Source: Chamaelirium japonicum (taxonomy: Eukaryota > Streptophyta > Magnoliopsida > Liliales > Melanthiaceae). Taken from it: DNA of 64,000 nucleotides. The DNA is taken from positions 744,001 through 808,000 of the forward strand of contig CANTAL010000095.1 in assembly GCA_947650365.1 (NCBI GenBank), read 5' to 3'. Both the position numbers and the translations under genes were made by a program. The notes under the pieces are model-generated. The model had not been told where the DNA came from. It saw only the letters and a list, made by a program, of their open reading frames with translations, and made no database searches. This document shows, one piece after another, positions 1 through 64,000 of the stretch (positions are counted from its first letter, which is position 1; each line of letters begins with the position of its first letter).

Positions 1-1376
1 GTGTAGCAGTGCTGACGCCGGAGATGGAGGCCCGCGGGAAGAAGAAGGCCAAGCGCGCGGGGCCCACGCCTTCTAACGTCCAGGCGGAGCAACGGCGGAA
101 AGCGCTGGAGGAGGCGGGCTTGGACTCGGAGCCCAGTTGGACGGACTCTACGGAGGAGGCAACAGGCTCCGAGGAGGAAGAGCTCGCCCCTCAAGCTCTT
201 CGGGCGGAGCCTGTCGCCCCCGCCTAAGTGGAGAAGCCCGCAGCTCCATCAGTTCCCGCACCAGGGGTGGGACCGAGCAGGCAGGAGCTTCCACCTCCCG
301 CCGATGGGGCAGGGGTCCAGCAGGGCGAATCCGTCACCGTCGCTGCGACCTCCTTGCCGGCGTCGGCTCCACCTCCCGCGGCCTCTACACCGGCGGCCGC
401 TCCAGCTCCCACCCCTCCGGCCTCGCCTCCTGCAGAAGGCCAGGAGGGAGCGGGCTCCCAGCAGGGCTTAGGGGACCTAGTCTACAGGTCCCCTAGCTTT
501 GTAGACATTGGCTCCGACTCCGAGTCCTTCTGCTCAGAGTCGGAGGCCAAGGGGGCCACGGCGGACCCTCCGAGCTCGCCAGGAGCCGGAGCTCGCCCGG
601 GGGAGGTGATAGCCCCCACTCCTCCCGGCGTGCCCCCTCCTTCCGGAGCTCCCGGGGGTCCCAGCGCGGGCTCCTCTGCGGAGGAGGGGAGGGCGCCCTA
701 CTACGTGCGGCAGCTGCTAGGCCGCAATGTTTTCGCGTGTGCTCCCTTCGCTTCCATAAGCGAACGCCTTGCCGAGGTACTCACCACACCTGTCTCCGTA
801 CAACTTTTAGTCTCAATTCTTGCTAACTCTTTCACCTTCCTTATGCAGGCGGAGAAGCAGAGCCAGGCGCTGGCCGCGGAGGTCGCTAGGGCCGGGAAAG
901 CGCTGGCCGCCTTGTTCGATGATTCCCTTCGGGAGTCCGAGCGCAAGGTAGACGAGCACATCTGCGAGCTTCAGCGAGCCAAGGGCTCCGAGGAGCTGAG
1001 GGCGGAGTCAGAGGCACTGCACCGTAGCGTCAAACCCCTGGCGTCAGGCCTCGCCATGGCCGAGGTAGCCAAAGGCCTGTCCGCTACCGCCCTCCTTAAG
1101 GCCAAGGCGGAGCGAGACGAAGCTGTGTCCGCCCGGGAGGTCGCACAGCGGGAGGCGGCTCAACTTCAAGGCGAGGTCGCTGCTCTGAAGACGGAGATCG
1201 CGGCCTTGAAGGAGACACACGCCAATGGCCTTCGGGCTCAGCAAGGTCGCCTCCAAGCCCAACTGGACGATCTCCTCAAGAAAGGCGCCCTGGCCACTGT
1301 GGAGAAGTACAAGACCGAAAGGTCGAAGAAGCGGCGCCGAGGGGACGACAGTGGGGCGGAGACTAGCAAGCCTTGA
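1..1376 (+). pseudogene. Antisense ORF of copy L, 3' part (gypsy-type transposon protein)
   Basis: This ORF reads against gag and is cut by the window edge on its 5' side. The visible part contains a basic segment, then a long proline/alanine/serine-rich low-complexity linker. A conserved block containing YRSPSFVDIGSDS, an acidic serine-rich stretch and RQLLGRNVFA follow. After that comes a long alanine/leucine/glutamate coiled coil with heptads such as EVAALKTEIAALKE. The C-terminus ends in a basic SKKRRRGDD patch that could be a nuclear localisation signal. It closely matches 52,472-53,870 of copy R. There is at least one break in the visible part. The molecular role is not established. Related antisense ORFs are known from plant Tat-lineage elements. 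Confidence 0.78.
777..848 (+). other. Candidate 72-bp intron in the antisense ORF, copy L
   Basis: The segment begins GAG/GTACTC and ends in a pyrimidine-rich tract plus TTATGCAG/GCGGAG. Its AT and T content is far higher than the GC-rich ORF around it. Its length is a multiple of three, so the frame also stays open when it is read through. A 75-bp counterpart sits at 53,000-53,074 in copy R. Supported by splice-site motifs and composition only. Confidence 0.55.
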
Positions 1377-1397
1377 GCTCGCAGCCTTGCAACTGCC

Positions 1398-1422
1398 TTT
1401 GTAATTTCTGTCAATCAATGAA
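1398..1422 (+). terminator. Candidate plant poly(A) signals of the antisense ORF, copy L
   Basis: About 20 nt after the stop codon of the + strand ORF comes TTTGTA (1,398-1,403), a classic plant far-upstream motif. AATGAA (1,417-1,422), a near-upstream variant, follows, then a T-rich stretch. Both motifs are kept at the same place in copy R. Motif-based inference only. Confidence 0.5.
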
Positions 1423-1858
1423 ATTTATATCTTTTTGAGTTCGCATATGCGTTTCTTTCTTTCTCTGTGCCACTTATGAGTCTGCTCTAGGAGTTTGCAG
1501 CGATCTCGAGAGTGATACCCCGGGCGAGGCAACTAATTCGATTCAACCTTTTATTTTGAAATATATGCAAACGAAAAACTCGGCATGCTCGAAAAAACTC
1601 AAGTCTCTGAGCCCGGAAAACGTTTAAGCGAACCAAAAGACTAAAAACTTCCCTACACTCAAAGACTTAAACCAAACCATTTTTATTGTTAAAGGAAACT
1701 AATAAGTGCTAGCTGCCCCCTGCCCGGTTAATTTCTCTCGATGATCCTGTTTGGCGGGCTCGCCCTTCGAGGGGTTTGCCAACGCCAGGATGCTTCCGTT
1801 CATGGCAGGTGAACGCGAAGGATCCTGGTTAGGTTTAGAGTCCACTAGGCAGTGGACT
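1423..1858. other. Spacer between convergent units, copy L
   Basis: AT-richer internal region between the end of the antisense ORF and the 78-bp repeats, with T-rich and A-rich tracts (for example around 1,545-1,565 and 1,680-1,700). The same sequence, inverted, lies at 52,011-52,423 in copy R. I see no coding potential. It is where the sense and antisense transcripts of the element would both end or cross. Confidence 0.6.
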
Positions 1859-2092
1859 TCCCCGGGAAGCTCAAGGTCGCCCACTGGCTGCCTCTGAGGA
1901 TCCCGGTCTTGCTTTAAGTCTGCACAACGGCGGACTACCCCGGGAAGCTCAAGGTCGCCCACTAGCTACCTCTGAGGATCCCGGTCTTGCTTTAAGTCCG
2001 CACAACGGCGGACTACCCCGGGAAGCTCAAGGTCGCCCACTGGCTGCCTCTGAGGATCCCGGTCTTGCTTTAAGTCCGCACAACGGCGGACT
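1859..2092 (-). repeat. 78-bp tandem repeat, about 3 copies (copy L)
   Basis: Landmarks such as TCTGAGGATCCCGGTC recur at 78-bp spacing (near 1,893, 1,971 and 2,049). The unit is a multiple of three and on the minus strand encodes a 26-residue repeat containing VGDLELPG and CADLKQDRDPQ. The same array has about six copies in copy R, so copy number varies between members of the family. Confidence 0.9.
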
Positions 2093-2333
2093 GCACATTA
2101 TAGATCATGCGGGCTCTTTTCTGCGCCGAGCTTCCAAGCTTACTTCTTTGTTGAAACCTCCGTCGTTCGGTGAAATCCCGCTCCCCGGGTCCCGGAGGCA
2201 GGCGCCAGTTCGTCGGCCTTCCAGCGACCACCGGGGGGGCTTCCGTGGGCTATACGGTGGGAGCTACGGGCGGTCCGGGCGAAGGTGCCACCTGTGGCAC
2301 CTCCCGCCTCTCCACGGTCTCAACGAAGAGAGG
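2093..2333. other. Spacer between gag and 78-bp repeats, copy L
   Basis: GC-rich internal element sequence. It probably still belongs to the gag-side reading unit, because it encodes proline- and glycine-rich stretches on the minus strand. I see no domain, RNA gene or separate gene in it. Confidence 0.5.
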
Positions 2334-3730
2334 TCACAGAGCCGGAGGAGGTCGCTGCTCGACTGCCTCTCCCTTCCGGTCTAACACCGCATCCTCGAGC
2401 CTGATGTGCTGCTGGACAAGGGCGAATAGCTCGACGATCGTGCGGGGATCCTTGATTACCAGGGCGTCATGAAGCTTGCTTCCCTCGGGGAGGGCGTTCC
2501 GGAATACGCTCACCGTTGTGAGATCTTGGCCGACAGCGTTCTCCAGAGCGAGGTAGGCGCTTTGGAAGCGTGTCGCGAAACTTCGAAGAGTTTCGTGGGC
2601 TCCCATGGACAAAGTGAAGAGGGACTCGATCCTCTTAGGGGGCTGTCTGTTGCACCGGTACTGCTCCAGAAACAAACTGGAGAGACTTGGGAAGTCTGGA
2701 AGGGTGCCCGACGGCAACTTGTGGAACCAATTTAACGCCGAGCCCGTCAAACTGCTCGGGAAAGCTCGGCACAAGATGTGGTCTTGGTCCCGGAAAAACA
2801 GAAGCTTTCTGTAAGCCAAGAGATGGTCAACAGGATCCTGCGACCCGCCGAACAATACAAACTTCGGGGGGGTCCAGTGGTGCGGAAAACCCCCTTGGTG
2901 GACCTTGCTGGTGAAAGGCGAACTACCTCCGTGGGCGGCGAGGTCCTCCAGTAAATCTACTGGCGCACTAGATCGCTGCCAGTGCCCGGGGAGAACTCCC
3001 AGAGGCGGCTGCGCAGGTCCTAGGCGGTCTCGTACGCTCCCTTGTGGCAAGGTCGGTCCCACCCCGCGGCGACCCTCGGGGGCAACCGCTCGGCAGTCTC
3101 CTTGCCGTCCGCCCACGGATTCCTTCAGCGCGTCAGTTGGTCTGTGGGAGGCCGTTGCCTCATGAGCTTCGGAAGGTATTTCCACCGCGGGCTCTTTCCC
3201 TCGTCGCCGATGGCGCGGGTCGCGATCCCGCTCTAGAGATCCTGCCTCCGACCCGTCAGAATCGACGCTCTGGCTACGGCGGCAAGGGATGGTCGCGCGC
3301 GAGGTCGCCTGGTTGCTAGATCGCTGGGTTACTAGCTTCTGCAACCTCGTGAGCGGGGTTTCCAGCACCCCGCGCACAGCCGCTCTCCCGACTGGGGGTT
3401 CCGGATGGGAAACCTACCGCGCCAGAGTGATCATGGGAGGGCGCGATGTTGACACCGGTGGTCGCACCGGAGACGCAGTCTTCGCCGGCCCAGATCGTCG
3501 GCTGGCCGCCGGAGCTTGACGCAATCGTGTCAGCTTCTCCATCATCGCCCACTGGGTGGCCAACATCTCCAACAAGAGTTGGTCACTGAGCGGGACCGGG
3601 GGCTGAGGGGTCTCGACCGGAGGCTCGCTGCGCGCAGATCTGGCATGAGTCCTCGGTCGCCTGCGTCCCCTTGTCACCGGAGCCATCTTTGGGATTACGA
3701 GAGCGAACGGCGCTCAACCGCGTGGCCGTG
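2334..3730 (-). pseudogene. gag region of copy L (retroelement fossil)
   Basis: The minus-strand frames give a plant retrotransposon gag. A basic, proline-rich N-terminal part is followed by the capsid-like retrotrans_gag (PF03732-type) region. In it I see SALNWFHKLPSGTLPDF and LFLEQYRCNRQPPKR, then a helical stretch with LRSFATRFQSAYLALE and PEGSKLHDALVIKDPRT. This family builds the virus-like particle in the cytoplasm. No CCHC zinc knuckle was seen. The copy is broken, with about two or three breaks, and reads in the same direction as its LTR promoter. It closely matches the gag of copy R. Confidence 0.85.
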
Positions 3731-3758
3731 GGCGTTCTCGCAGGAACCAGTCGAAGTT

Positions 3759-3776
3759 CCCATAGACGGCACCAAA
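3759..3776 (-). other. Primer-binding site, copy L
   Basis: It lies directly inside the LTR end and matches the primer-binding site of copy R (50,012-50,031), which resembles the tRNA-Asp-type site common in plant Tat and Athila elements. Its location defines the LTR/internal boundary. Confidence 0.75.
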
Positions 3777-3973
3777 TGTTCGGGGGATTTTTCGCTGGTC
3801 CGTGCGGGCTGCCTGCAAGACAAAGAAAAGAGAGCGTGAGAACGGCTAGCTCCCTTAGGAGCGCAGACCCTCCGACGCTCAAGTCAGTCACGGTGGCACA
3901 ACGGTGAGCTGCGGTATACCAAAGTGGTAGGGAAAAGGAATTCAAACCTGTACTATGGAGCCTGGGGGTGAGC

Positions 3974-3980
3974 ATTTATA
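3974..3980 (-). promoter_or_regulatory. LTR TATA box, copy L
   Basis: On the minus strand this reads TATAAAT in the context TTGCTATAAATGCTCACC, conserved in all three LTR copies of the window. It lies about 200 bp before the inner LTR end, leaving room for R and U5. Transcription would run leftward into gag. Confidence 0.7.
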
Positions 3981-4310
3981 GCAATCGGCGGCCTACCGTA
4001 CCCCGACACGTGGAGATTCTTCCAGGGCTTTCTAGACCCCCACGTTCTGGCTCGCGTGGGTCTGACAGTCCTTGGTACTCGCGCCCTAACATTCTGTCGT
4101 CAAGCCTGCCAGACGGTTTGAGTGGGGGAGGGAATCTTTCTTGTCGTGGCCAGGTGGCCATTCTAGAATGTTCAAGTCCGGGCGGTCTCAGGGAGGAAGC
4201 AAAGGCCAGCTCGCCCGGTACTGCTCCGTACTTTCGCCCATATTTATCAAGAGTCGGACCTCGCGGGGGCAACCTCTTCGATAAACAGGGGTCAAGGCGA
4301 GCTTGGGCGG

Positions 4311-4550
4311 GCTCCTGCGAGAGCATGGGCGAGCTCCTGAGCGAGCTATGTGAGCTCATGCGCGAGCTAGGTGAGCTCCTGAGCGAACATAGGCGAGCTC
4401 CTGCGCGAGCTAGGCGAGCTCATGCGAGAGCATGGGCGAGCTCCTGCACGAGCTAGGCGAGCTCGTGCGAGAGCATGGGCGAGCTACTTAGCGAGCTCTT
4501 GACCTTGGACGAGCTCCTGTGCGAGCTCCTCAGCGAGCTCTTGGCCTTGA
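4311..4550. repeat. GAGCTC-rich short tandem repeats in the LTR
   Basis: Degenerate ~21-22-bp units built around GCGAGCTCCTG and GCGAGCTAG repeat about ten times. The palindromic GAGCTC core recurs throughout. The equivalent tract in copy R lies at 49,124-49,495 in the other orientation. The position in the upstream (U3) part of the LTR, before the TATA box, is where regulatory repeats are often found. A regulatory function is only a guess. Confidence 0.8.
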
Positions 4551-4645
4551 GCCCCTTCAGCCCAATGTGGATCTCGCTCCACTGTCAAGATGATTTTAGT
4601 GAGCACGGGGGCGGGAACTCCTGCGGGGTCTGGGAGGGGCGAACT

Positions 4646-4812
4646 GCACTCAGATACAAGGTGTCCATCCAGCTCCCTGTGGGGGCGAGCTTCTTGCGGA
4701 CTGGAGAGGGGGCAAGCTCCTTGCAGGCTGGGGGCGAGCTGCACTCAGATACAAGGTGTCCATCCAGCTCCCTGTGGGGGCAAGCTCCTTGCGGGCTGGA
4801 AAGGGGGCACGC
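4646..4812. repeat. 95-bp direct repeat inside the LTR of copy L
   Basis: A segment beginning GCACTCAGATACAAGG at 4,646 recurs at 4,741, an offset of 95 bp. The second copy can be followed to about 4,810. I do not see this segment in the left LTR of copy R, so it accounts for part of the LTR length difference. Confidence 0.8.
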
Positions 4813-4918
4813 TCGGCTTCCGAGGGTTCCAACTCCTGGACGGGCTCCCTCGAGAACTCTTATCTCAGGTGTGTTTGCAATGCTATCCAAGATATGTGGT
4901 TTCTGACTACCCCCAACA

Positions 4919-6693
4919 CATTTATTTGAATGTATTAGAATGGATCGTATGAATGAATTAGAATAGATTTTGTGAATGAATTAGAACTGATCGTACGAAT
5001 GAATTAGAGTGGATACATTCGTGCGAATGAATTAGAATGAATTAGAATGGATCGGACGAATGAATTAGAATAGATCGTACGAATGAATTAGAATGGATCA
5101 AATGAATGAATTAGAATGGTTACATTCATGCGAATGAATTAGAATGGATCGTATGAATGTATTAGAATGGATCGTACGAATGGATTAGAATGGATATATT
5201 CGTGCGAATGAATTAGAATGGATCATACGAATAAGTAAGAATGGATCGTACGAATGTAATAGAATGGATTGTACGAATGAATTAGAATGGAACGTGCGAA
5301 TGAATTTGAATGGATCGTACGAATGAATTAGAATGGATCGTGCTAATGAATTAGAATTTATCGTATGAATGAAATAGAATGGATTGTACGAATGATTTAG
5401 AATGGATCGTACGAATGAATTAGAATGGATCGTACGAATGATTTAGAATGGATACATTCGTGCGAATGAATTAGAATGGATCATACGAATGAGTAAGAAT
5501 GGATCGTACGAATGAAATAGAATGGATTGTACGAATGAATTAGAATGGATTCGTACGAATGAATTAGAATGGATTCGTACATGCGATCCATTCTAATTCA
5601 TTCATATGATCTATTCTAATTCATTCATGCAATCCATTCTAATTCTTTCACACGATCCATTCTAATTCATTCGTACGATCCATTCTAATTCATTCGCACA
5701 ATCCATTCTATTTCATTCGTACGATCCATTCTTACTCATTGGTACGATCCATTCTAATTCATTCGCACGAATGTATCCATTCTAATTCATTCGTACGAAT
5801 CCATTCTAATTCATTCGTACAATCTATTCAATTTCATTCATACGATCCATTCTTACTCATTCGTATGATCCATTCTAATTCATTCGGACGAATGTATCCA
5901 TTCTAATTTATTCGTACGATCCATTCTAATTCATTCGTACGATCCATTCTAATTCATTCGTCCGATCCATTCTAATTCATTCGCATGAATGTATCCATTC
6001 TAATTCATTCGTACGATCCATTCTAATTCATTCGTACGATCCATTCTAATTCATTCGTAAGATCCATTCTAATTCATTCGTACGATCCATTCTAATTCAT
6101 TGGTACGATCCATTCTAATTCCTTCGTACGGTCCATTCTAATTCATTCGTACGATCCATTCTAATTCATTCGTACGATCCATTCTAATTCCTTTGTATGA
6201 TCCATTCTAATTCCTACGTACGATCCATTCTAATTCATTCGCGCAATCTATTCTAATTCATTCGTACGATCCATTCTAATTCATTCGTACGATCCATTCT
6301 AATTCATTCGCACGATCCATTCTAATTCATTTGCGCAATCTATTCTAATTCATTCGCACGATCCATTCTAATTCATTCGTACGATCCATTCTAATTCTTT
6401 CACACGATCTATTCTAATTCTTTCATACGATCCATTATAATTCATTCGTATGATCTATTCAAATTCATTCGTACGATCCATTCTAATTCATTCGTACGAT
6501 CCATTCTAATTCCTTCGTACGATCCATTCTAATTCATTCATACAATCCATTCTAATTCTTTCACACGATCCATTCTAATTCATTCGCACGATCCATTCTA
6601 ATTCATTCGTGCAATCCATTCTATTTCATTCGTACGATCGATTCTTACTCATTCGTACGATCCATTCTAATTCATTCACACGAATGTATCCAT
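4919..6693. repeat. Partial higher-order unit 1 of the ~3.1-kb series
   Basis: A block of + orientation monomers (4,919 to about 5,582) is followed by an inverted block (about 5,583-6,693). The diagnostic variant AGATTTTGTGAATGAATTAG occurs at 4,965. The unit is cut on its left by retrotransposon copy L. Confidence 0.85.
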
Positions 6694-9600
6694 TCGTATG
6701 AATGAATTAGAATAGATTGTACGATTGAATTAGAATGGATCGTACGAATGAATTAGAATGGATCGTACGAAGGAATTAGAATGGATCGTACGAATGAATT
6801 AGAATGGATCGTACGAATGAATTAGAATAGATCGTACGAATGAATTAGAATGGATCGTACGAAGGAATTAGAATGGATCGTACGAATGAATTACAATGGA
6901 TATATTCGTGCAAATGAATTAGAATGGATCGTATGAATGTATTAGAATGGATCGTATGAGTGAATTAGAATGGATCGTACAAATGAATTAGAATGGATTG
7001 TATGAATGAATTAGAATGGATCGTACGAATGAATTAGAATGGATCGTGTGAATGAATTAGAATGGATCGGACGAATGAATTAGAATGCATCGTACGAATG
7101 AATTAGAATGGATCGTACGAATGAATTAGAATGGATCGTACGAATAAATTAGAATGGATACATTCGTCCGAATGAATTAGAATGGATCATACGAATGAGT
7201 AAGAATGGATCGTACGAATAAAATAGAATAGATTGTACGAATGAATTAGAATGGATCGTGCGAATGAATTAGAATGGATCGTACGAATGAATTAGAATGG
7301 ATCGTACGAATGAATTAGAATGGATCGTGCGAATGAATTCGAATGGATCGTACGAATGAATTAGAGTGGATACCTTTGTGCAAATGAATTAGAATGGATC
7401 GTATGAATGAATTAGAATGGATCGTATGAGTGAATTAGAACGGATAGTACGAATGAAGTAGAAAGGATCGTATGAATGAATTAGAATGGATACATTCATG
7501 CGAATGAATTAGAATGGATCGTATGAATGAACTAGAATAGATTGTGCGAAAGAATTAGAATGGATCGTACGAATGAATTAGAATGGATACATTCGTGCGA
7601 ATAAGTTAGAATGGATCGTACGAATGAATTAGAATGTATCGTACGAATGGATTAGAATCGATCCTACGAATGGATTAGAATGGATACCTTTGTGCATATG
7701 AATTAGAATGGATCGTATGAATGAATTATAATGGATTGAAGAATGGATCGTACGAATGAATTAGAATGAATTAGAATGGATCGTACGAATGAATTAGAAT
7801 AGATCATAGGAATGAATTAGAATGGATCGTGCAAATGAATTAGAATGGATACATTCGTGCGAATAAATTAGAATGGATCGTACGAATGAATTAGAATGTA
7901 TCGTACGAATGGACTAGAATGGATCCTACGAATGGATTAGAATGGATACCTTTGTGCATATAAATTAGAATGGATCGTATGAATGAATTAGAATGGATTG
8001 ATGAATGGATCGTACGAATGAATTAGAATGGATCGTACGAATGAATTAGAATAGATCATAGGAATGAATTAGAATGGATCGTGCAAATGAATTAGAATGG
8101 ATACATTCGTGCGAATGAATTAGAATGGATCGGACGAATGAATTAGAATGGATCGGACGAATGAGTAAGAATGAATCGTACGAATGAAATAGAATAGATC
8201 GTACGAATGAATTAGAATAGATCGTACGAAGGAATTAGAATGGATCGTACGAATGAATTAGAATGGATATATTCGTGCAAATGAATTAGAATGGATCGTA
8301 TGAATGTATTAGAATGGATCGTATGAGTGAATTAGAATGGATCGTACGAATGAATTAGAATGGATCGTATGAATGAATTAGAATGGATACATTCGTGTGA
8401 ATGAATTAGAATGGATCGTATGAATGAATTAGAATAGATTTTGTGAATGAATTAGAACTGATCGTACGAATGAATTAGAATGGATACATTCGTGCGAATG
8501 AATTAGAATGGATCGGACGAATGAATTAGAATGGATCGTATGAATGAATTAGAATGGATCAAATGAATGAATTAGAATGGTTACATTCATGCGAATGAAT
8601 TAGAATGGATCGTACGAATGGATTAGAATGGATAGTACGAATGGATTAGAATGGATACATTCGTGCGAATGAATTAGAATGGATCATACGAATGAGTAAG
8701 AATGGTTCGTACGAATGAAATAGAATGGATTGTACGAATGAATTAGAATGGATCGTGCGAATTAATTTGAATGGATCGTACGAATGAATTAGAATGGATC
8801 GTGCTAATGAATTAGAATTGATCGTACGAATGAAATAGAATGGATTGTACGAATGATTTAGAATGAATCGTACGAATGAATTAGAATGGATCGTACGAAT
8901 GATTTAGAATGGATACATTCATGCGAATGAATTAGAATGGATCATACGAATGAGTAAGAATAGATCGTACGAATAAAATAGAATGGATTGTACGAATGAA
9001 TTAGAATGGATTCGTACGAATGAATTAGAAAGGATACATTCGTGCGATCCATTCTAATTCATTCATACGATCTATTCTAATTCATTCATACAATCCATTC
9101 TAATTCTTTCACACGATCCATTCTAATTTATTCGTACGATCCATTCTAATTCATTCGCACAATCCATTCTATTTCATTCGTACGATCCATTCTTACTCAT
9201 TGGTATGATCCATTCTAATTCATTCGTACGAATGTATCCATTCTAATTCATTCGTACGAATCCATTCTAATTCATTCGTACAATCTATTCTATTTCATTC
9301 GTACGATCCATTCTTACTCATTCGTATGATCCATTCTAATTCATTCGGACGAATGTATCCATTCTAATTTATTCGTACGATCCATTCTAATTCATTCGTA
9401 CGATCCATTCTAATTCATTCGTACGATCCATTCTTATTCATTCGCACGAATGAATCCATTCTAATTCATTCGTACGATCCATTCTAATTCATTCATACGA
9501 TCCATTCTAATTCATTCGTAAGATCTATTCTAATTCATTTGTACGATCCATTCTAATTCATTCGTATGATCCATTCTAATTCCTTCGTATGATCCATTCT

Positions 9601-10112
9601 AATTCATTCGTACGATCCATTCTAATTCATTCGTACGATCCATTCTAATTCCTTCGTACGATCCATTCTAATTCATTCGTACGATCCATTCTAATTCATT
9701 CGTGCAATCTATTCTAATTCATTCGTACGATCCATTCTAATTCATTCGTACGATCCATTCTAATTCATTCGCACGATCCATTCTAATTCATTCGCGCAAT
9801 CTATTCTAATTCATTCGCATGATCCATTCTAATTCATTCGTACGATCCATTCTAATTCTTTCACACGATCCATTCTAATTCATTCGTGCGATCTATTCTA
9901 ATTCATTCGTACGATCCATTCTAATTCCTTCGTACGATCCATTCTAATTCATTCATACAATCCATTCTAATTCTTTCACACGATCCATTCTAATTCATTC
10001 GTACGATCCATTCTAATTCATTCGTGCAATCCATTCTATTTCACTCGTACGATCCATTCTTACTCATTCGTACGATCCATTCTAATTCATTCACACGAAT
10101 GTATCCATTCGT
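6694..10112. repeat. Higher-order satellite unit 2 (inverted dyad)
   Basis: + orientation monomers from about 6,694 to 9,044, then inverted monomers to about 10,112. The AGATTTTGTG marker is at 8,436. At about 3.4 kb this is the longest unit of the series. Confidence 0.88.
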
Positions 10113-13100
10113 ACGAATGAATTAGAATAGATTGTACGAATGAATTAGAATAGATCGTACGAATGAATTAGAATGGATCGTACGAAGGAATTAGAATGGA
10201 TCGTACGAATGAATTAGAATGGATCGTACGAATGAATTAGAATAGATCGTATGAATGAATTAGAATGGATCGTACGAAGGAATTAGAATGGATCGTACGA
10301 ATGAATTAGAATGGATATATTCGTGCAAAAGAATTAGATTGGATCGTATGAATGTATTAGAATGGATCGTATGAGTGAATTAGAATGGATCGTACGAATG
10401 AATTAGAATGGATTGTATGAATGAATTAGAATGGATCGTACGAATGAATTAGAATGGATCATGTGAATGAATTAGAATGGATCGGACGAATGAATTAGAA
10501 TGGATCGTACGAATGAATTAGAATGGATCGTACGAATGAATTAGAATGGATCGTATGAATAAATTAGAATGGATACATTCGTCCGAATGAATTAGAATGG
10601 ATCATATGAATGAGTAAGAATGGATCGTACGAATGAAATAGAATAGATTGTACGAATGAATTAGAATGGATCGGGCGAATGAATTAGAATGGATCGTACG
10701 AATGAATTAGAATGGATTGTACGAATGAATTAGAATGGATCGTGCGAATGAATTCGAATAGATCGTACGAATGAATTAGAATGGATACCTTTGTGCAAAT
10801 GAATTAGAATGGATCGTATGAATGAATTAGAATGGATCGTATGAGTTAATTAGAACGGATAGTACGAATGAAGTAGAATGGATCGTATGAATGAATTAGA
10901 ATGGATACATTCGTGCGAATGAATTAGAATGGATCGTATGATTGAATTAGAATAGATTGTGCGAATGAATTAGAATGGATCGTACGAATGAATTAGAATG
11001 GATACATTCGTGCGAATAAATTAGAATGGATCGTACGAATGAATTAGAATGTATCGTACGAATGGACTAGAATGGATCCTACGAATGGATTAGAATGGAT
11101 ACCTTTGTGCATATGAATTAGAATGGATCGTATGAATGAATTAGAATGGATCGTAGAATGGATCGTACGAATGAATTAGAATGAATTAGAATGGATCGTA
11201 CGAATGAATTAGAATAGATCATAGGAATGAATTTGAATGGATCGTGCAAATGAATTAGAATGGATACATTCGTGCGAATGAATTAGAATGGATCGGACGA
11301 ATGAATTAGAATGGATCGTACGAATGAGTAAGAATGGATCGTACGAATGAAATAGAATAGATCGTACGAATGAATTAGAATGGATCGTAGGAAGGAATTA
11401 GAATGGATCGTACGAATGAATTAGAATGGATATATTCGTGCAAATGAATTAGAATGGATCGTATGATTGTATTAGAATGGATCGTATGAGTGAATTAAAA
11501 TGGATCGTATGAATGAATTAGAATGGATCGTATGAATGAATTAGAATGGATACATCGTGTGAATGAATTAGAATGGATCGTATGAATGAATTAGAATAGA
11601 TTTTGTGAATGAATTAGAACTGATCGTACGAATGAATTAGAATGGATACATTCGTGCGAATGAGTTAGAATGAATTAGAATGGATCGGATGAATGAATTA
11701 GACTGGATCGTACGAATGAATTAGAATGGATCAAATGAATGAATTAGAATGGTTATATTAATGCGAATGAATTAGAATGGATCGTACGAATGGATTAGAA
11801 TGGATACATTCGTGCGAATGGATTAGAATGGATCATACGAATGAGTAAGAATGGATCGTACGAATGAAATAGAATAGATTGTACGAATGAATTAGAATGG
11901 ATCGTGCAAATGAATTTGAATGGATCGTACGAATGAATTAGAATGGATCGTGCTAATGAATTAGAATTGATCATACAAATGAAATAGAATGGATTGTACG
12001 AATGATTTAGAATGGATCGTACGAATGAATTAGAATTGATCGTACGAATGATTTAGAATGGATACATTCGTGCGAAAAAATTAGAATGGATCATATGAAT
12101 GAGTAAGAATGGATCGTACGAATGAAATAGAATGGATTGTACGTATGAATTAGAATGGATTCGTACGAATGAATTAGAATGGATACATTCGTGCGATCCA
12201 TTCTAATTCATTCATACGATCTATTCTAATTCATTCATACAATCCATTCTAATTCTTTCACACGATCCATTCTAATTTATTCGTACGATCCATTCTAATT
12301 CATTCGCACAATCCATTCTATTTCATTTGTACGATCCATTCTTACTCATTGGTACGTTCCATTCTAATTCATTCGCACGAATGTATCCATTCTAATTCAT
12401 TCGTACGAATCCATTCTAATTCATTCGTACAATCTATTCTATTTCATTCGTACGATCCATTCTTACTCATTCGTTTGATCCATTCTAATTCATTCAGACG
12501 AATGTATCCATTCTAATTTATTCGTACGATCCATTCTAATTCATTCGTACGATCCATTCTAATTCATTTGTCCGATCCATTCTAATTCATTCGCACGAAT
12601 GTATCTATTCTAATTCATTCGTATGATCCATTCTAATTCATTCGTACGATCCATTCTAATTCATTCGTAAGATTCATTCTAATTCATTCGTACGATCCAT
12701 TCTAATTCATTCGTACGATCCATTCTAATTCCTTCGTACGATCCATTCTAATTCATTCGTACGATCCATTCTAATTCATTCGTACGATCCATTCTAATTC
12801 CTTCGTACGATCCATTCTAATTCATTCGTACGATCCATTCTAATTCATTCGCGCAATCTATTCTAATTCATTCGTACGATCCATTCTAATTCATTCGTAC
12901 GATCCATTCTAATTCATTCGCACGATCCATTCTAATTCATTCGCGCAATCTATTCTAATTCATTTGCACGATCCATTCTAATTCATTCGTACGATCCATT
13001 CTAATTCTTTCACACGATCCATTCTAATTCATTCGTACGATCCATTCTAATTCATTCGTACGATCTATTCTAATTCATTCGTACGATCCATTCTAATTCA

Positions 13101-13304
13101 TTCGTACGATCCATTTTAATTCCTTCGTACGATCCATTCTAATTCATTCATACAATCCATTCTAATTCTTTCACACGATCCATTCTAATTCATTCGTACG
13201 ATCCATTCAAATTCATTCGTGCAATCCATTCTATTTCATTCGTACGATCCATTCTTACTCATTCGTACGATCCATTCTAATTCATTCACACGAATATATC
13301 CATT
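10113..13304. repeat. Higher-order satellite unit 3 (inverted dyad)
   Basis: + orientation to about 12,194, inverted to about 13,304. The marker is at 11,598. The order of variant monomers around the switches matches units 2, 4 and 5. Confidence 0.88.
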
Positions 13305-16300
13305 CGTACGAATTAATTAGAATAGATTGTACGAATGAATTAGAATGGATCGTACGAATAAATTAGAATAGATTGTACGAAGGAATTAGAATGGATCGTA
13401 TGAATGAATTAGAATGGATCGTACGAATGAATTAGAATAGATCGTACGAATGAATTAGAATGGATCGTACGAAGGAATTAGAATGGATCGTACGAATGAT
13501 ATAGAATGGATATATTCGTGCAAATGAATTAGAATGGATCGTATGAATGTATTAGAATGGATCGTATGAGTGAATTAGAATGGATCGTACGAATGAATTA
13601 GAATGGATTGTATGAATGAATTAGAATGGATCGTACGAATGAATTAGAATAGATCATGTGAATGAATTAGAATGGATCAGACGAATGAATTCGAATGGAT
13701 TGTACGAATGAATTAGAATGGATCGTACGATTGAATTAGAATGGATCGTACGAATAAATTAGAATGGATACATTCGTCCGAATGAATTAGAATGGATCAT
13801 ACGAATGAGTAAGAATGGATCGTACGAATGAAATAGAATAGATTGTACGAATGAATTAGAATGGATCGTGCGAATGAATTAGAATGGATCGTGCGAATGA
13901 ATTAGAATGGATCATACGAATGAATTAGAATGGATCGTGCGAATGAATTCGAATGGATACCTTTGTGCAATTGAATTAGAATGGATCGTATGAATGAATT
14001 AGAATGGATCGTATGAGTGAATTAGAACGGATAGTACGAATGAAGTAGAATGGATCGTATGAATGAATTAGAATGGATACATTCGTGCGAATGAATTAGA
14101 ATGGATCGTACGAATAAATTACAATAGATTGTGCGAATGAATTAGAATGGATTGTACGAATGAATTAGAATGGATACATTCGTGCGATTAAATTAGAATG
14201 GATCGTACGAATGAATTAGAATGTATCGTATGAATGGATTAGAATGGATCCTACGAATGGATTAGAATGGATACCTTTGTGCATATGAATTACAATGGAT
14301 CGTATGAATGAATTAGAATGGATCGAAGAATGGATCGTATGAATGAATTAGAATGAATTAGAATGGATCGTACGAATGAATTAGAATAGATCATAGGAAT
14401 GAATTAGAATGGATCGTGCAAATGAATTATAATGGATACATTCGTGCGAATGAATTAGAATGGATCGTACGAATGAGTAAGAATCGATCGTACGAATGAA
14501 ATAGAATAGATCGTACGAATGAATTAGAATGGATCGTACAAAGGAATTAGAATGGATCGTACGAATGAATTAGAATGGATATATTCGTGCAAATGAATTA
14601 GAATGGATCGTATGAATGTATTAGAATGGATCGTATGAGTGAATTAGAATAGATCGTACGAATGAATTAGAATGGATCGTCTGAATGAATTAGAATGGAT
14701 ACATTCGTGTGAATGAATTAGAATGGATCGTATGAATGAATTAGAATAGATTTTGTGAATGAATTAGAACTGATCGTACGAATGAATTAGAATGGATACA
14801 TTCGTGCGAATGAATTAGAATGAATTAGAATGGATCGGACGAATGAATTAGAATGGATCGTACGAATGAATTAGAATGGATCAAATGAATGAATTAGAAT
14901 GGTTACATTCATGTGAATGAATTAGAATGGATCGTACGAATGGATTAGAATGGATCGTACGAAGGGATCAGAATGGATACATTCGTGCGAATGAATTAGA
15001 ATGGATCATACGAATGAGTAAGAATGGATCGTGCGAATGAAATAGAATGGATTGTACGAATGAATTAGAATGGATCGTGCGAATGAATTTGAATGGATCG
15101 TACGAATGAATTAGAATGGATCGTGCTAATGAATTAGAATTGATCGTATGAATGAAATAGAATGGATTGTACGAATGATTTAGAATGGATCGTACGAATG
15201 AATTAGAATGGATCGTACGAATGATTTAGAATGGATACATTCATGCGAATGAATTAGAATGGATCATACGAATGAGTAAGAATGGATCGTACGAATAAAA
15301 TAGAATGGATTGTACGAATGAATTAGAATGGATACGTACGAATGAATTAGAATGGATACATTCGTGCGATCCATTCTAATTCATTCATACGATCTATTCT
15401 AATTCATTCATACAATCCATTCTAATTCTTTCACACGATCCATTCTAATTCATTCGTACGATCCATTCTAATTCATTCGCACAATCCATTCTATTTCATT
15501 CGTACGATCCATTCTTACTCATTGGTACGATCCATTCTAATTCTTTCGCACGAATGTATCCATTCTAATTCATTCGTACGAATCCATTCTAATTCATTCG
15601 TACAATCTATTCTTTTTCATTCGTACGATCCATTCTTACTCATTCGTATGATCCATTCTAATTCATTCGGACTAATGTATCCATTCTAATTTATTCGTAC
15701 GATCCATTCTAATTCATTCGTACGATCCATTCTAATTCATTCGTCCGATCCATTCTAATTCATTCGCACGAATGTATCCATTCTAATTCATTCGTACGAT
15801 CCATTCTAATTCATTCGTACGATCCATTCTAATTCATTCGTAAGATCCATTCTAATTCATTCGTACGATCCATTCTAATTCATTCGTACGATCCATTCTA
15901 ATTCCATCGTACGATCCATTCTAATTCATTCGTACAATCCATTCTAATTCATTCGTACGATCCATTCTAATTCCTTCGTACGATCCATTCTAATTCATTC
16001 GTACGATCCATTCTAATTCATTCGCGTAATCTATTCTAATTCATTCGTACGATCCATTCTAATTCATTCATACGATCCATTCTAATTCATTCGCACGATC
16101 CATTCTAATTCATTCGCGCAATCTATTCTAATTCATTCGCACGATCCATTCTAATTCATTCGTACGATCCATTCTAATTCTTTCACACGATCCATTCTAA
16201 TTCATTCGTACGATCCATTCTAATTCATTCGTACAACCTATTCTAATTCATTCGTACGATCCATTCTAATTCATTCATACGATCCATTCTAATTCCTTCG

Positions 16301-16478
16301 TACGATCCATTCTAATTCATTCATACAATCCATTCTAATTCTTTCACACGATCCATTCTAATTCATTCGTACGATCCATTCTAATTCATTCGTGCAATCC
16401 ATTCTATTTCATTCGTACGATCCATTCTTACTCATTCGTACGATCTATTCTAATTCATTCACACAAATGTATCGATTC
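13305..16478. repeat. Higher-order satellite unit 4 (inverted dyad)
   Basis: + orientation to about 15,367, inverted to about 16,478. The marker is at 14,748, 3,150 bp after that of unit 3. Confidence 0.88.
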
Positions 16479-19406
16479 GTACGAATGAATTAGAATAGAT
16501 TGTACGAATGAATTAGAATGGATCGTACGAATGATTTAGAATGGATCGTACGAAGGAATTAGAATGGATCGTACGAATGAATTAGAATGGATCGTACGAA
16601 TGAATTAGAATAGATCGTACGAATGAATTAGAATGGATCGTACGATGGAATTAGAATGGATCGTACGAATAAATTAGAATGGATATATTCGTGCAAATGA
16701 ATTAGAATGGATCGTATGAATATATTAGAATGGATCGTATGAGTGAATTCGATTGGATCGTACGAATGAATTAGAATGGATTGTATGAATGAATTAGAAT
16801 GGATCGTACGAATGAATTAGAATGGATCGTGTGAATGAATTAGAATGGATCGGACGAATGAATTAGAATGGATCATACGAATGAATTAGAATGGATCGAG
16901 CGAATGAATTCGAATGGATCGTACGAATGAAATAGAATGGATATCTTTGTGCAAATGAATTAGAATGGATCGTATGAATGAATTAGAATGGATCGTATGA
17001 GTGAATTAGAACGGATAGTACGAATGAAGTAGAATGGATCGTATGAATGAATTAGAATGGATACATTCGTGCGAATGAATTAGAATGGATCGTATGAATG
17101 AATTAGAATAGATTGTGCGAATGAATTAGAATGGATCGTACGAATGAATTAGAATGGATACATTCGTGCGAATAAATTAGAATGGATCGTACGAATGAAT
17201 TAGAATGTATCGTACGAATGGATTTGAATGGATCCTACGAATGGATTAGAATGGATACCTTTGTGCATATGAATTAGAATGGATCGTTTGAATGAATTAG
17301 AATGGATCGTACGAATGAATTAGAATGAATTAGAATGGATCGTACGAATGAATTAGAATAGATCATAGGAATGAATTAGAATGGATCGTGCAAATGAATT
17401 AGAATGGATACATTCGTGCGAATGAATTAGAATGGATCGGACGAATGAATTAGAATGGATCGTACGAATGAGTAAGAATGGATCGTACGAATGAAATAGA
17501 ATAGATCGTACGAATGAATTAGAATGGATCGTACGAAGGAATTAGAATGGATCGTACGAATGAATTAGAATGGATATATTCGTGCAAATGAATTAGAATG
17601 GATCGTATGAATGTCTTAGAATGGATCGTATGAGTGAATTAGAATGGATTGTACGAATGAATTAGAATGGATCGTATGAATGAATTAGAATGGATACATT
17701 CGTGTGAATGAATTAGAATGGATCGTATGAATGAATTAGAATAGATTTTGTGAATGAATTAGAACTGATCGTACGAATGAATTAGAATGGATACATTCGT
17801 GCGAATGAATTAGAATGAATTAGAATGGATCGGACGAATGAATTAGAATGGATCGTACGAATGAATTAGAATGGATCAAATGAATGAATTAGAATGGTTA
17901 CATTCATGCGAATGAATTAGAATGGATCGTACGAATGGATTAGAATGGATCGTACGAATGGATTAGAATGGATACATTCATGCGAATGAATTACAATGGA
18001 TCATACGAATGAGTAAGAATGGATCGTACGAATGAAATAGAATGGATTGTACGAATGAATTAGAATGGATCGTGCGAATGAATTTGAATGGATCGTACGA
18101 ATGAATTAGAATGGATCGTGCTAATGAATTAGAATTGATCGTACGAATGAAATAGAATGGATTGTACGAATGATTTAGAATGGATCATACGAACGAATTA
18201 GAATGGATCGTACGAATGATGTAGAATGGATACATTCGTGCGAATGAATTAGAATGGATCATAAGAATGAGTAAGAATGGATCGTACGAATGAAATAGAA
18301 TGGATTGTACGAATGAATTAGAATGGATTCGTACGAATGAATTAGAATGGATACATTCGTGCGATCCATTCTAATTCATTCATACGATCTATTCTAATTC
18401 ATTCATACAATCCATTCTAATTCTTTCACACGATCCATTCTAATTCATTCGTACGATCCATTCTAATTCATTCGCACAATCCATTCTATTTCATTCGTAC
18501 GATCCATTCTTACTCATTGGTACGATCCATTCTAATTCATTCGCACGAATGTATCCATTCTAATTCATTCGTACGAATCCATTCTAATTCATTCGTACAA
18601 TCTATTCTATTTCATTCGTACGATCCATTCTTAGTCATTCGTATGATCCATTCTAATTCATTCGGACGAATGTATCTATTCTAATTTATTCATACTATCC
18701 ATTCTAATTCATTCGTACGATCCATTCTAATTCATTCATCCGATCCATTCTAATTCATTCGCGCGAATGTATCCATTCTAATTCATTCGTACGATCCATT
18801 CTAATTCATTCGTAAGATCCATTCTAATTTATTCGTACGATCCATTCTAATTCATTCGTACGATCCATTCTAATTCCTTCGTATGATCCATTCTAATTCA
18901 TTCGTACGATCCATTCTAATTCACTCGTACGATCCATTCTAATTCATTCTTACGATCCATTCTAATTCATTCGCGCAATCTATTCTAATTCATTCGTACG
19001 ATCCATTCTACTTCATTCGTACGATCCATTCTAATTCATTCGCACGATCCATTCTAATTCAATCGCGCAATCTATTCTAATTCATTCGCACGATCCATTC
19101 TAATTCATTCGTACGATCCATTCTAATTCTTTCACACGATCCATTCTAATTCATTCGTACGATCCATTCTAATTCATTCGTACGATCTATTCTAATTCAT
19201 TCGTACGATCCATTCTAATTCCTTCGTACGATCCATTCTAATTCATTCATACCATCCATTCTAATTCTTTCACACGATCCATTCTAATTCATTCGTACGA
19301 TCCATTCTAATTCATTCGCGCAATCCATTCTATTTCATTCGTACGATCCATTCTTACTCATTCGTACGATCCATTCTAATTCATTCACACGAATGTATCC
19401 ATTCGT
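16479..19406. repeat. Higher-order satellite unit 5 (inverted dyad)
   Basis: + orientation to about 18,361, inverted to about 19,406. The marker is at 17,743. At about 2.9 kb this is the shortest complete unit. Confidence 0.88.
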
Positions 19407-21233
19407 ACGAATGAATTAGAATAGATTGTATGAATGAATTAGAATGGATCGTACGAATGAATTAGAATGGATCGTACGAAGGAATTAGAATGGATCGTAC
19501 GAATGAATTAGAATAGATCGTACGAATGAATTAGAATGGATCGTACGAAGATATTAGAATGGATCGTACGAATGAATTAGAATGGATATATTCGTGCAAA
19601 TGAATTAGAATGGATCGTATAAATGTATTAGAATGGATCGTATGAGTGAATTAGAATGGATCGTACGAATGAATTAGAATGGATCGTACAAATGAATTAG
19701 AATGGATCGTGTGAATGAATTAGAATGGATCGGACGAATGAGTTAGAATGGATCGTACGAATGAATTAGAATGGATCGTACGAATGAATTAGAATGGATC
19801 GTACGAATAAATAAGAATGGATACATTCGTCCGAATGAATTAGAATGGATCATACGAATGAGTAAGAATGGATCGTACGAATGAAATTGAATAGATTGTA
19901 CGAATGAATTAGAATGGATCGTGCGAATGAATTAGCATGGATCGTACGAATGAATTAGAATGGATCGTACGAAAGAATTAGAATGGATCGTGCGAATGAA
20001 TTCGAATGGATCGTACGAATGAATTAGAATAGATACCTTTGTGCATATGAATTAGAATGGATTGTATGAATGAATTAGAATGGATCGTATGAGTGAATTA
20101 GAACGGATAGTACGAATGAAGTAGAATGGATCGTATGAATGAATTAGAATGGATACATTCGTGCGAATGAATTAGAATGGATCGTATGAATGAATTAGAA
20201 TAGATTGTGCGAATGAATTAGAATGGATCGTACGAATGAATTAGAATGGATACATTCGTGCGAATAAATTAGAATGGATCGTACGAATGAATTAGAATGT
20301 ATTGTACGAATGGATTAGAATGGATCCTACGAATGGATTAGAATGGATACCTTTGTGCATATGAATTAGAATGGATCGTATGAAAGAATGGATTAGAATG
20401 GATTAGAATGGATCATACGAATGAATTAGAATAGATCATAGGAATGAATTAGAATGGATCATGCAAATGAATTAGAATGGATACATTCGTGCGAATAAAT
20501 TAGAATGGATTGTATGAATGAATTAAAATGGATACGAAGGAATTAGAATGGATCGTATGAAGGAATTAGAATGGATCATACGAATGAAATAGAATGGATC
20601 GTACGAAGGAATTAGAATGGATCGTACGAAGGAATTAGAATGGATCGTACGAAGGAATTAGAATGGATCGTACGAATGAATTAGAATGGATATATTCGTG
20701 TAAATGAATTAGAATGGATCGTATGAATGAATTAGAATGGATCGTATGAGTGAATTAGAATGGATCGTACGAATGAATTAGAATGGATCGTATGAATGAA
20801 TTAGAATGGATCATGCGAAAGAATTAGAATGCATTGTATGAATGAATTAGAATGGATCGTATGAATGAATTAGAATGGATCGTGCGAATGAATTCGACTG
20901 GATCGCATGATCCATTCGAATAGAATGGATCGTATGAATGAATTAGAATGGATCGGGCGAATGAATTAGAATGGATTGTAGGAATGAATTAGAATGGATC
21001 GTATGAATGAATTAGAATGGATCGTATGAATGAATTAGAATGGATCGTGCGAATGAATTAGAATGGATCGTACGAATGAATTGGAATGGATCATACGAAT
21101 GAATTAGAATGGATCATACGAATGAGTAAGAATGGATCGTACGAATGAAATAGAATGGATTGTACGAATGAATTAGAATCGATACATTCATGCGAATGAA
21201 TTAGAATGGATCGGACGATTGAATTAGAATGGA
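19407..21233 (+). repeat. Last + block of the ~3.1-kb series, diverging at its end
   Basis: It begins like the + blocks of units 2-5 (the GAATAGATTGTA string right after the switch). From about 20,380 it departs from the series, with runs of GGAATTAG variants and no AGATTTTGTG marker. It leads into the mosaic region. Confidence 0.7.
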
Positions 21234-21243
21234 TCGTACGATT

Positions 21244-24200
21244 CATTCTAATTCATTCGTACGATCCATTCTAATACATTCGTACGATTCATGCTAATTC
21301 ATTCGCACGATCCATTCTAATTCATTCGTACGATCTATTCTTATTCATTCATACGATCCATTCTAATTCATTCGCACGATCCATTCTAATTCATTCGTAC
21401 AATCCATTCTAATTCATTCGTATGATCCATTCTAACTCATTCGGTGGATCCATTCTAATTCATTCGTACGATCCATTCTAATTCATTCCCACGATCTATT
21501 CTAATTTATTCGTACGATCCATTCTAATTCATTCGTATGATCTATTCTAATTCATTCGCAAGAATGTAACCATTCTAATTCATTCATACGATTCATTCTA
21601 ATTCATTCGTATGAGCTATTCTAATTCATTCGTATGATCCATTCTAATTCATTCGTACGATCCATTGTAATTCATTCATACAATCCATTTAGATTCATTC
21701 GCACAAATGTATCCATTCAAATTCATTCGTACGATCCATTCTAATTCATTCGTACGATCCATTCTAATTCATTCATACGATCTATTCTAATTCATTCATA
21801 CAATCCATTCTAATTCTTTCACACGATCCATTCTAATTCATTCGTACGATCCATTCTAATTCATTCGTACGATCCATTTTAATTCACTCATACGATCCAT
21901 TCTAATACATTCATACGATCCATTCTAATTCAATTGCACGAATATATCCATTCTAATTCATTCGTACGATCCATTCTAATTCATTCATACGATCCATTCT
22001 AATTCATTGGCACGAATATATCCATTCTAATTCATTCGTACGATCCATTCTAATTCCTTCGTACGATCCATTCTAATTCGCTCGTACGATCCATTCTAAT
22101 TCATTCGTACGATCCATTCTAATTCATTAATATGATCCATTCTAATTCATTCGTACGATCCATTCTAATGAATTAGAATTGATCGTACGAATGAAATTGA
22201 ATGGATTGCACGAATGATTTAGAATGGATCGTACGAATGAATTAGAATGGATCGTGTGAAAGAATTAGAATGGATTGTATGAACGAATTAGAATGGATCG
22301 TACGAATGAATTAGAATGGATCTTACAAATGAATTAGAATGGATTAGAATGGATTGTGCGAATGAATTAGAATGGATCGTATGAATGAATAAGAATGGAT
22401 CGTACGAATGAATTAGAATGGATCGTGCGAATGAATTAGCATGAATCGTACGAATGTATTAGAATGGATCATACGAATGAGTAAGAATGGATCGTACGAA
22501 TGAAATAGAATGGATTATACGAATGAATTAGAATGGATACATTCGTGTGAATGAATTAGAATGGATCGTACGAATTAATTAGAATGGATCATACGAATGA
22601 ATTAGAATGGATCGTACGAATGAATTAGAATGGATCGTGTGAATGAATTAGAATGGATCGTACGAATGAATTAGAATGGATACATTTGTGCGAATGAATT
22701 AGAATGGCTCGTACGAATGAATTAGAATGGATCGTATGAATGAATTAGAATGGATCGTATGAATGAATTAGAATGGATCGTGCGAATGAATTAGAATGGA
22801 TCGTACGAACGAATTAGAATGGATCGTGTGAAAGAATTAGAATGGATCGTACGAATGAATTAGAATGGATCGTGCGAATGAATTAGAATGGATCGTACGA
22901 ATGAATTAGAATGGATATATTTGTGCGAATGAATTAGAATGGATCGTACGAATGAATTAGAATGGATCGTATGAATGAATTAGAATGGATCGTACGAATG
23001 AATTAGAATGGATCGTGCGAATGAATAAGAATGGATCGTACGAATGAATTAGAATGGATCGTACGAATGAACTAGAATGGATACATTCGTGCGAATGAAT
23101 TAGAATGGATCGTACGAATGAATTAGAATGGATCGTACGAATGAATTAGAATGGATCGTGCGAATGAATTAGAATGGATCGTACGAATGAATTAGAATGG
23201 ATCGTACGAATGAACTAGAATGGATACATTCGTGCGAATGAATTAGAATGGATCGTACGAATGAATTAGAATGGATCATACGAATGAATTAGAATGGATC
23301 TTACGAATGAATTAGAATGGATCGTACGAATGAATTAGAATGGATCGTACGAATGAATTAGAATGGATACATTCGTGCGAATGAATTAGAATGGATACAT
23401 TCTAATTCGTATGAATGTAACCATTCTAATTCATTCATTTGATCCATTCTAATTCATTCGTACGATCCATTCTAATTCATTCATACGATCCATTCTAATT
23501 CATTCGCACGATCCATTCTAATTCATTCGCACGAATGTGTCCATTCTAATTCAATAGTACGATCCATTCTAATTCATTCGTAAGATCCATTCTAATTCAT
23601 TCGTACGATCCATTCTAATTCATTCGCACGATCCATTCTAATTCATTTGCACGAATATATCCATTCTAATTCTTTCGTACGATCCATTCTAGTTCCTTCG
23701 TACGATCCAATCTAATTCATTCGTACGATCTATTCTAATTCATTCGTACGATCCATTCTAATTCATTCGCACGATCCATTCTAATTCATTCATAGGATCC
23801 ATTCTATTTCATTCATACGATCTATTCTAATTCTTTCGCACGAATGTATCCATTCTAATTCATTCGCACGAATGTATCCATTCTAATTCATTCGTACGAA
23901 TCCATTCTAATTCATTCGTACAATCTATTCTATTTCATTCGTACGATCCATTCTAGTTCATTCGCACGATCCATTCTAATTCATTCGTACGTATTTCATT
24001 CGTACGATCCATTCTTACTCATTCATATGATCCATTATGGATACATTCGTGCGAATGAATTAGAATGGATCATACGAACGAGTAAGAATGGATCATACGA
24101 ATGAAATAGAATGGATTGTGCGAATGAATTAGAATGGATCGTAGAATGGATCAGAATAGATCGTGTGAAAGAATTAGAATGGATTGTATGAATGAATTAG

Positions 24201-24728
24201 AATGAATTCGTACGATCCATTCGTATTCATTCGCACGATCCATTCTAATTCATTCATACGATCCATTCTAATTCTTTCACACGATCTATTCTGATCCATT
24301 CTACGATCCATTCTAATTCATTCGCACAATCCATTCTATTTCATTCGTACGATCCATTCTTACTCATTCGTATGATCCATTCTAATTCATTCGCACGAAT
24401 GTATCCATAATGGATCATACGAATGAGTAAGAATGGATCGTACGAATGAATTAGAATGGATTGTACGAATGAATTAGAATGGATCGTGCGAATGACTTAG
24501 AATGGATCGTACGAATGAATTAGAATGGATCGTACGAATGAACTAGAATGGATACATTCGTGCGAATGAATTAGAATGGATCGTACGAATGAATTAGAAT
24601 GGATCGTACGAATGAATTAGAATGGATCTTACGAATGAAATAGAATGGATTGTACGAATGAATTAGAATGGATCGTACGAATGAAATATAATAGATTTTA
24701 CGAATGAATTAGAATGGATCGTACGAAT
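21244..24728. repeat. 3.5-kb segment, first copy of a near-identical duplication
   Basis: It corresponds position for position, with a constant 5,115-bp offset and no gaps at the points checked, to 26,359-29,843. I noticed only about seven differences by eye. It contains blocks of both orientations, switching near 22,168, 23,400, 24,036, 24,210 and 24,410. The match stops abruptly after the GTACGAAT at 24,721-24,728, where the copies turn in different directions. Confidence 0.9.
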
Positions 24729-26358
24729 TCATTCTAATTCATTCAATCAATCCATTCTAATTCTTTCACACGATCTATTCTAATTCATTCGTAGGATCAA
24801 TTCTAATTCATTCGTACACATTCTAATTCATTCGTACGATCCATTCTAATTCATTCGTACAATCTATTATATTTCATTCGTACGATCCATTCTAATTCAT
24901 TCGTACAATCCATTCTATTTCATTCGTAAGATCCATTCTAATTCATTCGTACGATCCATTCTAATTCATTCGTACGATCCATTCTAATTCATTCGCACGA
25001 ATGTATCCATTCTAGTTCATTCGTACGATCCATTCTAATTCATTCGTACGATCCATTCTAAGTCATTCGCACGATCCATTCTAATTCATTCGTACAATCC
25101 ATTCTAATTCATTCGTACGATCCATTCTTACTCATTCGTATGATCCATTATGGATACATTCGTGCGAATGAATTAGAATGGATCATACGAATGAGTAAGA
25201 ATGGATCGTACGAATGAAATAGAATGGATTGTGCGAATGAATTAGAATGGATCGTAGAATGGATCAGAATAGATCGTGTGAAAGAATTAGAATGGATCGT
25301 ATGAATGAATTAGAATGGATCGTGCGAATGAATACGAATGGATCGTACGAATTCATTCTAATTCATTCATACAATCCATTCTAATTCTTTCACACGATCT
25401 ATTCTGATCCATTCTACGATCCATTCTAATTCATTCGCACAATCCATTCTATTTCATTCGTATGATCCATTCTTACTCATTCGTATGATCCATTCTAATT
25501 CATTCGCACGAATGTATCCATAATGGATCATACGAATGAGTAAGAATGGATCGTACGAATGAAATACGTACGAATGAATTAGAATGGATCGTGCGAATGA
25601 ACTAGAATGGATCGTACGAATGAAATAGAATAGATTGTACGAATGAATTAGAATGGATTCGTACGAATGAATTAGAATGGATACATTCGTGCGAATGAAT
25701 TAGAATGGATACATTCGTGCGAAAGAATTAGAATAGATCGTATGAATGAAATAGAATGGATCCTATGAATGAATTAGAATGGATCGTGCGAATGAATTAG
25801 AATGGATCGTACGAATGAATTAGAATAGATCGTACGAATGAATTAGATTGGATCGTACGAAGGAACTAGAATCGATCGTACGAAAGAATTAGAATGGATA
25901 TATTCGTGCAAATGAATTAGAATGGATCGTGCGAATGAATTAGAATGGATCGTACGAATGAATTAGAATGGATCTTACGAATGAATTAGAATGGATCGTA
26001 CTATTGAATTAGAATGGACACATTCGTGCGAATGAATTAGAATGGATCGTGCGAATGAATTAGAATGGATCGTATGAATGAATTAGAATGGATCGTACGA
26101 ATGAATTAGAATGGATCAAATGAATGAATTAGAATGGTTACATTCATACGAATTAGAATGTATCCATTCTAATTCATTCGCACGAATGTATCCATTCTAA
26201 TTCATTCGTACGATCCATTCTAATTCATTCGTACGATCCATTCTAATTCATTCGTAAGATCCATTCTAATTCATTCGTATGATCCATTCTAATTCATTCG
26301 TACGATCCATTCTAATTCATTCGCACGAATGTATCCATTCTAGTTCATTCGTACGATC
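24729..26358. repeat. Mosaic satellite between the two 3.5-kb copies
   Basis: Short alternating blocks with switches near 25,149, 25,350, 25,521 and 26,156. The 25,140-26,150 part resembles 38,430-39,390 and 45,540-46,490 of the 7.1-kb units, sharing the CGTAGAATGGATCA junction and the ATACGTACG string. Only satellite is present. Confidence 0.75.
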
Positions 26359-29300
26359 CATTCTAATTCATTCGTACGATCCATTCTAATACATTCGTAC
26401 GATTCATGCTAATTCATTCGCACGATCCATTCTAATTCATTCGTACGATCTATTCTTATTCATTCATACGATCCATTCTAATTCATTCGCACAATCCATT
26501 CTAATTCATTCGTACAATCCATTCTAATTCATTCGTATGATCCATTCTAACTCATTCGGTGGATCCATTCTAATTCATTCGTACGATCCATTCTAATTCA
26601 TTCCCACGATCTATTCTAATTTATTCGTACGATCCATTCTAATTCATTCGTATGATCTATTCTAATTCATTCGCAAGAATGTAACCATTCTAATTCATTC
26701 ATACGATTCATTCTAATTCATTCGTATGAGCTATTCTAATTCATTCGTATGATCCATTCTAATTCATTCGTACGATCCATTGTAATTCATTCATACAATC
26801 CATTTAGATTCATTCGCACAAATGTATCCATTCAAATTCATTCGTACGATCCATTCTAATTCATTCGTACGATCCATTCTAATTCATTCATACGATCTAT
26901 TCTAATTCATTCATACAATCCATTCTAATTCTTTCACACGATCCATTCTAATTCATTCGTACGATCCATTCTAATTCATTCGTACGATCCATTTTAATTC
27001 ACTCATACGATCCATTCTAATACATTCATACGATCCATTCTAATTCAATTGCACGAATATATCCATTCTAATTCATTCGTACGATCCATTCTAATTCATT
27101 CATACGATCCATTCTAATTCATTGGCACGAATATATCCATTCTAATTCATTCGTACGATCCATTCTAATTCCTTCGTACGATCCATTCTAATTCGCTCGT
27201 ACGATCCATTCTAATTCATTCGTACGATCCATTCTAATTCATTAATATGATCCATTCTAATTCATTCGTACGATCCATTCTAATGAATTAGAATTGATCG
27301 TACGAATGAAATTGAATGGATTGCACGAATGATTTAGAATGGATCGTACGAATGAATTAGAATGGATCGTGTGAAAGAATTAGAATGGATTGTATGAACG
27401 AATTAGAATGGATCGTACGAATGAATTAGAATGGATCTTACAAATGAATTAGAATGGATTAGAATGGATTGTGCGAATGAATTAGAATGGATCGTATGAA
27501 TGAATAAGAATGGATCGTACGAATGAATTAGAATGGATCGTGCGAATGAATTAGCATGAATCGTACGAATGTATTAGAATGGATCATACGAATGAGTAAG
27601 AATGGATCGTACGAATGAAATAGAATGGATTATACGAATGAATTAGAATGGATACATTCGTGTGAATGAATTAGAATGGATCGTACGAATTAATTAGAAT
27701 GGATCATACGAATGAATTAGAATGGATCGTACGAATGAATTAGAATGGATCGTGTGAATGAATTAGAATGGATCGTACGAATGAATTAGAATGGATACAT
27801 TTGTGCGAATGAATTAGAATGGCTCGTACGAATGAATTAGAATGGATCGTATGAATGAATTAGAATGGATCGTATGAATGAATTAGAATGGATCGTGCGA
27901 ATGAATTAGAATGGATCGTACGAACGAATTAGAATGGATCGTGTGAAAGAATTAGAATGGATCGTACGAATGAATTAGAATGGATCGTGCGAATGAATTA
28001 GAATGGATCGTACGAATGAATTAGAATGGATATATTTGTGCGAATGAATTAGAATGGATCGTACGAATGAATTAGAATGGATCGTATGAATGAATTAGAA
28101 TGGATCGTACGAATGAATTAGAATGGATCGTGCGAATGAATAAGAATGGATCGTACGAATGAATTAGAATGGATCGTACGAATGAACTAGAATAGATACA
28201 TTCGTGCGAATGAATTAGAATGGATCGTACGAATGAATTAGAATGGATCGTACGAATGAATTAGAATGGATCGTGCGAATGAATTAGAATGGATCGTACG
28301 AATGAATTAGAATGGATCGTACGAATGAACTAGAATGGATACATTCGTGCGAATGAATTAGAATGGATCGTACGAATGAATTAGAATGGATCATACGAAT
28401 GAATTAGAATGGATCTTACGAATGAATTAGAATGGATCGTACGAATGAATTAGAATGGATCGTACGAATGAATTAGAATGGATACATTCGTGCGAATGAA
28501 TTAGAATGGATACATTCTAATTCGTATGAATGTAACCATTCTAATTCATTCATTTGATCCATTCTAATTCATTCGTACGATCCATTCTAATTCATTCATA
28601 CGATCCATTCTAATTCATTCGCACGATCCATTCTAATTCATTCGCACGAATGTGTCCATTCTAATTCAATAGTACGATCCATTCTAATTCATTCGTAAGA
28701 TCCATTCTAATTCATTCGTACGATCCATTCTAATTCATTCGCACGATCCATTCTAATTCATTTGCACGAATATATCCATTCTAATTCTTTCGTACGATCC
28801 ATTCTAGTTCCTTCGTACGATCCAATCTAATTCATTCGTACGATCTATTCTAATTCATTCGTACGATCCATTCTAATTCATTCGCACGATCCATTCTAAT
28901 TCATTCATAGGATCCATTCTATTTCATTCATACGATCTATTCTAATTCTTTCGCACGAATGTATCCATTCTAATTCATTCGCACGAATGTATCCATTCTA
29001 ATTCATTCGTACGAATCCATTCTAATTCATTCGTACAATCTATTCTATTTCATTCGTACGATCCATTCTAGTTCATTCGCACGATCCATTCTAATTCATT
29101 CGTACGTATTTCATTCGTACGATCCATTCTTACTCATTCGTATGATCCATTATGGATACATTCGTGCGAATGAATTAGAATGGATCATACGAATGAGTAA
29201 GAATGGATCATACGAATGAAATAGAATGGATTGTGTTAATGAATTAGAATGGATCGTAGAATGGATCAGAATAGATCGTGTGAAAGAATTAGAATGGATT

Positions 29301-29843
29301 GTATGAATGAATTAGAATGAATTCGTACGATCCATTCGTATTCATTCGCACGATCCATTCTAATTCATTCATACGATCCATTCTAATTCTTTCACACGAT
29401 CTATTCTGATCCATTCTACGATCCATTCTAATTCATTCGCACAATCCATTCTATTTCATTCGTACGATCCATTCTTACTCATTCGTATGATCCATTCTAA
29501 TTCATTCGCACGAATGTATCCATAATGGATCATACGAATGAGTAAGAATGGATCGTACGAATGAATTAGAATGGATTGTACGAATGAATTAGAATGGATC
29601 GTGCGAATGACTTAGAATGGATCGTACGAATGAATTAGAATGGATCGTACGAATGAACTAGAATGGATACATTCGTGCGAATGAATTAGAATGGATCGTA
29701 CGAATGAATTAGAATGGATCGTACGAATGAATTAGAATGGATCTTACGAATGAAATAGAATGGATTGTACGAATGAATTAGAATGGATCGTACGAATGAA
29801 ATATAATAGATTGTACGAATGAATTAGAATGGATCGTACGAAT
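26359..29843. repeat. 3.5-kb segment, second copy of a near-identical duplication
   Basis: Copy of 21,244-24,728 displaced by exactly 5,115 bp, with switches at the same relative positions (near 27,284, 28,515, 29,151, 29,325 and 29,525). The very low divergence contrasts with the several-percent divergence between ordinary neighbouring units and points to a recent event or an assembly effect. Confidence 0.9.
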
Positions 29844-32800
29844 GAATTAGAATGTGTACGAATGAATTAGAATTGATCCTACGAATGAATTAGAATAGAT
29901 CGTGTGAAAGAATTAGAATGGATTGATTGAATGAATTAGAATGAATTCGTACGATCCATTCGAATTCATTCGCACGATCCATTCTAATTCATTCAAACGA
30001 TCAATACTAATTCATTCATACAATCCATTCTAATTCTTTCACACGATCCATTCTAATTCATTCGTAGGATCCATTCCAATTCATTCGTACAATCTATTCT
30101 ATTTCATTCGTACGATCCATTCTTACTCATTCATATGATCCATTCTAATTCATTCGGACGAATGTATCCATTCTATTTTATTCGTACGATCCATTCTAAT
30201 TCATTCGTACGATCCATTCTAATTCATTCGTACGATCCATTCTAATTCATTCGTCCGATCCATTCTAATTTATTCGCACGAATGTATCCATTCTAATTCA
30301 TTCGTACGATCCATTCTAATTTATTCGTACGATCCATTCTATTCTAGTTCATTCGTACGATCCATTCTAATTCATTCGTACGATCCATTCTAATTCATTC
30401 GCACGATCCATTCTAATTCATTCGTACGATCAATTCTAATTAATTCGCAGGAATGTATCCATTCTAATTCATTCGTACGATCCATTCTAATTCATTCATA
30501 CGATCCATTCTAATTCATTCATACAATCCATTCTAATTCTCTCACACGATCTATTTAATTCATTCGTAGAATCCATTCTAATTCATTCGTACACATTCTA
30601 ATTCATTCGTACGATCCATTCTAATTCATTCGTACGATCCATTCTAATTCATTCGCACGATCCATTCTATTTCATTCGTACGATCAATTCTTACTCATTC
30701 GTATGATCCATTCTAATTCATTTGCACGAATGTATCCATAATGGATCATACGAATGAGTAAGAATGGATCATACGAATGAAATAGAATGGATTGTGCGAA
30801 TGAATTAGAATGGACCGTACGAATGAATTAGACGTACGAATGAATTAGAATGGATACATTCGTGCGAATAAATTAGAATGGATCATACGAATGAGTGATC
30901 CATTCTAATTCATTCGTACGATCCATTCTAATTCATTCATACGATCCATTCTAATTCATTCGCACAAATGTATCTATTCTAATTCATTCGTAAGATCCAT
31001 TCTAATTCATTCGTACGATCCATTCTAATTCATTCTTACGATCCATTCTAATTCCTTCGTACGATCCATTCTAATTCATTCGTACGATCCATTCTAATTC
31101 ATTCGTATGATCCATTCTAATTAATTCGTATGATCCATTCTAATTAATTCGTACGATCCATTCTAATTCATTCGTGTGAATTAGAATGGATCATACGAAG
31201 GAATTAGAATAGATCGTACGAATGAATTAGAATGGATCGTACGAAAGAATTAGAATGGATCGTACGAATGAATTAGAATGGATCGTACGAATGAATTAGA
31301 ATGGCTCGTACGAAGGAATTAGAATGGATCGTACGAATGAATTAGAATGGATCGTACGAATGAACTAGAATGGATACATTCGTGCGAATGAATTAGAATG
31401 GATCGTACGAATGAATTAGAATGGATCGTACGAATGAATTAGAATGGATACATTCGCGAATGAATTAGAATGGATCGTACGAATGAATTAGAATGGATCA
31501 TACGAATGAATTAGAATGGATCTTACGAATGAATTATAATGGATCGTACGAATGAATTAGAATGGATCGTACGAATGAATTAGAATGGATACATTTGTGC
31601 GAATGAATTAGAATGGATCGTACGAATGAATTAGAATGGATCGTACGAATGAATTAGAATGGATCATACGAATGAGTAAGAATGGATCATACGAATGAAT
31701 TAGAATGGATCATGTGAAAGAATTAGAATGGATCGTACGAATGAATTAGAATGGATCGTGCGAATGAATTAGAATGGATCGTACGAATGAATTAGAATGG
31801 ATACATTTGTGCGAATGAATTAGAATGGATCGTACGAATGAATTAGAATGGATCGTGTGAAAGAATTAGAATGGATTGTACGAATGAATTAGAATGGATC
31901 CGATGAATGAATTAGAATGGATCGTACGAATGAATTAGAATGGATCAAATGAATGAATTAGAATGTACGAATGGATTAGAATGGATCGTACGAATGGATT
32001 AGAATGGATACATTCGTGCGAATGAATTAGAATGGATCCATGCTAATTCATTCGTTCGATCAATTCTAATTCATTAGCATGATCCATTCTAATTCATTCG
32101 TACGATCCATTCTAATTCATTTGCACGATCCATTCTAATTCATTCGTACGAATGTATCCATTCTAATTCATTCGCACGAATGTATCCATTCTAATTCATT
32201 TGCACGATCCATTCTAATTCATTCGCACGAATGTATCCATTCTAATTCATTCGTACGATCCATTCTAATTCATTCATACGATCTATTCTAATTCATTCAT
32301 ACAATCCATTCTAATTCTTTCACACGATCTATTCTAATTCATTCGTACGATCCATTCTAATTCATTCGCACAATCCATTCTATTTCATTCGTACGATCCA
32401 TTCTTACTCATTCGTATGATCCATTCTAATTCATTCGGACAAATGTATCCATTCTAATTCATTAGTCTGATCCATTCTCATTCATTCGCACGAATGTATC
32501 CATTCTAATTCATTCGTACGATCCATTCTAATTCATTCGTACTATCCATTCTAATTCATTCGTAAGATCCATTCTAATTCATTCGTACGATCCATTCTAA
32601 TTCCTTCGTACGATCCATTCTAATTCATTCGTACGATCCATTCTAATTCATTCGGACGATCCATTCTAATTCCTTCGTACGATCCATTCTAATTCATTCG
32701 TACGATCCATTCTAATTCATTCGCGCAATCTATTCTAATTCATTCGTATGATCCATTCTAATTCATTCGTACGATCCATTCTAATTCATTCGCACGATCC

Positions 32801-34257
32801 ATTCTAATTCATTCGCGCAATCTATTCTAATTCATTCGCACGATTCATTCTAATTCATTCATAAGATCCATTCTAATTCTTTCACACGATCCATTCTAAT
32901 TCATTCGTACGATCCATTCTAATTCATTCGTACGATCCATTCTAATTCATTCGCACGAATGTATCCATTCTAGTTCATTCGTAGGATCCATTCTAATTCA
33001 TTCATACGATCTATTCTAATTCATTCGCACGATCCATTCTAATTCATTTGCATGATCCATTCTAATTCATTCGTACGAATGAATTAGAATGGATACATTC
33101 GTGCGAATGAATTAGAATGGATCGTACCAATGAGTAAGAATGGATTGTACGAATGAAATAGAATGGATTGTGCGAATGAATTACAATGGATCGTACGAAT
33201 GAATTAGAATGGATCGTGTGAAAGAATTAGAATGGATTGTATGAATGAATTAGAATAGATCGTATGAATGAATTAGAATGGATCGTATGAGTGAATTAGA
33301 ATGGATACGAAGGAATTAGAATGGATCGTACGAAGGAATTAGAATGGATCATACGAATGAAATAGAATGGATCATACGAAGGAATTAGAATGGATCGTAC
33401 GAAGGAATTAGAATGGATCGTACAAATGAATTAGAATGGATATATTCGTGCAAATGAATTAGAATGGATCGTATGAATGAATTAGAATGGATCATTCGTA
33501 TGATCCATTCTAACTCATTCGGTGGATCCAATCTAATTCATTCGTACGATCCATTCTAATTCATTCCCACGATCCATTCTAATTTATTCGTATGATCCAT
33601 TCTAATTCATTCGTACGATCTATTTCTAATTCATTCGCACGAATGTAACCATTCTAATTTATTCATACCATCCATTCTAATTCATTCGTACGATCCATTC
33701 TAATTTACTCATACGATCCATTCTAATACATTCATACGATCCATTCTAATTCATTTGCACGAATATATCTATTCTAATTCATTCATAAGATCCATTCTAA
33801 TTCATTCGTACGATCCATTCTAATTCATTCATACGATCCATTCTAATTCATTCGTACGATCCATTTTAATTCATTCGCACGATCCATCTAATTCATTCGT
33901 ACGATCAATTCTAATTCATTCGCACGAATGTATCCATTCTAATTCATTCATACGATCCATTCTAATTCATTCGTACGATCCATTCTAATTCACTCATACG
34001 ATCCATTCTAATACATTCATACGATCCATTCTAATTCATTTGCACGAATATATCCATTCTAATTCATTCGTACGATCCATTCTAATTCCTTCGTACGTTC
34101 CATTCTAATTCATTCGTACGATCTATTCTAATTCATTCGTACGATCCATTCTAATTCATTCGTACGATCCATTCTAATTCCTTCATACGATCCATTCTAA
34201 TTCATTCGTACGATCCATTTTTATTCATTCGTACAATCTATTCTAATTCATTCGTAC
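29844..34257. repeat. Mosaic satellite with short alternating blocks
   Basis: Strand switches near 29,950, 30,739, 30,898, 31,175, 32,038, 33,080 and 33,495. Blocks are 0.15-1.1 kb long and show no simple period. The pieces resemble parts of both the 3.1-kb and 7.1-kb units, as expected of a rearranged zone. Nothing but satellite is seen. Confidence 0.8.
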
Positions 34258-37200
34258 GAATGGATACATTCGTGTGAATGAATTAGAATGGATCGTACGA
34301 ATGAGTAAGAATGGATCGTACGAATGAAATAGAATGGATTGCACGAATGAATTAGAATGGATCGTACGAATGAATTAGAATGGATCGTGTGAAAGAATTA
34401 GAATGGATTGTATGAATGAATTAGAATGGATCGTACGAATGAATTAGAATGGATCGTACGAATGAATTAGAATAGATCGTACGAATGAATTAGAATGGAT
34501 CATACGAAGGAATTAGAATGGATGGTACGAATGAATTAGAATGGATATATTCGTGCAAATGAATTAGAATGGATCGTATGAATGTATTAGAATGGATCGT
34601 ATGAGTGAATTACAATGGATCGTACGAATGAATTAGAATGGATCGTATGAATGAATTAGAATGGATACATTCGTGTGAATGAATTAGAATGGATCGTATG
34701 AATGAATTAGAATAGATTTTGTGAATGAATTAGAACTGATCGTACGAATGAATTAGAATGGATACATTCGTGCGAATGAATTAGAATGGATTGTATGAAT
34801 GAATTAGAATGGATCGTACGAATGAATTAGAATGGATCGTATGAGTGAATTATAATGGATACGAAGGAATTAGAATGGATCGTACGAATGAATTAGAATG
34901 GATCGTACGAAGGAATTAGAAGGGATCGTATGAATGAATTTGAATGGATCGTACGAATGAATTAGAATAGATCGTACGAATGAATTAGAATGGATCGTAC
35001 GAAGGAATTAGAATGGATCGTACGAATGAATTAGAATGGATCGTACGAATGAACTAGAATGGATACATTCTTGCGAATGAATTAGAATGGATCGTACGAA
35101 TGAATTAGAATGGATCGTACGAATGAATTAGAATGGATCTTACGAATGAATTAGAATGGATCGTACGAATGAATTAGAATGGATCGTACGAATGAATTAG
35201 AATGGATACATTCGTGCGAATGAATTAGAATGGATAGGACGAATGAATTAGAATAGATCGTACGAATGAATTAGAATGGATCGTACGAATGAATTAGAAT
35301 GGATCGTATGAATAAATTAGAATGGATACATTCGTCCGAATGAATTAGAATGGATCATACGAATGAGTAAGAATGGATCGTACGAATGTATTAGAATAGA
35401 TTGTACGAATGAATTAGAATGGATTAGACGAATGAATTAGAATGGATCGTGTGAAAGAATTAGAATGGATTGTATGAATGAATTAGAATGGATCGTATGA
35501 ATGAATTAGAATGGATCGTGCGAATGAATTCGAATGGATCGTACGAATTCATTCTAATTCATTCATACAATCCATTCTAATTCTTTCACACGATCTATTC
35601 TAATTCATTCGTAGGATCCATTCTAATTCATTCGTACAATCTATTCTATTTCATTCGTACGATCCATTCATACTCATTCGTATGATCCATTCTAATTCAT
35701 TCGGACGAATGTATCCAATCTAATTTATTCGTACGATCCATTCTAATTCATTCGTACGATCCATTCTAATTCATTCGTACGATCCATTCTAATTCATTCG
35801 TACGATCCATTCTAATTCATTCGTACAAATGTATCCATTCTAATTCATTCGTACGAAGGAATTAGAATGGATCGTACGAATGAATTAGAATGGATCGTAC
35901 AAATGAATTAGAATGGATCGTACGAATGAATTAGAATGGATCGTATGAATGAATTAGAATAGATATATTCGTGCAAATGAATTAGAATGGATCGTATGAA
36001 TGTATTAGAATGGATCGTATGAGTGAATTAGAATGGATCGTACGAATGAATTAGAATGGATGGTTTGAATAAATTAGAATGGTTACATTCGTGCGAATGA
36101 ATTAGAAATAGATCGTACGAATGAATTAGAATGGATCATACGAATAAATTAGAATGGATCGTGGGAATGAATTAGAATGGATCGTACGAATGAATTAGAT
36201 TGGATCCACCGAATGAGTTAGAAATGATCATACGAATGATCCATTCTAATTCATTCATACGATCCATTCTAATTCATTTGCACGAATATATCCATTCTAA
36301 TTCATTCGTAGGATCCATTCTAATTCTTTCGTACGATCCATTCTAATTCCTTCGTACGATCCATTCTAATTCCTTCGTACGATCCATTCTATTTCATTCG
36401 TATGATCCATTCTAATTCCTTCGTACGATCCATTCTAATTCCTTCTTATCCATTCTAATTCACTCATACGATCCATTCTAATTCATTCATACGATCTATT
36501 CTAATTCATTCATACAATCCATTCTAATTCTTTCACACGATCCATTCTAATTCATTCGTACGATCCATTCTAATTCATTCGCACAATCCATTCTATTTCA
36601 TTCGTACGATCCATTCTTACTCATTGGTACGATCCATTCTAATTCATTCGCACAAATGTATCCATTCTAATTCATTCGTACGAATGAATTAGAATGGATC
36701 ATGCAAATGAATTAGAATAGATCGTGCGAATGAATTAGAATAGATCGTATGAATGAATTAGAATGGATCCTACGAATGAACTAGAATGGATACATTCGTG
36801 CGAATGAATTAGAATGGATCGTACGAATGAATTAGAATGGATCGTACGAATGAATTAGAATGGATCGTGTGAAAGAATTAGAATGGATCTTACGAATGAA
36901 TTAGAATGGATCGTGCGAATGAATTAGAATAGATTGCGCGAATGAATTAGAATGGATCGTGCGAATGAATTAGAATGGATCGTACGAATGAATTAGAATG
37001 GATCGTACGAATGAATTAGAATAGATTGCGCGAATGAATTAGAATGGATCGTACGAATGAATTAGAATGGATCGTACGAAGGAATTAGAATGGATCGTAC
37101 GAATGAATTAGAATAGATCGTACGAATGAATTAGAATGGATCGTACGAAGGAATTAGAATGGATCGTACGAATGAATCAGAATGGATCTTACGAATGAAT

Positions 37201-40200
37201 TAGAATGGATCGTACGAATGAATTAGAATGGATCGTACGAATGAATTAGAATGGATACATTCGTGTGAATGAATGAGAATGGATCAGACTAATGAATTAG
37301 AATGGATACATTTGTCCGAATGAATTAGAATGGATCATACGAATGAGTAAGAATGGATCGTACGAATGAAATAGAATGGATTGTGCGAATGAATTAGAAT
37401 GGATCGTACGAATGAATTAGAATGGATCGTGTGAAATAATTAGAATGGATTGTATGAATGAATTAGAATAGATCGTATGAATGAATTAGAATGGATCGTA
37501 CGAATGAATTAGAATGGATACATTCGTGCGAATGAATTAGAATGGATCGTGCAAATGAATTAGAATGGATACATTCGTGCGAATGAATTAGAATGGATAC
37601 ATTCGTACGAATGAATTAGAATGGATCGTGCAAATGAATTAGAATGGATCGTACGAATGAATTAGAATGGATCATGCTAATGAATTAGAATTGATCGAAC
37701 GAATGAATTAGCATGGATCGTGCTAATGAATTAGAATGGAACGTACGAATGAATTAGAATGGATCGTGTGAAAGAATTAGAATGGATTGTAAGAATGAAT
37801 TAGAATGAATTCGTACGATCCATTCGAATTCATTCGCACGATCCATTCTAATTCATTCATACGATCCATTCTAATTCATTCATACAATCCATTCTAATTC
37901 TTTCACACGATCCATTCTAATTCATTCGTAGGATCCATTCTAATTCATTCGTACAATCTATTCTATTTCATTCGTACGATCCATTCTTACTCATTCGTAT
38001 GATCCATTCTAATTCATTCGGACGAATGTATCCATTCTAATTTATTCGTACGATCCATTCTAATTCATTCGTACGATCCATTCTAATTCATTCGTACGAT
38101 CCATTCTAATTCATTCGTCCGATCCATTCTAATTCATTCGCACGAATGTATCCATTCTAATTCATTCGTACGATCCATTCTAATTCATTCGTACGATCCA
38201 TTCTAATTCATTCGTAAGATCCATTCTAATTTATTTGTACGATCCATTCTAATTCATTCGTACGATCCATTCTAATTCATTCGCACAAATGTATCCATTC
38301 TAGTTCATTCGTACGATCCATTCTAATTCATTCGTACGAACCATTCTAATTCATTCGCACGATCCATTCTAATTCATTCGTACAATCCATTCTATTTCAT
38401 TCGTACGATCCATTCTTACTCATTCGTATGATCCATTATGGATACATTCGTGCGAATGAATAAGAATGGATCATACGAATGAGTAAGAATGGATCGTACG
38501 AATGAAATAGAATGGATTGTACGAATGAATTAGAATGGATCGTAGAATGGATCAAAATAGATCGTGTGAAAGAATTAGAATGGATCGTATGAATGAATTA
38601 GAATGGATCGTGCGAATGAATTCGAATGGATCGTACGAATTCATTCTAATTCATTCATACAATCCATTCTAATTCTTTCACACGATCTATTCTGATCCAT
38701 TCTACGATCCTTTCTAATTCATTCGCACAATCCATTCTATTTCATTCGTACGATCCATTCTTACTCATTCGTATGATCCATTCTAATTCATTCGCACGAA
38801 TGTATCCATAATGGATCATACGAATGAGTAAGAATGGATCGTACGAATGAAATACGTACGAATGAATTAGAATGGATACATTCGTGCGAATGAATTAGAA
38901 TGGATACATTCGTGCGAAAGAATTAGAATAGATCGTATGAATGAATTAGAATGGATCCTATGAATGAACTAGAATGGATCGTGCGAATGAATTAGAATGG
39001 ATCGTGCGAATGAATTAGAATGGATCGTACGAATGAATTAGAATAGATCGTACGAATGAATTAGAATGGATCGTACGAAGGAATTAGAATGGATCGTACG
39101 AATGAATTAGAATGGATATATTCGTGCAAATGAATTAGAATGGATCGTGCGAATGAATTAGAATGGATCGTACGAATGAATTAGAATGGATCGTACGAAT
39201 GAATTAGAATGGATCTTACGAATGAATTAGAATGGATCGTACGAATGAATTAGAATGGATCGTACGAATGAATTAGAATGGATACATTCTTGCGAATGAA
39301 TTAGAATGGATCGGACGAATGAATTAGAATGGATCGTACGAATGAATTAGAATGGATCAAATGAATGAATTAGAATGGTTACATTCATACGAATGAATTA
39401 GAATGGATCGTACGAATGGATTAGAATGGATCGTATGAATGGATTAGAATGGATACATTCGAGCGAATGAATTAGAATGGATCGTACGAATGAATTAGAA
39501 TGGATCGTACGAATGGATTAGAATGGATCCTACGAATGGATTAGAATGGATACCTTTATGCATATGAATTAGAATGGATCGTACGAATGAATTAGAATGG
39601 ATCATATTAATGAATTAGAATAGATACATTCGTGCGAATGAATTAGAATGGATCGTACGAATGAATTAGAATGGATCGTACGAATGAATTAGAATGAATC
39701 GTATGAATTAGAATGGATCGTATGAATGTATTAGAATGGATCGTATGAATGTATTAGAATGGATCGTATGAGTGAATTAGAATGGATCGTACGAATAAAT
39801 TAGAATGGATACATTCGTCCGAATGAATTAGAATGGATCATACGAATGAGTAAGAATGGATCGTACGAATGAAATAGAATAGATTGTACGAATGAATTAG
39901 AATGGATCCTATGAAATAATTAGAATGGATCATGTGAAAGAATTAGAATGGATCGTACGAAGGAATTAGAATGGATCGTACGAATGAATTAGAATGGATC
40001 GTATGAGTGGATTAGAATGGATAGTGCGAATGAATTAGAATGGATCGTATGAATGAATTAGAATGGATCGTGCGAATGAATTCGAATGGATCGTACGAAT
40101 GAGGAAGAATGGATCGTACGAATGAATTAGAATGGATGGTATGAATAAATTAGAATGGTTACATTCGTGCGAATGAATTAGAAATAGATCGTACGAATGA

Positions 40201-41400
40201 ATTAGAATGGATCGTATGAATAAATTAGAATGGATCATGGGAATGAATTAGAATGGATCGTACGAATGAATTAGAATGGATCCACCGAATGAGTTAGAAT
40301 GGATCATACGATTGAATTAGAATGGATTGTACGAATGAATTAGAATGGATTGTGCGAATGAATTAGAATGGATCGAATGAATGAATAAGAATGGATGAAA
40401 TAGAATGGATCGTATGAATGAATTCGAATGGATACATTCGTGTGAATGAATTAGAATCGATCATATGAATGAATTAGAATAGATTTTGTGAATGAATTAG
40501 AACTGATCGTACGAATGAATTAGAATGGATACATTCGTGCGAATGAATTAGAATGGATTGTATGAATGAATTAGAATGGATCGTACGAATGAACTAGAAT
40601 GGATACATTCGTGCGAATGAATTAGAATGGATCGTACGATTGAATTAGAATGGATCGTACGAATGAATTAGAATGGATCTTACGAATGAATTAGAATGGA
40701 TCGTACGAATGAATTAGAATGGATCGTACGAATGAATTAGAATGGATACATTCGTGCGAATGAATTAGAATGGATCGGACGAATGAATTAGAATGGATCG
40801 TACGAATGAATTAGAATGGATCGTACGAATAAATTAGAATGGATACATTCGTCCGAATGAATTAGAATGGATCATACGAATGAGTAAGAATGGATCGTAC
40901 GAATGAAATAGAATAGATTATACGAATGAATTAGAATGGATCCTCGAAATAATTAGAATGGATCATGTGAAAGAATTAGAATGGATCGTACGAAGGAATT
41001 AGAATGGATCGTACGAATGAATTAGAATGGATCGTATGAGTGAATTAGAATGGATAGTGCGAATGAATTAGAATGGATCATATGAATGAATTAGAATGGA
41101 TCGTGCGAATGAATTCGAATGGATCGTACGAATGAGTAAGAATGGATCGTACGAATGAAATAGAATGGATCGTACGAATGAATTAGAATGGATCGTACGA
41201 ATAAATTAGAATGGATACATTCGTCCGAATGAATTAGAATGGATCGTACGAATGAAATAGAATAGATTGTACGAATGAATTAGAATGGATCCTACGAATG
41301 AATTAGAATGGATCGTGTGAAAGAATTAGAATGGATTGTATGAATGAATTAGAATGGATTGTATAAATGAATTAGAATGGATCCTATGAATGAATTAGAA
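34258..41400. repeat. ~7.1-kb higher-order unit, first copy
   Basis: Strand switches near 35,547, 35,854, 36,239, 36,680, 37,815, 38,437, 38,639 and 38,813 are mirrored one for one in the next copy about 7.1-7.2 kb on. The AGATTTTGTG marker lies at 34,714 and 40,481. The outer limits are approximate because the long + block continues across them. Confidence 0.8.
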
Positions 41401-44400
41401 TGGATCGTGCGAATGAATTAGAATGGATCGTACGAATGAATTAGAATGGATCGTGCTAATGAATTAGAATTGATCGAACGAATGAATTAGCATGGATCGT
41501 GCTAATGAATTAGAATGGAACGTACGAATGAATTAGAATGGATTGTGTGAAAGAATTAGAATGGATTGTATGAATGAATTAGAATGGATCGTACGAATGA
41601 ATTAGAATGGATCGTACGAATGAATTAGAATGGATCGTACGAATGAATAAGAATAGATCGTATGAATGAATTAGAATGGATCGTACGAAGGAATTAGAAT
41701 GGATCGTACGAATGAATTAGAATGGATATATTCGTGCAAATGAATTAGAATGGATCGTATGAATGTATTAGAATGGATCGTATGAGTGAATTAGAATGGA
41801 TCGTACGAATGAATTAGAATGGATCGAATGAATAAATTAGAATGGATACATTCGTGTGAATGAATTAGAATGGATCGTATGAATGAATTATAATAGATTT
41901 TGTGAATGAATTAGAACTGATTGTACGAATTAATTAGAATGGATACATTCGTGCGAATGAATTAGAATGGATCGTACGAATGAATTAGAATGGATCGTAT
42001 GAGTGAATTAGAATGGATACGAAGGAATTAGAATGGATCGTACGAATGAATTAGAATGGATCGTACGAAGGAATTAGAATGGATCGTATGAATGAATTAG
42101 AATGGATCGTACGAATGAATTAGAATAGATCGTACGAATGAATTAGAATGGATCGTATGAAGGAATTAGAATGGATCGTACGAATGAATTAGAATGGATC
42201 GTACGAATCAACTAGAATGGATACATTCGTGCGAATGAATTAGAATGGATCGTACGAATGAATTAGAATGGATTGTACGAATGAATTAGAATGGATCTTA
42301 TGAAAGAATTAGAATGGATCGTACAAATGACTTAGAATGGATCGTACGAATGAATTAGAATGGATACATTCGTGCGAATGAATTAGAATGGATAGGACGA
42401 ATGAATTAGAATGGATCGTACGAATGAATTAGAATGGATCGTATGAATGAATTAGAATGGATCGTACGAATAAATTAGAATGGATACATTCGTCCGAATG
42501 AACTAGAATGGATCATACGAATGAGTAAGAATGGATCGTACGAATGTATTTGAATAGATTGTATGAATGAATTAGAATGGATTAGACGAATGAATTAGAA
42601 TGGATCGTGTGAAAGAATTAGAATGGATTGTATGAATGAATTAAACTGGATCGTATAAATGAATTAGAATGGATCGTGCGAATGAATTCGAATGGATCGT
42701 ACGAATTCATTCTAATTCATTCATACAATCCATTCAAATTCTTTCACACGATCTATTCTAATTTATTCGTAGGATCCATTCAAATTCATTCGTACAATCT
42801 ATTCTATTTCATTCGTACGATCCATTCATACTCATTCGTATGATCCATTCTAATTCATTCGGACGAATGTATCCATTCTAATTTATTCGTACGATCCATT
42901 CTAATTCATTCGTACGATCTATTCTAATTCCTTCGTACGATCCATTCTAATTCATTCGTACGATCCATTCTAATTCATTCATACAATCCATTCTAATTCA
43001 TTCGTACGATCCATTCTAATTCATTCGCACAAATGTATCCATTCTAATTCATTCGTACGAAGGAATTAGAATGGATCGTACGAATGAATTAGAATGGATC
43101 GTACAAATGAATTAGAATGGATCGTACGAATGAATTAGAATGGATCGTATGAATGAATTAGAATGGATATATTTGTGCAAATGAATTAGAATGGATCCTA
43201 TGAATGTATTAGAATGGATCGTATGAGTGAATTAGAATGGATCGTACGAATAAATTAGAATGGTTACATTCGTGCGAATGAATTAGATTAGATCGTACGA
43301 ATGAATTAGAATGGATCGTACGAATAAATTAGAATGGATCGTGGGAATGAATTAGAATGGATCGTACGAATGAATTAGAATGGATCCACCGAATGAGTTA
43401 GAATGGATAATACGAATGATCCATTCTAATTCATTCATACGATCCATTCTAATTCATTTGCATGAATATATCCATTCTAATTCATTCGTACGATCCATTC
43501 TAATTCCTTCGTACGATCCATTCTAATTCCTTCGTACGATCCATTCTATTTCATTCGTATGATCCATTCTAATTCCTTCGTACGATCCGTTCTAGTTCCT
43601 TCGTATCCATTCTAATTCACTCATACGATCCATTCTAATTCATTGATACGATCTATTCTAATTCATTCATACAATCCATTCTAATTCTTTCACACGATCC
43701 ATTCTAATTCATTCGTACGATCCATTCTAATTCATTCGCACAATCCATTCTATTTCATTCGTACGATCCATTCTTACTCATTGGTACGATCCATTCTAAT
43801 TCATTCGCACGAATGTATCCATTCTAATTCATTCATACAAATGAATTAGAATGGATCATACGAATGAATTAGAATGGATCGTGCGAATGAATTAGAATGG
43901 AACGTACGAATGAATTAGAATGGATCGTACGAATGAACTAGAATGGATACATTCGTGCGAATGAATTAGAATGGATCGTACGAATGAATTAGAATGGATC
44001 GTACGAATGAATTAGAATGGATCGTGTGAACGAATTAGAATGGATCGTACGAATGAATTAGAATGGATCGTGCGAATGAATTAGAATAGATTGCGCGAAT
44101 GAATTAAAATGGATCGTGCGAATGAATTAGAATGGATCGTACGAATGAATTAGAATGGATCGTACGAATGAATTAGAATAGATTGCGCGAATGAATTAGA
44201 ATGGATCGTACGAATGAATTAGAATGGATCGTACGAAGGAATTAGAATGGATCGTATGAATGAATTAGAAGGGATCGTACGAAGGAATTAGAATGGATCG
44301 TACGAATGAATTAGAATGGATCGTACGAATGAATTAGAATGGATACATTCGTGCGAATGAATTAGAATGGATCGGACGAATGAATTAGAATGGATACATT

Positions 44401-47400
44401 TGTCCGAATAAATTAGAATGGATCATACGAATGAGTAAGAATGGATCGTACGAATGAAATAGAATGAATTGTGCGAATGAATTAGAATGGATCGGACGAA
44501 TGAATTAGAATGGATCGTGTGAAAGAATTAGAATGGATTGTATGAATGAATTAGAATAGATCGTATGAATGAATTATAATGGATCGTACGAATGAATTAG
44601 AATGGATCATATGAATGAATTAGAATGGATCGTATGAATGAATTAGAATTGATACATTCGTGCGAATGAATTAGAATGGATACATTCGTGCGAAAGAATT
44701 AGAATAGATCGTATGAATGAATTAGAATGGATCCTATGAATGAATTAGAATGGATTGTGCGAATGGATTAGAATGGATCGTACGAATGAATTAGAATGGA
44801 TCGTGCTAATGAATTAGAATTGATCGAACGAATGAATTAGCATGGATCGTGCTAATGAATAAGAATGGAACGTATGAATGAATTAGAATGGATCGTGTGA
44901 AAGAATTAGAATGGATTGTATGAATGAATTAGAATGAATTCGTACGATCCATTCGAATTCATTCGCACGATCCATTCTAATTCATTCATACGATCCATTC
45001 TAATTCATTCATACAATCCATTCTAATTCTTTCACACGATCCATTCTAATTCATTCGTAGGATCCATTCTAATTCATTCGTACAATCTATTCTATTTCAT
45101 TCGTACGATCCATTCTTACTCATTCGTATGATCCATTCTAATTCATTCGGACGAATGTATCCATTCTAATTTATTCGTACGATCCATTCCAATTCATTCG
45201 TATGATCCATTCTAATTCATTCGTCCGATCCATTCTAATTCATTCGCACGAATGTATCCATTCTAATTCATTCGTACGATCCATTCTAATTCATTCATAC
45301 GATCCATTCTAATTCATTCGTAAGATCCATTCTAATTCATTTGTACGATCCATTCTAATTCATTCGTACGATCCATTCTAATTCATTCGCACGAATGTAT
45401 CCATTCTAGCTCATTCGTACGATCCATTCTAATTCATTCATACGATCCATTCTAATTCATTCGCACGATCCATTCTAATTCATTCGTACAATCCATTCTA
45501 TTTCATTCGTACGATCCATTCTTACTCATTCGTATGATCCATTATGGATACATTCGTGCGAATGAATTAGAATGGATCATACGAATGTGTAAGAATGGAT
45601 CGTACGTATGAAATAGAATGGATTGTGCGAATGAATTAGAATGGATCGTAGAATGGATCAGAATAGATCGTGTGAAAGAATTAGAATGGATCATATGAAT
45701 GAATTAGAATGGATCGTGCGAATGAATTCGAATGGATCGTACGAATTCATTCTAAATCATTCATACAATCCATTCTAATTCTTTCACACGATCTATTCTG
45801 ATCCATTCTACGATCCATTCTAATTCATTCGCACAATCCATTCTATTTCATTCGTACGATCCATTCTTACTCATTCGTATGATCCATTATAATTCATTCG
45901 CACGAATGTATCCATAATGGATCATACGAATGAGTAAAAATGGATCGTACGAATGAAATACGTACGAATGAATTAGAATGGATCGTACGAATGAACTAGA
46001 ATGGATCGTACGAATGAAATAGAATAGATTGTACGAATGAATTAGAATGGATTCGTACGAATGAATTAGAATGGATACATTCGTGCGAATGAATTAGAAT
46101 GGATACATTCGTGCGAAAAAATTAGAATAGATCGTATTAATGAATTAGAATGGATCCTATGAATGAATTAGAATGGATCGTGCGAATGAATTAGAATGGA
46201 TCGTACGAATGAATTAGAATAGATCGTACGAATGAATTAGAATGGATCGTACGAAGGAATTAGAATGGATCATACGAATGAATTAGAATGGATATATTCG
46301 TGCAAATGAATTAGAATGGATCGTGCGAATGAATTAGAATGGATCGTACGAATGAATTAGAATGGATCATACGAATCAAATAGATTGGATCGTACGAATG
46401 AATTAGAATGGATCGTACGAATGAATTAGAATGGATCGTACGAATGAATTAGAATGGATCAAATGAATGAATTAGAATGGTTACATTCATGCGAATGAAT
46501 TAGAATGGATCGTACGAATGGATTAGAATGGATCGTACGAATGGATTAGAATGGATACATTCGAGCGAATGAATTAGAATGGATCATACGAATGAATTAG
46601 AATGGATCCTACGAATGGATTAGAATAGATACCTTTATGCATATGAATTTGAATGGATCGTACGAATGAATTAGAATGGATTCATGTTAATGAATTAGAA
46701 TGGATACATTCATGCGAATGAATTAGAATGGATCGTACGAATGAATTAGAATGGATCGTATGAATGAATTAGAATGGATCTTACGAATGAATTAGAATGG
46801 ATCGTACGAATGAATTAGAATAGCTCATACGGATGAATTAGAATGAATCGTATGAATGAATTAGAATGGTTACATTCGTGCGAATGAATTAGAATAGATC
46901 GTATGAATGAATTAGAATGGATCGTACGAATAAATTAAAATGGATCGTGGGAATGAATTAGAATGGATCGTACGAATGAATTAGAATGGATCCACCGAAT
47001 GAGTTAGAATGGATAATACGAATGAATTAGAATGGATTGTACGAATGAATTAGAATGGATTATGCGAATGAATTAGAATGGATCGTATGAATGAATAAGA
47101 ATGGATGAAATAGAATGGATCGTATGAATGAATTAGATTGGATACATTCGTGTGAATGAATTAGAATTGATCGTATGAATGAATTAGAATAGATTTTGTG
47201 AATGAATTAGAACTGATCGTACGAATGAATTAGAATGGATACATTTGTGCGAATGAATTAGAATGGATTGTATGAATGAATTAGAATGGATCGTACGAAT
47301 GAACTAGAATGGATACATTCGTGCAAATGAATTAGAATGGATCGTACGATTGAATTAGAATGGATCGTACGAATGAATTAGAATGGATCTTACGAATGAA

Positions 47401-48322
47401 TTAGAATGGATCGTACGAATGAATTAGAATGGATCGTACGAATGAATTAGAATGGATACATTCGTGCGAATGAATTAGAATGGATCGGACGAATGAATTA
47501 GATTGGATCGTACGAATGAATTAGAATGGATCGTACGAATAAATTAGAATGGATACATTCGTCCGAATGAATTAGAATGGATCATACGAATGAGTAAGAA
47601 TGGATCGTGCGAATGAAATAGAATAGATTGTACGAATGAATTAGAATGGATCCTACGAAATAATTAGAATGGATCGTGTGAAAGAATTAGAATGGATCGT
47701 ACGAAGGAATTAGAATAGATCGTACGAATGAATTAGAATGGATCGTATGAGTGAATTAGAATGGATAGTTTGAATGAATTAGAATGGATCGTATTAATGA
47801 ATTAGAATGGATCGTGCGAATGAATTCGAATGGATCGTACGAATTAGTAAGAATCGATCGTACGAATGAAATAGAATGGATCGTACGAATGAATTAGAAT
47901 GGATCGTACGAATAAATTAGAATGGATACATTCGTCCGAATGAATTAGAATGGATCATACGAATGAGTAAGAATGGATCGTACGAATGAAATAGAATAGA
48001 TTGTAGGAATGAATTAGAATGGATCCTACGAATGAATTAGAATGGATCGTGTGAAAGAATTAGAATGGATTGTATGAATGAATTAGAATGGATTGTATGA
48101 ATGAATTAGAATGGATCCTATGAATGAATTAGAATGGATCGTGCGAATGAATTAGAATGGATCGTACAAATGAATTAGAATGGATCGTGCTAATGAATTA
48201 GAATTGATCGAACGAATGAGTTAGCATGGATCGTGCTAATGAATTAGAATGGAACGTACGAATGAATTAGAATGGATCGTGTGAAAGAATTTGAATGGAT
48301 TGTATGAATGAATTAGAATGAA
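41401..48322. repeat. ~7.1-kb higher-order unit, second copy
   Basis: Switches near 42,706, 43,057, 43,419, 43,840, 44,943, 45,544, 45,747 and 45,917 reproduce the order and sizes of blocks in the first copy. Markers are at 41,895 and 47,191. The block before 48,322 ends with the GAATTCGTACGATCCATTC junction also seen at 37,809 and 44,937. Confidence 0.8.
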
Positions 48323-48995
48323 TTCGTACGATCCATTCAAATTCATTCGCACGATCCATTCTAATTCATTCATACGATCCATTCTAATTCATTCATACAA
48401 TCCATTCTAATTCTTTCACACGATCCATTCTAATTCATTCGTAGGATCCATTCTAATTCATTCGTACAATCTATTCTATTTCATTCGTACGATCCATTCT
48501 TACTCATTCGTATGATCCATTCTAATTCATTCGGACGAATGTATCCATTCTAATTTATTCGTACGATCCTTTCTAATTCATTCGTATGATCCATTCTAAT
48601 TCATTCGTACGATCCATTCTAATTCATTCGTCCGATCCATTCTAATTCATTCGCACGAATGTATCCATTACCATTCTAATTCAATCGTAAGATCCATTCT
48701 AATTCATTCGTACGATCCATTCTAATTCATTCGTACGATCCATTCTAATTGATTTGCACGAATGTATCCATTCTAGTTCATTCGTACGATCCATTCTAAT
48801 TCATTCATACAATCCATTCTAATTCATTAGAATGGATCGTGCGAATGAATTAGAATGGATCATACGAATGAATTAGAATATATTGTATGAATGAATTAGA
48901 ATAGATCGTACGAATGAATTAGAATTGATCGTACGAATGAAATAGAATGGATTGTACGAATGATTTAGAATGGATCGTACGAATGAATTAGAATA

Positions 48996-49000
48996 GATCA
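48996..49000. repeat. Target-site duplicate GATCA, left of copy R
   Basis: The five satellite bases just before the left LTR are GATCA. The same five follow the right LTR end. A 5-bp duplication is normal for Ty3/Gypsy integration. Confidence 0.9.
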
Positions 49001-49032
49001 TGTTGGGGGTAGCTGAAATCTGCCTTGGAGTT

Positions 49033-49048
49033 CCCCCCCCCCCCCCCC
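49033..49048 (+). repeat. Poly-C tract (16 C)
   Basis: An uninterrupted run of 16 C in the early part of the LTR. The length may be unreliable, since homopolymers are error-prone in sequencing. I see no matching run in the LTR of copy L. Confidence 0.85.
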
Positions 49049-49123
49049 ATGCTCACCAAATCACCTTGACAGGGAGCGAGATCCACATTGGGCTGAAGGG
49101 GCCTAGGCCAAGGGCACTCATGC

Positions 49124-49495
49124 AGGAGCCCGCCTAAGCTCGCTCAGGAGCTCGCCAAGCTCGCCCAGGAGCCCGCCTAAGCTCGCTCAGGAGCTCGCCA
49201 AGCTCGCCCAGGAGCCCGCCTAAGCTCGCTCAGGAGCTCGCCAAGCTCGCCCCGGAGCTCGCCTAAGCTCCGCATGCTCCTGAGTCAGACCGTCATGCAT
49301 AACAGAGACATCGGCACCACAAACGCACCTAGCTCATGCAGGAGCTCGCCTAAGCTCTCTCAGGAGCTCGCCCAAGCTCGTTCAGGAGCTCGCCTAAGCT
49401 CGTTCAGGAGCTCGCCTAAGCTCGCTCAGGAGCTCGTCAAGCTCTCTCGTGAGCTCGCCTAAGCTCTCTCAGGAGCTCGCCCAAGCTCGCCCCGA
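49124..49495 (+). repeat. GAGCTCGCC tandem repeats in the LTR, copy R
   Basis: Alternating ~21-22-bp units, for example GGAGCTCGCCTAAGCTCGCTC, repeat with small changes, and three ~43-bp double units are especially alike between 49,127 and 49,260. A unique stretch at about 49,270-49,335 interrupts the tract. It is the counterpart of 4,311-4,550. Confidence 0.85.
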
Positions 49496-49807
49496 CCCCT
49501 GTTTATCGAAGAGGTTGCCCCCGCGAGGACCGACTCTTGATAAATATGGGTGAAAGGACGGAGCAGTGCCGGGCAAGCTGGCCTTTGCTTCCTCCCTGAG
49601 ACCGCCCGGACTTGAACATTCCAGAATGGCCACCTGGCCGTGACAAGAAAGATGCTCTCCCCCACTCAAACCGCCTGGCAGGCTTGACGACAGAATGTTA
49701 GGGCGCGAGTACCAAGGACTGTCAGACCCACGCGAGCCAGGACGTGGGGGTCTAGAAGGCTCCGGAAAGAATCTCCACGTATCGGGCCACGGTAGGCCGC
49801 CTGTTGC

Positions 49808-49814
49808 TATAAAT
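49808..49814 (+). promoter_or_regulatory. LTR TATA box, left LTR of copy R
   Basis: TATAAAT in the context TTGCTATAAATGCTCACC, about 200 bp before the LTR end. A start near 49,840 would give a leader crossing U5, the primer-binding site and then gag. Confidence 0.72.
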
Positions 49815-50011
49815 GCTCACCCCCAGGCTCCATAGTAGAGGTTCGAATTCCTTTTCCCTACCACTTTGGTATACCGCAGCTCGCCGTTGTGCCACCGTGA
49901 CTGACTTGAGCGTCGGAGGGTCTGCGCTCCTAAGGGAGCCAGCCGTTCTCACGTTCTCTTTTCTTTGTCTTGCAGGCAGCCCGCACGGACCAGCGAAAAA
50001 TCCCCCGAACA

Positions 50012-50031
50012 TTTGGCGCCGTCTGTGGGAT
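50012..50031 (+). other. Primer-binding site, copy R (tRNA-Asp-like)
   Basis: TTTGGCGCCGTCTGTGGGAT directly follows the LTR. From the TGG onward its first nine bases equal the complement of the plant tRNA-Asp 3' end (TGGCGCCGTTGCCGGGGAT, from memory), with partial agreement afterwards. This form recurs in plant Tat-type elements. Confidence 0.8.
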
Positions 50032-50058
50032 CTTCGACTGGTTCCTGCGAGAACACCC

Positions 50059-51600
50059 ATGGCCACGCGGTTGAACGCCGGAGGCTCTCGTACCCCAAAG
50101 ATGGCTCCGGCGATAAGGGGGCGCAGGCGACCGACGACCCGTGCGAGATCTACGCGCAGCGAGCCTCCTGTTGAGACCCCTCAGCCCCAGGTCCCGCTCA
50201 GTGACCAACTCCTGTTGGAGATGTTGGCCACCCAGCGGGCCATGACGGAGGAACTGACGCGACTGCGTCAGGTTCCGACGGCCAGCCGGCGGTCCGGGCC
50301 GGCGAAGACGGCATCTCCGGTGCGACCACCGGGGTCAATATCGCATCCACCCACGATCGTTCCGTCGTGGTAGGTTTCCCGCCAGGAACCCCCGGTCGAG
50401 AGAGCGGCCATGCGCGGGGTGCCGGAAACCCCGCTTACGAGGTTGCAGAAGCTAGTAACCCAGCGGTCTAGCAACCAGGCGACCTCGCGGGCGACCATCC
50501 CTCACCGCCGCAGCCGGAGCGCCGATTCTGATGAGTCGGAGGCAAGGTCTCTAGGGCGGGATCGCGACCCGCGCCATCGGCGACAAGGGAAAGAGCCCGC
50601 GGTGGCTATTCCTTCCGAAGCTCGAGAGGCAACGGCCTCCCATAGACCAACCGCCACGCCGAAGGAGTCCGCGGGCGAACAGCGAGGAGGCCGCCGACCG
50701 GTAGCCCACGAAGGTCGCCGCGGGGTGGATCCGAACCTCCCTCGAGGGAGCGGGCATGGCCTCCTGGGACCTACGCAGCAGCCTTTGGGAGTTTTCCCCG
50801 GGCACTAGCAGCGACCCAACGCGACGGTTGACCTGCTGGAGGACCTCGCCGCCCGCGGGGGTAGCTCGCCCTTCACAAACGAGGTACACCAAGGAGGCTT
50901 TCCGCACCATTGGACCCCCCCGAAGTTTGTATTGTTCGACGGGTCGCAGGATCCCGTTGACCATCTCTTGGCCTACTGAAAGCTTCTGTTTTTCCGGGAC
51001 CAAGACCACGTCCTGTGCCGAGCATTCTCGAGCAGTTTGACCGGCTCGGCATTGAACTGGTTCCACAAGTTGCCGCCCGGCATGATCCCCGACTTTCCAA
51101 CTCTCTCTAAGCTATTCCTGGAGCAGTTTCGCTGCAATAGGCAGCCCCCGAAGAGAATCGAGTCTCTGTTTACCTTAGCCATGGGAGCTCGCGAGACGCT
51201 CCGGTGCTTCGCAACGCGATTCCGAAGCACCTACCTCGCTCTGGAAGACGCGGCGGGCCAAGATCGTACCATGGTGAGTGCTTTCCGGAACACCCTCCCC
51301 GAGGGGAGCAAGCTTCATGACGCGCTGGTGATCAAAGATCCTCGCACGATGGTCAAGCTCTTTACTCATGTCCAGCAGCACATTAAGCTCGAAGATGCGG
51401 GGTTAGACCGGAAGGGAAAGGCAGTCGAGCAGCCACCTCCTCCGGTTCTGCGACCTCTTGTCGTTAAGGCTGTGGAAAGGTGGGAGGTGCCACTAGCGGT
51501 ACCTTTGCCCGGACCGTCCGCAGCTCCTGCTGTACAGCCCGCTGAAGAGCCCGGGATCCTCAGAGGCAGCCAGTGGGCGACCTTGAGCTTCCCGGGGTAG
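50059..51600 (+). pseudogene. gag region of copy R (retroelement fossil)
   Basis: Gag starts near the ATG at 50,059, about 30 bp after the primer-binding site. The N-terminal part is basic and proline-rich (RGRRRPTTRAR, then PLSDQLLLEMLATQ). A linker follows, then the PF03732-type capsid region with SALNWFHKLPPGMIPDFP and LFLEQFRCNRQPPKR, and further helices with LRCFATRFRSTYLALE. The tail runs into the 78-bp repeat tract. The product would coat element RNA in cytoplasmic particles. There is no CCHC knuckle, and no protease or RT follows. The region is broken, with about three breaks. It is transcribed in the direction of the LTR promoter. Confidence 0.87.
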
Positions 51601-52010
51601 TCCGCCTTTGTGCGGACTTAAAGCAAGACCGGGATCCTCAGAGGTAGCCAGTGGGCGACCTTGAGCTTCCCGGGGTAGTCCGCCGTTGTGCGGACTTAAA
51701 GCAAGACCGGGATCCTCAGAGGCAGCCAGTGGGCGACCTTGAGCTTCCCGGGGTAGTCCGCCGTTGTGCGGACTTAAAGCAAGACCGGGATCCTCAGAGG
51801 CAGCCAGTGGGCGACCTTGAGCTTCCCGGGGTAGTCCGCCGTTGCGCAGACTTAAAGCAAGACCGGGATCCTCAGAGGCAGCCAGTGGGTGACCTTGAGC
51901 TTCCCGGGGTAGTCCGCCGTTGCGCGGACTTAAAGCAAGACCGGATCCTCAGAGGCAGCCAGTGGGCGACCTTGAGCTTCCCGGGGAAGTCCGCTGCCAA
52001 GTGGACTCTA
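51553..52010 (+). repeat. 78-bp tandem repeat, about 6 copies (copy R)
   Basis: GGATCCTCAGAGG recurs at 78-bp steps (51,553; 51,631; 51,709; 51,787; 51,865; then near 51,943). The unit encodes 26 residues including VGDLELPG and VRRCADLKQ, so copy-number changes keep the frame. Copies are nearly identical, which implies recent expansion or homogenisation. Copy L has about three. Confidence 0.93.
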
Positions 52011-52423
52011 AACCTAACCAGGATCCTTCGCGTTCACCTGCCATGAACGGAAGCATCCTGGCGTTGGCGTACCCCTCGAAGGGCGAGCCCGCCGAACAGG
52101 ATCATCGAGAGAAATTAACCGGGCAGGGGGCAACTAGCACTTATTAGTTTCCTTTTAAAATAAAAATGGTTTAAGTCTCTGAGTGTAGGGAAGTTTTTGA
52201 AGTCTTTTGTTTCGCTTAAACGTTTTCCGGGCTCAGAGACTATTGAGTTTTTACGAGCATGCCGAGGTTTTCGTTTGCATATACTTTAAAATAAAAAAGG
52301 TTGAATCGAATTAGCTGCCTCGCCCGGGGTATCACTCTCGAGATCGCTGCGAACTCCTAAAGCGGACTCATGAGCGAGACAGAGAAAGAAAGAAACGCAT
52401 ATGCGAACTCAGAAAGATTTCAT
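52011..52423. other. Spacer between convergent units, copy R
   Basis: AT-richer than its flanks, with A- and T-rich tracts such as TTTTAAAATAAAAATGG near 52,152. It corresponds, inverted, to 1,423-1,858. No gene was recognised. The sense and antisense units of the element meet here tail to tail. Confidence 0.6.
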
Positions 52424-52450
52424 TTCATTGATTAAGCCAAAAATTACAAA
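52424..52450 (-). terminator. Candidate poly(A) signals of the antisense ORF, copy R
   Basis: On the minus strand, about 20-50 nt past the stop codon, come TTTGTA (52,445-52,450) and then AATGAA (52,424-52,429). The arrangement is the same as in copy L at 1,398-1,422, so both motifs are conserved between diverged copies. Confidence 0.5.
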
Positions 52451-52471
52451 GGCAGTTGAGAGGCTGCGAGC

Positions 52472-55020
52472 TCAAGGCTTGCTAGTCTCCGCTCCACTGT
52501 CATCCTCTCGGCGCCGCTTCTTCGACCTTTCGGTCCTGTATTTCTCCACAGCGGCCAGGGTGCCTTTCTTGAGGAGATCGTCCAGCTGGGCTTGGAGGCG
52601 ACCTTGCTGAGCCCGAAGGCCTTCGGTGTGCGTCTCCTTCAGGGCAGCGATCTCTGTCTTCAGAGAAGCGACCTCGCCTTGAAGTTGAGCCGCCTCCCGC
52701 TGTGCGACCTCCCTGGCAGACACAGCCTCGTCTCGCTCCGCCTTAGCTTTGAGGAGGGCGGTAGCGGACAGGCCTTTGGCTGCCTCGGCCATGGTGAGGC
52801 CTGACACCAGGGTTTTGACCCTGTGGTGCAGTGCCTCGGACTCCGCCCTCAGCTCCTCGGAGCCCTTAGCTCGTTGAAGCTCGTGGATGTGCTCGTCCAC
52901 CTTGCGCTCGGACCCTCGAAGGTAATCGTCGCACAAGGCAGCCAGCGCCTTCCCGGCCCCAGCGACCTCCATGGCCAGCGCCTGGCTCTGCTTCTCCGCC
53001 TGCATAAGGAAGGTGAAAAAGTTAACAAGAATCGAAACTAAATTTTGTACAGAAACAGGTGCGGCGAGAAGTACCTCGGCAAGGCGTTCGCTTATAGAAG
53101 CGAAGGGAGCTCGGGCGAAGACGTTGCGGCCTAGCAGTTGCCGCAGGTAGTGGGGCACCCTCCCCTCTTCGGCTGAGGAGCCCGTGCTGGCGCTACCCGA
53201 AGCTTGGGTAGGGGGCGGCGCGCTCAGAGAGGATGTGGGGGCTGGCACCACCTCCGGGCGAGCTCCTTCGTGCGGCGGGCTAGCAGGGATCGCCCCGCCG
53301 GCTTCAGCTTCCGATCCTGAGCTCGAGGAGTCGGAGCCAATATCCACGAAGGAGGGGGACCTATAGATCAAGTCCCCCAGAACCTCTGGGAAGCCCGCTT
53401 CCTCATTGCCCTATCCAGGTGGCGAGGGCAGAGAAGCGGGTACGGAAGCTGCAGGGGGCGTAGAGGTCACAGCGGCGGCGGGGGTTCCTCGCCCACTGTC
53501 ATCGCGGGAAATTTCCCGAGGAGCAGAGGGTGGCACCCCGCCCTGCTGGACCACCACCCCGGCGGGAGGAGGTGGAAGCTCCTGCCCGCTCGGTCCCGCC
53601 CCTGGCGCGGGAGCTGATGGAGCTGCGGGCTTCTCCACTGGGGCGGGAGCGGCGGGCTCCGCCCGAAGAGCTTGAGGGACGGGCCCCTCCTCCTCGGAGC
53701 CTGGCACCTCCTTCTCGGAGTCCGTCCAACTGGGCTCCGAGTCCAAGCCCGCCTCCTCCAGCGCTTTTCACCGCTGCTCCGTCTGGGTGTTCGAGGGCGC
53801 GGGCCCCGCGCATTTGGCCTTCTTCTTCCCGCGGGCCTCCATCTCTGGCGTCAGCACTGCTACACGAAGAGGGACGGTCAGATCGCCCGGGAAGTAGCCC
53901 ATTAATATCTGGGCCATCCCGGATTCGACTTCCGCCATGGTTAGCGGGAGGTCGATGTTCGGGTCGTCGGGCTTGACCATTTGGATCTTGCGGCGGACAA
54001 TTGGAGTTGGGGCGGAAGGCTGACCTGGGCCGGCGTCCGGGTGAGGAGGTTGCGGAGGAGCGGAGGCTTCGCCCTGGCGGAGCATCTCCATGGTGTCGGG
54101 GTCATTGAGGCGGATGGGCGAAGCTCGCCTCCGGACCGTCTTCTTGCGGGTGCCTCCCGAGCCCCCTGCCCCCTTGCTGTCCACTTTGGAGGGAGGAGCG
54201 TTCTGCATCGGCGGAATAGCGTCGACCTCCTCCTCCTTCTTCTTCCGGACGATCTTCTGCTTCAACAGAATAGCGCCGGTCTTCCCGTCCTTCAGCTGGA
54301 AGGCAAAGTCAGGAGCGGTGATCTTCTCCGAAGTCCGCCCGCCGAGGTAGTGGAGGATCGCCTCGTCTAGAGATCGCTCTCGGTCGGGAGCGATACACTT
54401 CTTCTTCCCCGCCTTGTAGAAGGAGATCTCCCGGAAGACCGCCGTCGGGGGAGCCCCGGGGTGAGCCGGGACTCCGCTGTGCCGCCCGCGCCAGTCGCCG
54501 ACCGCCACGAAAGGATAGTCCTTCCAGTGGCGGTCCTTGCTCTCGATGGTGGAAAAGGGGAGCACCTCGCCAGGTCGCCCGGCGAGGTAGAAGTAGCCGC
54601 AGCCCGCGGAGCTGAAGACCGGCGAGGGCTTGAGGAGCCACTTTTTGAGCAGATAGCTCAGTGGGATCCTCGCCTTCAGGGTGGTCTCCAGCTGGGTCAG
54701 CCCGTAAAGTATCCCCCAGGAGTTTCCTGAGAGCTGAGCAGGGCAAAGCCCCGTCAACTCAGGAGCTCCCCGATGAGATGACTCAGGGGGAACCGCAGCC
54801 CGGACCACAGTAGCCCGACAGAAGCTACTGTGCCCTGGGGCGGCCTTCCCGAGAGTGGCATCTCGGTGACGACGATCTCCTGAGGGAGATCGATCGCCGC
54901 TCGGATACTGTCCCCAACCGGCACCTCGCTCGGGTTTTGCAGCCAGACCACCGCCCTCTCTGCGGCGGGCTCAGAAGCTTGGGCTGAAGCGGCAGCGGCA
55001 ACGTCGGAAGCGGAGGCCAT
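52472..55020 (-). pseudogene. Antisense ORF of copy R (PF04195-like gypsy-type transposon protein)
   Basis: This is the fullest view of the family's antisense ORF. It starts near the ATG at 55,018-55,020 (MASASDVAAAASAQ). The first ~200 residues show the plant 'putative gypsy-type transposon' signature: SGLRFPLSHLIGELL, LTGLCPAQLSGNSWGILYGL and, further on, AVGDWRG. A lysine-rich region (KIVRKKKEEEVD), a long Pro/Ala/Ser-rich linker, an acidic SPSFVDIGSDSSSS block and a C-terminal coiled coil ending in a basic SKKRRR patch follow. The biochemical role of this family is unknown. It is named for its occurrence in Gypsy-type elements, with no transposase activity shown. The region is broken, with about three or four breaks. 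It lies opposite to gag, with its own TATA-like promoter and poly(A)-like motifs. Confidence 0.8.
53000..53074 (-). other. Candidate 75-bp intron in the antisense ORF, copy R
   Basis: On the minus strand it starts GAG/GTACTT and ends CTTATGCAG/GCGGAG after a T-rich tract. It is AT-rich inside a GC-rich ORF and a multiple of three in length. It has the same position as 777-848 in copy L, and its splice borders are better conserved than its middle. Confidence 0.55.
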
Positions 55021-55145
55021 TAGAGCAGAAGGGCTAAGGCGAGCTGAAAGCAAAGAAGAAAGGGAGAGCTGTTTTCACGCGACGGTAATTATCGCCCCCC
55101 ATCCCCTATTTATAGACGGGTGAGAGGCAGGTAAATCGAGCGGTA
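55021..55145 (-). promoter_or_regulatory. Promoter/leader region of the antisense ORF, copy R
   Basis: Reading leftward, this holds a strong plant-like TATA box (55,107-55,114, in CTATAAATAGG). A GC-rich stretch and a pyrimidine-rich leader containing CTCTCCCTTTCTTC follow, then the ATG at 55,020. TATA-to-ATG spacing is about 90 bp, leaving a leader of roughly 60 nt. The ATGGC context suits plant translation starts. Confidence 0.6.
55107..55114 (-). promoter_or_regulatory. TATA box of the antisense ORF
   Basis: TATAAATA on the minus strand inside CTATAAATAGGGG, a close match to the plant TATA consensus. It is distinct from the LTR TATA and points the opposite way. Confidence 0.6.
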
Positions 55146-55498
55146 CCCCCACTCAAACCGCCTGGCAGGCTTGACGACAGAATGTCAGGACGCGAGTACC
55201 AAGGACTGTCAGACCCACGCGAGCCAGGACGTGGGGGTCTAGAAGGCTCCGGAAAGAATCTCCACGTGTCGGGCCACGGTAGGCCACCTGTTGCTATAAA
55301 TGCTCACCCCCAGGCTCCATAATAGAGGTTCGAATTCCTTTTCCCTACCACTTTGGTATACCGCAGCTCGCCGTTGTGCCACCGTGACTGACTTGAGCGT
55401 CGGAGGGTCTGCGCTCCTAAGGGAGCCAGCCGTTCTCACGTTCTCTTTTCTTTGTCTTGCAGGCAGCCCGCACGGACCAGCGAAAAATCCCCCGAACA
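55146..55498 (+). repeat. Right (3') LTR copy of copy R
   Basis: It matches 49,659-50,011 of the left LTR with five differences by eye and ends in the same CCCCCGAACA. It is shorter than the left LTR but includes the TATA box and U5. The flanking GATCA duplicate follows immediately. Confidence 0.92.
55295..55301 (+). promoter_or_regulatory. LTR TATA box, right LTR, facing the satellite
   Basis: TATAAAT in the same conserved context as the left LTR. Transcription from here would leave the element at 55,498 and enter satellite array B. Confidence 0.65.
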
Positions 55499-55503
55499 GA
55501 TCA
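55499..55503. repeat. Target-site duplicate GATCA, right of copy R
   Basis: Matches 48,996-49,000. Taking out one duplicate and the element leaves an unbroken satellite monomer, GAATAGATCATACGAATGAG, with variants seen elsewhere in the array. Confidence 0.9.
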
Positions 55504-58500
55504 TACGAATGAGTAAGAATGGATCGTACGAATGAAATAGAATGGATTGTACGAATGAATTAGAATGGATTCGTACGAATGAATTAGAATGGATACATTC
55601 GTGCGAATGAATTAGAATGGATCGTATCAATGAGTAAGAATGGATCGTACGAATGAAATAGAATGGATTGTGCGAAAGAATGGATCGTACGAATGAATTA
55701 GAATGGATCGTGTGAAAGAATTAGAATGGATTGTATGAATGAATTAGAATAGATCGTATGAATTAATTAGAATGGATCGTACGAATGAATTAGAATGGAT
55801 CGTACGAATGAATTAGAATGGATCGTACGAATGAATTAGAATGGATACATTCGTGCGAATGAATTAGAATGGATACATTCGTGCGAAAGAATTAGAATAG
55901 ATCGTATGAATGAATTAGAATGGATCCTATGAATGAATTAGAATCGATAGTGCGAATGAATAAGAATGGATTATACGAATGAATTAGAATGGATCGTGCT
56001 AATGAATTAGAATTGATCGAACGAATGAATTAGCATGGATCGTGCTAATGAACTAGAATGGAACGTATGAATGAATTAGAATGGATCGTGTGAAAGAATT
56101 AGAATGGATTGTATGAATGAATTAGAATGAATTCGTACGATCCATTCGAATTCATTCGCACGATCCATTCTAATTCATTCATACGATCCATTCAAATTCA
56201 TTCATACAATCCATTCTAATTCTTTCACACGATCCATTCTAATTCATTCGTAGGATCCATTCTAATTCATTCGTACAATCTATTCTATTTCATTCGTACG
56301 TTCCATTCTTACTCATTGGTACGATCCATTCTAATTCATTCCATTCTAATTCATTCGCTCGAATGTATCCATTCTAATCCATTCGTACGATCCATTCTAA
56401 TCCATTCGTACGATCCATTCTAATTCATTCGCATGAATGTAACCATTCTAATTCATTCATACGATCCATTCTAATTCATTTGTACGATCCATTCTAATTC
56501 ATTCGTACGATCCATTCTAATTAATTCGTACGATCCATTCTAATTCATTCGCACGAATGTATCCATTCTAATTCATTCATATGATCCATTCTAATTCATT
56601 CATACAATCCATTCTAATTCTTTCACATGATCCATTCTAATTCATTCGTACGATCCATTCTAATTCATTCGTACAATCCATTCTAATTCATTTGCACGAA
56701 TGTATCCATTCTAATTCATTCATACGATCCATTCTAATTCATTCGTACGATCCATTCTAATTCCTTCGTATGATCCATTCTAATTTATTCGTACGATCTA
56801 TTCTAATTCATTCGTACGATCCATTCAAATTCATTCGTAAGATCCATTCAAATTCATTCGTACGATCCATTCTAATTCATTCGTACGATCCATTCTAATT
56901 CATTCGCATGAATGTATCCATTCTAGTTCATTCGTACGATCCATTCTAATTCATTCGTACGATCCATTCTAATCCATTCGTACAATCCATTCTAATTCTT
57001 TCACACGATCCATTCTAATTCATTCGTAGGATCCATTCTAATTCATTCGTACAATCTATTCTATTTCATTCGTACGATCCATTCTTACTCATTCGTATGA
57101 TCCATTCTAATTCATTCGGACGAATGTATCCATTCTAATTTATTCGTACGATCCATTCTAATTCATTCGTACGATCCATTCTAATTCATTCGTACGATCC
57201 ATTCTTACTCATTCGTATGATCCATTCTAATTCATTCGTACGATCTATTCTAATTCATTCGTACGATCGATTCTAATTCATTCGCACTATCCATTCTAAT
57301 TCATTCCTACGATCCATTCTAATTCATTCGTATGATCCATTCTAATTTATTCGTTCAAATATATCCATTCTAATTCATTCCATACGATCCATTCTAATTC
57401 ATTCGTACGATCCATTCTAATTCATTCGTACGAATGTATCCATTCTAATTCATTCGTACGATCCATTCTAATTCATTCGTACGATCCATTCTAATTCATT
57501 CGTACGATCCATTCTAATTCATTCGGACGAATGTATCCATTCTAATTTATTCGTACGATCCATTCTAATTCATTGATTTGATCCATTCTAATTCATTCGT
57601 ACGATCCATTCTAATTCATTCGTCCGATCCGTTCTAATTCATTCGTACGAATGTATCCATTCTAATTCATTCGTACGATCCATTCTAATTCGTTCATACG
57701 ATCCATTCTAATTCATTCGTAAGATCCATTCTAATTCATTCGTACGATCCATTCTAATTCATTCGTACGATCCATTCTAATTCATTCGCACGAATGTATC
57801 CATTCTAGTTCATTCGTACGATCCATTCTAATTCATTCGTACGATCCATTCTAATTCATTCGCACGATCCATTCTAATTCATTCGTACTATCCATTCTAA
57901 TTCATTCATACGATCCATTCTAATTCATTCGCACGAATGTATCCATTCTAATTCATTCATACGATCCATTCTACTTCATTCGTACTATCCGTTCTAATTC
58001 ACTCAAACGGTCCATTCTAATTCATTCATACGATCCATTCTAATTCATTTGCATGAATATATCCATTCTAATTCATTCGTACGATCCATTCTAATTCCTT
58101 CGTACGATCCATTCTAATTCCTTCGTACGATCCATTCTAATTCCTTCGTACGATCCATTCTATTTCATTTGTATGATCCATTCTAATTAATTCGTACGAT
58201 CCATTCTAATTCATTCGTATGATCCATTCTAATTCATTCGTACGATCCATTCTTACTCATTCGTATGATCCATTCTAATTCATTCATACAATCCATTCTA
58301 ATTCATTCCGTACGATCCATTCTAGTTCATTCATACGCTCTATTCTTTCATACAATCCATTCTAAATCTTTCGTGCGAATGAATTAGAATGGATACCTTT
58401 GTGCATATAATTTGAATGGATCGTACGAATGAATTAGAATGGATCATATTAATGAATTAGAATGGATCATAGGAATGAATTAGAATGGATACATTCGTGC

Positions 58501-61500
58501 GAATGAATTACAATGGATCGTGCGAATCAATTAGACTGGATCGTGCGAATGAATAAGAATAGATCATACGAATGAATTAGAATGGATCGTACGAATGAAT
58601 TAGAATGGTTACATTTATGCGAATGAATTAGAATGTATCGTACGAATGAATTAGAATGGATCGTATGAATGAATTAGAATGGATCGTACGAATGAATTAG
58701 AATGGATCGTGCGAATGAATTAGAATAGATCGTACGAATGAATTAGAATGGATCGTGTGAAAGAATTAGAATGGATCGTACGAATGAATTAGAATGGATC
58801 GTGCGAATGAATTAGAATGGATCGTATGAATGAATTAGAATGGATACATTTGTGCGAATGAATTAGAATGGATCGTACGAATGAATTAGAATGGATCGTA
58901 TGAATGAATTAGAATGGATCGTACGAATGTATTAGAATGGATCGTGCGAATGAATTAGAATGGATCGTACGAATGAATTAGAATGGATCGTACGAATGAC
59001 CTAGAATGGATACATTCGTGCGAATGAATTAGAATGGATCGTACGAATGAATTAGAATGGATCGTACGAATGGATTAGAATGGATCATACGAATGAATTA
59101 GAATGGATCGTGCGAATGAATTAGAATGGATCGATCGAATGAATTAGAATGAATATATTCGAGCGAATGAATTAGAATAGATCGTAGGAATGAATTAGAA
59201 TGGATCATATGAATGAATTACAATGGATCGTACGAATGAATTAGAATGGATCGTACGAATGAATTAGAATGGACAGTGTGAATGTATTAGAATGGATGCA
59301 TTCATGCGAATGAATTAGAATGGATCATACGAATGGATTAGAATGGATCGTACGAATGAATTAGAATGGATACATTTGTGCGAATGGATTAGAATGGATC
59401 GTACGAAAGAATTAGAATGGATAATATGAATGAATTAGAATGGATACATTCGTGCGAATGAATTAGAATGGATCGGACGAATGAATTAGAATGGATCGTA
59501 TGAATGAATTAGAATGGATCAAATGAATGAATTAGAATGGTTACATTCATGCGAATGAATTAGAATGGATCGTACGAATGGATTAGAATGGATCATACGA
59601 ATGGATTAGAATGGATACATTCGAGCGAATGAATTAGAATGGATCGTACGAATGAATTAGAATGGATCGTACGAATGGATTAGAATGGATCCTACGAATG
59701 GATTAGAATTGATACCTTTGTGCATATGAATTAGAATGGATCGTACGAATGAATTAGAATGGATCGTACGAAGGAATTAGAATGGATCGTACGAATGAAT
59801 TAGAATGGATCGTACGAATGAATTAGAATAGATCGTACGAATGAATTAGAATGGATCGTACGAAGGAATTAGAATGGATCGTACGAATGAATTAGAATGG
59901 ATATATTCGTGCAAATGAATTAGAATGGATCGTATGAATGAATTAGAATGCATTGTATGAATAAATTAGAATGGATCGTATGAATGAATTAGAATGGATC
60001 GTGTGAATGAATTCGAATGGATCGCATGATCCATTTGAATAGAATGGATCGTATGAATGAATTAGAATGGATCGAGCAAATGAATTAGAATGGATTGTAG
60101 GAATGAATTAGAATGGATCGTATGAATGAATTAGCATGGATCGTATGAATGAATTAGAATGGATCGTGCGAATGAATTAGAATGGATCGTACGAATGAAT
60201 TAGAATGGATCGTACGAATGAAATAGAATGGATCGTAAGAATGAATTAGAATGGATCATACGAATGAATTAGAATAGATCGTACGAATGAATTAGAATGG
60301 ATCGTACGAAGGAATTACAATGGATCGTACGAATGAATTAGAATGGATCGGACGAATAATTAGAATGGATCGTACGAATGAATTAGAATGGATCAAATGA
60401 ATGAATTAGAATGGTTACATTCATGCGAATGAATTAGAATGGATCGTAGGATCGTATGAATGAATTAGAATGGATCGTACGAATGAATTAGAATGGATCG
60501 TACGAATGAATTAGAATAGATCATACGAATGAATTAGAATGGATCGTACGAATGAATTAGAATAGATCGTACGAATGAATTAGAATGGATCGTACGAAGG
60601 AATTAGAATGGATCGTACGAATGAATTAGAATGGATATATTCGTGCAAATGAATGAGAATGGATCGTGTGAATGTATAAGAATGGATCGTACGAATGAAT
60701 TAGAATGGATTCGTACGAATGAATTAGAATGGATACATTCGTGCGAATGAATTAGAATGGATCGTACCAATGAGTAAGAATGGATCGTACGAATAAATTA
60801 GAATGGATCGTGTGAAAGAATTAGAATGAATTGTATGAATGAATTAGAATGAATTTGTTCGATCAATTCTAATTCATTAGCACGATCCATTCTAATTCAT
60901 TCGTATAATCCATTCTAATTCCTTCGTACGATCCATTCTAATTCCTTCGTATCCATTCTAATTCACTCATACGATCCATTCTAATTCATTCAAATGATCT
61001 ATTCTAATTCATTCATAAAATCCATTCTAATTCTTTCACACGATCCATTCTAATTCATTCGTACGATCCATTCTAATTCATTTGCACAATCCATTCTATT
61101 TCATTCGTACGATCAATTCTAATTCATTAGAATGGATCGTACGAATGAATTAGAATGGATCATATTAATGAATTAGAATGGATCGTACGAATGAAGTAGA
61201 ATGGATCGTACGAATGAATTAGAATGGATCTTACAAATGAATTAGAATAAATCGTACGAATGAATTAGAATGGATCATCCGAATGAATTAGAATGGATCG
61301 TATGAATGAATTAGAATGGATCGTACGAATGAATTAGAATGGATCGTACGAATGAAATAGAATGTACCGTGTGAAAGAATTAGAATGGATTGTATGAATG
61401 AATTAGAATGGATCGTATGAATGGATCGTACGAATGGAATGGATACATTCGTGCGAATGAATTAGAATGGATCGTATGAATGAATTATAATGGATCATAC

Positions 61501-64000
61501 GAATGAGTAAGAATGGATCGTACGAATGAATTAGAATGGATCGTACGAATGAATTAGAATGGATCGTACGAATAAATTAGAATGGATACATTCGTCCGAA
61601 TGAATTAGAATGGATCATACGAATGCATTCTAATTCCTTCGTACGATCCATTCTAATTCCTTCGTACGATCCATTCTATTTCATTCGTATGATCCATTCT
61701 AATTCCTTCGTATGATCCATTCTAATTCCTTCGTATCCATTCTAATTCACTCATACGATCCATTCTAATCCATTCGTACGATCCATTCTAATTCATTCGC
61801 ATGAATGTAACTATTCTAATTCATTCATTTGATCCATTCTAATTCATTCGTACGATCCATTCTAATTCATTCGTACGATCCATTGTAATTCATTCATACA
61901 ATCCATTTAGATTCATTCGCACAAATGTATCCATTCAAATTCATTCGTACGATCCAGTCTAATTCATTCGTATGATCCATTCTAATTCATTCGCACGAAT
62001 ATATCCATTCTAATTGTTTCGTACGATGCATTCTAATTCATTCGTAGGATCCATTCTAATTCATTCGTACGATCCATTCTAATTCATTCGTACGATCCAT
62101 TCTAATTTATTCGCACGAATGTATCCATTCTAATTCATTCGTACAATCCATTCTATTTCATTCGTACGATCCATTCTTACTCATTCGTATGATCCATTCT
62201 AATTCATTCGTATGATCCATTCTAATTCATTCGTACGATCCATTCTAATTCATTCGTGCGATCCATTCTAATTCATTCGCATGATCCATTCTAATTCATT
62301 CATACGATCCATTCTAATTCATTCCTACAATCCATTCTAATTCATTCGCCCGATCCATTCTAATTCATTCATACGATCCACTCTATTCGAATGGATCATG
62401 CGATCCATTCGAATTCATTCGCACGATCCATTTTAATTTATTCATACGATCCATTCTAATTCATTCATACAATGCATTCTAATTCTTTCACACGATCCAT
62501 TCTAATTCATTCGTACGATCCATTCTAATTCATTAATATGATCGTACGAATGAATTAGAATGGATCATACGAATGAATTGGAATGGATACATTTGTGCGA
62601 ATGAATTAGAATGGATCGTACGAATGAATTAGAATGGATCGTATGAATGAATTAGAATGGATCGTACGAATGAATTAGAATGGATCGTACGAATGAATTA
62701 GAATGGATCATACGAATGAATTAGAATGGATCGTATGAATGAATTAGAATGGATCATATTAATGAATTAGAATGGATCGTACGAATGAATTAGAATGGAT
62801 CGTACGAATAAATTAGAATGGATACATTCGTCCGAATGAATTAGAATGGATCATACGAATGAGTAAGAATGGATCGTACGAATGAAATAGAATAGATTGT
62901 ACGAATGAATTAGAATGGATCCTACGAATGAATTAGAATAGATCGTGTGAAAGAATGTATCGTACGAATGAATTAGAATGGATCATACGAATAAGTAAGA
63001 ATGGATCGTATGAATGAATTAGAATGGAATAGAATAGATTGTACGAATGAATTAGAATGGATCGTACGAATTAATTAGAATGGATCATACGAATGAATTA
63101 GAATGGATCGTACGAATGAATTAGAATGGATCGTACGAATGAATTAGAATGGATACATTTGTGCGAATGAATTAGAATGGATCGTACGAATGGATTAGAA
63201 TGGATCGTACGAATGGATTAGAATGGATTCATTCGTGCGAATGAATTAGAATGGATTGTATGAATGAATTAGAATGGATCGTACGATCCATTCGAATTCA
63301 TTTGCACGATCCATTCTAATTCATTCATACGATCCATTCCAATTCATTCATACAATCCATTCTAATTCTTTCACACGATCCATTCTAATTCATTCGTAGG
63401 ATCCATTCTAATTCATTCGTACAATCTATTCTATTTCATTCGTACGATCCATTCTTACTTATTCGTATGATCCATTCTAATTCATTCGGACGAATGTATC
63501 CATTCTAATTTATTCGTACGATCCATTCTAATTCATTCATACGATCCATTATAATTCATTCGTACGATCCATTCTTACTCATTCGTATGATCCATTCTAA
63601 TTCATTCGTACGATCCATTCTAATTCATTCGTACGATCCATTCTAATTCATTCGCACAATCTATTCTAATTCATTCGTACGATCCATTCTAATTCATTCG
63701 TACGATCGTACGAATGAATTAGAATGGATCGTACGGAATGAATTAGAATGGATTGTATGAATAAATTAGAATGGATACATTCGTGCGAATGAATTAGAAT
63801 GGATCATACGAATGAGTAAGAATGGATCGTACGAATGAAATAGAATGGATTGTACGAATGAATTAGAATGGATTGTACAAATGAATTAGAATGGATCGGA
63901 CGAATGAACTAGAATGGATCATATGAATGAGTAAGAATGGATCGTACAAATGAAATAGAATGGATTGTACGAATGAATTAGAATGGATCGTAAGAATGAA
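55499..64000. repeat. Satellite array B: continuation of the 23-bp repeat
   Basis: Same monomer and variants as array A, about 370 monomers' worth, running off the right edge. Blocks alternate: + to about 56,134; inverted to about 58,370; + to about 60,856; inverted to about 61,129; + to about 61,624; inverted to about 62,530 (with a small inverted hinge near 62,395); + to about 63,285; inverted to about 63,706; + to the end. The first block ends with the same GAATTCGTACGATCCATTC junction as 37,809, 44,937 and 48,320. No gene or non-satellite island was found. Confidence 0.97.

Follow-up and report, generated by a model that had tools for sequence, protein, structure and literature searches.

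The window, by which we mean the whole 64,000-nt stretch of DNA analysed, very probably represents a Chio1/Chio2 centromere unit in which early switches joined stretches of opposite orientation, the resulting junctions then spreading as the satellite amplified in tandem and arrays exchanged sequence. Frequent changes of direction are already known for the Chio repeat and the present analysis adds detail only; the ~3.1-kb composite unit, the junction classes and the junction counts given here are not described in the passages of PMC10264360 and PMC12722358 that were consulted. The result corrects the idea of the dyads as mirror copies, and links them to a published holocentromere repeat.

Identity of the satellite

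Two monomers, a major one of 23 bp and a minor one of 28 bp, are intermingled in the window. The shorter lacks 5 bp of the longer and carries one substitution relative to it (GAATGAATTAGAATGGAT[ACATT]CGTGC against GAATGAATTAGAATGGATCGTAC); the self-complementary TCGTACGA sits inside the monomer, and where 23-mers adjoin, the sequence reads ATCGTACGAATG and, on the other strand, CATTCGTACGAT, which contains the 9-bp TTCGTACGA. When one 62-nt consensus stretch was folded as DNA, a single 8-bp stem formed between neighbouring monomers. The organism, Chionographis japonica (Chamaelirium japonicum in the NCBI taxonomy), is a holocentric plant whose Chio1 and Chio2 monomers are 23 and 28 bp long, Chio1 being Chio2 minus 5 bp and with one substitution, and an 8-bp dyad pairs neighbouring Chio monomers in a hairpin (PMC10264360). 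The 9-bp motif TTCGTACGA is named for the Chio and Chama satellites (PMC12722358). By length, pattern of difference and shared motif, the window satellite looks like Chio1/Chio2.

Published Chio arrays are enriched in CENH3, occur in mixed forward and reverse orientation in a 58.5x HiFi assembly, form centromere units at ~10 Mb spacing on each chromosome, and include a Chio-containing higher-order repeat cluster, CL73 (PMC10264360). A CENH3-binding role for the present array is taken from that work and is predicted for contig C107, which would function as centromere. Beyond the window, the array continues with further insertions to at least C107:998000, the end of the stretch decoded. Scans of the window for RNA families (Rfam, gathering thresholds) and for tRNA genes were both empty. 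Genome-wide counts refer to an assembly of 1,518,659,071 bases; its closeness in size to the published C. japonica primary assembly of 1,526,137,861 bp (PMC10264360) speaks for the same identification.

Table 1. Satellite arrays, composite units, junctions and palindromic structures in the window (window positions).
Feature	Coordinates	Strand	Basis or detail
Satellite array of Chio1/Chio2 type with monomers of 23 and 28 bp, changing direction along its whole length	4918..48999		motif scan and decoding
Chio1/Chio2-type array resumed after LTR-element insertion	55494..64000		Viterbi decoding
Composite unit D1 (reverse 5580-6693, forward 6694-9044)	5580..9044		decoding and unit alignment
Composite unit D2 (reverse 9045-10108, forward 10109-12193)	9045..12193		decoding and unit alignment
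Composite unit D3 (reverse 12194-13303, forward 13304-15366)	12194..15366		decoding and unit alignment
Composite unit D4 (reverse 15367-16476, forward 16477-18361)	15367..18361		decoding and unit alignment
Composite unit D5, 93.1-96.8% to D1-D4, with another +/- junction at its end that has TCGTACGA at its centre	18362..21233		
Junction J1 (+/-), 29-mer, example at 12193	12181..12209	+	exact matches genome-wide: 1060 forward, 940 reverse
Junction J2 (-/+), 28-mer, example at 10108	10101..10128	+	exact matches genome-wide: 5147 forward, 5057 reverse
Duplication-inversion-duplication	21244..29961		k-mer chains
Fold-back palindrome around switch 24,726, arms about 1.6 kb, 105-bp spacer	23131..26450		k-mer chains and arm steps

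Orientation switches and the composite unit

Orientation was called by two-strand, two-monomer Viterbi decoding, which agreed with a separate core-motif scan. Between 4919 and 21233 this placed switches at 5579, 6693, 9044, 10108, 12193, 13303, 15366, 16476, 18361 and 19402, within 0–5 bases of the ten flips that an earlier note on this DNA had claimed. The note's description of ~2-kb forward plus ~1.1-kb reverse blocks, with a period of about 2.9–3.5 kb, likewise stands: reverse blocks measured 1,041–1,114 bp, forward blocks with one of the ten switches at either end (four in number) 1,885–2,351 bp, and the forward block that follows, 19,403–21,233, 1,831 bp, while the +/- junctions at 5579, 9044, 12193, 15366, 18361 and 21233 were 3,465, 3,149, 3,173, 2,995 and 2,872 bp apart. 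The dyads of this region are asymmetric, at ~2:1 forward:reverse. The pattern extends past it, with 60 switches decoded in the whole window and 299 in 264,000 bases of the contig (C107:734001–998000, no N), where the median block was 634 bp and satellite amounted to 120,262 bp forward (50.6%) and 117,556 bp reverse, the other 26,182 bp being non-satellite.

A variant string (GAGTAAG, GAAATAG, GATTGTA), sought with a pattern that tolerates small variants, was found in both orientations, as had been asserted: 13 forward and 7 reverse copies within 4919–21233, and 24 forward (all in + blocks) and 21 reverse (all in - blocks) within 4919–48999. Because the string occurs both ways round, monomer variants predate the switches.

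The ~3.1-kb blocks are supported as one composite unit copied whole. Units D1–D4 shared 97.1–97.5% mutual identity over aligned columns, compared with 82.9% for a rotated control (unit identities exclude gap columns, 57–658 per pair), which bears out the proposed amplification of the dyad as a whole; an out-of-register control on forward stretches gave 91.2% (86.8–97.0%, some pairs lying near register). Alike units were also found on scaffold C1, where, among the 4/5 units of 2.5–3.7 kb that were compared, three matched D1–D4 at 96.7–97.9% and the fourth at 94.5–97.2%. Unit layouts on C1 and C2 are very similar to those of the D units.

Recurrence and classes of junctions

Counted on both strands, the exact J1 string occurs 2,000 times in the genome and the J2 string 10,204 times. 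Chance is unlikely as the cause, because strings of 28–29 bases recur this often and reversed control strings gave 0 genome-wide matches. Strand balance was weighed as a possible sign of selection: J2 is balanced between strands (p 0.38); the slight imbalance of J1 has p 0.008 on the assumption of independent copies, which tandem copies are not. Among the 100 of 2,000 J1 places listed, all on C1 (near 1.4–3.2, 10.3–10.7, 17.3–18.3, 27.4–31.1, 40.2–41.3 and 49.0–49.7 Mb), 74/99 successive pairs were same-strand, 22 of these 74 lying 2.8–3.5 kb apart. For a 601-bp query across J1, 40 candidates were scored, and 13 of these, spread over 11 contigs, matched near full length at ≥91%, a figure that indicates recurrence, not copy number.

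The 299 switches fell into about 52 junction classes (53 were counted, one pair being the same junction on opposite strands), although the decoder may divide a single junction between classes. The ten largest classes account for 194 of the switches. Flank lineages were analysed in classes with ≥5 copies, flanks being compared in the better of two orientations, and 29/31 copies of the J2 class belonged to one lineage. Two classes with a full 8-bp overlap at TCGTACGA, together 39 of the 299 switches, had 13/27 and 9/12 lineages per copy, a total of 22/39 compared with 62/190 in the other 13 classes (p 0.006); these counts are criterion-dependent and the p value applies to the criterion of both arms ≥88% only, the either-arm criterion giving 14/39 and 29/190. 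A perfect 28-bp palindrome of the TCGTACGA kind had 2,878 genome-wide matches. Microhomology, measured on consensus monomers and decoder-defined classes, averaged 1.63 bp (24 classes) or 1.52 bp (29 classes) per distinct class, in excess of the 0.77 of random joins (p 0.0056 and p 0.0044, respectively), and was nil in 12/24 and 13/29 classes.

Mirror relation and fold-back palindromes

No support was found for reading the two blocks of a dyad as inverted copies of one sequence. In local alignment, the best inverted match at each of the ten switches reached 86.8–88.9%. Compared with mismatched pairs, their scores range from the median to the 99th percentile and, at the -/+ switches (five of the ten), from the 90th to the 99th, so that a faint mirror relation may exist there. 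Dyad arms in the unit alignment were 88.6–90.0% identical (80.1% where the preceding block extends past the edge of the array), and a k-mer chain search of the window found no inverted match of ≥500 bp within a dyad. On the contig, mirrored 250-bp arms at ≥92% were seen at 0/296 switches compared with 6/178 mismatched pairs, and such arms averaged 75.6% at switches compared with 78.0% for mismatched pairs. This test is anchored at the switch and misses spacer-separated arms, but local alignment covers them, and its mirror test was marginal (p 0.053). Flanks had to be wholly satellite, leaving 296 of the 299 switches eligible for the 250-bp test and 292 for the local-alignment and fold-back tests.

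By the criterion used, recent fold-back centres were found at 5/292 switches and 10/1500 mismatched pairs, two of the five being copies of each other. On the mirror, local-alignment and fold-back tests together, the reading of switches in general as fold-back palindromes was rejected: individual switches show fold-back, but a general origin by this route is not established. One such case, outside 4919–21233, is the palindrome around 24,726, whose arms are copies of each other (six 250-bp steps at 99.2–100%, the seventh at 91.6%). In the duplication-inversion-duplication, k-mer chains match 21244–24697 to 26359–29812 directly, and 23131–24697 to 24861–26450 and 24712–26450 to 28246–29961 inverted.

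Hairpins and double-stranded RNA

It had also been suggested that such dyads could fold into kilobase hairpins or yield double-stranded RNA. The former stands as a capacity in silico, in a single case: a 900-nt strand spanning the switch at 12,193 folded at -536.5 kcal/mol, compared with -200.3 for one 900-nt stretch of single orientation. The latter found no support, published CENH3 chromatin correlating negatively with the transcriptome (r = -0.50; PMC10264360).

Origin of the alternating orientation

We propose that template switching or inversion at an early stage brought stretches of opposite direction together, and that short homology, for example at the self-complementary TCGTACGA, may have helped the joining. 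Tandem amplification, together with exchange between arrays, would then have propagated a limited set of junctions; among the products is the composite of ~1.1 kb reverse and ~2 kb forward satellite that stands in tandem here and on C1. Fresh fold-backs may still occur occasionally, as at 24,726.

A nearly uniform, short-period satellite can be misjoined by assemblers, and the switches might be assembly joins between one-way arrays; this is extremely improbable, given that identical junction strings are found thousands of times over. The 299 switches in 264 kb came without a single N, very similar unit layouts on C1 and C2 also argue against joins, and typical HiFi reads are far longer than the median block of 634 bp. 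Both orientations, moreover, have been published from HiFi data (PMC10264360). Rather unlikely, too, is an independent origin of every switch through repeated inversion at the TCGTACGA palindrome: the TCGTACGA-centred classes are rich in lineages, and the perfect 28-bp palindrome is abundant, but these classes account for only 39/299 switches, the J2 class is mostly one lineage, and 194/299 switches sit in the ten largest classes.

Alternating orientation might instead have been selected for, through a hairpin or a symmetric centromere chromatin architecture as proposed for Tribolium macro-dyads. The genome-wide recurrence of junction strings, the near balance of forward and reverse satellite in 264 kb of C107, the high stability of the single junction-spanning fold computed and the conserved inversion sites of unrelated Tribolium satellites (PMC13081366) would fit selection. 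Neutral amplification and exchange, however, also yield balance and recurrent junctions, the dyads are asymmetric at ~2:1, and the sister species Chamaelirium luteum has consistently oriented centromere arrays (PMC12722358), so that we consider selection improbable. We are equally doubtful of its wider form, in which alternating orientation would be a maintained feature of repeat-based centromeres, a few ancestral junctions, with the monomer core as seed, having been kept and spread for a chromatin-positioning fold; if true, this would parallel the Tribolium macro-dyads, built on different satellites. Recurrent junctions are possible markers for tracing the spread of a centromere satellite between chromosomes, and offer a test of whether, as has been suggested in print, breaks and exchange are driven by hairpin formation at TTCGTACGA (PMC12722358).

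Comparison with known systems

The closest likeness is to Chio1/Chio2 (PMC10264360, PMC12722358), in 23/28-bp monomers, deletion plus substitution, TTCGTACGA, 8-bp stem, mixed orientation and comparable size of the assembly. The Chama satellite of Chamaelirium luteum, from a sister genus, is also centromeric and shares TTCGTACGA, but has a 60-bp monomer and consistently oriented arrays (PMC12722358). Tribolium madens macro-dyads resemble the present array in their opposite kilobase subarrays, conserved inversion sites and putative (peri)centromeric location, although they belong to a beetle, are built on other satellites and mostly comprise two roughly equal subarrays of a few to tens of kilobases (PMC13081366). 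The present array consists, rather than of two equal subarrays, of many blocks at about 2:1 in a holocentric plant, and shares with the beetle arrays the conservation of inversion sites, in the form of recurrent junction strings and classes.

Satellite identity

The array was analysed within an assembly of 1,518,659,071 bases in 3,253 contigs. Its major monomer is GAATGAATTAGAATGGATCGTAC, with a second, 28-base form carrying five additional bases and one substitution, a description that matches the one given by Kuo et al. (available text of PMC10264360) for Chio1/Chio2, the CENH3-bound satellite of Chionographis japonica, listed at NCBI as Chamaelirium japonicum. The motif TTCGTACGA, common to the published satellites, is also present in the array, as is an 8-base stem pairing adjacent monomers. 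Identification of the satellite as Chio1/Chio2 is strong but indirect. Both the repeat and the alternation of its orientation have been published: the text available from PMC12722358 describes ‘frequently alternating orientation’ for C. japonica arrays, contrasted with the sister genus. What the present analysis adds is detail on the composite unit, the numbers of junctions and the fold-backs, none of it found in the sections and passages of the published Chio text examined.

Orientation switches and the composite unit

The ten orientation switches described in the earlier note are real: a core-motif scan and both-strand decoding into 23- and 28-base monomers agreed on them, with decoded positions at most 5 bases off. 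Alternation continues along the remainder of the array, with 60 decoded switches in the whole window and 299 in C107:734001-998000 (C107 being the contig that holds the window, at 744001-808000), where forward and reverse satellite occupy 120,262 and 117,556 bases, respectively, and the median block is 634 bases.

Identity between composite units, computed over aligned columns, was 97.1–97.5% for all pairs among D1–D4, and 93.1–96.8% between these and D5, against 82.9% for a rotated control. Four units taken from another scaffold (C1:40.36 Mb) matched D1–D4 at 96.7–97.9% in three cases and 94.5–97.2% in the fourth, so that likeness across scaffolds is about that between neighbours. An almost identical layout was found at the start of an array at C2:41.1 Mb (blocks of 662, 1114, 2351 and 1087 bases, compared with 662, 1114, 2351 and 1064 in the window). 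Within the dyads, all five -/+ switches fell into one decoded junction class (J2), and 4/5 +/- switches into another (J1); genome-wide, the exact string was counted 2,000 times for J1 and 10,204 times for J2, with no occurrence of the reversed control of either. Among 100 J1 places listed, all on C1, 22/74 same-strand neighbours lay 2.8–3.5 kb apart, 4/74 lay at 2.2–2.8 kb, and none was closer. The dyad was therefore amplified as a whole unit, as had been proposed.

Coordinates of features in the window and elsewhere in the assembly (plain numbers are window positions)
Feature	Position	Details
Composite units D1–D5	5580-21233	reverse ~1.1 kb + forward ~2 kb
J1, example	12193	+/- junction
J2, example	10108	-/+ junction
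Duplication-inversion-duplication	21244-29961	~5.1 kb
Fold-back centre	24,726	arms ~1.6 kb, spacer 105 bases
Palindrome	C107, near 883,767	arms ~4.0 kb, spacer near 155 bases
Palindrome	C107, near 904,621	arms ~3.5 kb, spacer near 155 bases
LTR retrotransposon	1-4917	
LTR retrotransposon	49000-55493	
78-bp tandem repeat	1854-2092	3.1 copies
78-bp tandem repeat	51551-51994	5.7 copies
Array insertion	C107:808963-818954	2.36-kb repeats at both ends, 97.5%
Array insertion	C107:843521-844442	0.9 kb; internal 235-bp direct repeat, 97.0%
Matches to 5000-5500	C58:792151, C2:41109765, C197:63194	99% identical

Since the C2 array, like that of the window, opens with 662 bases of forward satellite following non-satellite sequence, the places on C58, C2 and C197 could be alleles of a single locus or segmental copies of it.

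The window carries two insertions, opposite in orientation, from a single LTR-retrotransposon family that encodes a Retrotrans_gag domain (PF03732). The two copies are ~87–95% alike in their longer shared pieces, each contains the 78-bp repeat, and their terminal repeats show identities of 97.6% (1,135 bp) and 98.6% (348 bp), respectively. Two further insertions interrupt the array beyond the window.

Relationship between opposite blocks

The idea that the two blocks of a dyad are inverted copies was not borne out. The best inverted match across each of the ten switches had 86.8–88.9% identity by local alignment, and scores of 236–322 lay inside the range of mismatched pairs (median 197; 90th, 95th and 99th percentiles 285, 305 and 359). 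The five -/+ switches, at 297–322, were in the upper tenth of that range and may bear a faint mirror relation. Across 296 eligible C107 switches, mirrored 250-base arms averaged 75.6%, versus 78.0% for arms of different switches; when aligned locally, the switches scored only marginally above mismatched pairs (p 0.053, 292 switches), with 5/292 beyond the 99th percentile. Thus most adjacent forward and reverse blocks complement one another about as any two stretches of this satellite do.

Ordinary complementarity of this kind would be enough for the predicted folding: modelled as RNA on its own, 900 nt spanning 12,193 gave -536.5 kcal/mol, compared with -200.3 for a one-way stretch. The suggested kilobase hairpins are thus a predicted capacity, seen in silico for this one example. 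The suggestion of double-stranded RNA found no support: in the available text of PMC10264360, CENH3 chromatin in C. japonica is negatively correlated with the transcriptome.

Possible origin of junctions

The 299 switches reduced to 53 junction classes (52 once one strand pair was merged). Microhomology per distinct class averaged 1.63 and 1.52, versus 0.77 for random joins (p 0.0056 and 0.0044), while 12/24 and 13/29 classes had none. Flank lineages were more numerous per copy in the two classes whose junctions overlap by 8 bases at TCGTACGA (22 per 39 copies) than in 13 others tested (62 per 190; p 0.006). These results would fit switching aided by short homology or self-complementary sequence, but are suggestive only, because exchange between arrays may likewise shuffle flanks. 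A role for TTCGTACGA in breaks and exchange has been suggested in print (available text of PMC12722358), and the junction results agree.

Recent rearrangement was also evident. Copies within the duplication-inversion-duplication closely resemble one another, which is what two template switches would be expected to leave. The centre of this structure is a true fold-back, with six 250-base steps of the arms at 99.2–100%. The two C107 palindromes, whose arms were traced in 250-base steps of at least 90%, are probably copies of each other, given 97.7% identity between them over the central 600 bases.

Comparison with other systems

In Tribolium madens, satellites are described as forming macro-dyads on the kilobase scale whose inversion sites are conserved (available text of PMC13081366), so this kind of organisation is already known from an unrelated lineage. 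In contrast to the alternation seen here, centromere arrays of the sister species, Chamaelirium luteum, keep to one orientation (PMC12722358, available text), which argues that alternation is not needed for centromere function in this clade.
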